Assembly: GCA_963718745.1 (NCBI GenBank)
Contig: OY970370.1
Location: forward strand, 1,488,001-1,552,000
Source of the DNA: Fermentibacter sp963718745 [NCBI: Candidatus Fermentibacterota bacterium]
GTDB lineage: Bacteria; Fermentibacterota; Fermentibacteria; Fermentibacterales
Direction of reading: 5' to 3'
DNA length: 64,000 nt
The notes beneath the pieces are model-generated. The model searched no databases, was not told the origin of the DNA, and saw nothing but the letters and a program-made list of their open reading frames with translations. The translations under genes were made by a program, and so were the position numbers. Positions 1-64,000 of this stretch are shown one piece after another. Position 1 is the first letter of the stretch, and each line of letters opens with the position of its first letter.

Positions 1-1
1 C

Positions 2-121
2 GAGAGTGCCGCTTTCGACGGCGCTTTCTTCTGGAACGGCTCGAACGCCCCGTCGGGCGCCTACATCGTCAGGGTCGCCGACGGCGAATCGCTGGAGAGC
101 CTCAGGCTCGTCAAGTTCTAG
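2..121 (+). CDS. C-terminal end of a secreted protein with FlgD-like sorting tail (partial)
   Basis: Only the last 39 codons are in the window; the gene begins to the left. The visible peptide (FFWNGSNAPSGAYIVRVADG, then LRLVKF and stop) matches the end of the FlgD/type IX-secretion-like C-terminal domain also seen at the ends of the proteins at 12761, 15827, 22361, 28964 and 57442: a WNG turn, a small-residue/G/Y strand (SGAYIVRV) and a final LRLVKF strand. The family role is anchoring or export of extracellular proteins in FCB-group bacteria. Nothing can be said about the main domain. Confidence 0.7.
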   Translation, partial: ESAAFDGAFFWNGSNAPSGAYIVRVADGESLESLRLVKF

Positions 122-175
122 ATCCGGCATCCGCCGGTCCGGGGGGCTGCGCCACAGGGCGCGGCCCCTTCCTTA

Positions 176-955
176 TCAGACCCGGGGCATCCCCTCGAGC
201 AGCGCGTCCATGATCCCGGGCGCCGCCGCCAGCGCGCCGCCCGACTCTACCGTCCACCTCCGCCCGCCCCATCCGAGCGCCAGTCCGCCGGCCTCCTTCA
301 CCAGGAGGACCCCTGCGGCCATGTCCCAGGGCCGCAGGTGCTCCTCCCAGAACCCGTCGAGCCTGCCGCACGCGACATAGGAAAGGTCCAGGGCGGCCGA
401 CCCTGACCTCCGGATGCCTCTCACCCGCCCGAGGAGGTACAGGAGCGGGGCGACGTCGAAGCCGAGATCCTCCACGGATCTCCTGTACGGGAAGCCTGTC
501 GCGAGTATCGATTCTTCCAGGCATGATGCAGCGCTCACGGAGATCCGCCGGCCCGAGAGGAAGGAACCCTGCTCCCTGGCGGCGGTGAAGGTCTCCCCGC
601 GGACGGGGTCGTGCACGCATGCTGCAGCCGGACCTCGTTCGTCCACGAATGCTATCGATACGGAGAAGAACGGATAACCGTGGGCATAGTTCGCCGTTCC
701 GTCCAGCGGATCGACGAGCCAGCAGGGTTCACCCTCTCCCGGCGCCGCCGCCCCGCCCTCCTCGCCGATGAACGGGACTCCGGGCAGCCCTGTCCCGAGA
801 ATCGAGCGGATGCGGTCCTCACTCTCGAGATCGGCCTCCGTCACGAACTCGCGCCATGCCTTGCCCTCGATCCTGTGCTGCCGCCCGAACTTCGACATCA
901 GGAGGATGCCCGCCTCCTCCGCCGCTCTCCTTGCCAGGTCGAGAATACCGTCCAA
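176..955 (-). CDS. suhB: Inositol-monophosphatase family phosphatase (SuhB/CysQ-like)
   Basis: A 259-residue Mg2+-dependent sugar/inositol phosphatase, close to the usual family length. Metal-binding motifs are in order: GEE at 64-66, WLVDPLDGTANY at 79-90 (the WxxDPxDGTxNY signature with the D82/D85 ligands), and LRPWDMAAG near residue 210, which supplies the last metal ligand. The family hydrolyses inositol-1-phosphate or related substrates (PAP, fructose-1,6-bisphosphate); sequence alone does not choose between them. The protein is cytoplasmic, with no signal peptide. It is divergent from the membrane protein starting near 1060 and separated by about 100 bases. Confidence 0.88.
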   Translation of the reverse strand: MDGILDLARRAAEEAGILLMSKFGRQHRIEGKAWREFVTEADLESEDRIRSILGTGLPGVPFIGEEGGAAAPGEGEPCWLVDPLDGTANYAHGYPFFSVSIAFVDERGPAAACVHDPVRGETFTAAREQGSFLSGRRISVSAASCLEESILATGFPYRRSVEDLGFDVAPLLYLLGRVRGIRRSGSAALDLSYVACGRLDGFWEEHLRPWDMAAGVLLVKEAGGLALGWGGRRWTVESGGALAAAPGIMDALLEGMPRV

Positions 956-1080
956 GCGAACTCCTTCCTCCCGTGCTCCGGTATCATATTCAAATGCATT
1001 CCCGTACCGGGTCCGGTCGGGATGCGGGCTGATCTTGCGGACGGACGGGGAGGTGCCTCCTGAGAGCTACCATCATCAGA

Positions 1081-1818
1081 GTGCTCGGGCTGGCAGGGAT
1101 TGCGCTCGGTCTCGTCTCGACGGTGACGGGCGTCTTCCTGATGGGGGTCTCGGGCGACTGGGGGCGCCGGGTCTCGGCCTCGGCGACGGGTCTCGCCCAG
1201 GGCATCGAAGGCGCGGAACGGGCGATCGCAGTTCTGAGCGACGACCTCGAGGGGACCACCTCTCTCCTGGGGAGAGTCAGCCTCACAGTCAGGCAGACAT
1301 CCGCCGTAGTCCAGCAGACCCGGACCACGCTGGACAGGGTGGATGAGGCCGGAGTCGAGATGATCGAGTTCTCCCTGCTGCTCTCGGACGATCTCGACGC
1401 GGTCTCCGGACTCCTCGGACCCGTGGGCGGGGGGCGTCTGCAGCAACCTGCGTCCAGGCTCAGGCTCGCAGCGGCTTCCGGGGACTCGGCCGTCGCGAGC
1501 TTCTCGAGTCTCAGGTCGAGGATGGGCTCACTCTCGGGAACGCTTGCCGATGTGGCCGACTCCGTCGACTCCCTGTCGATTGATCTTGGGGCGACGAGCT
1601 CTGCGATCGCGGAGGCAAGAGGGGGGCTCTCCAGCATAAGGGAGGCGATGGAGATCCTGTCGACGACAGAGATCGCATCGACCGTCCTGTTCCTCTTCGG
1701 AGTGCTGCTGTTCTTCCTCGGAGTGCAGGAGATACTCCTGGGGGCTATCCTCGGGCGGACGGGGCCGGACCGCCTGCAGCGACCCTCCCGGACCGGGGCA
1801 GGGATCCGGAATCCCTGA
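1081..1818 (+). CDS. Membrane-anchored coiled-coil protein of unknown function
   Basis: 245 residues with a hydrophobic N-terminal segment (about 1-22), a long Ser/Thr/Asp/Ala/Leu-rich helical region without prolines (about 30-190, probable coiled coil), and a second strongly hydrophobic segment near 197-222 (VLFLFGVLLFFLG). This suggests two membrane passes with a helical domain outside the cytoplasm. GTG 1081 has no Shine-Dalgarno; GGGGAGG at 1047-1053 is placed for a CTG start at 1060, which would add MRATIIR and give a normal positively charged N-terminus. The last 74 bases overlap the convergent acyltransferase gene. The topology is reminiscent of methyl-accepting sensor or MlaD-type proteins, but no diagnostic motif is visible. 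Confidence 0.6.
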   Translation: MLGLAGIALGLVSTVTGVFLMGVSGDWGRRVSASATGLAQGIEGAERAIAVLSDDLEGTTSLLGRVSLTVRQTSAVVQQTRTTLDRVDEAGVEMIEFSLLLSDDLDAVSGLLGPVGGGRLQQPASRLRLAAASGDSAVASFSSLRSRMGSLSGTLADVADSVDSLSIDLGATSSAIAEARGGLSSIREAMEILSTTEIASTVLFLFGVLLFFLGVQEILLGAILGRTGPDRLQRPSRTGAGIRNP

Positions 1819-2764
1819 CGAGTCCGGGGTCGTCGTCCACCGGGACAGCCTCCCTCTCCAGCAGGTGCTCGTCGGCCGGAATGCTCCCGAGCCGTGCGAT
1901 GGTGTTCGTCTCCCTGTGCCTGATCGCCAGATTCATCCAGTTGTACTGGCCCGGGAAGTCCGTCCCGAGCCGGGTTATCCTGTCGAACAGGGACTGCGCC
2001 GCAGCCTCCCTTTCCCCGGGGAGCCGGAGCCGTTCGAGCGAGATCCTGTATCTGAAGCCAGGCAGGGTGTGGTTCACGGCCAGCAGGAGTGCGCACCCCG
2101 CGGCCTCCCTCAGCCTGTGGAAGGTCGCAGGCGCCAGCACGGGGACTCCGAAGCTCCGGGTCCAGATGCCGTGAGCTCCTCCGTAACCAGTGGGCGCTGT
2201 CTGGACTATCGCGCCCGATTCCAGCGCCCTGTACATCCACCTGGGGTTGTCGGACGGGAAGGCCATGTGATGCGTCCTCTCCGAGACCGACAGCCTCGCA
2301 CGCCTCACCGCCTCGGGGGCGCCCGCGTAGTCGGTCGAAAGGACGTGCATGTCGTATCCGGACCTTGCCATGACGATGTGCATGGTTCGCTCGTCCCCGA
2401 AGTGCGGCGCCAGGAGGAGGACCCCCCTGCCTTCCGAAACGGCCTGGTCGAGTTCCGTGCGCCCCTCCCACTCGACGGCCGACTGCAGGTCCGCCTCCGA
2501 CATCTCCTCGGCGTGGAAGAGCCCCAGCATCGCTCTCTGGTGGGTCCTCCAGTATTCCGCGAGGACGGTCCGTCTCCATGAATGGCTGCGATCGGGGAAG
2601 ATCCGCTCCAGATGGCCGAGGTAGATTCTCCTCCGGCCGTTCCTGCCGCGGGAGTCCGCTGCGAGCCGGACGCGCGCCAGCACTGCCGTCAGGAGATCCG
2701 GATGCGCTCTCCCCACAGAGTTGTAGAGCCGTTCTACGACCGCATAGTACGTGCTTCTGACCAA
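1745..2764 (-). CDS. LpxL/HtrB-like lipid A or phospholipid acyltransferase
   Basis: About 339 residues from a TTG at 2764, chosen because GGAG lies 5 bases upstream; longer in-frame starts would run into the divergent gene. Features of the LpxL/LpxM/PlsC-like superfamily: a GRGVLLLAPHFGDER block (the HxxxxD/E catalytic pair, here H-F-G-D-E), a central YRALESGAIVQTAPTGYGG segment and a C-terminal NWMNLAIRHRE. The family adds secondary acyl chains to lipid A at the inner membrane, but no clear N-terminal membrane anchor is seen, so a soluble or peripheral variant is possible. The 3' end overlaps the convergent gene by 74 bases. Confidence 0.7.
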   Translation of the reverse strand: MVRSTYYAVVERLYNSVGRAHPDLLTAVLARVRLAADSRGRNGRRRIYLGHLERIFPDRSHSWRRTVLAEYWRTHQRAMLGLFHAEEMSEADLQSAVEWEGRTELDQAVSEGRGVLLLAPHFGDERTMHIVMARSGYDMHVLSTDYAGAPEAVRRARLSVSERTHHMAFPSDNPRWMYRALESGAIVQTAPTGYGGAHGIWTRSFGVPVLAPATFHRLREAAGCALLLAVNHTLPGFRYRISLERLRLPGEREAAAQSLFDRITRLGTDFPGQYNWMNLAIRHRETNTIARLGSIPADEHLLEREAVPVDDDPGLVRDSGSLPRSGRVAAGGPAPSARG

Positions 2765-2805
2765 ATCCGCTCCATCCGAGGTCTGTGCCGGACCGGCAAG
2801 TGCCC

Positions 2806-2811
2806 TATAAT
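2806..2811 (+). promoter_or_regulatory. TATAAT -10 element
   Basis: A perfect TATAAT hexamer lies 18 bases before the GTG start at 2830, in the 65-base gap between two divergent genes. No convincing -35 was found at the usual distance. If used, transcription would begin close to the ribosome binding site, giving a very short leader. Confidence 0.35.
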
Positions 2812-2829
2812 ATGAACGGGAGGTATGCC

Positions 2830-3387
2830 GTGAGAACGCCGCTATTGCTGTTGCTTGCGGTTTCCCTGTCCGCGCCGGGAGGATCCTTCGAGCTGGCACG
2901 GGATACGCTCGACATCCCGGTGGGACAGTACCGCTGGATCGGATTCACCGTGGACATCGCCCAGCAGGAGCAGTCACGGGTCGAGGGATTCCTGTCGCTG
3001 TCGCCGGACTCGGCCGGGATAGAACTGGTCCTCATGCACCGGGACGACTTTGCGCGCTGGTCGGCCGGGCTCCCGGATGTCGACACCCTCTTCTACTCCC
3101 GGACGGGGAGCGGAGAGGTGCTCATACCGATCGAAGGAATGGGCGACATGGCCCTGGTCCTGTCGAACAGGGGCAACTACCACCGCACTGGCGTCATCGC
3201 CTCCCTGGACTTCGCCTTCGCTGGCGACGGAGTCCCTTACAATCCCCTCCTGACCGGGAGCAGGATCGTAGTAGCCGTGCTCGCGGGCGGAGTGGCCCTG
3301 GCCCTTCTGCTGGGCATAGTCGTGAGGGAGAGCGGCAGGAGGCGCCGACGGCGCCGGGGGGTTGACGGTCCGGAGGCGCGGGCATAA
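2830..3387 (+). CDS. Single-pass exported membrane protein, unknown function
   Basis: 185 residues from GTG 2830, preferred over ATG 2812 because GGGAGG sits 6 bases before it and the product then starts with a clean signal peptide (MRTPLLLLLAVSLSAPGG). The middle is a beta-rich soluble domain of about 120 residues (DIPVGQYRWIGFTVDI..., ending in a GDMALVLSNRGNY strand), followed by a C-terminal transmembrane helix (about 148-170, VVAVLAGGVALALLLGIVV) and a strongly basic tail (RRRRRR). This fits an exported domain held in the membrane by its C-terminus with an Arg-rich cytoplasmic end. No family was recognised. It lies directly upstream of the iscR promoter. Confidence 0.6.
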   Translation: MRTPLLLLLAVSLSAPGGSFELARDTLDIPVGQYRWIGFTVDIAQQEQSRVEGFLSLSPDSAGIELVLMHRDDFARWSAGLPDVDTLFYSRTGSGEVLIPIEGMGDMALVLSNRGNYHRTGVIASLDFAFAGDGVPYNPLLTGSRIVVAVLAGGVALALLLGIVVRESGRRRRRRRGVDGPEARA

Positions 3388-3388
3388 T
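3362..3388 (+). promoter_or_regulatory. Candidate promoter of the isc operon
   Basis: TTGACG at 3362-3367 is followed by CATAAT at 3383-3388 (15-base spacer) or TAATTT at 3385-3390 (17-base spacer), 25 bases before the iscR start. It overlaps the end of the previous gene. In other bacteria IscR represses its own operon here, so an IscR site may overlap this element, but none was identified by eye. Confidence 0.45.
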
Positions 3389-3412
3389 TTCCTACAAATA
3401 AAGGGGAGAAAT

Positions 3413-3880
3413 ATGCTGGTCTCCACGAGGAGCAGATACGGTCTGAGGGCGCTGGTCGGAATAGTCCGCGGCGGGTGGACCAACCCCCTGTCTCTTGCAG
3501 AGCTTGCGGAAGCCGAAGAGGTTTCCCAGCGCTATCTCGAGCAGATCTTCATCAGGCTCCGCGAGGCCGGCATCGTCAGGGGGAGGCGGGGTCCGGGCGG
3601 TGGCTACGTCCTGTCCCGAGACCCCTCCGAGATATCCCTGCTCGAGGTCATAAGAGCTCTGGAAGCCGATTTCATGGTCACCGACTGCTCGGAGGACTCC
3701 CCGAAATGCTCGGGCTCCAGGGAGGTGCTGCGCGTGCCCTGCCACAGGCAGGAGGGCTGCGCGACACGCCTGCTATGGAAGCATCTCCGCAACTGCTGCT
3801 TCAGGTATCTGGGAGAAAGGTCGCTTCACGATCTCGTCAACGGCACGCTAAGCGAGGATGAAAATGTGGAAGTATTCTGA
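3413..3880 (+). CDS. iscR: Rrf2-family regulator IscR
   Basis: 155 residues from ATG 3413 with GGGGAG just upstream. An N-terminal winged helix typical of Rrf2 (TRSRYGLRAL at 5-14, QRYLEQIF at 39-46, RGRRGPGGGYVLSR at 56-69) is followed by a cysteine-rich region: C92, C99, C110 and C116, plus a CC pair near residue 128. IscR binds a [2Fe-2S] cluster through three cysteines in this region and represses isc genes when loaded; here the Cys spacing is 6 and 10 residues rather than the common 5 and 5. It is the first gene of iscR-iscU-iscS and overlaps iscU by 17 bases, so it is probably autoregulatory. Confidence 0.88.
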   Translation: MLVSTRSRYGLRALVGIVRGGWTNPLSLAELAEAEEVSQRYLEQIFIRLREAGIVRGRRGPGGGYVLSRDPSEISLLEVIRALEADFMVTDCSEDSPKCSGSREVLRVPCHRQEGCATRLLWKHLRNCCFRYLGERSLHDLVNGTLSEDENVEVF

Positions 3881-4430
3881 CAAGCTGATGGATCACTTCG
3901 TCAATCCCAGGAACGTCGGCACCATCGAGAACGCCGACGGGCACGCCCAGGTCGGCTCCCCCGTGTGCGGGGATGCCATGACCCTGGACATATCCGTCTC
4001 GGATGACGGCAGGATCAGTGAAGTCAAGTTCCGGACGTTCGGCTGTGCGGGCGCGATAGCCTCCGCGTCCGCCCTGACCGAGATGGTCGCGGGCAAGACG
4101 CTGGAAGAGGCTCTGGCGGTGAAGAACAAGGATATAGCCGACTATCTCGGCGGCATGCCTGAAGAGAAGTACCACTGCTCCGTCATGGGCCACGAAGCCC
4201 TCCATGACGCCATCGAGGACTTCAGGGCCAGGACCGCCGAAGTCGAGAAGGAGGCGGGGGCGATCCCCGGCGCGTTCCCCGGAGCCCGGGGTCTGTCCTT
4301 CCTCAGGGCGAGACCCGGAGCTGTAGTATTCAGGACGGATGGCGAGCCGCCCGAGGGTCTCGCGGAGAAGATTGCTGAAGCCCTCTCTGCAACCCTGGGC
4401 CGCAGGATAGAGGTGGAGCTGTCAAGATGA
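3864..4430 (+). CDS. iscU: Fe-S cluster scaffold IscU/NifU-N with a C-terminal extension
   Basis: 188 residues; ATG 3864 is preferred to ATG 3858 because GAGG lies 6 bases before it. The scaffold domain (about 1-125) has the three cluster ligands C35 (SPVCGDAM), C61 (FGCAGAI) and C105 (YHCSVMG), with the conserved aspartate D37. It receives sulfur from IscS and assembles the cluster on these cysteines. Residues after about 140 form an extra 45-residue alpha/beta segment (LSFLRARPGAVVFRTDG...RRIEVELSR) containing no cysteine, so it is not the CxxC NifU C-terminal domain. The start lies inside iscR and the stop overlaps iscS by 4 bases, indicating coupled translation. Confidence 0.88.
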   Translation: MWKYSDKLMDHFVNPRNVGTIENADGHAQVGSPVCGDAMTLDISVSDDGRISEVKFRTFGCAGAIASASALTEMVAGKTLEEALAVKNKDIADYLGGMPEEKYHCSVMGHEALHDAIEDFRARTAEVEKEAGAIPGAFPGARGLSFLRARPGAVVFRTDGEPPEGLAEKIAEALSATLGRRIEVELSR

Positions 4431-5587
4431 GGGTCTATCTCGACAACAACGCCACCACGCCACTGGATCCCCGGGTCCTCGACAGGATGCTCCCGTTCCT
4501 GCGCGAGCTCTTCGGCAACCCGTCGAGCTTCCACTCCTTCGGCAGCTCCGTCATGGAAGCCGTGGAGGAGGCGAGGGGACATACAGCCGCTCTTCTCGGC
4601 GCCGAGCCCGACTCCTCCCGGACCCCTTCCGTCGTCTTCACGAGCGGAGGGACCGAGAGCGACAACTGGGCGCTCGAGGGAGCCCTCGAGCTGACGGGTC
4701 GGAAGACGATAGTGACCACTCCCGTCGAGCATCCGGCCGTCCTGGAGACCGCGAGGCAGCTCGAGAGAGAGGGTTTCGGCCTTCGCCTGCTCCGCGTGAC
4801 GTGCGACGGAGCACTCGACATGGACAGCCTGAGCGATGCCCTGGACGAAACTGTGGCGGTTGTCTCCGTCATGGCGGCCAACAACGAGACCGGCGTGATC
4901 ATGCCGATCGCAGAGTGCGCGTCGCTGGCACACGGCAGCGGAGCCCTCTTCCACACGGATGCCGTTCAGGCCGCGGGCAAGATCCCTCTCCATGCGGCCG
5001 CGGACGGGATAGACCTCCTGAGCATGTCAGCGCACAAGATCCATGGGCCCAAGGGGGTGGGAGCGCTCTACATCAGGCCGGGGCTGAATTTTCCCGCCCT
5101 TATCCATGGCGGGCACCACGAGAAGGGTCTTCGAGCGGGCACCTACAACGTACCCGGCATAGTGGGTCTGGGTGAGGCCGCCCGACTTGCATCCGCAGAG
5201 CTGGAGTCGGGCATCCGGCCCGTCGCGGCGATGCGCGACAGGTTCGAGAGGGAGATGCTCGCGACCTGCCCGGGAGCAAGCATAGCTGGAGCCCTCGCCC
5301 CGAGGCTACCCAACACTACGACGGCACTGTTCAGCGGGGTCGAGAGCGAGGCGATCCTCACCCTGCTGGACATGCGCGGCATAAGCGTCTCCTCGGGATC
5401 GGCCTGCAGCACCGGCAGCAAGGATCCGAGCCATGTGCTGAAGGCGATGGACATCGACCGGAACCTCGCCAACAGCGCCGTCCGGTTCAGCCTCAGCCGC
5501 TTCAACACGGAAGCCGAGATCGACTACACGCTCGAGGTCCTGTCCGGAGTGATTGAGAAGCTGAGGATGATCTCGCCCTACACCTGA
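4427..5587 (+). CDS. iscS: Cysteine desulfurase IscS/NifS
   Basis: 386 residues, a normal length for a class V aminotransferase-fold desulfurase. The PLP lysine is K204 in SAHKIHGPKG, the cofactor-stacking histidine is H102 (VEHPAV), and the sulfur-accepting cysteine is C327 in SSGSACSTG. It converts cysteine to alanine, holding the sulfur as a persulfide for transfer to IscU. The active-site loop reads ACSTG with a short following segment, which suits NifS/IscS group I. ATG overlaps the iscU stop (ATGA), so it is the third gene of the operon. No HscA/HscB or ferredoxin follows; the next gene is convergent. Confidence 0.93.
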   Translation: MRVYLDNNATTPLDPRVLDRMLPFLRELFGNPSSFHSFGSSVMEAVEEARGHTAALLGAEPDSSRTPSVVFTSGGTESDNWALEGALELTGRKTIVTTPVEHPAVLETARQLEREGFGLRLLRVTCDGALDMDSLSDALDETVAVVSVMAANNETGVIMPIAECASLAHGSGALFHTDAVQAAGKIPLHAAADGIDLLSMSAHKIHGPKGVGALYIRPGLNFPALIHGGHHEKGLRAGTYNVPGIVGLGEAARLASAELESGIRPVAAMRDRFEREMLATCPGASIAGALAPRLPNTTTALFSGVESEAILTLLDMRGISVSSGSACSTGSKDPSHVLKAMDIDRNLANSAVRFSLSRFNTEAEIDYTLEVLSGVIEKLRMISPYT

Positions 5588-5609
5588 CGGGCCGCCATCC
5601 GGGGGTCCG

Positions 5610-6365
5610 TCAGATGAGGCCCGGCAGCACCGACGCAGAAACTTCGAACCCGAAACCCGGGTCGTCCGCCATCTCCACCTCGGCCGACGCAGAGGCATGG
5701 AGCCAGTCCAGCGGTGCCGCCACGGCTCCGAAGGCGAGGAGCGGATCGTGTGCGGTGCGCGCTCCCGCCGCGAGGAAGATCTGTACGTCGGGAAGCACGA
5801 AGCTCGCACAGCCCACCCCGATATCCAGTCCGTCCCGGATCCTGGCATCGAGTGGATCCTGCCCGCCTTCGGCATAGTAGTCGAAATCCATCGTGAGCCT
5901 GACGAGCCGGTAGACCGTACTCGTGCAGAAGCCCGCCCGCAGTTCGGCACCCCGGTCGCGCGGAGCATCGCCGGTGGGGAGGGAGAGGGAACTCTTGAGG
6001 GCCAGCGCCGTGCCGCCCCGTGTGGTCTCATAGAGGTATTTCACTCCCAGAGACAGGTCGCCCGGCAGGCCGCCTTCGTAAGCGGAGTCGTGGAGGTAGA
6101 CGGGGAGGCGCGCCCCCGCCTCGAGACCTTCGCCTGCGCCCCAGGTCGCGGCGAGGGACAACGGAACGGCTCCGAAGTCGCCTCCGGGCATGTCCGAGCC
6201 CAGGCCGACCCCCAGGCGCAGTTCCCCACGAGGGACGAAATCAGCTGATTCCACATGCCAGTAGCCGGACAGCCCGGACTCGGTCCAGGCCGTGCACGGA
6301 AAGTCCGAAGGCGGCGTGGAGGCCATTCCCGCGGACATTATCAGAATCGTGATCATCGCGGGCAT
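5610..6365 (-). CDS. Predicted outer-membrane beta-barrel protein
   Basis: 251 residues from ATG 6365, which has GGAGG 5 bases upstream. A signal peptide (MPAMITILIMSAGMAS) is followed by repeated alternating polar/hydrophobic strands rich in Gly and aromatic residues (ELRLGVGLGSDM, GLEAGARLPVYL, LSLGVKYLYET, LALKSSLSLPTG, LTMDFDYYAEGG), and the chain ends in a strand reading FGFEVSASVLPGLI. The strand pattern resembles the phenol-degradation MetA-like/transporter barrels, but no functional residue is diagnostic. It is convergent with iscS (22-base gap) and divergent from the next gene. Confidence 0.65.
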   Translation of the reverse strand: MPAMITILIMSAGMASTPPSDFPCTAWTESGLSGYWHVESADFVPRGELRLGVGLGSDMPGGDFGAVPLSLAATWGAGEGLEAGARLPVYLHDSAYEGGLPGDLSLGVKYLYETTRGGTALALKSSLSLPTGDAPRDRGAELRAGFCTSTVYRLVRLTMDFDYYAEGGQDPLDARIRDGLDIGVGCASFVLPDVQIFLAAGARTAHDPLLAFGAVAAPLDWLHASASAEVEMADDPGFGFEVSASVLPGLI

Positions 6366-6456
6366 CGAAACCTCCATGATGCTGTTGACCGGCGGGGAAG
6401 ATAGGCAGAGAATAGACTGCCGGCCAAACCGCCGTCGGAAGGGAGCGTCGCCTGAG

Positions 6457-6849
6457 ATGAGCACCGGGTCCACTGCCGCGATCCTGCTGGCTCTCCTGTC
6501 CCTCGCGGGGCTCGCGGTGCTCCTGTTCACCGACCCGCCCGTTCCGCCGCCCCCAAGGGAGCCGGAGGTCGGAGAAGCCCCGGCCATCGAGGCCCTCTGC
6601 GGCCGGGTGGCGCTCGGAGGGATGCCCAGGGTGCAGATGCGGTCGGATACCACCGTCCTGGTCCTCGACCTCGACGGCGGCCTCTACACGATGACCCAGG
6701 CCAACCAGTTCCTCACCAGGGCTCTTGCATCCGCCCGCTGCGCTCATGCCGAGACCAGGGCGAGGCCCGACGGCGGACTGACCTTCTTCGCGTCATATCC
6801 GGACGGCAGACCGCTCCGGATGGAGTTGAAACCGGTCGGCTCCAGCTGA
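6457..6849 (+). CDS. Small membrane-anchored protein, unknown function
   Basis: 130 residues from ATG 6457, with GGGAG about 11 bases upstream. One N-terminal hydrophobic segment (about 6-24, AAILLALLSLAGLAVLLF), a proline-rich hinge (PPVPPPPREPEV), then an 85-residue soluble domain with two cysteines (EALCGRV, ARCAHAE) and a C-terminal beta strand (LTFFASYPDG). It is probably anchored in the inner membrane with the domain outside. No family was recognised. It precedes secDF in the same direction but is separated by 158 bases that contain a possible promoter. Confidence 0.5.
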   Translation: MSTGSTAAILLALLSLAGLAVLLFTDPPVPPPPREPEVGEAPAIEALCGRVALGGMPRVQMRSDTTVLVLDLDGGLYTMTQANQFLTRALASARCAHAETRARPDGGLTFFASYPDGRPLRMELKPVGSS

Positions 6850-6856
6850 AGGATCG

Positions 6857-6886
6857 TTGACAGCGGCAAGCTGATGCGGTTATTGA
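6857..6886 (+). promoter_or_regulatory. Possible secDF promoter
   Basis: A perfect TTGACA at 6857-6862 is followed 18 bases later by the weak -10 TATTGA (6881-6886). It lies just after the previous stop codon and 121 bases before secDF. The remaining leader holds only a short GC-rich inverted repeat (GGGGCC...GGCCCC-type, near 6938-6950). Confidence 0.35.
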
Positions 6887-7007
6887 TCGCCTTCCGGCAT
6901 AACCGTCAAGACAGTGGGTAACCGCTCCGATCTGGGGCCTCCGGCCCCTCGACGCGTCCGGCACACGGGGGCTGGAGCGGGGGACATTACAGGAGGTTGC
7001 CAGAGTT

Positions 7008-9899
7008 ATGAAGCGTTCCTCCCTGGACTGGAGGCTGCTGAGTTCAGCCGCCCTCTTCATCCTCGCCGCAGTGCTGATATGGCCGACGATCAACTGGTAC
7101 TCCATGCCCGAGTCGGAGCGCGACAGGGCCGAGGCCAGCGTGCAGCCCGAGACGGACAACCCACACTTCCTGGCGCTTCTCGATGAGATGAGGGCGGAAG
7201 GGGGAGAGGAGACTCTCGCCCGCTACCGTGACGTCTACGAGCAGAGCAAGGGGACCATCAAGCTGGGGCTCGACCTCCAGGGAGGCATGTACCTCTCCTA
7301 CATAATCGAGCCGGTCGGCGGCCTCGAACCTTCCGAAGCCATCGAGCAGGCTCTCGAGACCATCCGAAACAGGGTGGACGAGTTCGGCGTCTCCGAGCCG
7401 TCCATCACCCGCCAGGGCGACGACCGCATGGTCGTGCAGCTTCCCGGCATCAGGGACCCGGCGCGCGCCCGCTCGATCGTCGAGAGGCAGGCGCTCCTCG
7501 AGTTCAAGATAGTCGCCTACCCGACCCCCAGGGTGGGGATCCCCTCCGATGTGCCGGTCCTTGCCGAGATCGACGGGCTGCTTGCAGCGGAGATCACGCA
7601 AATGCCGGTCGAGATCGACAGCACCCTCGTCTCCCCGTCCATGGACGTGGAAACCATGCAGGAGGTCCTGGATACCGCCGAGGGAACGAGTCCGGTCGAG
7701 GACTCCGTCCCGGCGGAAGAGGATTTCTCCCTGCCGGAGGCCGTGCCTGTCGACCAGGATCTTGCGCTGCCAGTCCCCGGAGACTCGCTGCTCACGATAC
7801 CCGAGATCCCCGTCGCCGGGACGGGCGGGATGTTCACCGGGCTGATCGAGGGTGCGGACGAGTATTCCGCTCTCTCCCTGAGCATCTCCCCCGGAGACTG
7901 GATGATCGCCTCTGGCGAGAACTACGAACTCTTCGTCAGCTACTCCTCGAGGGCCGACGTCGAATCCCTCCTCGTCAGCCGGAATCTGCAGATCGTCCTC
8001 GGCCGCGAGGCCGAGACCCCCTCCGGGATGTACAGGTCGATCTTCCTCGTGCCGCTGGACGTAACCCGCGGCTATGACGAGAACACCGGGCTTGTCAGGG
8101 AATACTACTCCCTCACCGGCGCTTCGCTCACAGATGTCTATGTCAGGATGGGCGACGGCCAGTCCCTGAGCAACGCCCCCTACCTGATCCTCGAGTTCGA
8201 CTCCGAGGGTGCCTCGAACTGGGAGCGCATCACGGGCGAGAACGTCGAGGAGCGCGTCAGCGTCATCCTCGATGGCACGATGTACTCCGTCGCCACCATC
8301 CGCGAGAGGATCTCCGGATCCAGCACGAGGCTGTCCGGGGGATTCTCCGTCCAGGAGGCGCGCGATCTGAGGCTCGTACTCAAGGCGGGTTCGCTGCCCG
8401 CGCGGCTCGTCCTCGCCGAGGAGCAGACGATCGGCCCGAGCCTGGGCCGGCAGGCGCTCGACAGGGGACTCCTCGCCGCCCTGATCGGATTCGCAGTAGT
8501 CGCGGTGTTCATGATGGTCTACTACGGGACCGGCGGTGTGATTGCCACTGTCGGCCTGCTCCTCAACATGCTCCTGATCCTGGCCGTCCTCTGCTTCCCC
8601 GGCCCGCTCGCGCGCCTGGGCCTGGCAGGGCTCGGAGCAACGCTCACCCTCCCGGGCATCGCGGGCATCGTCCTGACCATAGGCATGGCGGTGGATGCGA
8701 ATGTCCTCATCTTCGAGCGCATACGCGAGGAGCGCCGGTCCGGCAAGAGCATCCGTCCGGCCGTCGATGCCGGTTTCTCCCGCGCCTTCACGACGATCCT
8801 CGACTCCAACCTGACCACGCTCATCACCGCCCTGATCCTCTACAGGTTCGGGACCGGCCCGATACGCGGCTTCGCCGTAACCCTGTCGATCGGTATCCTC
8901 GCGAGCCTCTTCTGCTCGCTGGTGTTCGGCCGCGGGATGTTCGCACTCCTCCTGCAGAAGAAGTCACGGACCGACATCAACCTTGGCAGGCTCGCGTTCT
9001 TCCTGAACTCGGCCATAAGGTTCGTGAGCGTCCGGAAGATCTCCTACATCGCCTCCCTCGCACTGATCATGCTCGGAGTGGTCGCGTTCGCGGTCTCCGG
9101 CGGGTTCAGGATGTCGATCGACTTCACGGGCGGGCTGGAGACGAATGTCACCGGTCCTGACGGGATGTCGGTCGAACAGCTCCGTGGAGCCCTGTTCGAT
9201 GCGGGTCTCGAGGGAGTCCAGGTCCAGGAGCTGGAGGACTACGTCGGGGAAGGCGAGGCTTTCGTCATCAGGACCTCCACGATGGATTCAGAGCAGGTGA
9301 ACGCCACCCTCGTCGAGAACGGATGCTCGCCCATGGGCAGCGACGAGGAGGGAGTCTCCTACATCCGGCAGATCGGCCCCAGGGTAGGCTCGGAGCTTCG
9401 GTCCAAGGCCATAAGCGCAGTCCTGCTCTCCTGGGCCGCGATCATCCTCTACGTCTGGTACAGGTTCCAGCTGAAGTGGGGCATCGCCGCCGTCGCGGCC
9501 CTGGTCCACGACACTCTCATAACGCTGGGCTTCCTGGCCTTCACTCGGATAGAGATCTCCCTCACGATCATCGCGGCCATCCTCACGATCATCGGCTACT
9601 CGATAAACGACACGATAGTCGTGTTCGACCGGATCAGGGAGAACCGCCGGCTTCGCAAGGGCAGGACATTCGAGGAGACCGTGGACCTGAGCGTCAACGA
9701 AACCCTCAGCAGAACGGTGATAACGGCCCTGACGACGTTCCTGGCCGTCCTGTCGCTGTTCATCTTCGGCGTGGGCGAGATCGCGGACTTCGCGCTGACG
9801 ATGTGCCTTGGTCTCGTGGTCGGCACCTACTCCTCGATCTTCGTCGCCAGCATGCTCCTCGTGGACTGGAAGAGCCGCAGGGACCGCGCGAACCAGTAG
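7008..9899 (+). CDS. secDF: Fused protein-export membrane protein SecDF
   Basis: 963 residues that join SecD and SecF in one chain, as in Bacillus and many Bacteroidetes. TM1 is at about 12-27; the P1 start motif DLQGGMYL is at about 88-95; the SecD membrane half (five helices) spans about 490-650 and includes GMAVDANVLIFERIREE. The SecF half begins near 665 with its own first helix, then DFTGG (about 705), and ends with five helices carrying GYSINDTIVVFDRIRENRR. SecDF uses the proton or sodium gradient to pull proteins outward after SecA. An acidic, Pro-rich stretch (about 180-275) is inserted in the first periplasmic domain. It ends just before a strong hairpin terminator. Confidence 0.95.
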   Translation: MKRSSLDWRLLSSAALFILAAVLIWPTINWYSMPESERDRAEASVQPETDNPHFLALLDEMRAEGGEETLARYRDVYEQSKGTIKLGLDLQGGMYLSYIIEPVGGLEPSEAIEQALETIRNRVDEFGVSEPSITRQGDDRMVVQLPGIRDPARARSIVERQALLEFKIVAYPTPRVGIPSDVPVLAEIDGLLAAEITQMPVEIDSTLVSPSMDVETMQEVLDTAEGTSPVEDSVPAEEDFSLPEAVPVDQDLALPVPGDSLLTIPEIPVAGTGGMFTGLIEGADEYSALSLSISPGDWMIASGENYELFVSYSSRADVESLLVSRNLQIVLGREAETPSGMYRSIFLVPLDVTRGYDENTGLVREYYSLTGASLTDVYVRMGDGQSLSNAPYLILEFDSEGASNWERITGENVEERVSVILDGTMYSVATIRERISGSSTRLSGGFSVQEARDLRLVLKAGSLPARLVLAEEQTIGPSLGRQALDRGLLAALIGFAVVAVFMMVYYGTGGVIATVGLLLNMLLILAVLCFPGPLARLGLAGLGATLTLPGIAGIVLTIGMAVDANVLIFERIREERRSGKSIRPAVDAGFSRAFTTILDSNLTTLITALILYRFGTGPIRGFAVTLSIGILASLFCSLVFGRGMFALLLQKKSRTDINLGRLAFFLNSAIRFVSVRKISYIASLALIMLGVVAFAVSGGFRMSIDFTGGLETNVTGPDGMSVEQLRGALFDAGLEGVQVQELEDYVGEGEAFVIRTSTMDSEQVNATLVENGCSPMGSDEEGVSYIRQIGPRVGSELRSKAISAVLLSWAAIILYVWYRFQLKWGIAAVAALVHDTLITLGFLAFTRIEISLTIIAAILTIIGYSINDTIVVFDRIRENRRLRKGRTFEETVDLSVNETLSRTVITALTTFLAVLSLFIFGVGEIADFALTMCLGLVVGTYSSIFVASMLLVDWKSRRDRANQ

Positions 9900-9945
9900 C
9901 CGCAACGGGATCGGTTCCCAGGGACCGGTTCCGACATGGTACGGA

Positions 9946-9980
9946 AAAGGCCGGGAGCTCCACAGGGGCTCCCGGCCTTT
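9946..9980. terminator. Bidirectional hairpin terminator
   Basis: A perfect 13-bp stem, AAAGGCCGGGAGC (9946-9958) and GCTCCCGGCCTTT (9968-9980), with a 9-base loop. The A-run before and T-run after the stem let it serve both secDF (+) and the convergent sensor kinase gene (-). Confidence 0.85.
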
Positions 9981-9994
9981 CGATCAGGACCTCG

Positions 9995-11236
9995 TCAGGA
10001 GCGGTCCGGCCCGTCGCCCCGTAGCGGCAGGCAGAGTCTCACGCAGGCGCCTCCCTCGGGCGCACGGGCGTATTCGACCCACCCTCCGTGAAGGGCCGCG
10101 ACTCTCTCGACTATCGCAAGACCCAGGCCCGAGCCAGTGCTGGCGGGATCCCTTACGAAGGGTCGCCCCAGCTTTGCCGCGATCACCGGATCGAACCCGG
10201 GGCCGTCGTCCATCACCGAAGCGCACGCATGACCGCCTTCGAGCGACAGGGAGATCCTGACCCTGCCGGATGCGTGCTTCACTGCATTCCTGACCAGGTT
10301 GGAAAGCGCCCGGGCAACGAGGCCCGCATCGGCCCGGCACATCGCCGAACCCTCGATGCCCAGCTCGATCCCGGGTCTGCTCCAGCTCTCCGCCGCGGCC
10401 ACCTCGGACGCCACTACCTCCAGGTCGATCGGGGTGACTGTGATGCCGTCCGACCTCGAGAGCCTGTTGAATGCAAGCAGTTCGGTCAGCAGCATGTCCA
10501 TCCGGGAGAGGTCCTCCTCCATCCTGGCGAGCCTGCCGTCATCAGTCGTACTGGTTGCATCCTTGAGCAGTTCGAGGGCGAACCGCATCCTGGCGAGGGG
10601 GGTCCTTATCTCGTGGGCAACCATGCCGAGAAGCTCCTGATGGGAAGAGATCAGAGCCTGAATCCTCCCCGCCATCTCGTTGAAGGTCCTGCCCAGGGAG
10701 TCCACGAGGTCTCCCTGCGGGGCGGTTTGCACCCTGGCGGCGAGATCCCCCGAGGCTATGGCCGCTGCCGCTCCCTCCAGGCGGGAGAGCCTCTTCTTCA
10801 GGGGTCTCAGGGAGGTCATCAGGACTGCGCCTTCTGCTACCACGAGAAGCCCGACGAAGAGCCACGGGATGAGCCAGCCCAGCCCGTGCCTGCCCCTCGG
10901 GATGACGGGGACCTCGACCTGGAACCCCAGTTCGGCAGGAAGCCCCGGGATGAAGATGTGTCCGGGTCTCGGGGGTTCGAACGGCATCCCGCTCCGCGCT
11001 CCCGGGAATGGGATTATCCTGGCGTCGATGTCCATCGAGTCGGCGATGGCAAGGATCCCTCCGGGCGACTGCGGTTCGTGCCGGAGGATCTCCTCCCTGA
11101 ACTCGGTCAGGGTGTTCCTGTAGTAATCCCCGGCCCTCTCCGGGATGAACTTGAAGGCCAGGATGAAGGCGATGCACAGGACAGCGAGGATCGTAGCTGC
11201 AAGCGGGAGGTAGATGTGCAGGAAGAGCCTGTTCAA
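9995..11236 (-). CDS. Sensor histidine kinase (CpxA/RstB-type)
   Basis: 413 residues from TTG 11236; GGAGGGAGG stands directly upstream and the start overlaps the response-regulator stop (TTGA). TM1 is at about 8-28, a periplasmic sensor domain of about 90 residues follows (Pro/Gly-rich), TM2 is at about 120-141, then a HAMP domain (about 142-195), HisKA with the phospho-accepting H208 (MVAHEIRTPLARM), and HATPase_c with N (NLVRNAVKHA), G1 (DDGPGFD) and G2 (GSGLGLAI) boxes. It autophosphorylates and passes phosphate to the adjacent regulator. The signal is not evident, though envelope stress is common for this architecture. Confidence 0.93.
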   Translation of the reverse strand: MNRLFLHIYLPLAATILAVLCIAFILAFKFIPERAGDYYRNTLTEFREEILRHEPQSPGGILAIADSMDIDARIIPFPGARSGMPFEPPRPGHIFIPGLPAELGFQVEVPVIPRGRHGLGWLIPWLFVGLLVVAEGAVLMTSLRPLKKRLSRLEGAAAAIASGDLAARVQTAPQGDLVDSLGRTFNEMAGRIQALISSHQELLGMVAHEIRTPLARMRFALELLKDATSTTDDGRLARMEEDLSRMDMLLTELLAFNRLSRSDGITVTPIDLEVVASEVAAAESWSRPGIELGIEGSAMCRADAGLVARALSNLVRNAVKHASGRVRISLSLEGGHACASVMDDGPGFDPVIAAKLGRPFVRDPASTGSGLGLAIVERVAALHGGWVEYARAPEGGACVRLCLPLRGDGPDRS

Positions 11237-11937
11237 GATCCTCCCTCCAGCACGAGCATGTAGCCCAGACCCCGGACTGTCCTTACAAGGTCGGCGCCAC
11301 CCTCCACGGCTGCCAGCTTGCGCCGCAGCCTCGATACGACGACATCCACGGATCTGTCGAAGGAGTCGAAGTCTATGCCACGGAGTTCCTCGACGAGTCT
11401 GGCCCTCTCCTGGACCCTTCCCGCCCTCCTCGCGAGCAGGACGAGCAGGTCGAACTCGGTCGTCGTCAGGGTCAGTTCGGTTCCCGACAGCCAGACCCTG
11501 CGGCTGGAGATGTCCAGCCTGAGGCCGCCCGTCAGGAGAGTCTCGGCCTCCGAGTCCCCCGCAGCACGCCGGAGGAGGGCCCTGATCCGCGCGAGCAGGA
11601 CCCTGGGGGACACCGGCTTGGTTATGTAGTCGTCGGCTCCGAGCTCCAGACCGACCACCACGTCCGTCTCGTCGCCCAGCGCCGTGAGGAAGAGGACGGG
11701 TCCGCGCCAGGTCTTCCTTATCGACCTGCAGACGTCCAGCCCGCTGCCGTCCGGCAGCATTATGTCCAGGATGACCAGGTCCGGACTCCACCTGGAGACC
11801 GTCTGCTCTGCCCCTTCGGCGCGGGGGGACAGCCTCGTCTCCATGCCCTGACCGGTCAGGTACTCGGAGAGCAGGGAACCGAGTGCGGGATCGTCCTCTA
11901 TAACCAGTATCCGAGGAGCGGCCGGAGGCAGTCTCAT
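11233..11937 (-). CDS. OmpR-family response regulator
   Basis: 234 residues: a receiver domain (about 8-122) with acidic pocket E14/D15/D16, phosphorylation site D58 (LVILDIMLPDG), T85 and K107 (ITKPVSP), followed by a winged-helix DNA-binding domain (about 138-230; LTTTEFDLLVLL, VDVVVSRLRRKL, VRTVRGLGYML). The start ATG 11937 is preceded by GGGGAA. It is the first gene of a two-gene operon with the kinase, overlapping by 4 bases. Targets cannot be told from the sequence, but the divergent neighbour at 12019 is a plausible one. Confidence 0.94.
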   Translation of the reverse strand: MRLPPAAPRILVIEDDPALGSLLSEYLTGQGMETRLSPRAEGAEQTVSRWSPDLVILDIMLPDGSGLDVCRSIRKTWRGPVLFLTALGDETDVVVGLELGADDYITKPVSPRVLLARIRALLRRAAGDSEAETLLTGGLRLDISSRRVWLSGTELTLTTTEFDLLVLLARRAGRVQERARLVEELRGIDFDSFDRSVDVVVSRLRRKLAAVEGGADLVRTVRGLGYMLVLEGGS

Positions 11938-12018
11938 GCTTTCCCCGTTCGGATTGACGAAGACTCTGTCGATCGTATTCTATCGCCCGGAGACGATGGC
12001 ACCAATACCGGAGGAGAG

Positions 12019-12567
12019 ATGACCACAATCCTTCTGATCCTTGCTGGCGCGCTGGCCCAGTCGAACAACACGGAGACCGCGCAGCCCTTTGTGCTCGAGC
12101 ACCCCGGATTCGTGTTCGAGTGGCTCCCGCCTTCCATGCAGCCGCCTGTCGAAGGCACGCTCGACGAGGAGAGCGGAGCAGTCGCGAGCAGCCCATCCAG
12201 CGACGGGACCGAGTACCGCCTCCACTACTGGCTGGAGGAGATACCTACCGAGGGCATGGAGGCCTGGCTGCTCCAGAGGCTCCAGTCGGAACTTCCTCCC
12301 GATGTTCTCGAGGGGCTGGTCACGGGAGACGTGATCTGGACCGAAGGCGGGATGGAGAGCGGCGAGCGGGGCGGGAGATCGATCGGTCTCGTCGTGTCCG
12401 TGAACTTCAACATCCTCACCGAAACCGGCAACATAAGGGGCCGCGGACGGGCGGTCGGCGTCTTCCGGAACGGATACTCGCTGCTCGTGTTCGGGATCGC
12501 CCCGTTCGAGTCCTCGGAGATACTGGGCTCCTCCGTGGACGCGATCATCTCCCACATGCACATCTAG
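12019..12567 (+). CDS. Small exported protein, unknown function
   Basis: 182 residues with a short signal peptide (MTTILLILAGALAQS) and GGAGGAG upstream of the ATG. The mature part is acidic with alternating beta strands (YRLHYWLEEI, SIGLVVSVNFNIL, GRAVGVFRNGYSLLVFGIAPF) and one helix (GMEAWLLQRLQSEL), the layout of a compact alpha/beta domain. No family was recognised. It is transcribed away from the two-component operon with 81 bases between, so the pair may control it. A strong hairpin follows the stop. Confidence 0.55.
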   Translation: MTTILLILAGALAQSNNTETAQPFVLEHPGFVFEWLPPSMQPPVEGTLDEESGAVASSPSSDGTEYRLHYWLEEIPTEGMEAWLLQRLQSELPPDVLEGLVTGDVIWTEGGMESGERGGRSIGLVVSVNFNILTETGNIRGRGRAVGVFRNGYSLLVFGIAPFESSEILGSSVDAIISHMHI

Positions 12568-12593
12568 CGCGCGGCCGGACCTTCCCGGATCCT

Positions 12594-12626
12594 GCTCCGA
12601 CCGGCAGCCCGGCTGCCGGTCGGAGC
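12594..12626 (+). terminator. Hairpin terminator
   Basis: A perfect 14-bp stem, GCTCCGACCGGCAG and CTGCCGGTCGGAGC, with a 5-base loop, 26 bases after the previous stop. The following T-run is weak (GTATTTCC). Confidence 0.75.
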
Positions 12627-12689
12627 GTATTTCCTCCCTTTGGAGCCCGCCTGATCGCATCATCTGATGCAATCCCGCAGAGGCGATCG

Positions 12690-12718
12690 TTGACTTCCAT
12701 CCACTCCCCCGAGATTAT
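12690..12718 (+). promoter_or_regulatory. Sigma-70-like promoter
   Basis: TTGACT (12690-12695), 17-base spacer, GATTAT (12713-12718). It lies 43 bases before the start of the SBBP-repeat protein and just after the terminator of the previous gene. Confidence 0.5.
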
Positions 12719-12760
12719 CTGACCGGTACAGGCAGATCATCAGTGGAGGATGGTGGAAAA

Positions 12761-14434
12761 ATGATCCTTTCATCTTCTCGGTTTCTTTTGCTTCCCGCCT
12801 TGTCGATTATCCTCTCGGGGGTGCCGGACGCTCAGCAGGACGGCGTGAGCGAGTCCTGGGTCGCCCGCTACAACGGTCCGGCTAACAATGAGGACGAGGC
12901 GACCGCGATGGTCCTGGACGCCTCCGGCAACATCCTCGTGACGGGACACAGCATCGGCAGCGGGACCGGTATCGACTTCGCAACCGTCAAGTACAGCGCC
13001 GTCGGCGGCCAGATGTGGGTCGCCCGCTTCAACAGCACGGGCAACAGGGACGACCGCGCGGCTGCGATAGGGGTCGACGGCGCCGGCAATGTCTATGTGA
13101 CCGGCTACATCGCGGGCGGAAGCATGGGTGACGACTACGTAACCGTCAAATACAACTCGTCCGGGGTCGAGCAGTGGATCAACGTGTACAACGGCCCCGG
13201 AAACGGCAGCGACCGCGCCACGGCCATAGCGGTCGACGCCGCGGGGAATGCATTCGTGACCGGGTTCAGCTGGGGAGGCGCCGGCACGGGGACGGACTAC
13301 GCGACAATTATGTACAGCCCGACGGGCTCGGTGCAGTGGGTGACCCGCTACGGCTGCGTCGGGAACTACCCCGACACACCCTCTGCAATTGCGCTGGATG
13401 CCGCAGGCAACAGCTATGTGACCGGGATGAGCAGGTGGTACAGCTACAGCGGCATGCCCCCCTCGACCGGAGACTATGCAACCATCTGCTACAGCCCGGC
13501 CGGGGAGCAGCAGTGGGTGGCCCGTTACATGGGCACGGGCATCGGCGAGGACAATGCGCATGACATAGCCCTCGATGCCGGCGGGAGGGCGCATGTGACC
13601 GGAGAGGGCTTCTGCCTCGAAGGGAGCGAGAGTACCTTCGACTATGTGTCCATCGCCTACGACGACGGCGGAGACACTCAGTGGATGGCCATCTACGACG
13701 GAACGAGGGACCAGGCCGTCGATCGCGCCTTCGCCCTGGCCGTCGACGCTGCCGGCAGCCTCCGTGTGACCGGGACCAGCGACGGCGCCTCATGGAGCCA
13801 GGACTACGCCACGATCAGATACAACTCGGCCGGCTCGCAGCAGTGGGCAGCGAGATACGACGGAACCGGCAGCGGTTCTGACGAGGCGCTCGACATAGCG
13901 CTCGACGCCGCCGGGAATGCCTATGTGACCGGGAGGAGCCAGGGGATCGGCACCAGCAATGACTACGCCACCCTGATGTACGATCCCGCCGGCGCGGTGC
14001 AGTGGGTTGCCAGGTATGACGGTCCGGAGCATGCGGAGGATTGTGCGGTCGCTCTTGCCGCCGGCATACCGGGGATCGTCTACGTGACCGGGTACAGCCC
14101 GGGCATCGGCACCGGAGCTGACTACACCACGATCAAGTACGTGCAGACGACCGGCATCGAAGAGGAGCAGGGGGCGCCGTTCGGGCTCGAAGTCTCCCCC
14201 AATCCGGCGTTCTCGAATGCTACGATAGCGTTGGAGTTGCCGGAACCCTCCCACTGCTCGATCCTGGTCTACAGCCTCGATGGAAGGCTGGTGGAGACGC
14301 TCCACGACGGCGAAGCCCCTGCAGGGGCGTCTTCGTTCGGCTGGAGTGCGGCGGGCTTCCCGGAAGGCGTCTACTTCGTCCGGGCCAGGGCCGGGAACAG
14401 TGAGGAGACCGCCCGGGTGGTGCTCGTCCGGTAG
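12761..14434 (+). CDS. Secreted SBBP beta-propeller repeat protein with sorting tail
   Basis: 557 residues from ATG 12761, giving a clean signal peptide (MILSSSRFLLLPALSIILSG). About eight repeats of roughly 53 residues follow, each with W-V-A-R-Y-N-G, then A-x-D-x-x-GN-x-Y-V-T-G and D-Y-A-T-I-x-Y; this is the SBBP propeller repeat of extracellular proteins. The end (from about 470) is a FlgD-like sorting domain: GLEVSPNPAFSNATIALELP, LVYSLDGRLVETL, GVYFVRARAG. It is probably exported and cell-surface attached or released. Binding partner unknown. It is alone behind its own promoter. Confidence 0.82.
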   Translation: MILSSSRFLLLPALSIILSGVPDAQQDGVSESWVARYNGPANNEDEATAMVLDASGNILVTGHSIGSGTGIDFATVKYSAVGGQMWVARFNSTGNRDDRAAAIGVDGAGNVYVTGYIAGGSMGDDYVTVKYNSSGVEQWINVYNGPGNGSDRATAIAVDAAGNAFVTGFSWGGAGTGTDYATIMYSPTGSVQWVTRYGCVGNYPDTPSAIALDAAGNSYVTGMSRWYSYSGMPPSTGDYATICYSPAGEQQWVARYMGTGIGEDNAHDIALDAGGRAHVTGEGFCLEGSESTFDYVSIAYDDGGDTQWMAIYDGTRDQAVDRAFALAVDAAGSLRVTGTSDGASWSQDYATIRYNSAGSQQWAARYDGTGSGSDEALDIALDAAGNAYVTGRSQGIGTSNDYATLMYDPAGAVQWVARYDGPEHAEDCAVALAAGIPGIVYVTGYSPGIGTGADYTTIKYVQTTGIEEEQGAPFGLEVSPNPAFSNATIALELPEPSHCSILVYSLDGRLVETLHDGEAPAGASSFGWSAAGFPEGVYFVRARAGNSEETARVVLVR

Positions 14435-14454
14435 CGGTCCTGAGGGGGGATCTG

Positions 14455-14778
14455 ATGGCCGGGAGGAAGTCCTTTTCCTGCAGCCAGTGCGGCGGTCCGG
14501 ACCTGGAGCGGTCGGGGGAGGGCAAGCTGCGCTGCTCCTACTGTGGCAGCCTCTACGGCTACAGCGTCAGAGGCCCGGCTGTGGTCATCCGGAAGGGTGC
14601 AAGCGTCGTCTTCGGCAGGAATGCAAAAGTGGTGATCAGGGGCGGTCTGGAGATAGAGGACGAGGCCGATGTACGGATGGACGGAGAGATAACCCTCCTC
14701 GAGCGGGCCCCGGAGGAGGACGTCACCGCGGCCAGACTGCGGCTCCTGGAGAGTGGGCGGGCGGACGGGGAATCCTGA
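14455..14778 (+). CDS. Small zinc-ribbon protein, unknown function
   Basis: 107 residues. The N-terminus has two CxxC knuckles (CSQCGG at 9-14 and CSYCGS at about 27-32), forming a probable zinc ribbon. The rest is a run of short beta strands (AVVIRKGASVVFG, AKVVIRGGLEIED, DVRMDGEITLLE) with the spacing of a small right-handed beta-helix or bactofilin-like strip, then a helical tail. It is cytoplasmic. The function is unknown; it sits 20 bases after the SBBP gene and 43 bases before the GNAT-thioredoxin gene. Confidence 0.6.
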   Translation: MAGRKSFSCSQCGGPDLERSGEGKLRCSYCGSLYGYSVRGPAVVIRKGASVVFGRNAKVVIRGGLEIEDEADVRMDGEITLLERAPEEDVTAARLRLLESGRADGES

Positions 14779-14821
14779 ACCGCCGGCTGCATGGGAATGG
14801 GTGAAGAGGAGAGCTGAAGCG

Positions 14822-15610
14822 ATGAAGGTTGTCGATCTCCCCGAGGACAGGAAGGATCTGTTCTGCCTCTGTCTCGAGGACTGGTCGGAGGAAGCCAGGG
14901 AAGCCGGCCCGCGGCGCCGCCAGTGGCTCGACCGCGGTCGCAGTCGTCTCGGGCTGCGAGCCATGCTCGCCATCGACGACTCGGGTATCGAGGGGGGGAT
15001 GATCCAGTACGGACCCATCGAGCACTCGCACGTCCATGGATCGGGCCTCTACTTCATCTACTGCATCCATGTGCACGGCTACAGACAGGGCCGGGGCGAC
15101 TTCCGGAAGCGTGGGATGGGCGAGGCCCTGCTGGCGGCCGCCGAGGAGGACGCGCGCGGTCTGGGGGCGGGCGGCATGGCCGCATGGGGTGTCTCCCTGC
15201 CTTTCTGGATGAAGGCCTCGTGGTTCCGGAAGCATGGCTACCGGAAGGCTGACCGCCGGGGCATCTCGGTACTGCTCTGGAAGCCCTTTACGGACGGCGC
15301 AGAACCTCCTCGATGGATTCCGAAGGCTTCGAAGCGCCCTGATCCCATCCCCGGGAAGGTCGTCGTCACTGCGTTCTCCAGCGGGTGGTGCATGGCGCAG
15401 AACCTCGTCCTGGAGCGCGCCCGGCGTGCTGCTGCCGAGTTCGGCGACAAGGTCGCCTTCTGCGAGATCGACACGTCTTCGAGGGATGCCGTAGCCCTGT
15501 GGGGCATCTCCGACGCCGTCCTGGTGGATGGCAGGAATCTGCAGAAGGGCCCGCCGCCCAGCTACGAAGCGATCCGCAAGGCGATTGCACGGCGCGTCGC
15601 CAGGCTGTAG
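14822..15610 (+). CDS. GNAT acetyltransferase fused to a thioredoxin-like domain
   Basis: 262 residues from ATG 14822 (the open frame begins further upstream, but those starts overlap the zinc-ribbon gene). The first 155 residues are GNAT-like: the acetyl-CoA loop is KRGMGEALLAAAEEDA, followed by AAWGVSLPFWMKASWFRKHGYRK. Residues from about 180 form a second domain with a thioredoxin-type start (VVVTAFSSGWCMAQNLVLERAR) and DKVAFCEIDTSS, where the usual CxxC is WCMAQ, so only the first cysteine remains. Such two-domain proteins occur in anaerobes; the substrate is not known. Confidence 0.72.
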   Translation: MKVVDLPEDRKDLFCLCLEDWSEEAREAGPRRRQWLDRGRSRLGLRAMLAIDDSGIEGGMIQYGPIEHSHVHGSGLYFIYCIHVHGYRQGRGDFRKRGMGEALLAAAEEDARGLGAGGMAAWGVSLPFWMKASWFRKHGYRKADRRGISVLLWKPFTDGAEPPRWIPKASKRPDPIPGKVVVTAFSSGWCMAQNLVLERARRAAAEFGDKVAFCEIDTSSRDAVALWGISDAVLVDGRNLQKGPPPSYEAIRKAIARRVARL

Positions 15611-15771
15611 CCGTCCGTCCGGTTCCCATTGTAGGAGAACGCAACCCCGTTTGCAGTATCCATGCAGTTTGAACGTGACCGTGTCTTCCTGTGGTCCAGT
15701 CGACCGGAGGAGCAGCAGATGGAAGCGCTGCAGGGTCGACCGATGCACTGGGGTCTGGTTGCCGGCACAAG

Positions 15772-15800
15772 TTGACATACTTCATCCACAGGGTGATTTT
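15772..15800 (+). promoter_or_regulatory. Candidate promoter before the RCC1-repeat gene
   Basis: A perfect TTGACA (15772-15777), 17-base spacer, and a weak -10 GATTTT (15795-15800), 26 bases before the start codon. Confidence 0.4.
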
Positions 15801-15826
15801 CAATAGGAAAACACCGGAGGGGGGAC

Positions 15827-17035
15827 ATGAACGGACGGGGCATCGGGGTATTGCCGAAGATCGTTCTGTTATTTGTCATGGCGGGGACCGTCCATGCGCA
15901 GACCGACGGCTCGATAGTCGCCTGGGGGAGCAACGGGTCCGGCCAGTGCGACGTTCCGCCGCCCAACGAGGGATTTGTCGACGTCTCCGCGGGATACTCC
16001 TTCACGGTCGCCCTGAAGGATGACGGCACGGCGGTGGCCTGGGGCAGCAACAGCTTGGGCCAGTGCGACGTACCATTTCCGAACAACGGTTTTGTCGAAC
16101 TGTCCTGTGGCGCTTTCCACACCCTGGCACTGAAGGCGGACAGCTCCATCGTCGCCTGGGGGTTCAATTCGAGCGGCCAGTGCAACATCCCGCTCCCGAA
16201 CAGTGATTTCATCGCCGTGGCCGGAGGTGAGCAGTACAGCATGGCGCTCAGGGCCGACGGCACAATTGAGGCCTGGGGATCGAACAGTCATGGACAGCTG
16301 AACATACCCTCTCCCAACCAGGACTTCGTTGCCATTGCAGCCGGGATCAATCACTCCATGGGCCTGAAGGCGGACGGCTCCATCGTATGCTGGGGTAACA
16401 ACAACTACTACCAGTGCATGGTCCCCGACCCCAACACCGGTTTCGTCGCGATGGCCGCCGGAGGCAACCACAGCCTCGGCCTGAAGGCGGACAGCACCGT
16501 TATTGCCTGGGGCAGCAACCAGTCCGGGGCTTGCGAAGTACCCGCCCCGAACCAGGATTTCACTGCTATCGACGCTGGAATCGGCCACAGTCTGGGCCTC
16601 AAGGCTGACGGGTCCATCGTGGCGTGGGGTTGGGACGAGTACGGCCAGAGCACCGTTCCCCAGCCAAGTCAGGATTTCACCGCGGTGGCAGCGGGCAGCA
16701 CCCACAGCCTTGGCCTGCACATATTCGAAACAGGAATAGAGGAAACCTCTCCCGGCATGACCGATCTTGCGATTCTCTCCGTTGCCCCGAATCCCTGCTG
16801 CCGCACCGCCTCGCTGATGCTCCGGATGCAGCAGCCCGGCAGCCTCCTGCTGGAGGTCTTCGACATGTCCGGAAGGCTCGTGGAGGAATCCGATCTCGGG
16901 GCATTCCCCGCAGGCACTCACTCCTTGATGTGGACGGGAGTGGATGTCGGCGGCAGGCCCCTGTCACACGGCGTCTACATAATCCGCATCTCGTCGTCAT
17001 CGCGGAGCGCAGCCGCCAGGGTGATGCTGCTGTAG
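15827..17035 (+). CDS. Secreted RCC1-type beta-propeller protein with sorting tail
   Basis: 402 residues with a signal peptide (ILPKIV-type hydrophobic stretch, VLLFVMAGTVHAQ). Seven RCC1-like repeats of about 40 residues follow (SIVAWGSNGSGQCDVP, F-x-x-V-x-A-G-x-x-H-S-L-G-L-K-A-D-G), which should close a seven-bladed propeller. A FlgD-like sorting domain starts near 305 (ILSVAPNPC, LLEVFDMSGRLVEE, GVYIIRISSSS). This is an extracellular binding protein of unknown ligand, parallel in design to the SBBP and FG-GAP proteins in the window. Confidence 0.82.
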   Translation: MNGRGIGVLPKIVLLFVMAGTVHAQTDGSIVAWGSNGSGQCDVPPPNEGFVDVSAGYSFTVALKDDGTAVAWGSNSLGQCDVPFPNNGFVELSCGAFHTLALKADSSIVAWGFNSSGQCNIPLPNSDFIAVAGGEQYSMALRADGTIEAWGSNSHGQLNIPSPNQDFVAIAAGINHSMGLKADGSIVCWGNNNYYQCMVPDPNTGFVAMAAGGNHSLGLKADSTVIAWGSNQSGACEVPAPNQDFTAIDAGIGHSLGLKADGSIVAWGWDEYGQSTVPQPSQDFTAVAAGSTHSLGLHIFETGIEETSPGMTDLAILSVAPNPCCRTASLMLRMQQPGSLLLEVFDMSGRLVEESDLGAFPAGTHSLMWTGVDVGGRPLSHGVYIIRISSSSRSAAARVMLL

Positions 17036-17184
17036 CAGCCGGGACATCCGAACCTGCCTGGAAAGACCCGGGCAGCAATCCTCATCGAACAATGCCCGTT
17101 CGGCACGGGTGGGATGGGGAGTCAGCCTACAAATCCGGTATCACGCAACCCCCCTGAGATCCCGGATCGCCCCGGGCGTCACGC

Positions 17185-18360
17185 TCAGGCGGCTGACGGG
17201 AACCAGCCGCGGGTCTTCAGGCAGATCTTCACGAGCATCAGCATCACGGGCACCTCGATGAGCACGCCGACCACGGTCGCAAGCGCTGCCCCGGAGGAGA
17301 GCCCGAACAGCATCGTCGCCGTCGCGATGGCCACCTCGAAGTGGTTCGAGGCTCCGATCATGGCCGCCGGTGCGGCGTCCTCGTACCGCAGTCTCAGCAG
17401 TCTGGCAAGCCAGTATCCGAGCCAGAAGATCAGGTTGGTCTGGATGAAGAGCGGGATGGCGATCCAGAGGATCGTCAGGGGATTGGACAGGATGGTCTCC
17501 CCCTTGAAGCTGAAGAGCAGCACCAGGGTGGTCAGCAGGGCGACTATCGTGACGGGGGTGAGGGTGTGCAGGAACTTATCCCGGAACCACTGTTCGCCCT
17601 TCGAACGGATGATCCACCTGCGCGAAAGGTATCCGGCAACCAGTGGCAGGGCGACGTAGATGGCGATCGACAGCACCAGTGCCTGCCACGGGACGGGGAG
17701 TCTGCCGACACCCAGCAGGAACCCGCCGAGCAGGCCGTACAGGACCAGCATGGAGAGAGAGTTGATGGCTACCATCACAAGCGTCAGCCCGTCGTTCCCG
17801 CGGGCCAGGTAGCCCCAGACCAGGACCATCGCCGTGCACGGGGCGATCCCCAGCAGGATGCAGCCGGCGAAGTAGCTCCTCCAGAGAGGCACCTGGAGCA
17901 TCTTCACGCCGTCCTGCATGACTACGGTCCCGGCCCCGTGAGTCGCGCCGACGGGGAGATCCAGCCCGAAGGGCATCTTGACGAGATCGATGGCGTCAGG
18001 GCCGATGAATCCCCTGAACAGGATGCCGAGGAACAGGGCGGCGATCGCGTACATGGTGAAAGGCTTGATGGCCCAGTTCACGAACAGCGTAAGCCATACC
18101 GGTCTGCCGCTTCTTCCAGCCTGGACGACCGAGGCGAAGTCGATCTTCACCATGATGGGATACATCATGAAGAAGAGACAGATGGCTATCGGTATGGATA
18201 CGACCGGGGCGCCGTTCACGAAGATCGAGAGCCCGTCGAGCCTCGAAGCCAGTGTCGGCGCAAGCTTGCCGAGGAGGATGCCGCCGCCTATGCAGAGCAG
18301 GACCCACAACGTCAGGTTCCGCTCGAAGCCGCTTATCCTGCGGGAGGTTTCCACACCCAT
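17185..18360 (-). CDS. acr3: Arsenite efflux permease Acr3
   Basis: 391 residues, ten predicted membrane helices, typical of the Acr3 branch of the BART superfamily. Diagnostic segments: [11 protein letters not shown], the cysteine-bearing fourth-helix region [18 protein letters not shown] (the conserved Cys needed for arsenite transport), and [13 protein letters not shown] near the end. It exports As(III) across the inner membrane. It is the last gene of the leftward arsR operon, 268 bases after ccdA; that gap contains an inverted pair of 26-base repeats. ATG 18360 is taken as the start; TTG or GTG alternatives are close. Confidence 0.92.
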
Positions 18361-18384
18361 TCCCCGACACCGCCTTTCAACCAA

Positions 18385-18410
18385 GATCGGTTTTAACTAT
18401 TGATCCTAAC
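18385..18410 (+). repeat. 26-base dispersed repeat, copy 1
   Basis: Contains GGTTTTAACTATTGATCC followed by TAAC. It lies 24 bases upstream of the acr3 start and faces copy 2 (18596-18621) as an inverted repeat about 185 bases apart. It is identical over 26 bases to copy 3 at 46365. Inside, GATC half-sites flank an AT-rich core. Confidence 0.75.
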
Positions 18411-18595
18411 TTTTCCCGTACGAATCCAGCCAGCATTTCCCATGCACTCGAAACGGCCTCGCTTCCTCGCCGCTGCCCTTCGCCAGGTCACGGTGCTCAG
18501 GATCAGTGCTTCATGCGCTTGAACCGTTGCGGGACAGCGCATCGGACTTCATCTGAGAACGGCTCTGAGTGATGAGCCGGGGCATCCGTCAGATA

Positions 18596-18621
18596 GTTAG
18601 GATCAGTAGTTAAAACCGATC
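18596..18621 (-). repeat. 26-base dispersed repeat, copy 2 (inverted)
   Basis: The complement of copy 1 with one mismatch (CAGTAG for CAATAG on the + strand). Read leftward, it starts 7 bases after the ccdA stop codon, the same placement that copy 3 has relative to the cysteine-rich gene at 45855. Confidence 0.75.
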
Positions 18622-18628
18622 CTGACAG

Positions 18629-19327
18629 TCAGACCGCCTTGCGAAGAAGATAGATGCCCGCCAGGATCACGAGCGCCCCGGCGATACGCCTCAGGATCAG
18701 TAGAGCCTTTGACTTCTCGTTCCAGTTCAGGAGCCTGCAGACTGATCCGGAGAAGGTCCCTGCGAGCAGTATGACACCGCAGTGCCCTGCGATGAAGGCC
18801 CCCATCATCCCTGCTGCGAATACGGGCCGGGCTGCCTGCGCCGCCAGGATCACGCCGAGGAGCGGAGCGATGAAGGCGAATGTGCAGGGGCCGGCGGCTG
18901 CGCCGAAGACGAGCCCGCATATGGCGGCTCCTGCGAGCCCGGACCTCCTCCCCGGCATCGAGAGTGCCGGGACGGGGATGGTGAAGACCTCCATGAGATT
19001 GAGGCCGAACAGGATCATCAGTACAGAAAGGATGATCCCGCCGGTGCGGCCGATGTCTCCCGCTATCCTGCCTGCACCGAGGGTTATGACCCCAAGTGAG
19101 GCAACCGCCAGGAAGACTCCCCCGGCGAAGGCTGCCGAGATCCGGAAGGCCTTCTTCGTCGATGTCCCCGGGTCCCTGGATATGTACCCCACCAGCAGGG
19201 GTATGCTGGCGAGGTGGCACGGGCTGAGGATGATGCTCAGGATGCCCCAGAGAAGTGCTGCGGCGAGTCCGACGGCCGGGGCGGAGCTTTCGACGGCCCT
19301 TCCCAGACCGGTCAGGAATTCACTCAC
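18629..19327 (-). CDS. ccdA: CcdA/DsbD-type transmembrane thiol-disulfide carrier
   Basis: 232 residues with six predicted membrane helices. Two cysteine-proline motifs define the family: ILSPCHLASIPL in helix 1 and GAAAGPCTFAFIAPLL in helix 4; the two cysteines cycle between disulfide and dithiol and move electrons from cytoplasmic thioredoxin outward. The ATG overlaps the end of the thioredoxin gene by 8 bases. Its neighbour, a membrane-anchored thioredoxin, is the expected acceptor. Placement in an ars operon suggests keeping outward-facing thiols reduced under arsenic stress. Confidence 0.88.
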   Translation of the reverse strand: MSEFLTGLGRAVESSAPAVGLAAALLWGILSIILSPCHLASIPLLVGYISRDPGTSTKKAFRISAAFAGGVFLAVASLGVITLGAGRIAGDIGRTGGIILSVLMILFGLNLMEVFTIPVPALSMPGRRSGLAGAAICGLVFGAAAGPCTFAFIAPLLGVILAAQAARPVFAAGMMGAFIAGHCGVILLAGTFSGSVCRLLNWNEKSKALLILRRIAGALVILAGIYLLRKAV

Positions 19328-19739
19328 CGGGCTCCTCCGGGATCACATCGTATCCCAGCTCGACCCACTTTGCGACCATGTCCTCGGCCGAAACGACACC
19401 CTCGTGTCTCCACAGCTCGATTCCGGTCTCGGACAGGAAGATCTGCGTCGGGATCACCCTGATGCCGTAGGTGCTCGCCGCAGCCTGGTTCTCGTTCACA
19501 TCGATGAAGGAGATATCGAGGCTCCCCTGCGTCATGTCCTCGAGACGATCGAGCTCGGTCATCATGGTCTGGCACGGGATGCACATCTGCGAACCGAGGT
19601 CTATCACCCTCGGCAGCGAGGTGGTCGATGTCGAATCCGGAGCCTGGACCGGATCGCCCCCCTTGTCCCGGGTAAGTACCGCTGCGGCCGCTATGCCGGC
19701 TACGGCTGCGATTATCGCAATCCTCCCAAGTGTCTTCAT
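19320..19739 (-). CDS. Membrane-anchored thioredoxin
   Basis: 139 residues. A signal anchor (about 5-23, GRIAIIAAVAGIAAAAVL) is followed by a short linker and a thioredoxin fold with the active site C53-I-P-C56 and the cis-proline VIPTQIFL near residue 97. It faces the periplasm. GGAGA lies 8 bases upstream of the ATG. It probably receives electrons from CcdA, whose gene overlaps its 3' end. This is a thiol reductase rather than an arsenate reductase, since no ArsC motif is present. Confidence 0.85.
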   Translation of the reverse strand: MKTLGRIAIIAAVAGIAAAAVLTRDKGGDPVQAPDSTSTTSLPRVIDLGSQMCIPCQTMMTELDRLEDMTQGSLDISFIDVNENQAAASTYGIRVIPTQIFLSETGIELWRHEGVVSAEDMVAKWVELGYDVIPEEPGE

Positions 19740-19756
19740 CGGTGTGATCTCCAGCT

Positions 19757-20011
19757 TCAGTTGAGCTTCTGTTTGTTTCCCGTCAGGATGTCCACGATCT
19801 CGTCGACACCCGGGACTCTGCCCATGACACTGACGACACCGTCCACCACTAGCGCCGGAGTCATCATCACGCCGAACTTCATGATCTCCATGATGTCGGT
19901 GACCTTCTCGACCCTGACGTCCGCGAGCCCTGTCCTCTCGACGGCCTGATGCACGTGCTCCGAGAGCTTCACGCACTTCGGGCATCCTGTCCCCAGCACC
20001 TGGACGAGCAT
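19757..20011 (-). CDS. Small redox-active disulfide protein (thioredoxin_3/TM0996 type)
   Basis: 84 residues from ATG 20011, with GGAGG 7 bases upstream. It begins MLVQVLGTGCPKCVKL: a CPKC redox centre immediately after the first strand, as in the MTH895/TM0996 mini-thioredoxins, and MTPALVVDGVV supplies the cis-proline. There is no signal peptide, so it is cytoplasmic. Family members are very often encoded next to DUF318/ArsP permeases, as here, and are thought to hand electrons or metalloid thiol adducts to them. Confidence 0.85.
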   Translation of the reverse strand: MLVQVLGTGCPKCVKLSEHVHQAVERTGLADVRVEKVTDIMEIMKFGVMMTPALVVDGVVSVMGRVPGVDEIVDILTGNKQKLN

Positions 20012-20030
20012 CTTCCTGCCTCCGGTCCGG

Positions 20031-21326
20031 TCAGCCGGCAAAGGAGCCGAACACGAACCCGGTTAGAGTTGCGAGAACGATTACGAGCAGCACGAATACC
20101 GCGGTCTTCCTGGTCCCCATGATGCTCTTCAGGACCAGCATGCTGGGCAGTGAGAGCGCCGGGCCGGCCAGGAGCAGCGCAAGGGCCGGTCCGCTGCCCA
20201 TGCCGGAGCCTATGAGCCCCTGGAGTATGGGGACCTCCGTCAGGGTAGCGAAGTACATCAGCGCGCCGGAGAAGGATGCGAAGAGATTGGCGAGGATGGA
20301 GTTCCCTCCGACCGCTCCGGCGATCCAGCCCGAGGGGATCATCGCCTCGTGTCCGGGCCTGCCCAGGAGGAAGCCCGCGACCAGGACACCGCCCAGGAGG
20401 AGAGGGATGATCTGTCGCGCGAAGCCGACCGTGGCGTCGAACCATTCCCTGAGCTGGGGTCCGCCCCGGGCGGAGATGGCGCCGACTGCGACGATACCGG
20501 CCGAAAAGGCATAGACCGGGTGCCCTGGCCAGATCACCGCAAGCGTCCCGACAGGGATGCTTCCGAGCAGCACCTTCCTCCAGCCCACCTTGAAATCGAG
20601 CACCAGCATGAGCGCCAGGAGGATGGCGAAGGCCGATGTGATCTGCCACTTGATGCCTGCGATGAACGCCCACAGGGGAGCAGCTCCCTCGGGGCTGCCC
20701 CAGTTGGCGAAGACCAGGATCCCGACCATCGAGGCGAAGTACAGGACGGTTCTCCACAGAGGGCGCTGAGGCTCGGCTGGTCCCGTCGCAATGGCCGTCC
20801 TCGCGATCTCGGACTTCGACTTCCTGAAGAAGAGGCTCATGAGCAGGCCGATCACTATGCTGAAGACAACCGCCCCGACGGCCCTGGCGATTCCTATCTC
20901 GAGCCCGAGCACCCTGGCCGTCATCACGATGGCCAGGATGTTGATGGCGGGGCCGCTGTACAGGAAGGCCGTGGCGGGGCCGAGTCCGGCACCCATCGTA
21001 TAGATGCCCGCGAAGATGGGCAGTACGGTGCAGGAGCAGACCGCCAGGATCGTACCGGACACCGAGGCGACTCCATAGGCCTTCATCCTGTTTGCCCCCG
21101 GACCGAGGTACTTGAGGACCGAGTCCTTGTTGAGGAAGACTCCGATCGCTCCTGCGATGAATAGGGCCGGCACGAGGCAGAGCAGAACGTGGAGTCTCGC
21201 GTACTCGTTGAGCATGTAGAAGGCCTCGAGCACCGCGCCCTCGAATCTGGCGGAACCGGCGGGTATGAACCATGCCGCGAGGAGAACTGCGGCAAGGAGC
21301 AGCAGGGTCCGGGTCGTCGAGGTCAT
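20031..21326 (-). CDS. arsP: ArsP-like permease (DUF318/YraQ family)
   Basis: 431 residues from ATG 21326, which overlaps the arsR stop (ATGA). About ten to twelve membrane helices. The family motif CSC is C97-S-C99 in ILAVCSCTVLPIFAGIY, with a second half carrying GNSILANLFASFSGALMYFATLTEVPILQGL. ArsP members export trivalent organoarsenicals such as methylarsenite; other members of the family have no known substrate. Its place directly after arsR and in one operon with Acr3 favours a metalloid role. Confidence 0.82.
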   Translation of the reverse strand: MTSTTRTLLLLAAVLLAAWFIPAGSARFEGAVLEAFYMLNEYARLHVLLCLVPALFIAGAIGVFLNKDSVLKYLGPGANRMKAYGVASVSGTILAVCSCTVLPIFAGIYTMGAGLGPATAFLYSGPAINILAIVMTARVLGLEIGIARAVGAVVFSIVIGLLMSLFFRKSKSEIARTAIATGPAEPQRPLWRTVLYFASMVGILVFANWGSPEGAAPLWAFIAGIKWQITSAFAILLALMLVLDFKVGWRKVLLGSIPVGTLAVIWPGHPVYAFSAGIVAVGAISARGGPQLREWFDATVGFARQIIPLLLGGVLVAGFLLGRPGHEAMIPSGWIAGAVGGNSILANLFASFSGALMYFATLTEVPILQGLIGSGMGSGPALALLLAGPALSLPSMLVLKSIMGTRKTAVFVLLVIVLATLTGFVFGSFAG

Positions 21327-21655
21327 ACCTTCGAATTCTCTCTGAGACAGAGGGCGCTGGTGCACTCCTCACCGTTCATGACCCGCTCGATGCACTCGAA
21401 GAAATCGGTTATGCATGGTGCTGCAAGGGAGTAGAAGACCCTGTTCCCCTCCTTGCGATCCCTTACAAGCCCGGCGTTCCGGAGCACCACGAGGTGCCTC
21501 GAGACAGTGGAGATGTCCTGCCCGACAGCGGCTGAAAGATCTCCGACACAAAGCTCACGGTCCGTCAGGAGATCCACCATGTGGAGCCTGGCCGGATTCG
21601 CCATCGCAGAAAGAACAGATGCCCTCCTGCGGAAGAGTTCGTTCTGTTCGGTCAT
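21323..21655 (-). CDS. arsR: ArsR-family metalloregulatory repressor
   Basis: 110 residues with the ArsR/SmtB winged helix: NPARLHMVDLL, ELCVGDLSAAVGQDISTVSRHLVVLRNAGLV, and the wing RKEGNRVFYSL. The metal site differs from classic ArsR: the alpha-3 motif ELCVCDL is ELCVGDL with one cysteine, and further cysteines are at PCITDFFEC and EECTSALCL in the C-terminal helix, so the inducer site may use C-terminal thiols. AAGGAGG lies 8 bases upstream. It is first in the operon and probably represses from the palindrome over the -10. Confidence 0.9.
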   Translation of the reverse strand: MTEQNELFRRRASVLSAMANPARLHMVDLLTDRELCVGDLSAAVGQDISTVSRHLVVLRNAGLVRDRKEGNRVFYSLAAPCITDFFECIERVMNGEECTSALCLRENSKV

Positions 21656-21673
21656 ATGGTCAGCCTCCTTGCT

Positions 21674-21710
21674 TATTTTGTAAAATAGACAAACGTATGG
21701 TCTTGGTCAA
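21674..21710 (-). promoter_or_regulatory. arsR promoter with overlapping operator
   Basis: Reading leftward: -35 TTGACC (complement of 21705-21710), a 17-base spacer, and -10 TATTTT (21682-21687). The -10 is the left arm of a 14-base palindrome, TATTTTACAAAATA (21674-21687). A repressor site on the -10 is the usual ArsR arrangement. Confidence 0.7.
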
Positions 21711-21816
21711 GCATCGGTTGACTTTCGACTTGTTCTCCTGGGTGTTTCGAGGAAACCACGAGGCACGGAGGATGATCCGTCTGTTCAACAATGCATTTAC
21801 CGCATGCAGGCTGGCT

Positions 21817-22248
21817 TCAGGGCAGCCCCACGCCCGCGCCCAGGCTGAATAGCCAGTCGTCGGACACGTCTCCAGATAAACGCCTGTACGCACCGCCGAA
21901 GACGGATATCAGCCGCACGGACACCATGCCTCTGGCTCCGAGGTAGGAGGCGTCGGACCCCTCCCAGAGATAGAGACCTGAGGCGCTTATCCCGGCGGTC
22001 GCCAGCGGTGCGATCATCATTATCGACCCCTTGACCCCTGCGTTGAGCCCGATCCCGTCCCGGCCCGCTGAAGCCGACGCGAAAGGCCCTGCCTCGGTGA
22101 CGAATCCCGAGAAGTCGAAGAAGTTGACTCCCAGCTCGCCGCCCAGCCGGAGCGGCCAGGAGTACTGGATCTGCGCGGTCGGATAGGCGCCCTGTGCAAG
22201 CGGAGCGACAACCAGCAGGATGACTGCCAGAAGACACCTGCGGCTCAT
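21817..22248 (-). CDS. Small predicted beta-barrel protein
   Basis: 143 residues from ATG 22248 (AAGGAG upstream). A signal peptide (CLLAVILLVVAPLAQG) is followed by alternating strands typical of an outer-membrane barrel (AQIQYSWPLRLGGELGVNFFDFSG, IGLNAGVKGSIMM, ISASGLYLWEG, GMVSVRLISVFGGAYRR) ending in LFSLGAGVGLP. It is probably an eight-stranded barrel. It follows the FG-GAP gene in the same direction with a 112-base gap. Function unknown. Confidence 0.55.
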   Translation of the reverse strand: MSRRCLLAVILLVVAPLAQGAYPTAQIQYSWPLRLGGELGVNFFDFSGFVTEAGPFASASAGRDGIGLNAGVKGSIMMIAPLATAGISASGLYLWEGSDASYLGARGMVSVRLISVFGGAYRRLSGDVSDDWLFSLGAGVGLP

Positions 22249-22360
22249 GCCTGTTCTCCTTCCGGCCCCCGAAGCCCCCGAACGCATCGATCGCAACCCG
22301 GCTCTGCTCAAGCTATCGGAGGCGAAGCTCGAGGCGATCGCCGGGAGGGAGGACCCGGCT

Positions 22361-24166
22361 CTACTCTACTACCGCGAACCTGCCGGTCGCCGAGCTTATG
22401 CCGGACATCACCCTGCATACATAGACCCCCGGAGCCAGGTCGCTGACCGTGAACTGCGGACTGCCCGCTTCGAGGATCATCTCCATGGAGTCGTACACCC
22501 GCCTGCCGGAGATGTCGAATATGCAGAGCCGGACCTGGGCCTGCGCCTCCAGGCAGAGCCTGATGACCGCGACGCCGCATGCGGGATTCGGGCTTACAGG
22601 GAGGAGGGTCACACCGCTGCCTCCCGGTTCGCCTGGCGCCATACCCTGCTGGTTCCAGGTCACCCACACCTCGTCCAGATAGGGCTCCGCTCCGGGGGCG
22701 GATATGTCGAGGAGAGCTCGATACTGGAACAGGCTGTCCCCTGGCGCAAGAATCTGCGAGAGGCGGAGCGGAGCTTCGAAGGGTTCCGACCATTCGCCCA
22801 TCTGCAGGATGTCGTCCGATGCCCTCACCTGGAACACCAGCGAAGAGCCCGATGGGATCTCGGCGATGCAGTCGAGGACATCCCATTCCGGGGCCGCTCC
22901 GGTGTCCAGCACGCTGGACTCCAGGTAACCGGAGTTCTGGCGCCTGTCCCACCACGCAATCTCCGCCGCTCCCATTGCGGCGAAAACGGGATCTATCTCG
23001 CCGTCGCCATCCATGTCCGCTGCACAGACGGACATCGCACCGTCGAGAACAACGATCGAGTGACGTCTCCAGGACCCGTCGCTGTTCTCCCACCACACGA
23101 CCTCGTCGGCAACGGCGGCGGCCCCGACCAAGTCCATGTCGCCGTCGCTGTCGAAGTCACCGGGGACTATCGAGACAGCTCCGTCGAAGTCCGTGTCCAA
23201 TTCGTGTCCGGTCCAGCTTCCCGACCGCCCGTCCCACCAGCCGACCACGCCATCGATCGCGGCTGCGCCCAGGATGTCCATGCTCCCATCGCCGTCGATG
23301 TCGGCAGAGCTGGCGAAGTAGGCGCCATCGAAACCGGTTGCGATGTCCTCCATCGTCCAGGCGGTCCCTGTTCCATCGGTATTGTTCCACAAAGCGACGG
23401 CATCCAGGTAGTAGGCCGTTCCGATGACGTCCAGGTCGCCGTCCGAATCCATGTCGGATGCACTCACGGACCATGCACCATCGAAGGATTCGCCTATGGT
23501 GTGCCTGGTCCACTCGATGGCGGAACCGTCAATGTTCTCCCACCATGCGATCTCGTCGGAATAGGCGGCCGCTCCGAGGATATCAAGGTCGCCATCGCCG
23601 TCGACATCGCCCGTGCATACGGACCTCGCGCCGTCGAAGCCGCCGTCGATGACAAGGGCGGACCAGCTCTGTCCGAGTCCGTCCCCGTTCATCCACAGGG
23701 TGATGTCGAAAGCCTCGAACTGTGTCTTCGAGGCGCCCAGCACGTCGATGTCCCCGTCACCCTCGATGTCGGCGGCCCAGACTGAGCTCGCCCCCGTGAA
23801 CAGGGAATCGATGGAGTGCCTGTTCCACTCCGTGGCGGCCTCGTCGATCCTCTCCCACCAGGAGACCTCGCCGGTCTCCACCGAGGTGCCGACAAGGTCG
23901 ATATCGCCATCACCGTCGATGTCCGCCGGGAAGATGGAAGTCGCTCCGGCAAAGGTGTCGTCGACTACTATTGTGCTGGCCTGAAGACTGATGCCTATGA
24001 ACCCGGGCACTTCCGCATAATCGATGCCGGAACTGAGGTAGAAGGTGTTTCTGAACTGCATGACCGGTCCGGAGATCCCTGGGCCGCCAGACCAGTCCGC
24101 CTGCACAGCAACATCCCCACTCGGCGCAGATGCAATAACCATCAGTACAACGAGAATCCGGTACAT
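22361..24166 (-). CDS. Secreted FG-GAP/VCBS repeat protein with sorting tail
   Basis: 601 residues with a signal peptide (YRILVVLMVIASAPSG). Seven repeats of about 45 residues carry the calcium-binding DxDxDGxxD loop (DIDGDGDIDLVGT, DVDGDGDLDILGA, DMDSDGDLDVIGT and others) followed by WWEN and W-x-x-H-x-I: FG-GAP/VCBS blades of an integrin-like propeller. A beta-sandwich linker follows, and a FlgD-like tail starts near 525 (LLPVSPNPACGVA, LCIFDISGRRVYDS, GVYVCRVMSG). It is extracellular; calcium binding is likely, the ligand is unknown. GGAGG stands 6 bases upstream of the ATG. Confidence 0.82.
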   Translation of the reverse strand: MYRILVVLMVIASAPSGDVAVQADWSGGPGISGPVMQFRNTFYLSSGIDYAEVPGFIGISLQASTIVVDDTFAGATSIFPADIDGDGDIDLVGTSVETGEVSWWERIDEAATEWNRHSIDSLFTGASSVWAADIEGDGDIDVLGASKTQFEAFDITLWMNGDGLGQSWSALVIDGGFDGARSVCTGDVDGDGDLDILGAAAYSDEIAWWENIDGSAIEWTRHTIGESFDGAWSVSASDMDSDGDLDVIGTAYYLDAVALWNNTDGTGTAWTMEDIATGFDGAYFASSADIDGDGSMDILGAAAIDGVVGWWDGRSGSWTGHELDTDFDGAVSIVPGDFDSDGDMDLVGAAAVADEVVWWENSDGSWRRHSIVVLDGAMSVCAADMDGDGEIDPVFAAMGAAEIAWWDRRQNSGYLESSVLDTGAAPEWDVLDCIAEIPSGSSLVFQVRASDDILQMGEWSEPFEAPLRLSQILAPGDSLFQYRALLDISAPGAEPYLDEVWVTWNQQGMAPGEPGGSGVTLLPVSPNPACGVAVIRLCLEAQAQVRLCIFDISGRRVYDSMEMILEAGSPQFTVSDLAPGVYVCRVMSGISSATGRFAVVE

Positions 24167-24186
24167 TCCGCACCTCCATCGATGTG

Positions 24187-24215
24187 ATTCTGCCCTGAAA
24201 CAGTATCTGAGTCAA
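24187..24215 (-). promoter_or_regulatory. Promoter of the FG-GAP gene
   Basis: Leftward: TTGACT (complement of 24210-24215), 17-base spacer, CAGAAT (complement of 24187-24192), about 20 bases before the start codon. It resembles the TTGACT promoter at 12690. Confidence 0.5.
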
Positions 24216-24629
24216 TGGCATCGATTTCGGACCGCAGACCATCCTGTTCCTGGAGCGTCGACCAGGCACGACCCTGAGATGTGGTGCAGGAGGGGTGGCA
24301 AACCCGGGCATCTGACCGGCTGACACCGGATCCTCGTCATTTGTCTTCCGCCGATGCTCCCGGGGGGACCTCGGAAACAGCTCCAGGTCGGTGACATTCT
24401 CCAGGGTGACCGGATCAGCTGCATCTGGTGCAGGCTGTCAGGTAGTCCTGAGCGCCCGGGATTTGGTGATCCACGGCCACCCCTCACAGTCAGTGTGTTC
24501 CTGCGCCAATCGAGCGGAGCTACTTCACGAGGTCTTCCACGAAAGAATAAGTATTATCTCTAGAAGAGGCGATGGTTTCAGGAACTTCGAGAACTACAGA
24601 CTGAGAGTGCGAGCACTGTGCTGCTAAAC
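24216..24629. other. Gene-free stretch
   Basis: About 410 bases between the FG-GAP promoter and the tRNA-associated repeat array. No ORF with a ribosome binding site, RNA gene or strong hairpin was seen. Base composition falls towards the array on its right side (A/T-rich near 24530-24620). Confidence 0.5.
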
Positions 24630-24652
24630 TGGACCAGTGCCCCTGTTAATGG
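24630..24652 (+). repeat. Relic of a unit end (TGGACCAG...TTAATGG)
   Basis: TGGACCAGTGCCCC, two variable bases and TTAATGG. The same 23-base block closes units A (26656-26678) and C (35170-35192). Its presence to the left of unit A indicates a fourth unit, now lost or deleted. Confidence 0.6.
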
Positions 24653-24729
24653 TGTAGATCCTGCAGATCTACCTGATTGAGTGGTACACCGGCCTTTGGT
24701 CCAGTCGAACCAGCTCAGAGTCATCCTTC

Positions 24730-25014
24730 ATGCTGCGTATCCCCAGACCTGACATCAGGATAGCACAGCAGAAGACCCGCTGCTACCGCAACCCGGTCAT
24801 CTTCGCGATGGAGCTCCAGGCCGAGATGAGCACGGACCATCTGACAAGGCAGCAGCTCGCGGACAGGCACGGGATCTCCCTCGACCGGGTGATCCAGTGG
24901 CTAGCTCTGCTCAAGCTTCCCCAGGCACAGCTCGAGGAGATCAAGGTGCTGGGGGATCACTGGGAGCATCGGGTCGTGACGGAGCGGGAGCTGCGGAGAA
25001 GAAGATCCAACTGA
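24730..25014 (+). CDS. Small ParB-like helix-turn-helix ORF, unit A
   Basis: 94 residues. The core LTRQQLADRHGISLDRVIQWLALLKLP matches the ParB/KorB-type helix-turn-helix (T-x-x-x-L-A-x-x-x-G-I-S-x-x-x-V, then L-x-L-L-K-L-P), followed by a charged tail rich in Arg. Similar short HTH pieces accompany recombinase genes in other bacteria, which is established only loosely. No ribosome binding site precedes ATG 24730 or the internal ATG at MELQAEM, so expression is uncertain, yet the frame is kept in all three units with mostly conservative changes. Confidence 0.5.
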   Translation: MLRIPRPDIRIAQQKTRCYRNPVIFAMELQAEMSTDHLTRQQLADRHGISLDRVIQWLALLKLPQAQLEEIKVLGDHWEHRVVTERELRRRRSN

Positions 25015-25187
25015 CTCCGTGATGGAAGCCAGTCAACTCATTGATCTAGGACGGTATCTCTCCCAGTCGAAGAAACCAGTGCGGGTACTGTCTTCCCCTC
25101 TTCCTAGCTCCGGATCGTGTTTCGGATCAGAGGTTGCCTCGTCCGAGGCGGTGGGCTATCTCTTTGCATCATGACTGGAGGGTGTGA

Positions 25188-26465
25188 ATGAAGCCGTTGC
25201 TCGCACTCGCGCTCATCTTCTCCCTCTCCCATGCGGAAATCGAAGTGGCGGAGCTGTTCCGGGCCGAGACGCTGGAGGAGCTCGAAGCCGCCCTTGTCGA
25301 TGGCTACCCGATGCCGTGGCTGGCTGAAGTCCTCGCCGACTCCACAATCCCCGAGGATGACCGCTACTGGCTGGACTGCAGGATGAGGGCAGTCATCGCC
25401 CAGGACATGCACCTGTTCTTCGACAGAAATGGTGATCCAGTTCACGTTGAGGCTGAATGGATCGCACCCGGCGAAGACTACTGGCGTGAGAACTTCATGG
25501 TAAATGCAGATGGAGCCGAATCCCTGTACGACCGATCAGATCAGCCGACCAATGTAGTTTCTGAACCCGGTGTTCTGGTCGATCGCTTCGGAGAGGAGAT
25601 CGGCGAGCTTGCGATGATACACCGGGGGGTCAGGTTGAGCAGGGATGCCAGCATCGGTGTTACCCTATCCGGACGACACAACGAACCCGGCTGCCCGGTA
25701 ACAATGCCGCGCCTGTGTTTTGCCTGCCTTCTCTTCCCCGATGGTTCCTTCAGGGAAACGCAAATCGGTTACGCTGGGTACTCCAATTTCGCGATCAGCA
25801 ACGATGGTAGCCGGATCGTCGTTGAGACTGAAGTCCCTCGAGATTCGGATCTCGGAGAGGCGTACACCGGGTTGGTCTTCCTGCTCGATCGGGAAGGAAG
25901 CATCGTAGCCCGTTTCCCGATGGCGGACGGGATCATGGGTGGAGCGCCTGCTGTCTCGGCTACCGGCAGATACGTGGCGTGCAGACAGAACTCGATACCC
26001 GAAAGAGGGGTCTTCCTCCTCGATGGGGAAACTGGTCAACTCCTCTATCGATTCAGAGAAGACGTGGTCGGGCACGACTTAACGTTTTCTCCCAACGAAC
26101 AGTATCTGTGCATCGGAGGTCTCTATAGGCCAGTAGTCTTCGACTGTCTTGATCGTGAGGAGATATGGTCTGTTACCCCCTCCGATCTTGATGTTGACGA
26201 GCCTGTTCTTCGCCCTGGCTATTGTGCAGATGATGGGCAAACGTTTGTGTTCAGTTCACTACAAACTCACCCGATGCGTTTCGGTACGATGATCTTCAGA
26301 GGAGACAGTCGCCCTATTGAATGGGATTCTACTAGAGGGGTCATCCAGGTATCCCCTAACGGCGCTTGCACCTTCGCTCAGTGCTACGATGCGGTAGAGC
26401 CCAACTCCTGGAACGACTTCCTGTGCGTTCCAGTGATCGTGAACCAGCTCGAAGGTGGTGAGTAG
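25188..26465 (+). CDS. Exported protein with conserved N-domain and propeller-like body, unit A
   Basis: 425 residues; TGGAGGG lies 6 bases before ATG 25188. A signal peptide (KPLLALALIFSLSHA) is followed by a helical N-domain of about 90 residues (EVAELFRAETLEELEAALVDG..., YWLDCRMRAVIAQD) nearly identical in units B and C. After about residue 110 the chain becomes a WD40/YncE-like propeller (SRDASIGVTLSG, FAISNDGSRIVVETE, VFLLDGETGQLLYRF, LTFSPNEQYLCIGG) with little identity to the paralogs. It is periplasmic or surface exposed; function unknown. Composition is less GC-rich than outside the array. Confidence 0.68.
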   Translation: MKPLLALALIFSLSHAEIEVAELFRAETLEELEAALVDGYPMPWLAEVLADSTIPEDDRYWLDCRMRAVIAQDMHLFFDRNGDPVHVEAEWIAPGEDYWRENFMVNADGAESLYDRSDQPTNVVSEPGVLVDRFGEEIGELAMIHRGVRLSRDASIGVTLSGRHNEPGCPVTMPRLCFACLLFPDGSFRETQIGYAGYSNFAISNDGSRIVVETEVPRDSDLGEAYTGLVFLLDREGSIVARFPMADGIMGGAPAVSATGRYVACRQNSIPERGVFLLDGETGQLLYRFREDVVGHDLTFSPNEQYLCIGGLYRPVVFDCLDREEIWSVTPSDLDVDEPVLRPGYCADDGQTFVFSSLQTHPMRFGTMIFRGDSRPIEWDSTRGVIQVSPNGACTFAQCYDAVEPNSWNDFLCVPVIVNQLEGGE

Positions 26466-26468
26466 AGG

Positions 26469-26655
26469 ATGAAGACGACCATCATCGCTCTCGTTCTATG
26501 CGGAACTGCCTTCTGCATCCCCTGCCACTGGGTGCGACTCCCGATGCCCAGGACTCGACGCACACGATCATGCCCGTCTACGGCGATTAACACGCTCCAT
26601 TCGGAATCGACCTGACGGACAGACCCATCAGGTGTCGACGATCCGCTTGTCAGCT
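26469..26655 (+). pseudogene. Frameshifted remnant of the third module gene, unit A
   Basis: Starts 3 bases after the propeller stop with MKTTIIALVLCGTAFC, the same signal peptide as the remnant in unit C (34982), and by homology the start of a relative of the M23/FG-GAP gene in unit B. A one-base loss near 26523 compared with unit C breaks the frame; the nucleotide match continues through the THTIMHVYGDYH and FGIDLTD region to the unit-end block, where homology to the full-length gene stops. Confidence 0.65.
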
Positions 26656-26727
26656 TGGACCAGTGCCCCACTTAATGGCGGAGAACCAGAACCTAAATCC
26701 CTGTATGGCAACTATTTGTAAGGAATA

Positions 26728-27063
26728 ATGTGGTACACCGGCCTTTGCTCCAGTCGAACCAGCTCAGGGCCATCCTTCATACTGCGTATCCCGAGACCTG
26801 ACATCAGGATAGCCCCGCCCAGGACCCGTCTCTACCGCAACCCGGTCATCCTCTCGATGGAGCTCCAGGCCGAGATGAGTACGGACCAACTCACGAGGCA
26901 GCAGCTGGCCGATAGACACGGGATCTCCCTCGATCGTGTGATCCAGTGGCTGGCCCTGCTGAAGCTGCCCGAGACGAAGATCAAGGAGATCGTGGCGCTG
27001 GGAGACTACTGGGAGCGGCGTCTTGTGACGGAGAGGGAGCTGCGGAGAAAGAGAACCAACTGA
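26728..27063 (+). CDS. Small ParB-like helix-turn-helix ORF, unit B
   Basis: 111 residues if read from ATG 26728, which lies on the unit junction; the ATG used in units A and C is ATA here, so the next start is ATG 26857 (MELQAEM). The HTH core LTRQQLADRHGISLDRVIQWLALLKLP is identical to unit A; the tail differs conservatively (ETKIKEIVALGDYWERR). There is no Shine-Dalgarno before either start. It is possibly a relic of a DNA-binding partner of the element. Confidence 0.45.
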   Translation: MWYTGLCSSRTSSGPSFILRIPRPDIRIAPPRTRLYRNPVILSMELQAEMSTDQLTRQQLADRHGISLDRVIQWLALLKLPETKIKEIVALGDYWERRLVTERELRRKRTN

Positions 27064-27476
27064 CTCCGTGACGGAAGCCAGTCATCTCTTTGATGTAGGA
27101 CGGCATCTCTCCCAGTCGAAGAAACAAGACGTTTCCTTCGGATTGTTGCAGCACGAGCGCAAGTCTGTTTTATACCTGTCTTCGTATACGAAATTCACCA
27201 TCTCAGCACAGTTGGATGAAATGCGGAATTGGGAGTGCGTATCCTTCAGTGGCATGCCGCTTCTCTAGCCTTCCTGTGTGGTGTTGTAAATGTAGACAAG
27301 GTAAAATTTTATCTGGACTCTGCGACCGCGCTGGGTCAAAGACTCGAAGCAGTCTATCTTGCATGACGGCCCTTGACGCGGATACATGAGTGAATGAGCA
27401 TACCCCTGTCTTGTCTGACATGCTCGAAGGAGAGTGCGTGAGACGGCACGAAAACAGCATCATCCATGAAAGCGCC
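27064..27476. other. Unit-B-specific insertion without a gene
   Basis: In units A and C about 145-175 bases separate the HTH ORF from the propeller gene; in unit B it is 581. The extra part (about 27125-27476) has no counterpart, is distinctly A/T-richer and contains no credible ORF or inverted-repeat ends. The conserved leader resumes at about 27545 (TGTCTTCCCCTCTT). Confidence 0.55.
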
Positions 27477-27544
27477 TACCTACCTACCTACCTACCTACC
27501 TACCTACCTACCTACCTACCTACCTACCTACCTACCTACCTACC
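27477..27544 (+). repeat. (TACC)17 tetranucleotide microsatellite
   Basis: Seventeen perfect TACC units (68 bases), ending 100 bases before the unit B propeller start. The same place in unit A reads GTGCGGGTAC. The repeat is also inside a 60-codon frame, ATG 27466 to the TGA at 27646-27648, encoding MKAP then tandem TYLP; this frame overlaps the propeller start codon. A change of one unit would shift that frame. Whether the short frame is translated is unknown, as it has no clear ribosome binding site. Confidence 0.9.
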
Positions 27545-27644
27545 TGTCTTCCCCTCTTACTAGTTCCGGATCGTATCCAGCATCTGTGTTTGCCTCGAAG
27601 GAGGCCATGGGGTATCTCTGTACAGACGGACCTGGAGGGTATGA

Positions 27645-28964
27645 ATGAAAGCATTTCTCGCCCTGGCAGTTCTCTTCTCCCTCTCCCATGCAGACATCGA
27701 AGTGACGGAGCTGTTCCGGGCGGAGACGCCCGCCGAGCTCGAAGCTGCCCTTGTCGACGGCTACCCGATGCCATGGCTGGCTGAGGTCCTCGCAGACTCC
27801 ACCATCCCGGAGGAGGACCGCTACTGGCTGGACTGCCGGATGAGAGCGGCGATTGCCCGCGATCTCAACCTCTTCTTCGATCGGGACGGGAACCGTGTCG
27901 AGGTCGAGTGTGACTATATGCATCCGGGTGAGAGCTACTGGCGCGAGCACTTCATCGTGAATCCTCTCGGCGAGTCGTTCCGATACGACACTCAAGATCG
28001 CCCTGCTGACGTTCCATACCTGGAGATGGAGGCGCAGCCGGGGTACATCCTGAACTTGTACGGTGAACGAGTGGGAGACATCGCTATCACCCGCGACAGG
28101 GTGTGGCTGTCGCGGGACGCCTCGGTGGGGATCTTCAGGACTGGTAATACCGATGGAATCAGCTACAATCGTGCCTGCTTCCTGTACCCCGACGGATCGT
28201 TCCGGGAGCAGCCGATTGATCCGGTGTTCGTCCAGTACGCTCTGAGCCAGGACGGGAATGTAGCTGTATTCTGCTCAAGATCGCAACATGTGCCTGAAGA
28301 GAGAAACCAGGAGGAATGGGAGTGGATGGTGTATGCCTTCGACCATGAAGGCGATCTCATTTTCGAGAAACTCGCACCATATGATCCGCTATCTGGTTCG
28401 GCTACGCCAGCGATCTCGCCGGACAGCCGGTATATAGCTATCCCCTTCGGGACAGGCTCTGTCTGGTTGCTCGATGCTCGTACCGGAGATGTGATCCATA
28501 TGTGGGGTGGGACTCCTGAAAACATGGTTAGCGGGAGCAACCTCTACTTCACACAGGACAGCAGATACCTTTGTGCCGGTAGCGTGATGGTCTTCGACTG
28601 CGAGACAGGAGAACGGATTCTCAAGGTCGGCACAAGCGCGCCGTACACACAGACTTCCGAAGGCTTCCTAGAGAGAGGGCGCAACACTTGTATGGCCAGC
28701 AACGGAGCTAGGCTGGTTAGCAACATCTTCTGGACGAACTTCCGCCCAATCGAATTTGCCCCTTACATTTACACTTCGACTGTCGAGCTGCGGGACCAGA
28801 ATGCCAACCTGTTCTATTCGGAATCGTGCGACTGGCTGCCGTTCATGTCGCCGAACGGAGAATTCCTCTTAGGGGAGAAGTACAATTCCCTCTTCTTCGG
28901 AGGTTCTGGATCAGACGCTTCGTCCACTCCGCTTGCGATCATGCGCCTCCTGGAGGTGGAGTAA
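27645..28964 (+). CDS. Exported protein with conserved N-domain and propeller-like body, unit B
   Basis: 439 residues from ATG 27645, with GGAGGG 5 bases upstream. The signal peptide (KAFLALAVLFSLSHA) and N-domain (ADIEVTELFRAETPAELEAA..., YWLDCRMRAAIARDLNLFF) match units A and C; the body then diverges but keeps propeller-type strands (VGIFRTGNTDG, YALSQDGNVAVFCS, VWLLDARTGDVIHMWGG, YLCAGSVMVFDCETG). The stop overlaps the start of the 1,374-codon gene (TAATGA), so the two are translationally coupled and probably act together. Partner and ligand are unknown. Confidence 0.7.
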   Translation: MKAFLALAVLFSLSHADIEVTELFRAETPAELEAALVDGYPMPWLAEVLADSTIPEEDRYWLDCRMRAAIARDLNLFFDRDGNRVEVECDYMHPGESYWREHFIVNPLGESFRYDTQDRPADVPYLEMEAQPGYILNLYGERVGDIAITRDRVWLSRDASVGIFRTGNTDGISYNRACFLYPDGSFREQPIDPVFVQYALSQDGNVAVFCSRSQHVPEERNQEEWEWMVYAFDHEGDLIFEKLAPYDPLSGSATPAISPDSRYIAIPFGTGSVWLLDARTGDVIHMWGGTPENMVSGSNLYFTQDSRYLCAGSVMVFDCETGERILKVGTSAPYTQTSEGFLERGRNTCMASNGARLVSNIFWTNFRPIEFAPYIYTSTVELRDQNANLFYSESCDWLPFMSPNGEFLLGEKYNSLFFGGSGSDASSTPLAIMRLLEVE

Positions 28965-31900
28965 TGAAACTGTTCTATGCACTCACCACAGCGGCGCTGA
29001 TCTTCTCTGCTTCAGCCTTCGCCACTGATCCCGTGATTTGGCCGATGAGCCCTCAGGGAGGGACTCATACACTCTTCCACAGCTTTGGAGACTACCATAC
29101 GCCATGGATGAATGCATGTGCCGACTCAACGAATTTCCACTTCGGCATCGACCTCACCGATCCGACGCCCTCGGCTGTCGATGATGCTGCTGAAGCAGTC
29201 TATAGCGTGCGTACCGGATATGTGCGAGATGTGTTCTATCCCGAAGGAGTAACCCCTGATGCCCCGATGGCGCACGACAACTATGGGATCGTGATCTGCG
29301 ACGAGTACCAGCAGCAGACCGGTTTCGGCTGGTGCCTCCAGCACATTGAGGACTACCTGTACACCGGAGGGGGCTTGGAAAACAACCCCTGGTCGCCAGA
29401 CAGTATGTACACTAACAACTTCTTCGTTGAAACGGCACGTCTTGGCGACATCGACAACGATGCCTTCAGCCAGGGTGGCGCCACCTGGACTGACGATCAC
29501 CTGCACTTCATGAGAAGCGCCTACACATACAATCCCGCACATCCAGGATACCTAAACCCTCTCTTCTATCTCGACCCTGCGCCGGTCGAGGGCAGCAGTC
29601 CCTTCTTCGACTGGTCATGGGATAGCGGGACTGGAATTCCCTACGGGTTCTTCGTGATCCCTCAGTACTCGGCTCTTAACGACTGGGAAACCGAGTGGGC
29701 GACACCTGCTGCGTGCAAGAGCGAGATTGACTCATTCGAGAGCATAATCAGCGGAGCTGTCGATCTGGTTCTTTTGATGCATGTGGAAGGTGAAGGTGTA
29801 ACGGGAAGCACTCCTCCCTTCAGCTGCATGCCGCAGCGACTGGAGTGGTGGGTGGAGAGATGGGACGCATCCACGAACGCCTGGGTTGAGGTCGAGGACA
29901 TCAACGGAATCCCGTATCACAGATATCCTTTCGACTTCGGGGATATCGAGCTGGGAGGCTCCTCGGACTGGGAGCGGTACAAGCAGATCTATTTCAGGTT
30001 CGATGCTTTCGACTTTTTCAGTAGTGCCTCTGCAGGGAGCATGTGCTGCCTCACGAACTGCAGTGATAATGATTCTTGGGACGGTATAGAGAACATCGAG
30101 GAGAACTGGTGGCAGACCAACGTCGATAAGGAGCAGGTCGGACCGACGATTGTGGCGGAGGAGATGCTGTTTCCTGATGGGCAGTACAGGATTGCAATCA
30201 GGCCCTGGGTATTCAATGGAACGACACCAGTCGCACTGACTCCGGCCTATGCGCTTGTCGATCTTCACAACAGCAGCCCGGTCGCGCATGCGGCCGAGAT
30301 TCTGAGCCCTGCGAAGGGCACGATTTGGTCAGCGCACTGGGAGGCTGTGGAGGTCGTCGACGGTCTTGAGGTCGAGTTCGTCGTCCAGGAGGATGAGCCC
30401 GTAGAGGCAGGGCAGACGCTGGCAGCGACGATCGTGTTTTCGGAGCCGATGAACACCGCGTCGGGAAGCTATTCGATAACGGCTGGCAAGGCTCCGGATT
30501 ATGACGATCTGGAGGTCACGACTACGGGTTGGAGTTGCACTAACAACCCTGCACCGTACTACGATACCTGGTCAGGAACGATCGAGGTCCCCGAGACAGG
30601 GATATCGGGGAGGATCATCCTGCGTATCGAAGCAGAGGATACTGATGGCAACTGCTTGAAGGATCCCGCGGATGCCTTCCCGTCGGATGACGAGTATTCC
30701 GATCTCTACCATGGCTTCGGGATAGCGTTTGGTGCGGAGCCTGGGTGGAGTGCAACGCTCCACGGTGGAGTCTATGGTTCTCCGTGTCTTGGGGATCTCG
30801 ACGGCGATGGGGACCTGGACGTGGTTATCCAGAGCAAGGATGGGTGGATCAACTGCCTGGACGACACCGGGGCGCAGTTCAGCGGTTGGCCTCAGAATGG
30901 CGGCTGGGTGCCTTCTTGGACGAAGACATACAGCTCGGTTTCACTATCCGATCTGGATCAGGACGGATCACTCGAAATCCTTGCGACCAATCCCTATGGA
31001 TGCAGGGCATACGAACTGGACGGGACGTATACCAGCTATCTCAATTCGAACTACTCTCACTTCAGCAAGGCATCACCTGCTGTGGGCGACGTAGACGGTG
31101 ACGATTTGCTGGAAGTCGTGCTCGGCCGGGTGGATGACGGGCAGGGCTCGGCCATGCCGTCAGTAATCTGCCTGGAGAACGACCTTACATTGAAGTGGAC
31201 GAAGCTCTACTCGGGGCTGTTCGGAGAGATGCCGATACTGGCGACACCTGCTGTCGGTGACATCTCGAGCAGCCACACGGGTAACGAGATAGCAATTGCG
31301 ACAGGGCAGGATTTCATCGAGGGTTATCCTTACCTGGAGACTGACACGGGGTATCCCAACTGGGTCCGACTTCTCGACGGTTCGGGGAACACGCTCTGGA
31401 CGTCGGCGGACTACCTGTGCCAGTTCTGGGCGTCGCCGGTGGTGGGAGACATCGACGGGGACGAGATAAACGAGGTGGTAATAGGAAGCACCACCAACTG
31501 GGACGACGGGAAGAAGGTGTTCGTGCTTAACGGGAACACCGGGGCGCTTGAACACACATGGACCGTTGGCAACTGGGTACTGCATCCGGCGGCACTCGCC
31601 GATCTTGACGATGACGGCGTGCTTGATGTGATCGTGGCCTGCAACGACCACAAGGTGTACGCCTGGTCGGGCGACACTCATCAAGCCTTGTCAGGATATC
31701 CGGTGGATCTCGGATCACTAGTAGGAAGTCCTTCGGTGGCTGACATAGATGGCGACTTTGACCTTGAGGTTGTGGTAGGCACGTCGGCAGGAGAGCTTTG
31801 GGCGTTGAATCCAGATGGATCGACCTGCACAGGATTCCCGGTAGCTGATGGGACCTATTTCAGAGGGTCACCTGCGATGGGCGATCTGGATGGAGACGGG

Positions 31901-33088
31901 TGCCTGGAGGTTCTGATCGCCGACCAGACTGATGCAACCGCGTACTGCTACGACATGGGCTCGGGTTCGTTCCCGTGCGAGATGCCGTGGCGTCAGTTCC
32001 AGCATGATTCGTGGCACAGCGGGTGCTTCGAGGCGGATAACACGGTACCTGAGGCTCCGACGGATCTGGACGCGATAGTGACGTACAACGAGTACGGCTA
32101 CACAGCAGACCTGACATGGGACCTGTCGGTGAATGATCCGTACTCGCCCGATCCGGAGGATCCTGCGGATGTTGTCAGTTACCAGATCTACAGGGCGTTT
32201 CCTCCGAGTACGTACACGATCCTCAGCCGCAGTCATGCGGGTGAGGGATACTACACGGACGAGTGCCCCGACCCGCAGGGCACGGTGGTCAGATATGTGG
32301 TTACCGCCTCCGACGGGACGAACGAGTCGGAGTACAGCAACGAGGTGAGGTTCAGGACGGTGCCTGGGCTTAACCTCGCGGCCGGCTGCCATGTGACCGA
32401 GGAGCTGACCAGCGGAGTACGCACCAGTGTTGAGGTATCTGCTGGCTCGCACGGCATGGCGAGGATCAGTGATACCGGATCCATGTCGACGGCAGGTACT
32501 GCAACCGGAGCGAAGCTCCTCACGGACGGAGAGACGGAAGACGTCTACATCCCCGGTGCCGGTGTGCGGGCTGTCGTGATAGACCTGGGCTGCAGCTGCC
32601 TCATCGGGCAGGTTGATCTGATGGAGGCACGCGCTGAGGCGTCTGCCTCGATGGCCGATCCTTCGGTGATCGAGGTATCGGCCGACGGGACGGCCTGGGC
32701 GGCGCTGGGCGCGCAGAGGGCGACTGCCGGAACGGCGGGCAGATATGTCAGGATAAGCCCTGCGCCGATCACGTCCGAGGTCTTCGTCTGGGGTAACTGG
32801 ACAGCGGAAGAGGATGAAGAGTCAGTGATCGGCATGGAGAGGATCGATGGCCGCTGGAACCTCGAGATGCCCGTGCTTGACGATGCTTCCTCGGGAGAGA
32901 TCGGAACCTTGAGTTTGTATGACGTAACGGGTCGCGTTCTGAGGAGCTGGAGCGCCCGCCCGGGCGAGGAAGTGGACTGGGACGGCCGGACGGCATCAGG
33001 CATGCAGGTCACTCCCGGCTGCTACTTCGTTCGCTATGAGCAGGGCGGTGAAGCCGTCACGAGGAGGCTCCTGGTAACTGCGGAGTAG
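28964..33088 (+). CDS. Large secreted protein: M23-like peptidase, FG-GAP, FN3, discoidin-like and sorting domains
   Basis: 1,374 residues from ATG 28964 (signal peptide KLFYALTTAALIFSASAFA). Residues about 30-195 resemble an M23/LytM metallopeptidase: HFGID at 59-63, H127 (CLQHIED) and DDHLHF with H179 and H181, matching the HxxxD, H and HxH ligands, though spacing is loose. Eight FG-GAP repeats with DxDxDG calcium loops lie at about 620-1000, then an FN3-like domain (about 1035-1120), a F5/8-C-like sandwich (about 1180-1265) and a FlgD-like tail (LYDVTGRVLRSW, GCYFVRYEQGG). It is probably a surface-attached peptidoglycan or peptide hydrolase, but the enzymatic role is inference. Confidence 0.7.
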   Translation: MKLFYALTTAALIFSASAFATDPVIWPMSPQGGTHTLFHSFGDYHTPWMNACADSTNFHFGIDLTDPTPSAVDDAAEAVYSVRTGYVRDVFYPEGVTPDAPMAHDNYGIVICDEYQQQTGFGWCLQHIEDYLYTGGGLENNPWSPDSMYTNNFFVETARLGDIDNDAFSQGGATWTDDHLHFMRSAYTYNPAHPGYLNPLFYLDPAPVEGSSPFFDWSWDSGTGIPYGFFVIPQYSALNDWETEWATPAACKSEIDSFESIISGAVDLVLLMHVEGEGVTGSTPPFSCMPQRLEWWVERWDASTNAWVEVEDINGIPYHRYPFDFGDIELGGSSDWERYKQIYFRFDAFDFFSSASAGSMCCLTNCSDNDSWDGIENIEENWWQTNVDKEQVGPTIVAEEMLFPDGQYRIAIRPWVFNGTTPVALTPAYALVDLHNSSPVAHAAEILSPAKGTIWSAHWEAVEVVDGLEVEFVVQEDEPVEAGQTLAATIVFSEPMNTASGSYSITAGKAPDYDDLEVTTTGWSCTNNPAPYYDTWSGTIEVPETGISGRIILRIEAEDTDGNCLKDPADAFPSDDEYSDLYHGFGIAFGAEPGWSATLHGGVYGSPCLGDLDGDGDLDVVIQSKDGWINCLDDTGAQFSGWPQNGGWVPSWTKTYSSVSLSDLDQDGSLEILATNPYGCRAYELDGTYTSYLNSNYSHFSKASPAVGDVDGDDLLEVVLGRVDDGQGSAMPSVICLENDLTLKWTKLYSGLFGEMPILATPAVGDISSSHTGNEIAIATGQDFIEGYPYLETDTGYPNWVRLLDGSGNTLWTSADYLCQFWASPVVGDIDGDEINEVVIGSTTNWDDGKKVFVLNGNTGALEHTWTVGNWVLHPAALADLDDDGVLDVIVACNDHKVYAWSGDTHQALSGYPVDLGSLVGSPSVADIDGDFDLEVVVGTSAGELWALNPDGSTCTGFPVADGTYFRGSPAMGDLDGDGCLEVLIADQTDATAYCYDMGSGSFPCEMPWRQFQHDSWHSGCFEADNTVPEAPTDLDAIVTYNEYGYTADLTWDLSVNDPYSPDPEDPADVVSYQIYRAFPPSTYTILSRSHAGEGYYTDECPDPQGTVVRYVVTASDGTNESEYSNEVRFRTVPGLNLAAGCHVTEELTSGVRTSVEVSAGSHGMARISDTGSMSTAGTATGAKLLTDGETEDVYIPGAGVRAVVIDLGCSCLIGQVDLMEARAEASASMADPSVIEVSADGTAWAALGAQRATAGTAGRYVRISPAPITSEVFVWGNWTAEEDEESVIGMERIDGRWNLEMPVLDDASSGEIGTLSLYDVTGRVLRSWSARPGEEVDWDGRTASGMQVTPGCYFVRYEQGGEAVTRRLLVTAE

Positions 33089-33121
33089 AACAGACAGAAC
33101 GGGTGAAGACCCGCAATAACA

Positions 33122-33147
33122 GCCGGGCGGCCTTCGGGCCGCCCGGC
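33122..33147 (+). terminator. UUCG-loop hairpin after the large gene
   Basis: An 11-bp perfect stem, GCCGGGCGGCC and GGCCGCCCGGC, closed by TTCG, 33 bases after the stop. No T-run follows, so it may act as an mRNA 3'-end stabiliser or a weak terminator. Confidence 0.6.
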
Positions 33148-33304
33148 CTGCATCAGGGAAATCCCGGAGAGAAAGGCTCAGCACGAAAGCCGGCGTGTTC
33201 AGCCAAGGCAAGATCATTCTTACTGGCTGTCTGGCAACAACATATATATGATTTGCTGGTACACCGGCCTTTGGTCCAGTCGAACCAGCTCAGGGTCATC
33301 CTTC

Positions 33305-33619
33305 ATGCTGCGTATCCCGAGACCTGACATCAGGATAGCACAGCAGAAGACCCGCTGTTACCGCAATCCGGTCATCTTCGCGATGGAGCTCGAGGCCGAG
33401 ATGAGCACGGACCAACTGACCAGGCGGCAGCTCGCGGATCGACACGGGATCTCCCTCGACCGGCTGATCCAGTGGCTGGCTCTGCTGAAGCTGCCGACGG
33501 AACAGCTCGAGGAGATCGCCGCTCTGGGGGATTACTCGGGAAAGCCGGTGGTTACGGAGAGGGAGTTGAGGAGAAGAAGATCCAACCGTCTCCGTGATGG
33601 AAGCCAGTCAACTCATTGA
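33305..33619 (+). CDS. Small ParB-like helix-turn-helix ORF, unit C
   Basis: 104 residues from ATG 33305 (matching the unit A start). The HTH core is LTRRQLADRHGISLDRLIQWLALLKLP. The stop used in units A and B (TGACTCCG) is changed to CGTCTCCG, so the frame runs 16 codons further into the leader of the next gene. There is no ribosome binding site. The extended C-terminus is probably not functional. Confidence 0.45.
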   Translation: MLRIPRPDIRIAQQKTRCYRNPVIFAMELEAEMSTDQLTRRQLADRHGISLDRLIQWLALLKLPTEQLEEIAALGDYSGKPVVTERELRRRRSNRLRDGSQSTH

Positions 33620-33762
33620 TCTAGGACGGGATCTTTCCCAGTCGAAGAAACCAGTGCGGGTCCTGTCTTGCACTCTTCCTAGCTCCGGATCGTGTCCAGC
33701 ATCGTGATTGCCTCGACGGAGGCCATGGGGTATCTCTGTACAGACGGACCTGGAGGGTATGA

Positions 33763-34980
33763 ATGAAAGCATTTCTCGCCCTGGCAGTTCTCTTCTCCCT
33801 CTCCCATGCAGACATCGAAGTGACGGAGCTGTTCCGAGCGGAGACGCCCGCCGAGCTCGAAGCTGCACTCGTCGACGGCTACCCGATGCCGTGGCTGGCT
33901 GAGGTCCTCGCAGACCCCTCGATCCCCGAGGAGGACCGCTACTGGCTGGACTGCAGGATGAGGGCGGTCATCGCCCAGGACCTGCACCTGTTCTTCGACG
34001 AGGAAGGTAGTCCTGTACGGATTGATGCCGACTGGATCTGGCCTGGGGAGGACTACTGGCGTGAATGTTTCAGCATCAACAGGGACGGGGTTGATGACCC
34101 ATTCGATGTGTCAAATCAACCCACCGGCAATTGGGGAGGTCAGGGCTACGTATCTGACAGATACGGAAACAACCTCGGACCTCTCGCTATCTGTCCAATT
34201 CCGAGGTACAACTCATGCATGTCCCGCGACGGATCTGTATCGATCACGCTTAGCGGTATACAGGACAATAACTTCGGGCCCGGACTCATGAACCTGTGCT
34301 TTCTAGGGGAAGACGGCAGTTTCAGCGAATTCCAATTGCATGGATGGTTCACCAAGTATGCGATGAGTCAGAGTGGTAATCTGGTCGTTGCATCATGTTA
34401 CGACAGACGGCGTGAAGTGGCCAGAGACCAACGAATACACCGTATCCTTGTATTCGATGGAGAAGGAAGTCTCCTTTACGAACTGAACCAGCCTGACTCA
34501 CCGCACTTTGAACAGGGTTCGCCACTGATCTCGCCAGATGACCGATACATAGCGATTCCTTTCCGTGGATCAAGACCGATGGTTCTTCTCGACGCCGCTT
34601 CTGGAGAGGAGCTTCACGTATGGCCCGACATGCTGGGAGCGACCAAGCATTTCTCAGCCAATTCGAGGTATCTGAGCTTCTGCAACACATCATCGGGGAT
34701 GGTCGTGGATTGCATATCGGGTGAAGTCGTATGGAGAGGCTATGACGGGGTAAGAGAGATCTTTTCTTCCAATGACGGTCGACTCGTCTGCTGGATGGGA
34801 GAAGGTTCCTGGACCAACCTCGTGGATCTGGAAGAGGGTATCTCCATCGACAGCATCTGCCAGGGAAGACCGACTCTGTCTCCGAATGCGTTCTTCCTAA
34901 TCGCACAGAGAAGCGTGTCTGGCAGCCTGATCCCTGACGACCTCTCGTTCTTCGCCGCCCGCATCGAAGCAGGTGAGTAG
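33763..34980 (+). CDS. Exported protein with conserved N-domain and propeller-like body, unit C
   Basis: 405 residues from ATG 33763 with the same GGAGGG leader as unit B. The signal peptide and first 90 mature residues are almost identical to B (AFLALAVLFSLSHADIEV, ELEAALVDGYPMPWLAEVLA); the segment ...MRAVIAQDLHLFFD is closer to A, so the N-domain looks like a mosaic. The remainder is a divergent propeller (YAMSQSGNLVVASC, RILVFDGEGSLLYEL, YIAIPFRGSRPMVLLDAASGEELHVW, FSSNDGRLVCWMG). It is exported; function unknown. It is followed one base later by the start of the truncated third gene. Confidence 0.68.
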   Translation: MKAFLALAVLFSLSHADIEVTELFRAETPAELEAALVDGYPMPWLAEVLADPSIPEEDRYWLDCRMRAVIAQDLHLFFDEEGSPVRIDADWIWPGEDYWRECFSINRDGVDDPFDVSNQPTGNWGGQGYVSDRYGNNLGPLAICPIPRYNSCMSRDGSVSITLSGIQDNNFGPGLMNLCFLGEDGSFSEFQLHGWFTKYAMSQSGNLVVASCYDRRREVARDQRIHRILVFDGEGSLLYELNQPDSPHFEQGSPLISPDDRYIAIPFRGSRPMVLLDAASGEELHVWPDMLGATKHFSANSRYLSFCNTSSGMVVDCISGEVVWRGYDGVREIFSSNDGRLVCWMGEGSWTNLVDLEEGISIDSICQGRPTLSPNAFFLIAQRSVSGSLIPDDLSFFAARIEAGE

Positions 34981-34981
34981 G

Positions 34982-35169
34982 ATGAAGACGACCATCATCG
35001 CTCTCGCTCTATGCGGAACTGCCTTCTGCTTTCCCTGGCCGCTGGGTGCGTCTCCCGATGCCCAGGACTCTACGCACACGATCATGCACGTCTACGGCGA
35101 CTATCACACTCCATTCGGAATCGACCTGACGGACAGACCCATCGGGTGTCGACGATCCGCGTGTCAGCT
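34982..35169 (+). pseudogene. Truncated remnant of the third module gene, unit C
   Basis: ATG 34982 opens MKTTIIALALCGTAFC and continues THTIMHVYGDYHTPFGIDLTD, aligning with THTLFHSFGDYHTP and HFGIDLTD of the 1,374-residue protein. Homology stops at the first peptidase motif, and the frame then runs through the unit-end block into the tRNA sequence (stop at 35258-35260). It shares its breakpoint with the unit A remnant, so truncation came before duplication of A and C. Confidence 0.7.
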
Positions 35170-35238
35170 TGGACCAGTGCCCCAGTTAATGGCAAAGAAC
35201 CTAAATCCCTGTATGGCAACAAGTTGTAAGGAATTTTG

Positions 35239-35315
35239 TGGTACGCCCGCCAGGAGTTGAACCCGGAACCTTCTGGTCCGTAGCCAGACGCTCTATCCAG
35301 TTGAGCTACGGGCGC
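35239..35315 (-). tRNA. tRNA-Arg (anticodon ACG), CCA encoded
   Basis: A 77-base cloverleaf read leftward: acceptor GCGCCCG with CGGGCGT (one G-U), D stem GCTC/GAGC, anticodon stem TCTGG/CCAGA around CTACGGA (anticodon ACG), five-base variable loop, T stem CCGGG/CCTGG around TTCAACT, discriminator A and encoded CCA. Its 3' end (TGGTAC on the + strand) is repeated at the left end of units A, B and C. An ACG anticodon depends on A34-to-inosine editing by TadA, which is encoded at 43043. Confidence 0.95.
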
Positions 35316-35377
35316 ACCGACATGATTGGACCGGTAGTCTACGCCAGAACCGGCCGGGGGTCAAGGCGGATATCCTC

Positions 35378-36310
35378 TCAGCGCCTGCCGGAGTAGCGGA
35401 TCGTTCCCGCGAAGGTGAACGAGGAGCCGATATCATCCCCGAGGGGGATCGGTCCGTCGACGTCGAACCCGGCCGAGGCCCCGCTCGGCAGGACTTCCGG
35501 ATAGCGCAGCAGGACCGAAACCGGTTCCCCGGATGAGTTCGTGACAGTTGTGCTCGTCTCGTAACCGTACGGCGTCTGGGTCGAGCTCCCGGTCACCTCC
35601 AGGCCCGGCGCGGGGATCCAGAGAGTATCACCCGTCACGATGGGCCAGGACCCGGAGTCTCCGTCCGGAAGGATCACGGGCCCCATGCCGCTCGTCACCA
35701 CGGGGACCATGGCGCTCCAGGCAGCGGGGACGGGCCAGGAGTAGGCCAGAACCGGGTCCAGGGGAACCCCTGAAGCACTCCACCATGGGATGACCATGTC
35801 CCCCGGCGGGAGGTCGATCCGGCCGGTAGTCGAAGCCAGGGAGAGGCCGTCGCGGTCGATTATCCTCATGGACACCCCTCTGAAGGTCTGGCTCGTCGAG
35901 TTGTGCAGGATCACGTTGGCCTCGAAGCGTATGCCGCCGGCCTCGGAAGCCCAGGAATACCTGGGAGACCATGATATCCCTTCCAGGTCCACAATGAGTC
36001 TGTTGGTGTCGGAAACCCTGACCATCGAGGGGATGCCCGCCGCCCCCTCGATGAGGAAATCCGCGACTGACGCCGAATCCTCCCTGGAGCAGTGGAGTTC
36101 GAGCCTGCGGACTCCAGAGGTGCTCGAGAGCAGAGCTATCTCGAGAAGGTCGAGGCCTCGTCCGGGAACCCCCTCGATGCTGGCCGGTCCGTCGACTGCG
36201 ACCGTCACCGAGACGGAATCGAGATCGTTGCTGAGGAGGCCTGTCGGCCTGGTGCCGCAGCCCGCGGAGATCACCGCCAGAAGTGCAAGGGTGGTCGCGA
36301 AAAGCCTCAT
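35378..36310 (-). CDS. Lipoprotein, unknown function
   Basis: 310 residues. A lipoprotein signal peptide (FATTLALLAVISAGC, lipid cysteine C18) leads into beta-rich sequence with no recognisable catalytic motif: VTVAVDGPASIEG, GVRRLELHCSRED, RIIDRDGLSLAS, TSTTVTNSSGEPVSVLLRY. The last third, with an exchange of PGLEVTGSS and TVTNSSGEPVSVLLRYP, resembles immunoglobulin-like modules that carry conjugated ester or interface-type domains (DUF4139-like), but that is only a resemblance. It is divergent from the ABC-like gene at 36362. Confidence 0.6.
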   Translation of the reverse strand: MRLFATTLALLAVISAGCGTRPTGLLSNDLDSVSVTVAVDGPASIEGVPGRGLDLLEIALLSSTSGVRRLELHCSREDSASVADFLIEGAAGIPSMVRVSDTNRLIVDLEGISWSPRYSWASEAGGIRFEANVILHNSTSQTFRGVSMRIIDRDGLSLASTTGRIDLPPGDMVIPWWSASGVPLDPVLAYSWPVPAAWSAMVPVVTSGMGPVILPDGDSGSWPIVTGDTLWIPAPGLEVTGSSTQTPYGYETSTTVTNSSGEPVSVLLRYPEVLPSGASAGFDVDGPIPLGDDIGSSFTFAGTIRYSGRR

Positions 36311-36361
36311 GGGCTATTTATGCACATCCGACCGAGCCGGAGGGAGGCCAGAAGCGTCCGG

Positions 36362-36964
36362 ATGATAAGAGTGACGGATCTTCGCATCGGAAATGCCGGC
36401 CGGAGCCTGGGCTTCGAGGTCCGGACCGGCGAGCTGCTCGTGGTCACCGGCTTCCCCGGAGGAGAGGGCGAGGAACTCCTGCAGATCCTGTCCGGGCTGA
36501 GAAGACACCGGGAGGGCTTCGTCGAGGTCGGAGGGATGGCGCCTCAGGCATCCGGGTCGCCCGAGGGCGCCGTTTTCCTGTCTGCCGTGTCGAGCATCGA
36601 TCCCTCGCGGACCGTCTTCAGGCAGCTCGTCGCAAGACACGCCGCGTCTTCAGGCGGTTCAACCGTAGACAAGGCCCGCCTGGACGGATGGATTTCCGTG
36701 CACGGCCTCCTGAAGGAGTCGCGGGCGCGTGCCGGATCACTCCCCGCCTGGATTCCCCGGTTCCTCGAACTCTCTCTCCCCGCTCTGCTCGAGCCCTCCG
36801 TGCTCGTTGTCTCCGAGCCTCTCACGGGGCTGCCCGCGCGCTGGTCGCGCTTCGCCTCCGGCATCCTGGCGCATGCCAGGGAGCATGGTGCCGTGCTGGC
36901 CATTTCCTCGAACCCCGCCGGCCTCGAGGAGATCGCCGACCGGACCGTATGGATCGAGGACTGA
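36362..36964 (+). CDS. Degenerate ABC-transporter ATP-binding protein
   Basis: 200 residues from ATG 36362. The fold order is that of an ABC ATPase, but each catalytic motif is altered: Walker A is GFPGGEGEE (Lys and Ser/Thr replaced by Glu), no LSGGQ signature is visible (the equivalent region is SLPAWIPRFLELSLPALLEP), Walker B is VLVVSEP (Asp to Ser, Glu kept), and the H-loop reads AISSNPAG with Asn for His. ATP hydrolysis therefore looks unlikely. It is paired with the membrane protein starting one base after its stop. It may be a structural partner or a decaying gene. Confidence 0.62.
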   Translation: MIRVTDLRIGNAGRSLGFEVRTGELLVVTGFPGGEGEELLQILSGLRRHREGFVEVGGMAPQASGSPEGAVFLSAVSSIDPSRTVFRQLVARHAASSGGSTVDKARLDGWISVHGLLKESRARAGSLPAWIPRFLELSLPALLEPSVLVVSEPLTGLPARWSRFASGILAHAREHGAVLAISSNPAGLEEIADRTVWIED

Positions 36965-36965
36965 G

Positions 36966-37682
36966 ATGAGTGGTTTCCACTTCCATGAGGCGATGGAGAA
37001 GCTCATCCAGTCCTTCCTGTCCCCCTACTTCCTGCTGCCCGTCGTTCTGGTGGGGGTCGTGTCGTTCCTCCATCCGGTGCAGACATCGTACATGACCGGG
37101 ATGGGAGGCGTCCAGGTCGCATTCTCCAGTTCGATCTTCGCGGTGTGCATCATCTCCGCGGCTTCAGGCGCGAGGTTCTTCTCGTGTTTCTGGGGAGCGG
37201 GCTGGTTCAGATCGACCCTTCTCCTGCCGGTCCGCAGATCGGCGGGATTCTGGCAGGCGCTGCTCGCCCAGATGTTCTTTTCTGCCCTGCTTCTGATCAT
37301 GACCTGGACCGCCGTGGCCGCCGCCCTGGTCGGAGAGCCGATGGGAGGCGTATTCCCTACGGTCGCTGCAGGGCTGGCAATCATCGTATGGACGTCGGGG
37401 CTGGCCGCGCTCGCCGGCCTGCTGACCACGCCGGTAGCCGCATCCATCCTCGCCGCCTCGGTCACCGGTTACTCCATGATCCCACTCGTGGATCCGGGCG
37501 GCACCCTTTTCTCATCCACACTCAGCATGACCGCGATGGCGCTGCCTTCTCCGGACGGAGCGGGATGGCCCGCTGCCGGAGACATCCTGCTGCTCCTGGG
37601 CGAAGGGTTGGGATTTGTATGCCTGGCGGCGCTTGCGTACCACATCTCCCTGAGGATGGGGATCGGCACCAACCGGCAGTGA
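36966..37682 (+). CDS. ABC-2-type membrane protein paired with the degenerate ATPase
   Basis: 238 residues from ATG 36966, with one base between it and the previous stop. About six membrane helices (FLLPVVLVGVVSFL, FSSSIFAVCIISAASG, LLAQMFFSALLLIMTWTAVAAAL, AAGLAIIVWTSGLAALAGLL, and two near the C-terminus) in the layout of an ABC-2 permease, with a short cytoplasmic linker RSTLLLPVRRSAGFW that matches the usual coupling helix position. Substrate unknown. With its partner it forms a two-gene unit before tldD. Confidence 0.6.
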   Translation: MSGFHFHEAMEKLIQSFLSPYFLLPVVLVGVVSFLHPVQTSYMTGMGGVQVAFSSSIFAVCIISAASGARFFSCFWGAGWFRSTLLLPVRRSAGFWQALLAQMFFSALLLIMTWTAVAAALVGEPMGGVFPTVAAGLAIIVWTSGLAALAGLLTTPVAASILAASVTGYSMIPLVDPGGTLFSSTLSMTAMALPSPDGAGWPAAGDILLLLGEGLGFVCLAALAYHISLRMGIGTNRQ

Positions 37683-37801
37683 GCCGGGCGTTTGCGGGTG
37701 TTCCCATCCCTCCCCGTGTTGCACGGCCGGGGACCGACTTCAGTATTATCCTGTCATCCCTTCGGGATAGGGTTCGATCCAGCCACCGGGAGGAGAGCCT
37801 C

Positions 37802-39166
37802 ATGCGTGAAAAGCTCAGGAGCATGGTCTCGAAGGAGCCCGCCGACTTCGCGGACATCCGGTACGAGATCAGACGCCAGACCGTCGTCTCCTTCAGCGGC
37901 AGGGAGATCAAGCAGGTGAACGCAAGCGCCACGGACGGCTATGTCGTCAGGGCTCTTCGCGGTACCGGATTCTCCTCCGCGGTTGTCACGAAGGAGGAGG
38001 ACGTCCCCAGGGCGCTGAAGCTGTCCTGCGAGGGTGCATCCACGATGATGAAGTTCGGCGGCAAGAAGATAGAGCTTGCCCCCGTTCCCGTGATCGAGGA
38101 CGACGTGGAAGCGGTGCTCGATGTTGATCCGAGGAAGATCCCCATATCGCAGAAGATCTCCACCGCGAGGGCCTACAACGATCTGATGCTCTCCCAGCCG
38201 GGCATAGCGACGACCAATGTCGCCTATCACGAGGTCTGCCGCGAGAAGTTCTACGTCAACTCCGAGGGGACGGCCATACGCGAGGAGCTGGTGACGGTGG
38301 CCGTGGCTGGAGAGGTGATCGCCAGGAAGGGGGATCTCCTGCAGAACATCCGGGTCGCGGTCGGCGGCTCGAACGGGTGGAGGTCTCTCGAGGGCAGGGA
38401 GGAAGTCTTCCTCCAGAGGGCCGGCCTGGCCGGCCGGCTGCTCGATGCCGAGCCCGTGAAGGGCGGCACGTACGACGTGATCCTCAACCCGAGCATGGCG
38501 GGCGTCTTCACGCACGAGGCCTTCGGCCACTTCAGCGAAGCCGACATCATCGAGGACAATCCCTCCATGCGCGAGAGGATGGCGATCGGATCCGTCCTCG
38601 GGTCCAGGGCGGTCAGCATGGTCGCCGATTCCACCATGCCCTCCCAGCTCGGCTACTACAGGTACGACGACGAGGGTGTCGCCGTAAGGCGCGTGCAGCT
38701 CATCAAGGAAGGCGTCCTCACCGGCAGGCTCCATTCCAGGGCGACGGCCGCCGCGTTCGGCGAAGCCCCCACGGGGCACGACGTCGCGGAAGACTACAGG
38801 TACGAGCCCATCGTGAGGATGGGTACGATATTCATCGAGCCCGGAACCGTGAGCGTCGACGACCTGTTCGCCTCCCTGGGGAACGGGCTCTACCTCCTCG
38901 ATGCGAAGGGCGGGCAGACCAGCGGCGAGAACTTCACCTTCGGAGCGCAGTACGGCTTCGTCGTGGAAAACGGCAGGATCGGCCCCATGGTCAGGGACAT
39001 CAACATCATGGGCAACCTCTTCAGCACTCTCGGGAACATCAGGCAGGCCGCATCCGACTTCGAGCTGTCGGAGCGCGGCGGGTGCGGGAAGGGCCAGACC
39101 AACATCAAATCGAACTACGGCGGCCCGCATGTGCTCATCTCGGGCATGGTAGTGGGGGGTGTGTGA
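37802..39166 (+). CDS. tldD: TldD metalloprotease
   Basis: 454 residues, the normal length. The zinc motif HExxxH is HEAFGH at 238-243, in THEAFGHFSEADIIEDN, and the family C-terminal block GGQTSGENFTFGAQYGFVVENG is present. TldD is the catalytic half of the TldD/TldE heterodimer, which trims unfolded or leader-bearing peptides (microcin B17 and CcdA antitoxin are known substrates). The gene overlaps tldE by one base, so they are translated together. ATG 37802 lies 119 bases after the ABC-type gene. Confidence 0.92.
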   Translation: MREKLRSMVSKEPADFADIRYEIRRQTVVSFSGREIKQVNASATDGYVVRALRGTGFSSAVVTKEEDVPRALKLSCEGASTMMKFGGKKIELAPVPVIEDDVEAVLDVDPRKIPISQKISTARAYNDLMLSQPGIATTNVAYHEVCREKFYVNSEGTAIREELVTVAVAGEVIARKGDLLQNIRVAVGGSNGWRSLEGREEVFLQRAGLAGRLLDAEPVKGGTYDVILNPSMAGVFTHEAFGHFSEADIIEDNPSMRERMAIGSVLGSRAVSMVADSTMPSQLGYYRYDDEGVAVRRVQLIKEGVLTGRLHSRATAAAFGEAPTGHDVAEDYRYEPIVRMGTIFIEPGTVSVDDLFASLGNGLYLLDAKGGQTSGENFTFGAQYGFVVENGRIGPMVRDINIMGNLFSTLGNIRQAASDFELSERGGCGKGQTNIKSNYGGPHVLISGMVVGGV

Positions 39167-40470
39167 TGGAGAAACTCCTTCAGATGGCGATGGATGCCGC
39201 GGACCAGGCCGAGGTCTTCTACCAGGAGTCGAACCAGACTTCCCTGTCGATGCGGAACGGCTCCGTCACCGAGATGTCGACATCGATGAACTCGGGCTAT
39301 TCCCTCAGGCTGATCCGGCAGGGGATCCTCGGCACCGCCTACACCCAGAACCTCATCGATCGCAGGGATCTGCTCTCCAACGCAATAGCATCCATGGAAG
39401 GCGGGGTGGACGCAGGCTACAGGTTCCCGGAACCCCATGAGCCCGTCCAGCTGGACACGCTTCATCGCTCGGTCGAGGACCTGAGCTATTCGGACGCCGT
39501 CGCCTCCTGCAGGCACGCCCTCGAGAAGCTCTCCGGCAGGGTTTCAGGCCAGATCGACAGCAGGAGCGGGTTCTACCGCTCGTTCACCCGGATCATCAAC
39601 TCGAACTCGATGGACGTATCCTCTTCGAAGGGCGGCTTCTACATCGGAACCGACGTCCTCTTCCCCGGCACGGAGACATCCATCGGAGAGTTCTGCCATT
39701 TCCTGGACAAAGGCGATATCCCGGACGAGAGGCTCGACGAGCTCGTCGACCTCTACTCGCGGGGCCTCCCTGAAGTTGATGCGCCCACCGGGCGGATGAA
39801 GGTCCTCTTCCACCCCGATGCCATGAACACGCTCACCTGGAGGCTGCGGTCGGCCCTCAGCGCCCGGTCCTTCTACTACGGCACCTCTCCGCTCATGGAC
39901 AGGCTGGGCGAGAAGGTCCTCTCCGAGAAGATCACGTTCTTCGACGACCCCCACGCCGGAGGCGCGATGGGCGCCACGGCAGTCGACGACGAGGGCATGC
40001 CGACTCATCTGCTCTCCATGATCGAGGGCGGGGTCTTCAGGAACCGCTACACCAACCTGGACTACGCCGTCCGGCTGGGCATCGAGCCGACCGGCAACGG
40101 CTACCGCGGAGGCGACGCCATCGCCGGCCTGCCTGCCGCGGACCTGGCAGTCGAGTCGCTGGCCACGGGGGATGCGAGCTTCGCAGAGATGATATCCTCC
40201 ATCGACGAGGGCGTGATCATCCTGGGCGCGCTGGGCGCGCATTCCGGGAACATCCTGAACGGCGACTTCTCCGTGGGCATGAACCCGGGCCTTCTGGTCA
40301 GGGACGGCCTCGTCGTTGGCCGGGTCCGTGACGGGATGGTGGCCGGGAACGTATGGGACGTCCTCCAGAGGGTCGTCTCGGTGGAGAACACCATCCACAA
40401 TCCGGCGGGCTGGGCCAGGTATCCGAGCGTGCTCCTCGAGGGGGTGAGCGTCTCGGCCAGGCGGGCCTGA
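39166..40470 (+). CDS. tldE: TldE/PmbA, partner of TldD
   Basis: 434 residues with the TldD/PmbA fold (SLSMRNGSVTEMSTSMNSGYSLRLI, ITFFDDPHAGGAMGATAVDDEG, ALGAHSGNILNGDFSVGMNPG). It lacks the HExxxH zinc motif, as expected for TldE, which completes the substrate tunnel of the heterodimer. The ATG overlaps the tldD stop (TGATG). Cytoplasmic. Confidence 0.92.
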   Translation: MEKLLQMAMDAADQAEVFYQESNQTSLSMRNGSVTEMSTSMNSGYSLRLIRQGILGTAYTQNLIDRRDLLSNAIASMEGGVDAGYRFPEPHEPVQLDTLHRSVEDLSYSDAVASCRHALEKLSGRVSGQIDSRSGFYRSFTRIINSNSMDVSSSKGGFYIGTDVLFPGTETSIGEFCHFLDKGDIPDERLDELVDLYSRGLPEVDAPTGRMKVLFHPDAMNTLTWRLRSALSARSFYYGTSPLMDRLGEKVLSEKITFFDDPHAGGAMGATAVDDEGMPTHLLSMIEGGVFRNRYTNLDYAVRLGIEPTGNGYRGGDAIAGLPAADLAVESLATGDASFAEMISSIDEGVIILGALGAHSGNILNGDFSVGMNPGLLVRDGLVVGRVRDGMVAGNVWDVLQRVVSVENTIHNPAGWARYPSVLLEGVSVSARRA

Positions 40471-40627
40471 TGCCGCGCCAGGTTGACGCAACCCGGGGGA
40501 GTGCTTGTTTGAATCTGCTGTCCTGCTTCAGTATGCAGCGTCGGTTCTGCTGGCAAGGCCGTTGCTACTCCATGTGGCGGAAAGCCGGACTGGACGGCTT
40601 GGATACTGAAGGAGGAGGAGAAGAGAA

Positions 40628-41071
40628 ATGGCAAACCTGCCGGACAGAAGACGCGAGAGATACCTCACCCCCGTGGACTGGGCGAGCTACACCATGAACA
40701 GGATGCTCGAGGACTTCTTCCCGGGCAACTCGAACGGCTTCGACTGGATCCCCGCCGTCGACGTGATCGAGACGAAGGACACGATCGAGGTCAGGCTCGA
40801 GCTTCCGGGGCTCTGCAAGGAGGAGATCGAGATACAGGTCTCCAACGGCGTGCTGACGATCAAGGGCGAGAAGAAGGAGGCGAAGGAGGAGAAGGTCGAG
40901 AAGCGCTACCACCACCGTGAGATGCGCTATGGCTCCTTCGTGCGCTCCATCGCCCTGCCGGTCGACGTGAAGGCCGAGGAGGCCAACGCCCAGTGCAGGG
41001 ACGGCGTCCTCTCCATCGTCCTCCCCAAGGAGGACAGGGCGATCCACAAGAAGATCGAGATCCAGGGCTGA
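40628..41071 (+). CDS. Small heat-shock protein Hsp20
   Basis: 147 residues with an alpha-crystallin domain at about 40-135: PAVDVIETKDTIEVRLELPG, ITIKGEKKE-type strand (VLTIKGEKKEAKEE) and YGSFVRSIALP, plus the C-terminal IEIQG in place of the usual IxI anchor. It is an ATP-independent holdase that binds unfolding proteins. AGGAGGAG lies upstream of the ATG. No heat-shock operator was identified; the gene stands alone and ends at a good terminator. Confidence 0.92.
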   Translation: MANLPDRRRERYLTPVDWASYTMNRMLEDFFPGNSNGFDWIPAVDVIETKDTIEVRLELPGLCKEEIEIQVSNGVLTIKGEKKEAKEEKVEKRYHHREMRYGSFVRSIALPVDVKAEEANAQCRDGVLSIVLPKEDRAIHKKIEIQG

Positions 41072-41100
41072 TCCGGGTTCCCCGATCACGGGGAGCCGCA

Positions 41101-41122
41101 GGGGCCGCCTCTGGGCGGCCCC
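41101..41122 (+). terminator. Hsp20 gene terminator
   Basis: A 9-bp GC stem, GGGGCCGCC and GGCGGCCCC, with loop TCTG, followed by TTTCC, 30 bases after the stop. Confidence 0.75.
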
Positions 41123-41203
41123 TTTCCGTCTGCTTCCACCTCCCGGCGCTCGAAGGCATGTTCAGGGTTCCGGAAGCTTCTTCCGGTGAACACGGGGGGT
41201 AGG

Positions 41204-41776
41204 ATGGACCTTTTCGATCTCTGCACCAGGGCAAGGACCGTCAGGCGCTTCAGGGAGGCGCTCGGAGCGGATCCTGCAACCATCCTCGAACTGGTCGAGG
41301 CCGCGGGGATGGCTCCGTGCGCGGCGAACCTCCAGGAGCTGCGCTACATGATCGTGCTGGAGAACAGCCGCAGGGAAGCCCTCTTCCCGCTCCTGTCATG
41401 GGCAGGCTATCTCGAGGACTGGCCCGGACCCGTGGAGGGCGAGAGACCCGCCGGGTACGTCGTCATCCTGGTTCCGTCGGAGGAGAAGCCGTACACCAGG
41501 ATAGACGCCGGGATCGCGGCGGGTTACATCACCCTCGACGCATCTGCCCACGGCCTCGGCGCCTGCATCCTGATGAGCTTCGACTCTCAGCGGATGCACT
41601 CTCTGCTGGGGGCTCCCGAAGGCCTGAAGCCCCTTCTGGTGATAGCGCTGGGAGAGCCCGCAGAGGAGGTCGTGCTCGAGACGGTCGGACCGGACGGAGG
41701 AGTGGAGTACTGGCGCGATGGGCAAGGCGTGCATCATGTTCCCAAGCGAGCAGTTTCGGATCTGATCGTCACCTGA
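41204..41776 (+). CDS. Nitroreductase-family FMN oxidoreductase
   Basis: 190 residues from ATG 41204 (GGGGGG upstream), chosen over 41186, which has no ribosome binding site. The N-terminal FMN phosphate site is TRARTVRRF, the mid-domain carries the helix AAGMAPCAANLQELRY, and IDAGIAAGYITLDASAHGLGACILMSF is the family GxxxxxxxLxAxxxGLG segment. Members reduce nitro compounds, quinones or flavins with NAD(P)H; the small size fits the anaerobe-type subgroup. Physiological substrate unknown. Confidence 0.82.
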   Translation: MDLFDLCTRARTVRRFREALGADPATILELVEAAGMAPCAANLQELRYMIVLENSRREALFPLLSWAGYLEDWPGPVEGERPAGYVVILVPSEEKPYTRIDAGIAAGYITLDASAHGLGACILMSFDSQRMHSLLGAPEGLKPLLVIALGEPAEEVVLETVGPDGGVEYWRDGQGVHHVPKRAVSDLIVT

Positions 41777-41792
41777 CCCACGGAGGTTCCCA

Positions 41793-43046
41793 ATGCTATC
41801 CGCCCAGGACTATTCAGCAAGACGGGCCGCGCTGATGGGCAGGCTCCCGGAACGCAGCCTCGCAGTCATACCTCCCTCGAGCGTGAAGCACTCGAGCGCC
41901 GACGCGGTGCACCCGTATGTCCCGTCGAGGAACCTCTTCTATCTCACCGGGATGACCCAGGAGAACACATGGCTCGTACTGTGCCGCACCCCCTCCGGTG
42001 ATATCCAGGAGACGCTCTTCACGGATCCGTTCGATCCGCTGTACGAGAAGTGGTGGGGCAGGAAGCTGACGCCGGAGGAGGCCTCGACCACCTCGGGGAT
42101 CAGGGACGTCAGGACCGACCAGGCCTGGAAGAGGCACCTGGACGGCATGATGCTGCGCAACGGCGTCGAGCGCGTTTACGTAGACTATCCGGCAAGCGGC
42201 CTGGAGACCCCCCGGGGGGAAAGGCAGCGATTCGCCGGGAAACTGGCGAAGGCCTGGCCCGACAGGGCTCACGGGCGCCTCTCCCCGCACATACATGCGA
42301 TGAGGATGATCAAGGACGAGAAGGAGATCGAGCTCATCCGCGAGGCCGCCCGGATCACCGGGGAGGCTTTCGGAGCCGTCCTCTCGATCCTCCGCCCCGG
42401 CATCAGGGAGTATGCCGTCGAGGCCGAGATAATGAAGACCATGATCGCCGCCGGCGCAAGGGACGCCTTCCCTGTGATAGCCGCGGGCGGTGGAAGAGCG
42501 ACCTGCCTGCACTACACGAGCAATGATGCAGTGCTCGAAGAAGGCGAACTGCTCCTCATCGACTTCGGAGCAGCATGGGAGCTTTACAGTTCGGACATCA
42601 CACGGACGGTCCCTGTGAGCGGCAGATACTCCGGCAGGCAGCGCGAGCTGGTCGATATCGTGCTGGACACACAGAAGGACGCGATACGCCTTCTCACGCC
42701 CGGCAAGACGCATTCCGCCTGGAACCTGGAGGTCGCGGCGGCATATGCCGAGAGGCTCGCATCCGCAGGGGTGATCCCCGACCCTGCATCCATCGACACC
42801 GTCTACTACCACCGGACGGGGCACCACCTCGGACTGGACACTCATGACGAAGCGGTCCCGGATGCACCGATCGCACCCGGGATGGTCTTCACAGTGGAGC
42901 CAGGGCTCTACATCGCTGCGGAGTCGACCGGGATCAGGATCGAGGACGACGTGCTGGTGGGGGCGGACGGTTGCGTCATCCTCTCGGAGACAATCCCGAG
43001 GACCCCGGACGAGATCGAAGCCCGGATGGGCCGGATGAAGGGATGA
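41793..43046 (+). CDS. pepP: Xaa-Pro aminopeptidase (M24B)
   Basis: 417 residues with an N-terminal creatinase-like domain (about 1-160) and a C-terminal pita-bread domain. The metal ligands follow the family order: D in LLIDFGAAW, D in SSDITRTV, H in TGHHLGLDTHD, E in TVEPGLYI and E in IEDDVLVG. It removes N-terminal residues before proline in the cytoplasm. GGAGG lies 6 bases before the ATG. Its last codons overlap the tadA start (ATGA). Confidence 0.93.
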   Translation: MLSAQDYSARRAALMGRLPERSLAVIPPSSVKHSSADAVHPYVPSRNLFYLTGMTQENTWLVLCRTPSGDIQETLFTDPFDPLYEKWWGRKLTPEEASTTSGIRDVRTDQAWKRHLDGMMLRNGVERVYVDYPASGLETPRGERQRFAGKLAKAWPDRAHGRLSPHIHAMRMIKDEKEIELIREAARITGEAFGAVLSILRPGIREYAVEAEIMKTMIAAGARDAFPVIAAGGGRATCLHYTSNDAVLEEGELLLIDFGAAWELYSSDITRTVPVSGRYSGRQRELVDIVLDTQKDAIRLLTPGKTHSAWNLEVAAAYAERLASAGVIPDPASIDTVYYHRTGHHLGLDTHDEAVPDAPIAPGMVFTVEPGLYIAAESTGIRIEDDVLVGADGCVILSETIPRTPDEIEARMGRMKG

Positions 43047-43507
43047 TCCCGGACCGGGAGCTCATGGAGATGGCCCTCGAGGAGGCCCGTTTCGCCATGC
43101 TCGAGGACGAGGTCCCGGTGGGAGCGGTCCTTGCAATGCCGGACGGGCGCATCTACCGGGCTCACAACACGACGTCCGCCTCGCGCCTGCCTCAGGCGCA
43201 CGCCGAACTCCTCGCCATAGAAGCCGCCGCCCGCGGGACGGGTGACTGGCGCCTCGAAGGCTCCGTCCTCGCGACCACGGTCGAGCCCTGTCTCATGTGC
43301 GGCGGCCTGTGCGTGCTGGCGCGGGTGGGGAGGATAGTCTACGGGGCTCCCGATCCCCGCTTCGGAGCCTTCGGATCGGTGGCCGACATTCTCGGCATGC
43401 AGGGGCTGAACCACTATCCGGAGGTGTCCGGAGGGCTCCTCGGAGACGAGGCGGCCGGGATGATGCAGTCATTCTTCAGGATGAGGCGCACGGCGCCCGC
43501 GATCTAG
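43043..43507 (+). CDS. tadA: tRNA adenosine(34) deaminase TadA
   Basis: 154 residues. Zinc ligands H53 (QAHAELLAI, with proton-transfer E55) and C83/C86 (EPCLMCGGL) match the deaminase core; the usual DPTAHAE reads LPQAHAE. TadA converts A34 to inosine in tRNA-Arg(ACG), the only bacterial substrate in most species, and that tRNA is encoded at 35239 in this window. The start overlaps pepP by 4 bases. Confidence 0.9.
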   Translation: MIPDRELMEMALEEARFAMLEDEVPVGAVLAMPDGRIYRAHNTTSASRLPQAHAELLAIEAAARGTGDWRLEGSVLATTVEPCLMCGGLCVLARVGRIVYGAPDPRFGAFGSVADILGMQGLNHYPEVSGGLLGDEAAGMMQSFFRMRRTAPAI

Positions 43508-43522
43508 CAACGGGAGGCGACC

Positions 43523-43927
43523 ATGGCAAAGTTCGTTCCGGATCCGGGGGAGAAAGTTGTCAAGTCCGGCACCATCAGCACTCTGCAGGGATCGAAGATG
43601 AAGTTCCCGGTGTACTCCGGATTCTGCCTGACCGACCGCAGGTTCGTCTGGCACGACATGGGCAGGTGGGCTTTCCTCCAGAGCCAGGGGGCGCTGTGGA
43701 TGCTGCTGGTGAAGGGCAAGCCGGTCTCCATGCCGTATTCCGAGCTGAAGATAACCCACGGCAAGTATGCGATGAACAAGGACCTGCTGCTCTTCTCCAC
43801 CCCGGACGGCCGCGGGGTCCTGGTGTCCAGGAGGGAGAAGACGCTCCAGATGTTGAAAGAGGCCCTGGGTCTGGCCGGTATCAGCCTGGTGCAGAACTCA
43901 TCCGAGGAGTGGTGCATCCGCGCATAG
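43523..43927 (+). CDS. PH/GRAM-like domain protein, unknown function
   Basis: 134 residues, no signal peptide. The sequence runs as a series of strands (EKVVKSGTISTL, FCLTDRRFVWHDM, VSMPYSELKITHG, LLLFSTPDGRGVLVSRRE) with a C-terminal helix (TLQMLKEALGLAG), a layout like bacterial PH or GRAM-type modules. No active-site residues stand out. It is 15 bases after tadA, so probably co-transcribed with pepP and tadA. Confidence 0.55.
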   Translation: MAKFVPDPGEKVVKSGTISTLQGSKMKFPVYSGFCLTDRRFVWHDMGRWAFLQSQGALWMLLVKGKPVSMPYSELKITHGKYAMNKDLLLFSTPDGRGVLVSRREKTLQMLKEALGLAGISLVQNSSEEWCIRA

Positions 43928-43969
43928 GTCGGACCCGGGCGGAAGCGTGACCTGGGACGGAGGTGGGAC

Positions 43970-44854
43970 ATGGACGGCAATCTCTCGCCCGAGGAGGAAC
44001 GGGTGATCGTCCGGGGGGGAACCGAGCCGCCCTTCTCCGGCCGATACTGCGATCACTTCGAGGAGGGCACCTATCTCTGCCGCAGGTGCGGTGCCGCCCT
44101 CTTCCCTTCCGTCAGCAAGTTCCACTCCGGATGCGGCTGGCCTTCCTTCGACGACTCGATTCCCGGCGCTGTCGACCGCAGGCCGGACCCCGACGGGGTC
44201 AGGGTGGAGATAACCTGCGCAGCATGCGGAGCCCATCTCGGCCATGTGTTCAGGGGCGAGGGCTTCACCCCCAGGGAAACCCGGCACTGCGTGAACTCCC
44301 TTTCCATGACATTCGAGCCGTCGTCATCCCCGCCGGCAGACACCCCGGTCACGAGCGGGAGGGCGGTCTTCGCAGGAGGCTGCTTCTGGGGGATGGAGCA
44401 GCAGTTCAGGGCGCATCCCGGCGTCATCGGGACTACGGTCGGCTACACCGGTGGCGGCGAGCCCGATCCCACATACGAACTGGTCTGCTCTGGCGCGACG
44501 GACCACGCCGAGGCGATAGAAGTCCTCTTCGATCAGTCGATTACGAACTTCACCGAACTCGCCCGGCTGTTCTTCGAGATCCACGACCCGACGCAGAGGG
44601 ACGGCCAGGGACCCGACAGGGGCCGCCAGTACCGGTCCGCCGTCTTCTACACGGATGAGGCACAGAAAAAGGAAGCGGAGAGACTTGTCGGAATCCTCAT
44701 CGGCAGAGGTTTCGCCGTTGTCACGGAGATTGTCCCGGCCGGGCTCTTCTGGCCTGCCGAGGACTACCATCAGGACTACTATCTGAAGACCGGCGGAAGG
44801 TCATTCTGCCATGTCAGGCGGGACCGGTTCGGCGACTCGCTCCGGGAAGGGTGA
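43970..44854 (+). CDS. msrBA: MsrB-MsrA fused methionine sulfoxide reductase
   Basis: 294 residues joining both stereospecific repair enzymes. MsrB comes first (about 1-115): zinc cysteines C37/C40 and C83/C86, catalytic C107 in RHCVNSLS. MsrA follows (about 130-290): catalytic C138 in GGCFWGMEQ, and the YHQDYY block. MsrB-MsrA is the opposite order to the PilB-type fusions. It repairs both R- and S-methionine sulfoxide with thioredoxin. There is no signal peptide, so it is cytoplasmic. The stop overlaps the next reading frame. Confidence 0.93.
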   Translation: MDGNLSPEEERVIVRGGTEPPFSGRYCDHFEEGTYLCRRCGAALFPSVSKFHSGCGWPSFDDSIPGAVDRRPDPDGVRVEITCAACGAHLGHVFRGEGFTPRETRHCVNSLSMTFEPSSSPPADTPVTSGRAVFAGGCFWGMEQQFRAHPGVIGTTVGYTGGGEPDPTYELVCSGATDHAEAIEVLFDQSITNFTELARLFFEIHDPTQRDGQGPDRGRQYRSAVFYTDEAQKKEAERLVGILIGRGFAVVTEIVPAGLFWPAEDYHQDYYLKTGGRSFCHVRRDRFGDSLREG

Positions 44855-44856
44855 CC

Positions 44857-45855
44857 ATGACTCTGCCATACCTCCTCGTGACGTTCCTGCTGGCAGGATC
44901 CACTTCGAACGGGATCGGACCGGACGCTGGAGCCTATGTAAGAGAGTGCGTCGACCATGCAATCCTCAGGGGGATCGAGGACCTCCCCGACTCGCTGCTC
45001 CCGCCTGGTTTCGACGATCTCCTGATCGTGCCCGAGGAAGAGTACTGGGAGGATGCCGTCCTGCATCTGGTGGGAGCGGGTGAGGACACGACGGATTTCG
45101 GGCTGTTCGAGTATGGCGGGATGTACAATCCGGCCAAGACCGACTGGAACTGGGACGCGGAACAGGAGCTCGTGGAGGTGTACTCCCAGATGCCCGGCAG
45201 CGCCTTTTCGTTCTGGGCCGAGTACACGCTCATGGCGGACCCTCCGGCTCTGGTGCTCCTCCGGGAGGGAACGGTCGATCCCTCGCAGGACGCTGTGACA
45301 GCCGCATGGAATCTTATCGACCAGGGGATGATCGCCCAGGCGATCGAAACCCTCTCCATGATCTTCTACCCCCAGAACTACTTCGAGCCGGAGGAGATGG
45401 GGGCGGCTCTGCTGGCGAGGAGCCACGAGCTCGCACTCGGCTTCTACCGGGAAGGCGACGGGATGGCCGCATGCTCCGTGATGACCGTGGTATTCGAGAA
45501 CGATTACCTGTTCAACCTGGATTACAGCTGGATACTGGATTGCTACTCTGAGGAGGAGTATCAGGCCGGAGACTATTCCGAGCGCATGCCCTTCGACGAA
45601 GCTCTCGTAATCGCCAACGACTACGGATTCTTCCTCCTCGAGGCGGGGTCCACCTCGGAAGCCCTGCCCCTGCTCCGCCATGTCGTAGCGCTGGATCCAT
45701 GCAGGGCGGTCGCACGCCTGAACATGGCCGACGCCCTCTGGGCGCTGGGCCGGTTCGGCGAGGCCAGACCCCAGTATGGAGAATACCTCAGGCTGCTGGA
45801 CGATGATGGTCTGCTCGACCGCGCCCCTGCCCGCGCATTCGAGAGAGGGGACTGA
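44857..45855 (+). CDS. Exported TPR-containing protein, unknown function
   Basis: 332 residues from ATG 44857 (GTG 44851 is an alternative). A short signal peptide (LPYLLVTFLLAGSTSNG) is followed by an acidic, aromatic-rich helical region and, near the C-terminus (about 255-320), two TPR-like helical pairs (ALVIANDYGFFLLEAGSTSEALPLLRHVVAL, VARLNMADALWALGRFGEARPQY). TPRs mediate protein contacts. The gene lies between msrBA and the cysteine-rich gene, and all three overlap or nearly touch. Confidence 0.62.
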   Translation: MTLPYLLVTFLLAGSTSNGIGPDAGAYVRECVDHAILRGIEDLPDSLLPPGFDDLLIVPEEEYWEDAVLHLVGAGEDTTDFGLFEYGGMYNPAKTDWNWDAEQELVEVYSQMPGSAFSFWAEYTLMADPPALVLLREGTVDPSQDAVTAAWNLIDQGMIAQAIETLSMIFYPQNYFEPEEMGAALLARSHELALGFYREGDGMAACSVMTVVFENDYLFNLDYSWILDCYSEEEYQAGDYSERMPFDEALVIANDYGFFLLEAGSTSEALPLLRHVVALDPCRAVARLNMADALWALGRFGEARPQYGEYLRLLDDDGLLDRAPARAFERGD

Positions 45856-46376
45856 TGCCCGCAGCAGGCGGACCGGCACCCCTCGACGGATACTGCGGGC
45901 TCTACTGCGGAGCGTGCGAAGTGCTGAGAGCCGTACGCGACGGCACCGTGGAGGAGGCGGCCAGGGCTTTCGGCGTGGACCCGAAGGATGTCCGCTGCGA
46001 GGGTTGCAGGTCCGGGGATGTGTTCTGCAACTGCGAGAGTTGCGCCATGAGGGCCTGTGCTTCCTCCCGGGGCTTCGAGTTCTGCAGCGGGTGCGGGGAC
46101 TTCCCCTGCGGCGAGTACGAAAGGGTCGCCTCTTTCGGCAAGAGGCTCCCGACGCATTTCATGATCACGATGAAGAACCTGTCCGAGATCCGGGAGAAGG
46201 GCGCGGAAGAGTGGAGGCGTCTTCAGGTGGAGAGATGGGCCTGCCCCTCGTGCGGAGCCCCGTTCTCCTGGTATGCCGTAAACTGCGCGTGCGGCTGCGA
46301 CCTGCAAGGCAGGAAGGACTGGGAGATGCTCTCGGAGGAGGACACCGCCTTCTTCCGCGGGAAGGATCGGTTTTAA
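45855..46376 (+). CDS. Cysteine-rich DUF3795-like protein
   Basis: 173 residues and 18 cysteines. The N-terminal YCGLYCGACEVL and the CEGCRSGDVFCNCESCAMRACASSRG region, then FCSGCGDFPC, match the DUF3795 pattern of anaerobes (several CxxC pairs, presumably zinc or Fe-S ligands). A second Cys cluster is CPSCGAPFSW and NCACGCD near the end. The ATG overlaps the previous stop (TGATG). Its own stop codon lies inside the third copy of the 26-base repeat (46365-46390), so the last codons (KDRF) come from the repeat. Confidence 0.72.
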   Translation: MPAAGGPAPLDGYCGLYCGACEVLRAVRDGTVEEAARAFGVDPKDVRCEGCRSGDVFCNCESCAMRACASSRGFEFCSGCGDFPCGEYERVASFGKRLPTHFMITMKNLSEIREKGAEEWRRLQVERWACPSCGAPFSWYAVNCACGCDLQGRKDWEMLSEEDTAFFRGKDRF

Positions 46377-46390
46377 CTATTGATCCTAAC
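46365..46390 (+). repeat. 26-base dispersed repeat, copy 3
   Basis: Identical to copy 1 at 18385. It supplies the end of the cysteine-rich gene (its TAA is in GGTTTTAACT) and lies 80 bases from the convergent prs stop. Confidence 0.75.
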
Positions 46391-46470
46391 TCGCCGAACA
46401 GCTCCGACCACGCGCTGGCTCGAACGCGCATCGCATTCTCTGATCGAGGCTTGCAGCCCCCCCGTCGAAG

Positions 46471-47505
46471 CTACAGGAAAAGGCTGCTCAGGCTCTGCCC
46501 GGAGTGTATCCGCTTGATCGCCTCGGCGAAAACAGGGGCGACCGACACCGTTTCGATCTTGGTGACCGGACCCCCGACGACCTCGGCTGCTGCCACGGGA
46601 TCGAACTCGATCGTATCGGTGATGAAGAGCCGCGTGATCGGGCTCTCCTCTATCAGCTTCACCGCCTGCCCCGAGAGGACGCCGTGTGTCACGAACGCGA
46701 ACACCTCCTCCGCGCCGCGGTCCCTGGCCGTCTCGGCCGAGAGTACTATGCTGCGCCCGGAGAGGATCTCGTCGTCGCACATGATCACGGTGCGGTTCTC
46801 GATGTTGTCTACCCCCTCGACGGACCTGACGTGCGGCCTTTCCGAGTCATCGAAGCGGACCTTCTTCACGTAGCCGGTCACCACTTCGGGTGAACCGCCG
46901 GCCTCCTTGATGGCGCGGGACACATAGACCGCCATGGCGTCGTTCTCGAGGATGCTGCCCGAGTCCGGAGCCAGGAATGCTATCCGCTCCCTGCCCAGCT
47001 CGAGGATCTTCTTCATGAATGTTCCCTGGGCATGGAGCTGGTCCACCGGGATGTTGCTGAATCCCTGGCTCTGGGGGCAGTGAAGGGTCATGGTCAGCAC
47101 CCGCCCGGCCCCGACTGCAGCCATCATGTCGAACATCATCTTGGCCGATATCGCGATGCGGGGCTTGTCCTTCTTGTCGCTCCGGGCGTAGGGGAAGTAG
47201 GGCGTCACCGCCGTTATCCTCCCGGCGCTGTCCCGTATCGCATAGATCATCTGGAGCATCTCTATGATGTCCCCGGAGACCTTGCCGAAGGCCTTGCTCC
47301 TGTCCTGGAAGGTCGATCTCTCGCCGGACTGGATCACGAAGACGTCCTTCTCGCGGACGGTTCCTCCGACGAAGTTCACCATCAGGTTCCCGTTGGAGAA
47401 CTCGACGAACTCGACGGGCTCGGGCTCGACCCCGAGCAGTTCGCAGATCCTTCTTGTGAGAGCCTCGCTGGCCCTTCCGGAACAGATCGCAATGTTCCCG
47501 AACAT
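46471..47505 (-). CDS. prs: Ribose-phosphate pyrophosphokinase (PRPP synthetase), divergent form
   Basis: 344 residues from ATG 47505 (GGAGG 7 bases upstream), 25-30 longer than most Prs. The PRPP synthetase core is clear: YFPYARSDKKDKPR, ISAKMMFDMM, GAGRVLTMTLHCPQSQGFSNIPVDQL. The PRPP-binding loop is unusual, CDDEILSGRSI instead of VDDxxDTGGT, and the mobile catalytic region reads YVKKVRFDDSERPH instead of the typical KRRP form. It makes PRPP from ribose-5-phosphate and ATP for nucleotides, His and Trp. Activity is likely, but kinetics may differ. Confidence 0.85.
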   Translation of the reverse strand: MFGNIAICSGRASEALTRRICELLGVEPEPVEFVEFSNGNLMVNFVGGTVREKDVFVIQSGERSTFQDRSKAFGKVSGDIIEMLQMIYAIRDSAGRITAVTPYFPYARSDKKDKPRIAISAKMMFDMMAAVGAGRVLTMTLHCPQSQGFSNIPVDQLHAQGTFMKKILELGRERIAFLAPDSGSILENDAMAVYVSRAIKEAGGSPEVVTGYVKKVRFDDSERPHVRSVEGVDNIENRTVIMCDDEILSGRSIVLSAETARDRGAEEVFAFVTHGVLSGQAVKLIEESPITRLFITDTIEFDPVAAAEVVGGPVTKIETVSVAPVFAEAIKRIHSGQSLSSLFL

Positions 47506-47608
47506 GTAAAGACCTCCGGAAGAACAGCTTTGCTGAAAAGTCGGAACGAGTGGGTGATCGTACGTGGGGAATATGTCAGGCTGGCACTCCAGGGGAAAGC
47601 GCCGCGTC

Positions 47609-47637
47609 TTGACTTGCCGTCGGGGGTTTAGTTGATT
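47609..47637 (+). promoter_or_regulatory. Candidate promoter of the methylmalonyl-CoA operon
   Basis: TTGACT (47609-47614), 17-base spacer, TTGATT (47632-47637), 47 bases before the start at 47684, in the 178-base divergent space shared with prs. The -10 is weak. Confidence 0.35.
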
Positions 47638-47683
47638 CCGCAGGACCGTCTTGTTTCCAACAAAGCAACCGGAGGCGCTACGG

Positions 47684-48100
47684 ATGGGTGACAGGAAGAT
47701 CAGGATTCTGATCGCCAAGCCCGGCCTCGACGGGCACGACCGAGGCGCGAAATACATCGCCCGGGCCCTTCGTGACGCAGGGATGGAAGTCGTCTATACC
47801 GGAATCAGGCAGACACCCGAGGCCATCGCCGCCGCGGCGATCCAGGAGGATGTTGATTTCGTGGGGCTCTCCCTGCTTTCAGGGGCTCACAACCACCTGT
47901 TCCCGGAGGTCGCCCGTATCCTGGCGGACCGCGGAGCCGCAGACATCGTCCTATTCGGCGGTGGAGTCATCCCGGACGAGGACATACCGGGTCTCGAGGC
48001 GGCCGGCTTCAGGGCCATCTTCACCCCGGGCACCCCGGCTTCGGAAGTGATAGAGTTCGTCGAGAAGGAGTTCGCAGCCCGAACCGGAAACAGGGCCTGA
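47684..48100 (+). CDS. mcmA2: Methylmalonyl-CoA mutase, B12-binding subunit
   Basis: 138 residues from ATG 47684, the size of a stand-alone cobalamin-binding domain. The B12 site is LDGHDRGAK with H18 as the lower axial ligand, followed by [13 protein letters not shown] and [15 protein letters not shown]. It works with a separate large catalytic subunit that is not in this window. The complex interconverts succinyl-CoA and methylmalonyl-CoA. It is first in the operon, with 18 bases to meaB. Confidence 0.93.
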
Positions 48101-48118
48101 CCGGAGCCGGAGGTTTGC

Positions 48119-49078
48119 TTGTCGGCGTTTGATCCCGGGCGCCTCGCCGCACTTGTCAGGAACAGGGACACCCGGGGGCTCGCCCGTGCGCTTTCGGTCG
48201 TCGAGAACGGCGGACCGGAGGCTTCGGCGCTGCTGCACGAACTCTACGACCCATCCCCGGCTTCCCGATCCGTGGGGATCACCGGGCCGCCGGGTGCGGG
48301 GAAGAGCAGCCTGGCCGACGTCCTCCTCGCTCACTGGAGAGGTGCGGGCAGACGCCCCGGAGTCATAGCGGTGGATCCCTCCTCCCCCTTCTCGGGCGGA
48401 GCCATCCTGGGCGACAGGCTGAGGATGCAGCGGCATGCATGCGATCCGGACATCTTCATCCGGAGCATGGGCAGCAGGGGGCACATCGGCGGGCTGGCCG
48501 GGACGACGGCGCAGGCCGTCGAGGTGCTGGCAGCCGGCGGATTCGACCCCGTGCTGATAGAGACTGTCGGTGTGGGCCAGGGAGAGGTCGAGGTGGCCGC
48601 GATCGCCGACCTGACCGTGCTGGTCCTGGTTCCAGGGCTCGGGGACGATGTCCAGATGATGAAGGCCGGGATCATGGAGATCGGTGACCTCATCATCCTG
48701 AACAAGTCCGACAGGAACGGCATAGACCAGCTGGAATCGGTCGTGCGGGCCGGACTCGAGCTGGCGCCCGAGGGTACGGTCACGCCGTCCGTCCTCAGGT
48801 GCTCGGTCGTCACCGGTGAAGGGCTCGAGGAGGTCTTCACCGAGATAGACAGGCTGCTCGCCTCCGGAAGGGATTTCGAGGGGGCGAGGCGCGGAAGAGT
48901 GAAGGAGAACCTCCTCAGGGTTGCGGCTGAGCAGGGCGCCAGAGCGGCGCTCGGAATCCTGGAGAGGGTTTACGGAATTGAGAAGGCCGTCGACATGGTG
49001 CTTTCCGGCGAGACCACTCCATACGAGATAGGTGAACGGCTGGCCTCGCTGGCGGGAAAGGTCGTGGTGCAGGGATGA
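48119..49078 (+). CDS. meaB: MeaB/ArgK GTPase, mutase chaperone
   Basis: 319 residues from TTG 48119, with GGAGG upstream. G1 is GPPGAGKS at 56-63; the downstream [28 protein letters not shown] and LNKSDRNG motifs fit the G3E-type GTPase MeaB. It gates cobalamin loading and protects methylmalonyl-CoA mutase from inactivation. Its position between the mutase subunit and the epimerase supports this. It overlaps mce by 4 bases. Confidence 0.93.
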
Positions 49079-49500
49079 TAGAGCGCATAGACCACATCGG
49101 CATTGCAGTGGAGAGCCTCGAGTCGTCGGCCCCCTTCTACAGGGACGTGCTCGGCCTCGAGGACCTCGGCAGGGAGGAGGTCCCCGCCCAGAAGGTGCGG
49201 GTGGCCATGTTCCGGGTCGGCGAAGCGAGGATAGAGCTTCTCGAGCCGACCTCGCCCGACAGCCCGATAGCCCAGTTCCTGGAGAAGAAGGGCCCCGGCA
49301 TCCACCATATCGCCTATTCGGTCACGGATGCGTCGGGAGCCGTACGGAGCCTCGTCGGGAACGGCATCGAAATGATCGACCGCGAACCGCGGATGGGTGC
49401 AGGCGGCAGCATGATAGCCTTCATCCACCCCAGGTCCAGCGGCAGGGTATTGACGGAGATATGCGAACACGGAACCAGCGAAAAGGAAGAGGGCCTATGA
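49075..49500 (+). CDS. mce: Methylmalonyl-CoA epimerase
   Basis: 141 residues of the glyoxalase/VOC fold: metal ligand H7 in IDHIGIAV, E in [12 protein letters not shown] in PGIHHIAY and a final E in ICEHGTS-type end. It interconverts R- and S-methylmalonyl-CoA so that the mutase product can be used by the decarboxylase. Length and order are normal. ATG overlaps the meaB stop, and its own stop overlaps the next ATG (ATGA). Confidence 0.93.
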
Positions 49501-51047
49501 CATCGGCAGAAAAAGTCGAGAAGCTCCTCAAGCAGCGGGAGAAGGCCCAGGAGGGCGGCGGGCTCGATCGCATCGAGAAGCAGCACGCCCTGGGCAAGCT
49601 GACCGCCCGCGAGAGGATCGAGCTGCTGCTCGACGAGGGGAGTTTCGAGGAGTTCGACATGTTCGTCACCCACAGGTGCACGAAGTTCGGGCTCGACTCG
49701 AAGCACATTCCCGGTGACGGAGTCGTGACCGGATACGGCACCATCGACGGCCGTCTGGTCTATGTGTTCGCTCATGACTTCACTGTTTTCGGAGGCTCCC
49801 TGTCGGAGACGTTCGCCGAGAAGGTCATCAAGATCATGGAGATGGCCGCCGAGAACGGCGCCCCCGTGATAGGCCTCAACGACTCGGGCGGAGCGAGGAT
49901 CCAGGAGGGCATCGAGAGCCTCGCGGGATACGGCGAGATCTTCCTCCGGAATGTCGTCTACTCCGGGGTCATCCCGCAGATTTCAGTCATAATGGGCCCC
50001 TGCGCCGGCGGAGCGGTCTACAGCCCCGCGATCACCGACTTCACCATCATGGTGGAGAACTCGAGCTACATGTTCGTCACCGGCCCCAAGGTCGTGAAGA
50101 CCGTCACGGGCGAAGACGTCACGGTGGACCAGCTCGGCGGGGCGCACATACACGCCACCCGTTCGGGCGTCGCCAGCCTCACCTGCAAGAGCGAGCAGGA
50201 GGCCCTGCTGTTCGTCCGGAAGCTGGTCAGCTACATCCCCCAGAACAACATGGAGGATCCGGTCCCCGCCACGCCAACGGATCCCCACGACAGGATGGAG
50301 GAGTGGCTGGACGACTTCATCCCGGACAATCCCAACAAGCCCTATGAGATGCGCCGGATCATCTCCGCGATCGTCGACGACGGCGAGTTCCTCGAGATCC
50401 AGAGGATGTTCGCCCCCAACATCATCGTGGGGTTCGCCAGGATGAACGGCAAGTCGGTGGGCATCGTCGCCAACCAGCCTTCCTTCCTGGCCGGCGTCCT
50501 GGACAACGACGCCTCCATCAAGGGTGCACGGTTCGTACGCTTCTGCGACGCCTTCAACATCCCGGTGATGACGCTCGTCGACGTCCCCGGCTTCATGCCA
50601 GGAACCAAGCAGGAGTATGCCGGCATCATCCGGAACGGCGCCAAGCTGCTCTATGCGTTTGCCGAGGCCACGGTCCCGAAGGTCACCGTCATCGTGCGAA
50701 AGGCCTACGGCGGCGCCTATGACGTGATGAGCTCGAAGCACCTCAAGTCGGATGTGAACTATGCCTGGCCCAGCGCCGAGATCGCGGTCATGGGTCCCGA
50801 GGGAGCGGTGGAGATCATCTTCAGCAAGGATCTCGAGAAGGCCCAGTCCCCCGTCGAGAAGAAGAAGGAGCTGGTCGAGGACTACAAGGAGCACTTCGCC
50901 AATCCCTTCACGGCCGCCGAGCGCGGATACGTGGATGATGTGATAGTGCCTTCCACCACCAGGTTCAGGGTCATCAGGGCGCTCGAGATGCTGTCGGGCA
51001 AGAGGCGCTTCATGCCCTCCAAGAAGCACGGGAACATCCCGCTATGA
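49497..51047 (+). CDS. mmdA: Methylmalonyl-CoA decarboxylase/propionyl-CoA carboxylase carboxyltransferase subunit
   Basis: 516 residues with the two crotonase-like carboxyltransferase halves. Seen: [17 protein letters not shown] start, [22 protein letters not shown] and [16 protein letters not shown] (first oxyanion/CoA site), [12 protein letters not shown] and AYGGAYDVM (second), and [11 protein letters not shown]. PccB and MmdA are too alike to separate by motif; no biotin carboxylase gene is here, while the gamma/delta, biotin and beta membrane subunits follow, so the decarboxylase direction is favoured. Confidence 0.9.
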
Positions 51048-51454
51048 CGGCGGCAGCGGTCCTGATCGCTGCAGTCGCGCAGACGGGTGGACACGCCACT
51101 GCGCAGGGGGCCAGGGTATCCGTCGTGGGGATGGTGATCGTCTTCATCGGCCTGGTGGTCCTGACGCTCATCCTGCCCCTCCTCAGGAAGATCATCGAGC
51201 GGTCCGACAGCAGGAGGGCTTCCGTGGAGAGCAGGCTGGAGCCCGTGCAGCCCGCCGCTCCCACCGAGGAGGAGATGGCGGCCGTCGTGAGCGCGCTGAA
51301 CGCGCATCTGCACAGCCTGGAACAGATCGAGCACGTACGGCTCACCCTGGGCCTCTATGACAAGCCCTACAGACCGTGGCGCCTCGCTGGCCGGGCCGAG
51401 GTGCTCCTCGGCAGGCAGGCTCTCGGGGGACGCCCGCGGAACAGGAGTCTCTGA
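51044..51454 (+). CDS. Decarboxylase gamma/delta-type small membrane subunit
   Basis: 136 residues with one membrane helix at about 25-48 ([21 protein letters not shown], the OadG/MmdD-like GMxxVFxxL pattern) and a charged cytoplasmic tail ending PRNRSL. Such subunits hold the carboxyltransferase and the biotin carrier at the membrane beta subunit. ATG overlaps the mmdA stop by 4 bases, and its end overlaps the biotin-carrier start (TGATG). Confidence 0.8.
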
Positions 51455-51900
51455 TGCCAGAGTACAAGGTAGTGGTGAACGGGAAGCACTACGACGTCAA
51501 CATCGGCAGGATGATCGACGACCGTGTCGACGTGGTGGTGAACGGGAAGAACTTCAACGTGGAGGTCGAGGCCCCCCGCAAGGCCGCCTCGAAAACCCCG
51601 CGCATCGAGACCAAGCCCCATGTGGTGAGCGCCGCCGAAGCCCCCGACAAGACCTCCCCTCCGGGAGTCGCCTCTTCGGTGGGCAGGGGGGACGTGCTCG
51701 CTCCGCTGCCAGGTCTGATCCTGAAGCTCCTCGTCAAGGAGGGCGACACGGTCGCCGAGGGCCAGACCGTCGCGATCATGGAAGCGATGAAGATGGAGAA
51801 CGAGATAGAATCGCCGTTCCGCGGCACCGTAACCAGCATCCCTGTCAAACAGGGGGAAACCGTGCTCGAAAACGCACTCTTGATGAAGATAGGGAGTTGA
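51454..51900 (+). CDS. mmdC: Biotin carboxyl carrier protein of the decarboxylase
   Basis: 148 residues. The C-terminal biotinyl domain (about 78-147) carries the biotin lysine K113 in EAMKMENEI. Two near-copies of a short strand motif stand at the start (KVVVNGKHYDVNIG at 5-18, VDVVVNGKNFNVEVE at 25-39), a duplication not usual in MmdC. A Pro/Ala-rich linker joins the parts. It carries the carboxyl group from MmdA to the beta subunit. Confidence 0.9.
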   Translation: MPEYKVVVNGKHYDVNIGRMIDDRVDVVVNGKNFNVEVEAPRKAASKTPRIETKPHVVSAAEAPDKTSPPGVASSVGRGDVLAPLPGLILKLLVKEGDTVAEGQTVAIMEAMKMENEIESPFRGTVTSIPVKQGETVLENALLMKIGS

Positions 51901-51901
51901 T

Positions 51902-53113
51902 ATGCCTCCGGCCGGCCGCCTCCTCGGCGTGCTGACGGCCGCAGCAGGTTCACAGCCCCAGGCCGCGTCCGATCTCTCGAGCATCTTCCGGGTCACTGGA
52001 TTCGGGAACATCGAAATCGGAAACCTGATCATGATCGCGGTCGGGCTGGCAATGATCTGGCTCGCCGTCAGGAAGAACTACGAACCTCTCCTGCTCGTCC
52101 CGATAGGCTTCGGGATAATCGCGGGGAACATCCCCTACGATCCCAGCCTGATGCCGATAGGCTACCAGGATGTCCTCGGCGGGCAGCAGTCCGTCTTCAA
52201 GCTCTACTATTTCGGAGTCTCCAGCGGGCTCTTCCCTCCCCTGATCTTCCTCGGGATCGGGGCCATGACCGACTTCAGCGCCCTCCTCTCCAACCCCAAG
52301 CTGCTTCTGCTGGGGGCCGCCGCACAGATAGGGATCTTCCTCACGCTGATGGGGTCGCTGGTGCTGGGGTTCGACCTGAAGGAGGCCGCCGCCATCGGGA
52401 TCATCGGAGGCGCCGACGGCCCCACCGCGATCTTCGTCGCGAGCCAGATGGCGCCGCATCTGCTCGGAGCCATCGCGATAGCCGCATACTCCTACATGGG
52501 CCTCGTCCCGGTGATCCAGCCTCCCATAATGAAGCTCCTCACCACACCGGCGGAGCGGCGCATCAGGATGAAACCCGCACGGAAGGTCTCCAGGGCGGAG
52601 AAGATCCTTTTCCCGATAGTGGCCTTCATAGTCACCGCCTTCATAGCACCCGGGGCGATCACCCTGCTCGGCATGCTCTTCTTCGGCAACCTGCTGAAGG
52701 AGAGCGGCGTCACCAACCGCCTCTCCGACAGCGCCCAGAACGCGCTCAACAACATAGTGGTGATGCTCCTCGGCTTCTCGGTGGGCACCAGCACCCAGGC
52801 GAGCTTTTTCCTCACTCCGCAGTCCATACTGATCTTCGCACTGGGAGCGGCCAGCTTCGCCACGGCTTCCGCCGGCGGCGTGCTCTTCGCCAAGATCATG
52901 AATCTCTTCCTCAAGGAAGGCGACAAGATCAATCCTCTCATCGGCTCTGCCGGCGTCTCCGCCGTGCCCGACTCTGCCCGGGTCTCCGAGATCGTCGGCA
53001 GGGAGTACGACCCAAAGAACCACCTGCTCATGCATGCGATGGGCCCGAACGTTGCAGGCGTAATCGGGAGCGCGATCGCCGCGGGCGTGCTGCTGGGCAT
53101 GATCCCTCACTAG
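51902..53113 (+). CDS. mmdB: Sodium-pumping decarboxylase beta subunit
   Basis: 403 residues, about ten membrane helices. The family sodium-site motif GGADGPTAIFVASQMAP is present, as are NPKLLLLGAAAQ and the conserved NNIVVMLLGFSVGTSTQASFF. It decarboxylates carboxybiotin and couples this to export of Na+, making a sodium gradient usable for ATP synthesis or transport. The N-terminal extension before the first helix (MPPAGRLLGVLTAAAGSQPQ) is longer than in OadB. ATG 51902 lies one base after mmdC. Confidence 0.92.
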   Translation: MPPAGRLLGVLTAAAGSQPQAASDLSSIFRVTGFGNIEIGNLIMIAVGLAMIWLAVRKNYEPLLLVPIGFGIIAGNIPYDPSLMPIGYQDVLGGQQSVFKLYYFGVSSGLFPPLIFLGIGAMTDFSALLSNPKLLLLGAAAQIGIFLTLMGSLVLGFDLKEAAAIGIIGGADGPTAIFVASQMAPHLLGAIAIAAYSYMGLVPVIQPPIMKLLTTPAERRIRMKPARKVSRAEKILFPIVAFIVTAFIAPGAITLLGMLFFGNLLKESGVTNRLSDSAQNALNNIVVMLLGFSVGTSTQASFFLTPQSILIFALGAASFATASAGGVLFAKIMNLFLKEGDKINPLIGSAGVSAVPDSARVSEIVGREYDPKNHLLMHAMGPNVAGVIGSAIAAGVLLGMIPH

Positions 53114-53120
53114 GAGGACA

Positions 53121-54107
53121 GTGGGCATTCTCAAGATACGCGGATACGACTACCTCGTGACCGGGGGGGCGGGCTTCATCGGCTCTCACCTCTGCGATGC
53201 GCTACTCTCGAGGGGGAAGAGCGTCCTCGTACTCGACGACCTCTCCACGGGCAACCTCGCCAACCTCGAGAAGTGCGTTTCGGACAGCGGGTTCAGCTAC
53301 ACGATCGGCTCCGTGTGCGACGAGCCTCTTGTAGCCGAGGCCGTGGACCTCTGCAGCACCGTGGTGCACCTTGCCGCAGCGGTCGGTGTGGAGACGATAA
53401 TCCGCCATCCCGTGGAGACCATCGAGGTGAACGTCCGGGGAACCGAGAACGTCCTGAGGGCTGCTGCGAAGAAGGGCCGCAGGACATTCATCGCATCCAC
53501 CTCCGAAGTCTACGGGAAGGGCGAGGCGGTTCCGTTCAACGAGGAGGGCGACCTCGTCTTCGGGGCCACCAGCCGCAGCAGGTGGAGCTACGCCTGCTCG
53601 AAGACGATAGACGAGTTCCTCGCCCTCGCCTACTCCAAATCCAGGGGCCTGCCCGTCACCATCGGCCGGCTCTTCAACACGGTCGGCCCGAGGCAGTCCG
53701 GGCGGTACGGGATGGTCCTGCCTCGGTTCATCAGGCAGGCTCTTGCCGGCGAACCGATAACGGTCTACGGCGACGGGACCCAGACCAGGTGCTTCAGCCT
53801 GGTCTATGAAGTCGTGGGTTGCATCCTCGCACTCCTCGACACTCCTTCCTCCGTCGGTCTCGCCGTGAACATCGGCTCGACCGACGAGATCTCCATCCTC
53901 GACCTCGCCCGCATAGTCAGGGAGAAGACCGGGTCCTCGTCGGAAACAGTCATAGTCCCCTACGACGAGGCATATCCGAAGGACTTCGAGGACATGCAGC
54001 GAAGGGTCCCGGACATCTCGCGCCTGATGGGGCTCATCGGTTTCTCCCCGCAGGCGGGCATCGGGGAGATCATCGACAGGATCCTCGCTTCGGAACCGCC
54101 GGTCTGA
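53121..54107 (+). CDS. NAD-dependent nucleotide-sugar epimerase/dehydratase
   Basis: 328 residues from GTG 53121, preceded by TAGGAGG and 7 bases after mmdB. An extended short-chain dehydrogenase: the NAD site is TGGAGFIG at 14-21, the catalytic pair is Y157 and K161 (SYACSKTIDE), and STSEVYG precedes it. The C-terminal part is typical of GalE/UDP-glucuronate decarboxylase-like members (GDGTQTRCF). The exact substrate (UDP-glucose, dTDP or UDP-glucuronate) cannot be fixed. It probably serves envelope polysaccharide. Confidence 0.83.
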   Translation: MGILKIRGYDYLVTGGAGFIGSHLCDALLSRGKSVLVLDDLSTGNLANLEKCVSDSGFSYTIGSVCDEPLVAEAVDLCSTVVHLAAAVGVETIIRHPVETIEVNVRGTENVLRAAAKKGRRTFIASTSEVYGKGEAVPFNEEGDLVFGATSRSRWSYACSKTIDEFLALAYSKSRGLPVTIGRLFNTVGPRQSGRYGMVLPRFIRQALAGEPITVYGDGTQTRCFSLVYEVVGCILALLDTPSSVGLAVNIGSTDEISILDLARIVREKTGSSSETVIVPYDEAYPKDFEDMQRRVPDISRLMGLIGFSPQAGIGEIIDRILASEPPV

Positions 54108-54112
54108 GCATC

Positions 54113-54904
54113 TTGGAGAGGATCGAATCCCCCCAGAACCGGTCCGTCCGCAGGGCGGTCGAGCTGGGAACGCCCCGGGGGGTCGAGAAGCACGGGGCCT
54201 TCCTCGTGGAGGGCCCCCGTTTCGTTGCGGACATACTGCGCCTGCGCGGCGGCCTCGTCATGGAAGTTTTCCTCTGTGAATCGACCGAGCCACCGCCTGC
54301 TCCCGGCGGAAGCTTCAACGGCCGTTTCCTCAGGCTTCCGGACGAGATCTTCCGGCTTGTTTCCGATACGGCCCACTCCCAGGGAGTCGTGGCCGTCTGC
54401 AGGCTGCCCGTGCATCCCGAAACGCTCGAAACCGGCCGGGAGCCGGCTTCGGTCCTGGTGCTGGACGGGATCGCGGATCCGGGCAACGCCGGAACCCTCC
54501 TGAGGTGCGCGGCCGCCTTCCGCTTCCGGGCGGTCCTCGCGCTGGAGGGGACGTGCAACCTCTTCACGACGAAGGTCACGAGGGCATCCGCGGGAACCAA
54601 CGCCTTCGTTTCCATCATGTCCGGGCTCACTGCATCCGCAGCCTCTGCGCTGCTCGTCTCCGCGGGATACGAGGCCATCGCAGCCGAGACCTCGGGGATC
54701 CCGGTCTATACCGCTCCAATACCGGCGCGGTGCGCGCTGGTGCTTGGCTCGGAGGCACACGGGCTCTCACGCGGGACGAAGGCGATCTGCCGCAGGTCGA
54801 TATCCGTTCCGCAGTCGCCCGAAGTCGAATCCCTGAACGTCGCCACGGCGGGAGCGGTCCTCATGAGCTGGATCGGCTCGTTCCGCCGGCCTCCCCGGAT
54901 CTAG
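54113..54904 (+). CDS. SpoU/TrmH-family RNA 2'-O-methyltransferase
   Basis: 263 residues if begun at TTG 54113, five bases after the epimerase stop; no strong ribosome binding site. A substrate-binding domain (about 1-100; SPQNRSVRRA, GAFLVEGPRFVAD) precedes the SPOUT domain with its trefoil knot: LDGIADPGNAGTLLR (motif 1), LVLGSEAHGLSRG (motif 2) and SVPQSPEVESLNVATAGAVLM (motif 3). It methylates a 2'-OH in rRNA or tRNA, as RlmB, TrmH or TsnR-like enzymes do. The 3' end overlaps the convergent ATPase by 4 bases. Confidence 0.87.
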   Translation: MERIESPQNRSVRRAVELGTPRGVEKHGAFLVEGPRFVADILRLRGGLVMEVFLCESTEPPPAPGGSFNGRFLRLPDEIFRLVSDTAHSQGVVAVCRLPVHPETLETGREPASVLVLDGIADPGNAGTLLRCAAAFRFRAVLALEGTCNLFTTKVTRASAGTNAFVSIMSGLTASAASALLVSAGYEAIAAETSGIPVYTAPIPARCALVLGSEAHGLSRGTKAICRRSISVPQSPEVESLNVATAGAVLMSWIGSFRRPPRI

Positions 54905-56388
54905 CCCCTGCCCAGTATCCCCCCGAGGAGCCCCCTGAAGATCGAACGGCCGACCTGGCTGCCCACCGTTCTTACAGTCTGCTTGGCGAATGTCTCCACC
55001 ATGCCCTGGCGCCTGCCCGTGCCCCAGAGCATCTCCCCGAGTCGGCCCCTTCCCTCGGACTTCTCTTCGGTGCCCTTTTCGCCGGCCTTTCCGTCCTGCC
55101 TGCCGCCCGCCGACTGCTCCGTGCGCCTGGTGAGGATCTCGAAGGCGGACTCCCTGTCCGCCGGCTGATCGTACCTGGTCCCGAGCGGGCTCCGCCTGCG
55201 TATCTCCTCCCGTTCGGCGTCCGTGATGGAGCCCATCCTGCATCGCGGGGGGCAGATGATGGTCCTTTCGACGGGCATCGGGACGCCCTTCTCCTGAAGG
55301 GTCGATACGAGGGCTTCGCCTACTCCGAGCTGCGAGATGACCTCCGCGACGTCGAGGGTGGGATTCGAGACGAAGGTTTCCGCCGCTGTCCTGACAGCCT
55401 TCATGTCCCGCGGGGTGAAAGCCCTCAGGGCGTGCTGGATGCGGTTGCCCATCTGCCCCAGGATCTCGTCGGGGACGTCGTCCGGGAACTGGGAGCAGAA
55501 GTAGACCCCCACGCCCTTGGAGCGGATTATCCGGACGACCTGTTCGACCCTCTGACGCAGGGAGGGCGTGGCGTCGGCGAACAGGAGGTGCGCCTCGTCG
55601 AACATGAAGACGAGCCTGGGCTTCTCCTGGTCGCCAACCTCCGGGAGGTTTTCGTAGAGCTCCGAGAGGAGCCACAGGAGGAAGCTCGAGTAGAGGCGCG
55701 GCTTGAGGACCAGCTGGTCCGCGGCCAGTATGCTGATGACCCCCTTGCCGTTCAGATCGGTGCGCATCAGGTCGGCAAGCTCCAGCGCCGGTTCGCCGAA
55801 GAAGCCGCCGCCGCCCTCTCTGTCGAGCGTCAGGAGCGCCCGCTGGATCGCCGCGACGGATTGGGGTGAGACAAGTCCGTACTCGGTTGAGATGACCTTC
55901 CTGTTCTCGGCTACGAAGGTGAGCAGGGCGCGGAGATCAGGCAGATCGAGCAGGAGGAGGCCCTGGTCGTCGGCCAGCTTGAAAGCGATCTCGAGCACAC
56001 CCGACTGCGTGTCGTTCAGTTCGAGGATCCTGCCCAGGAGAGTTGGTCCCATCTCGCTTATCGTAGTGCGTACCGGGTGCCCCTTCCTGCCGTAGAGGTC
56101 CCAGAAGAGAACGGGGCTTGCCTCCTGGGAGTAGTCCGTGATCCCGATGGACTCGACCCTCTCCCTTATCCTGTCGCCGGGGGAGCCCGGCATGGCGAGG
56201 CCAGCAACGTCGCCCTTCACGTCCGCCATGAAGACGGGGACTCCCATGCGGGAGAAGCCCTCGGCGAGTACCAGCAGGGATACGGTCTTGCCCGTCCCCG
56301 TCGCCCCCGCGACTAGCCCATGTCTGTTGCCGTACTTCGCGAGCAGGTGGACCTGCCTGTCACCCTTGCCCAGCAGTATGCGATCCAA
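54901..56388 (-). CDS. HerA/FtsK-like ATPase of the YjgR/DUF853 family
   Basis: 495 residues from TTG 56388 with GGGGGG upstream. Walker A is GATGTGKTV at about 27-34, Walker B is VFMFDEAHLLF, and the sensor and arginine-finger region FCSQFPDDVPDEILGQMGNRIQHALR is as in YjgR. Poly-charged linker and GGILGRG tail follow. The family is linked with DNA or membrane translocation but has no proven role. It is convergent with the methyltransferase gene. Confidence 0.85.
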   Translation of the reverse strand: MDRILLGKGDRQVHLLAKYGNRHGLVAGATGTGKTVSLLVLAEGFSRMGVPVFMADVKGDVAGLAMPGSPGDRIRERVESIGITDYSQEASPVLFWDLYGRKGHPVRTTISEMGPTLLGRILELNDTQSGVLEIAFKLADDQGLLLLDLPDLRALLTFVAENRKVISTEYGLVSPQSVAAIQRALLTLDREGGGGFFGEPALELADLMRTDLNGKGVISILAADQLVLKPRLYSSFLLWLLSELYENLPEVGDQEKPRLVFMFDEAHLLFADATPSLRQRVEQVVRIIRSKGVGVYFCSQFPDDVPDEILGQMGNRIQHALRAFTPRDMKAVRTAAETFVSNPTLDVAEVISQLGVGEALVSTLQEKGVPMPVERTIICPPRCRMGSITDAEREEIRRRSPLGTRYDQPADRESAFEILTRRTEQSAGGRQDGKAGEKGTEEKSEGRGRLGEMLWGTGRRQGMVETFAKQTVRTVGSQVGRSIFRGLLGGILGRG

Positions 56389-56700
56389 ACCGTACCCCCC
56401 TGTGAGGGAATGAAACAAGCGGCCTGTTGTGCCGTGTGTTGAATATCGCCCCCGGCGACTTCTGGAGCACACTTGCCGGTACGGTCCCTTCCTCAGGGCT
56501 GTGACCGTTGAATCAGTTGGATAACCTGTAAATCGACTAATGCTGTATCATCATGATGGCCAATGAGTTCTATTGCTGGTTCGGTTGGTAGTCTGACCCC
56601 ATTATCACAATACTGGAGGAATATTGCAATAGTTGGCGCAAAAATCTGTTGCATGATGATCACATCTGTGTATTACTGACAAATATTCTGCGTGAATGGA
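56389..56700. other. A/T-rich gene-free stretch
   Basis: About 310 bases between two leftward genes, lower in GC than the surroundings (notably 56500-56690, with ATAATACTGG-like A/T clusters). No credible ORF or RNA structure other than the hairpin that follows was seen. Confidence 0.5.
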
Positions 56701-56725
56701 CGGAGCGGGCGCCAGGCCCGCTCCG
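56701..56725 (-). terminator. Hairpin terminator
   Basis: A 10-bp stem, CGGAGCGGGC and GCCCGCTCCG, with loop GCCAG, 33 bases after the stop of the leftward gene at 56759. No T-run on the exit side. Confidence 0.55.
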
Positions 56726-56758
56726 GCTCATCCGCTTGTCTTTGTCAGGATACCTGGA

Positions 56759-57229
56759 TCAGTTGCCCGACTTGATACCTGCCCATGTGTCCGTATCGAA
56801 AGCTGAGGTCCCATTGGAGGGTTCGTCCACTGCCGCGGAGCTGCTGTAGGACTCGCAGGCGTCTGTGAAGTCGAAGTTTACAATTGCCCCTCCCTCCAGA
56901 TAGTAGACCGAAGGGACATTTTGGACGGTTTCGCTGTAGATCGTCTGTCCAAGACCGTCCTTTATGGTGCATTTCACATCGACCAGCGGGTAAGACCACA
57001 ATCCATAGAGTGGATAGGTCCGATATTCGACGCTTCCAAGAATGTATCCAGAAGCAGTTGTCAACGACGGGGATGTTGTGTCGGCTTCATATACCTTTAT
57101 CTGATATGTACATAGAGCAGGTTGGTCGATGTCGATTTCGCCTCTGACGAGGGCTCCTGGTTCCAGATCCTGCGCGGCGCAGATGCCGCTGATCAGCAAG
57201 GCGATTGCGACGATGTTCCAGGTGCGCAT
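56759..57229 (-). CDS. Small exported protein, unknown function
   Basis: 156 residues with a signal peptide (RTWNIVAIALLISGICA) and AAAGGAG upstream. The mature chain is a beta-rich, Thr/Ser/Tyr-rich domain (YQIKVYEADTTSPSL, GSVEYRTYPLYGLWSYPLVDVKCTI, VPSVYYLEGGAIVNFDFTDACESY) with three cysteines and a Ser-rich end. No family was recognised. It uses more A/T-ending codons than its neighbours and has its own good promoter, which suggests separate acquisition. Confidence 0.55.
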   Translation of the reverse strand: MRTWNIVAIALLISGICAAQDLEPGALVRGEIDIDQPALCTYQIKVYEADTTSPSLTTASGYILGSVEYRTYPLYGLWSYPLVDVKCTIKDGLGQTIYSETVQNVPSVYYLEGGAIVNFDFTDACESYSSSAAVDEPSNGTSAFDTDTWAGIKSGN

Positions 57230-57270
57230 TCTCTCTCCTTTGCGTTGATGTGCCGCAGATGAGCATTGTA

Positions 57271-57299
57271 TCTATATGCCGCATGTCGACTATGGTCAA
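57271..57299 (-). promoter_or_regulatory. Promoter of the small exported gene
   Basis: Leftward: TTGACC (complement of 57294-57299), 17-base spacer, TATAGA (complement of 57271-57276), about 40 bases before the start codon. Confidence 0.6.
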
Positions 57300-57441
57300 G
57301 CGCGAAAATTGTCACAATAACTGATGAAAATGTAGAATACACGTCCATGAACGCATTCTGGTTCTTCAATGGGTATTGACTTCGACGAGGTGTTGTGGGA
57401 GTTTTAACTTCTATCAATCTGCACACGGAAGGACGGAGACG

Positions 57442-59529
57442 ATGCTGCTGCCCCATGCCGGGATGCTCCTGTCAGTGCTGCTGTCGATACCTGCGTGCGC
57501 CGCATCCGGGGCAGCGTCCGGGTCCCTCGGGTTCGACTTCTCTCTGGATGATCCGGGTTACTCGATCGCCTCTTACGGGGGAGGCGAGGCGGTCACCTGC
57601 ACGGACGGCGCGGTCGGCTTCGACGACGGCCTGCCTGGCCTGCCCGTGGTATCCTTCTGTTTCGTGATCCCGCAGGGTGCATCGGTCACCGGGGCAGGGT
57701 TCGAGATCCTGGAAGAGACCGCCCTCGAGGGCTTCCACGACATCCTGCCGGTGCGTACCGCCCCGTTCGGCTCCGCTCCGGGACCGTTCGTGCGCAATCC
57801 GTCCGTGTACCTGTCCGACGATCCCTTCCCTGCGGACCCCGTCGTCTCCATCTCCACCGGTTCGAGGACCGGCTTCCGGCTCGGCACGGTGGTCTTCTCG
57901 CCGTTCCGGTACAACCCTCTCTCCGGCCGCCTCACCGTGGTCACCGCAGCGCGGGTCGAAGTCGTGTGGGGACAGGATCCGGAAGCGGAGCGCCTCGTGC
58001 TGACCGAGGGTCAGATCGCTCACGCGGCATCGATCCTCGACGGCATCGTCCGGAACCCCGGCGATCTTCCCGCATGCAGCCCGGCCGTCCGCGCATCCAA
58101 CGCCGACTGGCCGGTCTGGGTCGCGATCGGCCCGGCGGCCATGGAGGAAGTCCTGCAGCCCCTCGTGGACTTCAGGAACTCGCTCGGCATGACCGCGGCC
58201 TACGTGCCGCTCGATTCGATCTATGCCTCGTACACCGGATACGACACCCAGGAGCAGATACGCAACTACCTGAAATACGCCTTCCAGCACCAGGGCCTGA
58301 TCTACGCGCTCATGGTCGGCGACTGGGGGGAGACGCAGAGGATTTCCAGCCTGAAGGTCGGCGGCGACAGTCTCCTCCTTGGCGAGACCACGGACCTCTA
58401 CTACTCCGACCTCACCAGGATGTGGGACGGTGACGGCGACCACCTCTACGGCGAGAACACGGACTGGATAGACTACTACTCCGACATCACGGTCGGCCGG
58501 TTCAGCTCGGACGTCGAGACCCACGTGCAGACGATGGTCGGCAAGGCGATCGCATACGAGACCGGATCCGCGGAGGGGCCGTGGCGCACAAGCGCCCTCC
58601 TCTGCGGTGCGGGGCTGTGGCCCGATACCGAGCCCGACGGCTACTGGGGAAGCTTCATCTGCGACTCGATCGCGGCCAGGATGCCGGCCGGCTGGACGCA
58701 GCACAAGCTGTACGAATACTGGTCCGGCCATCCCACGGACCAGATCGACGTCATCAACCAGGGCGTCAGCTACGTGAGCGACCAGGGGCACGGCGGGTCC
58801 GGCGGCGTCTACTGGCTGTACGAGCCGGGCAACATGATCACGAACCAGAACTACACCGGCATGACCAACTCCGACAGGCTGACGATCCTCCACTCGATGG
58901 CCTGCAACCCCGGCCAGCTCTCCGTTTACGGCTGCAGCGCCGAGCGGCTTATGATGTGGCCCTCGGGCGGCGCCATAGCGGTCATGTACAATGCGAACTA
59001 CGGATGGGGCACGCCTCCCTACATGGGCCCCTCCGAGCACCTCGAGCTCCGCTTCGCGGAGCAGTTGTTCGTCGAGGGGGTGCAGAGGATCGGCGACATG
59101 CAGGCAGCAGCCAAGGACGCCTTCATGGCTTCCGGCTATGTCACGCTGCGGAGCTGGGTTCTGCAGGAGAACAACTATCTGGGCGACCCCGCGTCACTCT
59201 TCCCGACCTACCAGACCGGGATCTGCAGCCCGGAAGACCCCGTTGCCGTCATGCCGGAGCTGGGACCGGCCTTCCCCAATCCCGCCTTCGGTTCCTTCAG
59301 CGTCACCTGGAGCATCCCCGTTCCCGCCCCCGTCACCCTGGGTCTCTATGACCTGGCGGGGCGCATGGTATGGTCCGCGCACGACCCGGCCTCTGTCGGG
59401 ACTTCCGGGGAGATGACCGTTCCCGGGCTGGGCGGTGACGGCGCACCGCTCCCTCCCGGATGCTACATGCTGCGCCTCGACGCCTCCGGTGCCTCCGCCT
59501 CCGGGATGGTCGTGCTGCTGGGGAACTGA
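57442..59529 (+). CDS. C25 (gingipain-type) cysteine protease with sorting tail
   Basis: 695 residues from ATG 57442 (AAGGACGGAG upstream), with a signal peptide (GMLLSVLLSIPACA). A propeptide-like region (about 30-220) leads to the protease domain: catalytic H450 in YVSDQGHGG and C488 in ILHSMACNPG, the C25 His-Cys pair. A FlgD-like tail begins near 615 (PAFPNPAFGSF, LGLYDLAGRMVWS, GCYMLRLDASG). Gingipain relatives are exported by the type IX system, and the tail supports that here. It is probably an extracellular peptidase feeding fermentation. Confidence 0.88.
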   Translation: MLLPHAGMLLSVLLSIPACAASGAASGSLGFDFSLDDPGYSIASYGGGEAVTCTDGAVGFDDGLPGLPVVSFCFVIPQGASVTGAGFEILEETALEGFHDILPVRTAPFGSAPGPFVRNPSVYLSDDPFPADPVVSISTGSRTGFRLGTVVFSPFRYNPLSGRLTVVTAARVEVVWGQDPEAERLVLTEGQIAHAASILDGIVRNPGDLPACSPAVRASNADWPVWVAIGPAAMEEVLQPLVDFRNSLGMTAAYVPLDSIYASYTGYDTQEQIRNYLKYAFQHQGLIYALMVGDWGETQRISSLKVGGDSLLLGETTDLYYSDLTRMWDGDGDHLYGENTDWIDYYSDITVGRFSSDVETHVQTMVGKAIAYETGSAEGPWRTSALLCGAGLWPDTEPDGYWGSFICDSIAARMPAGWTQHKLYEYWSGHPTDQIDVINQGVSYVSDQGHGGSGGVYWLYEPGNMITNQNYTGMTNSDRLTILHSMACNPGQLSVYGCSAERLMMWPSGGAIAVMYNANYGWGTPPYMGPSEHLELRFAEQLFVEGVQRIGDMQAAAKDAFMASGYVTLRSWVLQENNYLGDPASLFPTYQTGICSPEDPVAVMPELGPAFPNPAFGSFSVTWSIPVPAPVTLGLYDLAGRMVWSAHDPASVGTSGEMTVPGLGGDGAPLPPGCYMLRLDASGASASGMVVLLGN

Positions 59530-59548
59530 CCGCTGCAGGGTATGTGAA

Positions 59549-59578
59549 AGAGGCCGCGGGCTCGCGCCCGCGGCCTCT
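59549..59578. terminator. Bidirectional hairpin terminator
   Basis: A perfect 13-bp stem, AGAGGCCGCGGGC and GCCCGCGGCCTCT, loop TCGC, between the convergent protease and lipoprotein genes. Confidence 0.8.
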
Positions 59579-59598
59579 TCGTTAACGCCCCCGTGCGG

Positions 59599-60195
59599 CT
59601 AGAGTGCGTAGATTCTGCTGATCAGGAGCTCTGCCAGGCTTGTGAGGGTTGCCGTCCTGTCCAGCTCGGGATAGATCGCCACGTCGTACCTGATCCGGAT
59701 GCAGACGTCTCCCCGGCGGATCAGGATGGCGGCCTTCGTGGCGCCCGCATCCTCCATGGTTCCGATTATCGCCTGATCCCAGAGTTCGTTCGCAGCTTCG
59801 ACAGGTTCGTTGACGAAGGCCGTGACCCTGTCGTAGTTGCTCTGTCCCTCGGCGCAGTAAACCAGGAAGTTTACGCAGGAGGCGGCGAGCTGTCCGTCGT
59901 AGAAGCTTCCCTGCGGCTTGCCGGCGGCCGGGTCGCTCAGGGTCTCGGCCCAGGGCTGGAAGCCCGTGCGTCCCATGATGGCCTCGACTTCAGCCGGCGT
60001 GATGGCATCGTTGATCTCCCAGCCGGCAGGCAGAGTGATCGTCGCGCTGAGGTCGGGGGTTTCGGCAGGCTCTGTGGCAGTCTCCGCAGGCTCCGCCGCG
60101 GTATCCGCAGGCTCGTCGGCGGGTTCCCCGCCACAGCCGGGCAGGGCGAACATGGATACGGAGAGCAGGATCGCGAACGTCAGGATACGGAACAT
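59599..60195 (-). CDS. Lipoprotein, unknown function
   Basis: 198 residues from ATG 60195 (GTG 60201 is an alternative). Lipobox LPGC in FRILTFAILLSVSMFALPGCGG; then a tandem acidic Ala/Glu/Pro/Thr linker (EPADEPADTAAEPAETATEP) of low complexity that may keep the domain away from the membrane. The 135-residue C-terminal domain has alternating strands and helices (WEINDAITPAEVEAIMG, ASCVNFLVYCAEGQSNYDRV, ATKAAILIRRGDVCIRIRYD) with four cysteines. Its fold is unknown. Confidence 0.6.
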   Translation of the reverse strand: MFRILTFAILLSVSMFALPGCGGEPADEPADTAAEPAETATEPAETPDLSATITLPAGWEINDAITPAEVEAIMGRTGFQPWAETLSDPAAGKPQGSFYDGQLAASCVNFLVYCAEGQSNYDRVTAFVNEPVEAANELWDQAIIGTMEDAGATKAAILIRRGDVCIRIRYDVAIYPELDRTATLTSLAELLISRIYAL

Positions 60196-60384
60196 GGCCA
60201 CCCCTCTCTCGGGTCGGGAAGTTGTGATACTGCTGGACAGCCTCGAAGCATTGTGCGGCGAGGCCCCTGAATATTAGTCCGGATACGCGTGCGGCGGTAT
60301 GCGCGGAGTGGCGGGAGATCGCTCCGGGGAGAGATGTGCAGAGGGCCGGGATCGCTCACGGCCCCCCTGCTGCTGCCGTACAGG

Positions 60385-61185
60385 TCAGAGGTTGCTGAAG
60401 ATCGTCAGCCTTGGAATCGGCTGGTACCAGTAGTTGAACTCCAGACCGTAGACGATGCTGTCCGGTGCGATCGTGTCGGCCGGGATCCCGGTGACGTTCA
60501 TCTTGACGAAGTTCCCGCTCGAAAGTTCGATGAAGAGCCTGTCGCCGTCGATCAGATGAATGGAGTCGACATACCCGGAGTCGGGCGCGATCCTCGGGTT
60601 GTTCCCCTTGGCCATGTCGACATGGCTGCCGTCCCCGAAGGGAGCCAGGTCTCCGGAGTTGAGGCCGACCGGGCTCTGAGCCCATCCCCCGTCGAAACAG
60701 TAAGCATCCTGCAGGAAGGCGGGATCGGATGCCTTGCCGAGAGTGCCGCTCGTTTCGCCGAAGATGACGGCATCTAGGCTGTCCGCCGGAGCGTGGTTCG
60801 ACCAGATGGTGAAGCTGCCGCAGAAGACGGGGTGGGTGTTCGCGTAATCCGAGTAATCCTCCGAAGTGTCGACCCCGTTGAAGGCAAGGACCGTGTAGTA
60901 GCCTGCGCCTCCGTTGCTCCGGAGCGACACGTCGTCGACGTATGTCGTGTCGACTACGTTCACCAGCTCGTCCCAGGAGCCCGTGGTCTCCGACCAGTAG
61001 AGCCTGTAGCCGTCGACGTCGGGAACCGAGTTCCACCTGAGGCTGACCTGCGTTCCCGTACAGAGGCTTTCCACCACTTCGAGGCCTGTAACCTGGGGTA
61101 GCGATCCGGTGGGCGACGATGGGTCGCCGCAACCCGGTGCGAGGATCAGTGCGAATGAGACCGATGCGAGAACGAGTTTCTTCAT
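60385..61185 (-). CDS. Lipoprotein with FN3 domain, unknown function
   Basis: 266 residues from ATG 61185 (GGGAGGGG upstream). Lipobox APGC in KKLVLASVSFALILAPGCG, then a fibronectin type III domain (about 32-125; TGLEVVESL, VSLRWNSVPDVDGYRLYWSE, GYYTVLAFNGVDTSEDYS), and a C-terminal beta domain of about 135 residues rich in Gly/Ser/aromatics (FTIWSNHAPADSLDAVIFG, VKMNVTGIPADT). It is envelope-attached. It follows the FGE-like gene in the same direction, with about 100 bases between. Confidence 0.62.
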   Translation of the reverse strand: MKKLVLASVSFALILAPGCGDPSSPTGSLPQVTGLEVVESLCTGTQVSLRWNSVPDVDGYRLYWSETTGSWDELVNVVDTTYVDDVSLRSNGGAGYYTVLAFNGVDTSEDYSDYANTHPVFCGSFTIWSNHAPADSLDAVIFGETSGTLGKASDPAFLQDAYCFDGGWAQSPVGLNSGDLAPFGDGSHVDMAKGNNPRIAPDSGYVDSIHLIDGDRLFIELSSGNFVKMNVTGIPADTIAPDSIVYGLEFNYWYQPIPRLTIFSNL

Positions 61186-61286
61186 GACCCCTCCCTTGTT
61201 CGTGCGTTCGTGAAGATAAAGGATGGCAAGCGTATGCGGGAGTGTTCCGCCGCCCGGCCCTCTCCGGTCACGCATGGACGGGCTGC

Positions 61287-62087
61287 TCAGGGGTTCGCAG
61301 TCCTCGCCAGGCGGAATCCCAGATAGTGCTGATACTCCTCCGGGATCTCGTAGAAGCGATTGGAAGATGTGCATACTCCCGCGCCCAGGTCGAAGCTCCC
61401 GCCTCTGCTTATCCTGAAGGTGTAGCTGTCCTCCTCGATCCAGGCCGAGCCGTCGTCCGGGGCTCCGGAGTAGTCGGCATGATAGAGATCCTCGCAGAGT
61501 TCGATGGCGTTCCCCAGCATGTCGTAGAGTCCCCACGGGTTCGGCTGCAGGCTCCCCGCCGGGTGCAGCGCGTAGCGGGAGTTGCCGGCGTACCAGCAGT
61601 AGAGGGCCATCAGGGCGGGGGAGCCGTCGTCCCCCCAGAAGTACTTCGTCGAGGTTCCGGCTCGGCAGGCGTATTCCCACTCCGCTTCGCTCGGGAGGCG
61701 GTAGGTGTGCTGCGGGTCCAACCTGTTCAGGGTTTCGATGAAGTCATGACAGTCGGCCCAGTCGATGTAGTGGACGGGGAACGAGGGGCCGCACCCGTAG
61801 AGGCTCCGGCTCGGGTGGGCCCGGTCGCGCTGCTCCTCGATCGTGCGCCCGGTGACGGCCTCCCATGCGGCCTGGGTGACCTCCGTGGTCATCATCTCGA
61901 AGCTCTCGATCCGGACGGAATGCACGGGCCGCGAGTCTTCGAATGCGTAAGGGGCGTCCGAACCCATCATGAAACTGCCCGCCGGGATCGTCACGAACTC
62001 CATCCCCAGGTCCGCTGCGACGTCGCCCGCCTCCGCGCCCGTGGTCGCCAGGATCAACGAAGACAATAGCATCAGGATCGATTCCAT
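61287..62087 (-). CDS. Formylglycine-generating-enzyme (SUMF1)-like exported protein
   Basis: 266 residues from ATG 62087 (GGGAAGGA upstream) with a signal peptide (ILMLLSSLILATTGAEAG). The FGE-sulfatase fold is well marked: MEFVTIPAGSFMMGS, SVRIESFEMMTTEVTQAAWEAVTG, YRLPSEAEWEYACRAG, NPWGLYDMLGNAIELCED and RGGSFDLGAGVCTSSNRF. Many bacterial members are binding or receptor domains rather than FGE enzymes; the copper-binding cysteine pair of true FGE is not evident. No sulfatase is nearby. Confidence 0.8.
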   Translation of the reverse strand: MESILMLLSSLILATTGAEAGDVAADLGMEFVTIPAGSFMMGSDAPYAFEDSRPVHSVRIESFEMMTTEVTQAAWEAVTGRTIEEQRDRAHPSRSLYGCGPSFPVHYIDWADCHDFIETLNRLDPQHTYRLPSEAEWEYACRAGTSTKYFWGDDGSPALMALYCWYAGNSRYALHPAGSLQPNPWGLYDMLGNAIELCEDLYHADYSGAPDDGSAWIEEDSYTFRISRGGSFDLGAGVCTSSNRFYEIPEEYQHYLGFRLARTANP

Positions 62088-62277
62088 CTCGTTCCTTCCC
62101 GTCCGGTGCGGGCGCATGCCGCTCTCCGATGAAGCCTGGAGGAATATCCGCGCCTCCGCCCCCCGTCACCAGTTCCAGGTTTAAATAAGCTTGAATTGGG
62201 ATTGTTAACGCTAGCGGGAGAAGTTATGCCATCATTCCGTGTTCATCATGGGTAAACGGTCGGAATGGAGGTCGAGG

Positions 62278-63216
62278 ATGTCAGGAGGCTCCGATCCAGG
62301 TGAAAGGCACGGCCAGGTCCGGATGTCCCGTCAGTCAGGCACCGGCGTTCGCTTCCACGTTGCGCTCTTCTTCGTCGTTCTCGCAGCCGGCTGCGGAACA
62401 GGATCCCCTGGCGGCCCCGGTCCGGAGGAGAACGTCGGCTTCGCCGGCGTGCGCTCCTCCAGCTACGGGGTCGATCCCTTCCCGGACCCGGCCGGCTGGG
62501 TGGACTGCATCCTCGCCATGTCCGACGCCTTCCCGGGCTCGACGCCGTCCGCCCTCTGGGTTGTGGGGACGGTCGACGAGGGGATTGGCGGGGTGAACCT
62601 GGAGTTCCCGACGCCGGACAGCCTAGTGTATCCGCATGTGAGCTTCTCGGACGAGGACCTGCACGAGGAGTACCTGGCCTGGTTCGACCAGTGCGGGGTG
62701 GAGGTGTTCCTGCAGGTCGAGCCCGGGTACGCGGATGTCGAAACGCTGATCTGCCTGGTCATGCAGCAGTACGGCGACCATCCCTGCGTCATAGGGTTCG
62801 GTGTCGACGTCGAGTGGCTCGGAAACGTCACCGAGGGCGGGGAGGGGACTCCGGTCGGCGATTCGACGGCCGCCTCCTGGGAGAGCCTGATACATGGTTT
62901 CGATCCGGCGTACGGCCTGTTCCTCAAGCACTGGGACGCTTCGTTCATGCCCCCTTCGTACAGGGGGAGCATCATCTTCGTGGACGACGGCCAGGGCTAC
63001 TCAGACATGGGGGCCTACCTGGACGACATGGGGGAGTGGGCGGAGACTTTCGCTCCGAACAGGGTCTTCTACCAGTACGGATACGAGGCCGACCGGCCCT
63101 GGTGGGAGGACCTGGAGTCACCTCCGATCGCCATCGGAGAGGCGCTGGCCGGGCAGACCGCCCAGGAGTGCGGCCTGTTCTGGGTGGACTTCAACCTATC
63201 CGAGCTGCAGCGCTAG
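62278..63216 (+). CDS. Lipoprotein with TIM-barrel-like domain, unknown function
   Basis: 312 residues from ATG 62278 (TGGAGG 6 bases upstream); ATG 62323 is a shorter alternative. Long basic n-region, then lipobox LAAGC (VALFFVVLAAGCGTG). The rest resembles a glycoside-hydrolase-like (beta/alpha) barrel: GVDPFPDPAGWVDCI, DLHEEYLAWFDQCGVEVFLQVEPG, VIGFGVDVEWLG, LIHGFDPAYGLFLKHWD, SIIFVDDGQGYSDMGAYLDDM and GLFWVDFN. The acidic residues in EPG and DVEW sit where catalytic acids could lie, but no family was confirmed. Confidence 0.55.
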   Translation: MSGGSDPGERHGQVRMSRQSGTGVRFHVALFFVVLAAGCGTGSPGGPGPEENVGFAGVRSSSYGVDPFPDPAGWVDCILAMSDAFPGSTPSALWVVGTVDEGIGGVNLEFPTPDSLVYPHVSFSDEDLHEEYLAWFDQCGVEVFLQVEPGYADVETLICLVMQQYGDHPCVIGFGVDVEWLGNVTEGGEGTPVGDSTAASWESLIHGFDPAYGLFLKHWDASFMPPSYRGSIIFVDDGQGYSDMGAYLDDMGEWAETFAPNRVFYQYGYEADRPWWEDLESPPIAIGEALAGQTAQECGLFWVDFNLSELQR

Positions 63217-63286
63217 TTCCGCGCTAGTTCCTGGTTTCAGATGCTTCAGATGCAGTCATATCACTATGTATGGCTATGATTTAGCA

Positions 63287-64000
63287 TCAGTAACGAGTTT
63301 CCGATCTGAATGTTGATAGGAATTCTTCGAGTTCCATTCCGTATGTGCTCTCGAAAACATCATCAGGGTCGCTCCAGAACGTGTGCCGGGTCATGTACTC
63401 CTGGAATCTCTCGCGTCCGAACCTCTCGATGAGATTATTCACTATGAGGGCGAATTCGCAGTAGATGAACGGCTGCCTGTACTCGACATCCAGTCCTACC
63501 TCATCCTCGGAATCGGTGCCAAAAACTGCAGGCGGCATCCAGTTGCCCGCCGCGATAAGCCTCACGGTCTCCGCCGAATCCGGATAGAAGGTGGCGCCCA
63601 TCTGGTCTGCACCGAGTGTCGCCATCCCCTCCATGAGCCATCGCGGATACCGGAGAGCGGCGATCAGATCCATGTGCTGATAGAGGAGAGTGTGCGACAG
63701 CTCGTGCGTGAGGTAGGTCTCCAGCGATATCAGGCCTTCCGCGTCCTCCCTGGAAGCCCATGGCGAGACCACGATGGAGCCTGAAGGGAAGGCGCAGAGC
63801 CTGGCTCTCGAGGGGGAGCGCCGGGAATAGGTCCCATCGTCGCCGAAGAGGAAGACCCTCGGCCTGGAGCTGAAATCGAGCCCGTGGAACTCCTCCACTC
63901 GCCGGGGGAGTGAGTCGATCCAGCCGGTGTCGCCGAAGTCGAATCCCTTCTGGGTGTAGACCGCAACGCAGGGATAGTCGGTCCTGTCGAAGCCCACGAT
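63287..64000 (-). CDS. HExxH zinc metalloprotease (partial, right edge)
   Basis: At least 237 residues; the frame is open to the window end, so the start lies to the right. Zinc motif HELSH in YLTHELSHTLLYQH followed 20-plus residues later by WLMEGMATLG, where E is the third ligand (gluzincin-type HExxH...E). A C-terminal region FIYCEFALIVNNLIERFG completes a domain like the peptidase MA-like DUF proteins of bacterial envelopes. No signal peptide can be judged. Substrate unknown. Confidence 0.7.
   Translation of the reverse strand: MVGFDRTDYPCVAVYTQKGFDFGDTGWIDSLPRRVEEFHGLDFSSRPRVFLFGDDGTYSRRSPSRARLCAFPSGSIVVSPWASREDAEGLISLETYLTHELSHTLLYQHMDLIAALRYPRWLMEGMATLGADQMGATFYPDSAETVRLIAAGNWMPPAVFGTDSEDEVGLDVEYRQPFIYCEFALIVNNLIERFGRERFQEYMTRHTFWSDPDDVFESTYGMELEEFLSTFRSETRY

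What the first reader, a model, noticed from the sequence alone, without database searches (positions are those of the whole stretch)
24630..35315. Three tandem copies of a three-gene module sit against the 3' end of tRNA-Arg(ACG)
The bases TGGTAC that end the tRNA gene (35239-35244) also begin units A (24682), B (26731) and C (33257). At the right end of each unit CTGT(A/C)TGGCAAC stands exactly 30 bases before the TGGTAC of the next copy or of the tRNA. Base composition is lower than the flanks, and no integrase or transposase lies inside. This looks like repeated insertion or amplification at a tRNA attachment-like site by an element whose recombinase works in trans. The unit combines a ParB-like HTH ORF, a secreted variable propeller and an M23/FG-GAP surface protein. 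I know of no described element with this content.
Basis: partly seen in the sequence, partly recalled or inferred. Interest (0 to 1): 0.82.

Follow-up and report, generated by a model that had tools for sequence, protein, structure and literature searches.

The report
Split serine-integrase cassettes stacked at tRNA-Arg
In a little-known bacterial phylum, small gene cassettes pile up behind two tRNA genes, and each begins with the detached tail of a DNA-inserting enzyme whose own gene appears to be cut in two when it inserts, which would be a new way to build and vary a store of genes.

Summary
In detail: three units abut the 3' end of tRNA-Arg(ACG), and each stated junction and 30-base spacing checks out. 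The window belongs to Fermentibacterota. The unit-start ORF (ParB-like HTH) is found in 34 of 42 genomes of the phylum, often in tandem arrays; all 27 HTHs sharing a contig with tRNA-Arg(ACG) or tRNA-Asn(GTT) lie on its 3' side and read toward it. The likely recombinase is a large serine recombinase (LSR): in relatives, eight LSR ORFs sit at these two tRNAs and read into the tRNA, which encodes their last residues. The HTH lies in the same frame beyond the same core, and one 668-aa LSR-HTH frame spans a junction. So attP appears to lie inside an LSR-HTH gene that integration cuts, leaving the LSR at the tRNA and the HTH tail at the far end. Site geometry fits LSR rules, including a 5-bp shift of the outer motif between units and tRNA. 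The window's units keep the HTH tail but no LSR; units elsewhere carry about one gene each (secreted propellers, toxin-antitoxins). Not shown: that LSR-less units still move, and what the HTH does. The main rival is a stack of decayed insertions.

The parts
35239..35315 (-). tRNA-Arg(ACG), the attachment gene; shared core TGGTAC at 35239-35244, T-loop motif TGAA at 35258-35261
   Evidence: ARAGORN; core and motif position
24682..26730 (+). unit A
   Evidence: core to core
26731..33256 (+). unit B
   Evidence: core to core
33257..35238 (+). unit C, abuts the tRNA
   Evidence: core to tRNA
24682..24711 (+). attP-type left arm of A: core TGGTAC, predicted crossover dinucleotide AC at 24686-24687, outer motif CGAA at 24706-24709
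26731..26760 (+). attP-type left arm of B
33257..33286 (+). attP-type left arm of C
26701..26730 (+). right arm of A, 30 nt from CTGTATGGCAAC to the core
33227..33256 (+). right arm of B
35209..35238 (+). right arm of C, next to the tRNA
24682..25014 (+). HTH tail exon of A, open from the core
26731..27063 (+). HTH tail exon of B; no ATG within the unit before the HTH
33257..33619 (+). HTH tail exon of C
25188..26465 (+). cargo of A: secreted, possibly propeller protein, conserved start and variable remainder
27645..28964 (+). cargo of B: same family
33763..34980 (+). cargo of C: same family
28964..33088 (+). cargo of B: FG-GAP surface-type protein
26466..26687 (+). truncated start of a third gene, in A
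   Evidence: repeat families D4, D10
34979..35201 (+). truncated start of a third gene, in C
   Evidence: repeat families D4, D10

Best explanation
The units are LSR-less cassettes of a large-serine-recombinase (LSR) integration system which, as far as tested, is peculiar to Fermentibacterota. In complete elements the attachment site attP lies inside the recombinase gene, between the LSR body and a C-terminal ParB-type HTH. Integration into the 3' end of tRNA-Arg(ACG) or tRNA-Asn(GTT) cuts that gene: the LSR body stays beside the tRNA and takes its last 13-14 residues and its stop codon from the antisense tRNA; the HTH tail stays at the far end of the element, in frame but without its enzyme. 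Elements that keep the HTH end and cargo, but no LSR, stand head to tail behind the tRNA, whose 3' end is restored each time. The window shows three such units. Shown by sequence: site, order, orientation, arm geometry, reading frame, LSRs beside the tRNAs in relatives, one intact LSR-HTH frame across a junction. Inferred: that the circle makes LSR-HTH, that losing the HTH is a switch (it fixes the insertion or changes direction), and that an LSR acting in trans moves LSR-less units.
For: LSRs: 8 LSR ORFs in 7 genomes run into tRNA-Asn(GTT) (5) or tRNA-Arg(ACG) (3) and end in tRNA-encoded tails such as WRLDEDLNLRPSG and WHARRDSNPKPSGP; the 4 of these given to Pfam have Resolvase, Recombinase and Zn-ribbon domains. 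Fusion: L085:9151-11154 is one 668-aa frame with Resolvase, Recombinase and HTH_ParB (HTH E 1.1e-7, above cut-off), reading ..GFEQIGK|W.. at the core. Frame: 98 distinct HTHs, core found for 86, 78 of these in frame; stops between core and HTH in 4 of 86 in the TGG frame, 50 and 54 of 86 in the other two; an earlier, narrower pattern gave 48 of 51 in frame. 39 of 78 in-frame units have no ATG, GTG or TTG between core and HTH, and ATG is no commoner (18 of 78) than by shuffling (28%). Geometry: CG(A/C)A at +24 in 70 of 78 unit starts; TTCG between -16 and -20 at 9 of 59 tRNA junctions, each time at -18 (background 2%); the axis falls on the dinucleotide at positions 4-5 that units share with the tRNA; the same motif of the tRNA T-loop is at +19 in 64 of 64 tRNAs. 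PMC3783163 (passages) reports a 5-bp shift of the zinc-domain motif between attP and attB of a serine integrase. Place: 27 of 27 HTHs on 17 contigs lie 3' of the tRNA and point to it. Flux: contigs end within 2 kb of the 3' side at 20 of 34 tRNA-Arg loci and of the 5' side at 1 of 34 (p 5e-7); tRNA-Asn 8 and 2 of 30 (p 0.08); tRNA-Val control 4 and 5 of 30. Selection: dN/dS of HTH tails within genomes, median 0.19, none of 89 pairs at 1 or above.
Against: One intact LSR-HTH fusion only; a second LSR/HTH junction, L274, is out of frame. Most units, the window's among them, lack an LSR-type right arm: TTCG at -16 to -20 in 9 of 86 internal junctions; right arms are alike (>=60%) in 18 of 144 same-genome same-class pairs and 75 of 9056 pairs between genomes. 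So how such a unit would be cut out is unexplained. Of the 8 LSR loci, 5 have TTCG at -18 and 3 do not; an HTH is held further along the same contig for 4; of the other four contigs three end within 10-19 kb and one, G044:C11, holds 31 kb without an HTH. 8 of 86 cores are out of frame; 12 of 98 HTHs had no recognisable core. The window's genome is not held and no LSR lies in the window; G027, whose HTH matches best, has two LSR hits, at other tRNAs. Contig breaks may come from repeats rather than from variation between cells. Low dN/dS may date from before insertion. No circle and no empty allele of the same strain was seen.
Confidence: 0.75

Rival explanations
1. Fossil stack: each unit is the decayed remnant of a full LSR element. 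Successive integrations at the tRNA pushed older ones outward; deletions and insertion sequences removed LSR and most genes, leaving the HTH end and some cargo. LSR-less units are dead.
For: Right ends are mostly unlike each other and mostly not of LSR type; A and C end in a truncated gene; insertion-sequence-like ends lie at unit right ends; some HTH hits hold stops; in three genomes one cargo stretch is followed by different right ends.
Against: Most units are compact (38 closed units, median about 2.2 kb; 22 of 38 with a single ORF of >=70 aa besides the HTH); HTH tails are mostly open and under purifying selection; units recur nearly whole in another genome, such as L067 and L061; in 8 of 28 genomes, the window's included, right arms are shared.
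Confidence: 0.35
2. The HTH is an independent small gene (regulator or directionality factor) carried next to the left end; the LSR-HTH frame is an accident of one junction.
For: One intact fusion only; 39 of 78 units have some possible start codon before the HTH, ATG in 18; the HTH part resembles ParB/Noc.
Against: Frame kept across the core in 78 of 86 and stop-free in 82 of 86; no start codon in 39 of 78; LSR tails at tRNAs use the same frame.
Confidence: 0.1
3. Plain tandem duplication by homologous recombination, without site-specific recombination.
For: In the window the three cargo genes are paralogues (45-47% identity to A over the alignment), and A and C share their right ends (92% over 170 nt).
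Against: Arrays elsewhere hold unrelated cargo behind the same start; starts follow the tRNA of their genome; two unlinked tRNA genes are used in one orientation.
Confidence: 0.04

Closest known systems
SSV-type ('suicidal') tyrosine integrases of archaea
   Same: attP inside the integrase gene; integration splits the gene into parts that flank the element; later excision depends on an intact enzyme (PMC8371274, passages).
   Different: Here a serine recombinase in bacteria; the catalytic part stays whole and only a C-terminal HTH is exchanged for a tRNA-encoded tail. PMC8371274 says self-disrupting integrases are found exclusively in archaea.
Staphylococcal and enterococcal cassette chromosomes (CcrA/CcrB)
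   Same: LSRs insert variable elements at the 3' end of a conserved gene, rlmH (PMC6222049, passages). Tandem composites and elements without ccr are recalled, not looked up.
   Different: tRNA target, units of about 2 kb, recombinase gene cut by the site, unit starts that carry its tail.
Integron cassette arrays
   Same: Many small, often single-gene cassettes behind a fixed site, without a recombinase of their own, with toxin-antitoxin cargo (integron side recalled).
   Different: Relatives carry a serine recombinase at the site; the cassette start is a coding exon of that enzyme; no attC-type site was looked for.
Genomic islands in tRNA genes
   Same: The target's end is rebuilt by the insert (abstract of PMC4383910, seen in the listing).
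   Different: That abstract names tyrosine integrases; here LSRs, with tandem LSR-less units.

Membership tests
LSR integrative element | Resolvase, Recombinase and Zn-ribbon enzyme at the end of the element | tested here: met
   In relatives: 8 LSR ORFs at tRNA-Arg/Asn, domains in 4 of 4 scanned. Not in the window.
LSR integrative element | attP and attB share a short core; outer motif 5 bp further from the centre in attP | tested here: met
   +24 in 70 of 78 unit starts, +19 in 64 of 64 tRNAs; rule from PMC3783163.
LSR integrative element | Two attP-type arms, one at each end (window units) | tested here: not met
   Left arms yes; right arms 26701, 33227 and 35209 are of another type. The window's units are therefore filed as LSR-less relatives, not complete elements.
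LSR integrative element | attP x attB recombination by the enzyme | not testable with these tools
   Needs an assay.
SSV-type suicidal integrase | Tyrosine recombinase | tested here: not met
   Serine recombinase domains. It works like one; it is not a member.
SSV-type suicidal integrase | attP inside the integrase gene, split by integration | tested here: met
   one intact junction frame and 8 tRNA-tailed LSRs.
Integron | IntI-type tyrosine recombinase beside attI | not tested
   No scan for tyrosine recombinases was run on the arrays; LSRs lie beside the tRNA in relatives.
Integron | attC sites that fold and recombine as single strands | not tested
   The ends fit LSR arms.
Cassette chromosome (SCC/ECC) | Insertion at the 3' end of rlmH | tested here: not met
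   Targets are tRNA genes.

The most novel reading that the evidence does not exclude
A bacterial gene-capture system in which the recombinase's C-terminal domain is part of the cassette: each insertion changes the tail of the LSR (tRNA-encoded, or an HTH from the next cassette), so the array both stores genes and reprograms the enzyme that builds it, with LSR-less cassettes moved in trans and tRNA-Arg and tRNA-Asn as fixed loading sites.
Probability: 0.3. Interest if true: 0.93.

Novelty: new variant of a known kind. Interest (0 to 1): 0.82.

Why it matters
Integrases that cut their own gene are described, in the review I saw, only for archaeal tyrosine enzymes (PMC8371274, passages). A bacterial serine enzyme that loses a DNA-binding tail when it integrates would offer a one-protein way of setting direction, where serine integrases otherwise need a separate directionality factor, and would make that question directly testable. 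The phylum also provides a natural series of LSRs with predicted attP and attB pairs and crossover bases at tRNA genes, and a tRNA-anchored store of secreted-protein and toxin-antitoxin cassettes in a lineage known mostly from metagenomes.

Tried and rejected
Tyrosine recombinase: my first reading of the inverted arms (note) was a tyrosine-type site; dropped when the ORFs at the tRNA proved to be serine recombinases.

tRNA-like RNA: unit starts look like a tRNA T-arm with five extra bases (note); the 5-bp attP/attB shift explains it. No RNA search was run.

GTGCCCC.GTTAATGG.GTAGA.CC as a unit end: it follows what looks like the C-terminus of a transposase (NYRLRVRALCC*) and is more likely an insertion-sequence end. 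The family name (ISL3) is recalled; one search translated another frame and did not test it.

Direct searches with the HTH alignment found no relative in genome contigs or viral contigs; relatives were reached through TldD. LSR-HTH elsewhere: in the 15 rows shown of 39 plasmid and of 280 phage records, no match reaches the HTH (query end at most 538 of 654); 2 of 6 genomes outside the phylum match, in the LSR part only. HTH model at E<=1e-3: 1 of 149 genomes in the phylum of an Elusimicrobiales genome, 2 of 147 in that of a WOR-3 genome, best E 2e-5.

Structure: the propeller model was too poor to search. The HTH tail model (pLDDT 64) gave ParB/Noc as top matches, best E 0.012, none below 0.001; the HTH of L085 matches ParB and Noc chains by sequence, best E 2e-4. 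The window's own HTH ORFs stay below the HTH_ParB cut-off.

Literature: nine searches listed no serine integrase split by its own attP and nothing of this kind in Fermentibacterota; listings are capped and the library holds open papers only. Passages only were seen of PMC8371274, PMC12884075, PMC6222049, PMC10083194, PMC3783163, PMC6002521 and PMC4158269.
Full report
Observation. The four TGGTAC positions and three 30-nt spacings are exact. Unit starts B and C are 83% and 89% identical to A over 300 nt. GC is 0.56-0.57 in the units and 0.64 in the flanks.

Origin. The window's genome is not held. Its TldD (37802-39163) is up to 66% identical to Candidatus Aegiribacteria and other Fermentibacteria genomes, so the window is placed in Fermentibacterota, of which 42 genomes were searched.

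Spread. A model of the three HTH ORFs hits 34 of 42 genomes at E<=1e-6, often in rows; contig G008:C18 (16.4 kb) has eight HTHs. Outside the phylum it hits 1 of 149 and 2 of 147 genomes of two other phyla, weakly. All 27 HTHs (24, 3 of the window) that share a contig with tRNA-Arg(ACG) or tRNA-Asn(GTT) lie on its 3' side and point at it, on 17 contigs. The other 117 of 144 lie on contigs without such a tRNA.

Unit starts copy the tRNA. The first six bases equal those of one of the genome's two tRNA 3' ends in 56 of 74 units. Of the 18 misses 16 are in genomes where the counterpart tRNA was not held, and 2 are true differences; 4 more units had no tRNA to compare. Several genomes whose tRNA-Arg ends TGGCACGCCCG have units that start TGGCACGCC; G027, whose tRNA-Asn ends TGGCTCCCCG, has a unit that starts so. 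Exceptions exist (L081, and L118 by eye).

The recombinase. In relatives a large serine recombinase lies beside the tRNA and its frame runs into the tRNA. The Recombinase domain is found in 20 of 42 genomes. Of the 30 loci given with that search, 16 have an LSR frame overlapping a tRNA: 8 at tRNA-Asn(GTT) or Arg(ACG), 8 at Glu, Ser, Arg(TCT) or Arg(CCT). At Asn and Arg the tail is tRNA-encoded and the stop lies opposite the anticodon loop (my reading). G027, the genome with the best HTH match to the window, has two LSR hits, both at other tRNAs.

The HTH is the tail. From unit starts TGG is a codon of an open frame into the HTH: 78 of 86 cores in frame, stops in 4 of 86 against 50 and 54 in the other frames. 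Half of the in-frame units (39 of 78) have no possible start codon in between. In G007 the frame is whole: L085:9151-11154, 668 aa, Resolvase, Recombinase and HTH_ParB. A second such junction, L274, is out of frame. Some unit right ends still encode the LSR's last residues, as GFEQIGK in L123. HTH tails are under purifying selection within genomes: median dN/dS 0.19, maximum 0.55, 89 pairs; the window's three pairs 0.20-0.24.

Site geometry. Unit starts have CG(A/C)A at +24 in 70 of 78. Of 59 tRNA junctions 9 have TTCG between -16 and -20, all at -18; of 86 internal junctions 9 have it, 7 at -18; background 2%. The axis between the motifs is the dinucleotide at positions 4-5: AC for Arg, GC or TC for Asn. 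L123 shows a whole imperfect palindrome of 50 bp. In the tRNA the motif is at +19 in 64 of 64, so in units it is 5 bp further out, as described between attB and attP of a serine integrase (PMC3783163, passages). This explains why unit starts look like a tRNA end with five bases too many.

Flux. Contigs end within 2 kb on the 3' side at 20 of 34 tRNA-Arg loci and on the 5' side at 1; tRNA-Asn 8 and 2 of 30, not significant alone (p 0.08); tRNA-Val 4 and 5 of 30. Arg plus Asn against Val on the 3' side: 28 of 64 and 4 of 30, p 0.005. Six of the 64 stop at the last base of the tRNA, none of the 30. Assemblies branch there, as expected if cells differ in what follows the tRNA; repeats alone could do the same.

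Cargo. 38 closed units are 1.0-6.5 kb, median about 2.2 kb; 22 of 38 have one ORF of >=70 aa besides the HTH (mechanical ORFs). Of 57 proteins scanned, 17 match a type IX secretion tail, 6 a PQQ propeller, 2 AbiEii, 2 Fic, 2 mobile mystery protein B, 1 mobile mystery protein A, 2 an MqsA-type antitoxin, 1 an IS3 transposase. Nearly whole units recur in another genome, such as L067 (G010) and L061 (G008), 74% over 2.2 kb. G027 has a unit 74-78% identical to unit A in two blocks.

Unsettled. Most units lack an LSR-type right arm. In 8 of 28 genomes some right arm is shared, the window's among them; 14 of 59 tRNA junctions have a terminator-like hairpin there, which may serve the tRNA. One consistent scheme is that these are attB-side arms, so that the tRNA junction stays a usable attB; it is untested. 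In G007 the LSR at tRNA-Asn and the next HTH along the contig are about 29 kb apart, that HTH being fused to a second LSR.

Verdict. A real, repeated arrangement with a plausible enzyme and a well-fitting site. The split LSR-HTH gene is the surprising part. Whether the window's own units still move is open.

Noticed in passing
window 24560-24662, 26656-26688, 35170-35202: Probable insertion-sequence remnant: peptide NYRLRVRALCC* before unit A and a repeated end TGGACCAGTGCCCC..TTAATGG; the motif recurs in arrays of other genomes. Family recalled, not searched.
   Followed up: partly
window 27475-27546: Run of about 17 CCTA copies in unit B between HTH tail and cargo gene, which could vary in length.
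   Followed up: no
L249, L254, L257, L259, L261, L268, L269, L273: Other LSRs of the phylum read into Glu, Ser, Arg(TCT) and Arg(CCT) tRNAs; whether they too leave a tail exon at the far end was not examined.
   Followed up: no
L204, 7395-8105 with the tRNA first: A second serine-recombinase-like ORF (VGYVRVSTDEQ..) in the flank behind an LSR-occupied tRNA-Arg.
   Followed up: no
L112 6430-6493: An array contig of G033 ends in the first ~20 bases of a tRNA-Arg 3' end followed by other sequence.
   Followed up: no
L109 6400-7450: In G044 an HTH unit lies about 0.7 kb behind tRNA-Leu(CAA) in the same orientation; possibly a third target tRNA.
   Followed up: no
window 12743-14434, 15827-17035, 22361-24166, 57376-59529: Further propeller (SBBP), RCC1, FG-GAP and C25 peptidase proteins, three with C-terminal secretion or FlgD-type domains, outside the array.
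   Followed up: no
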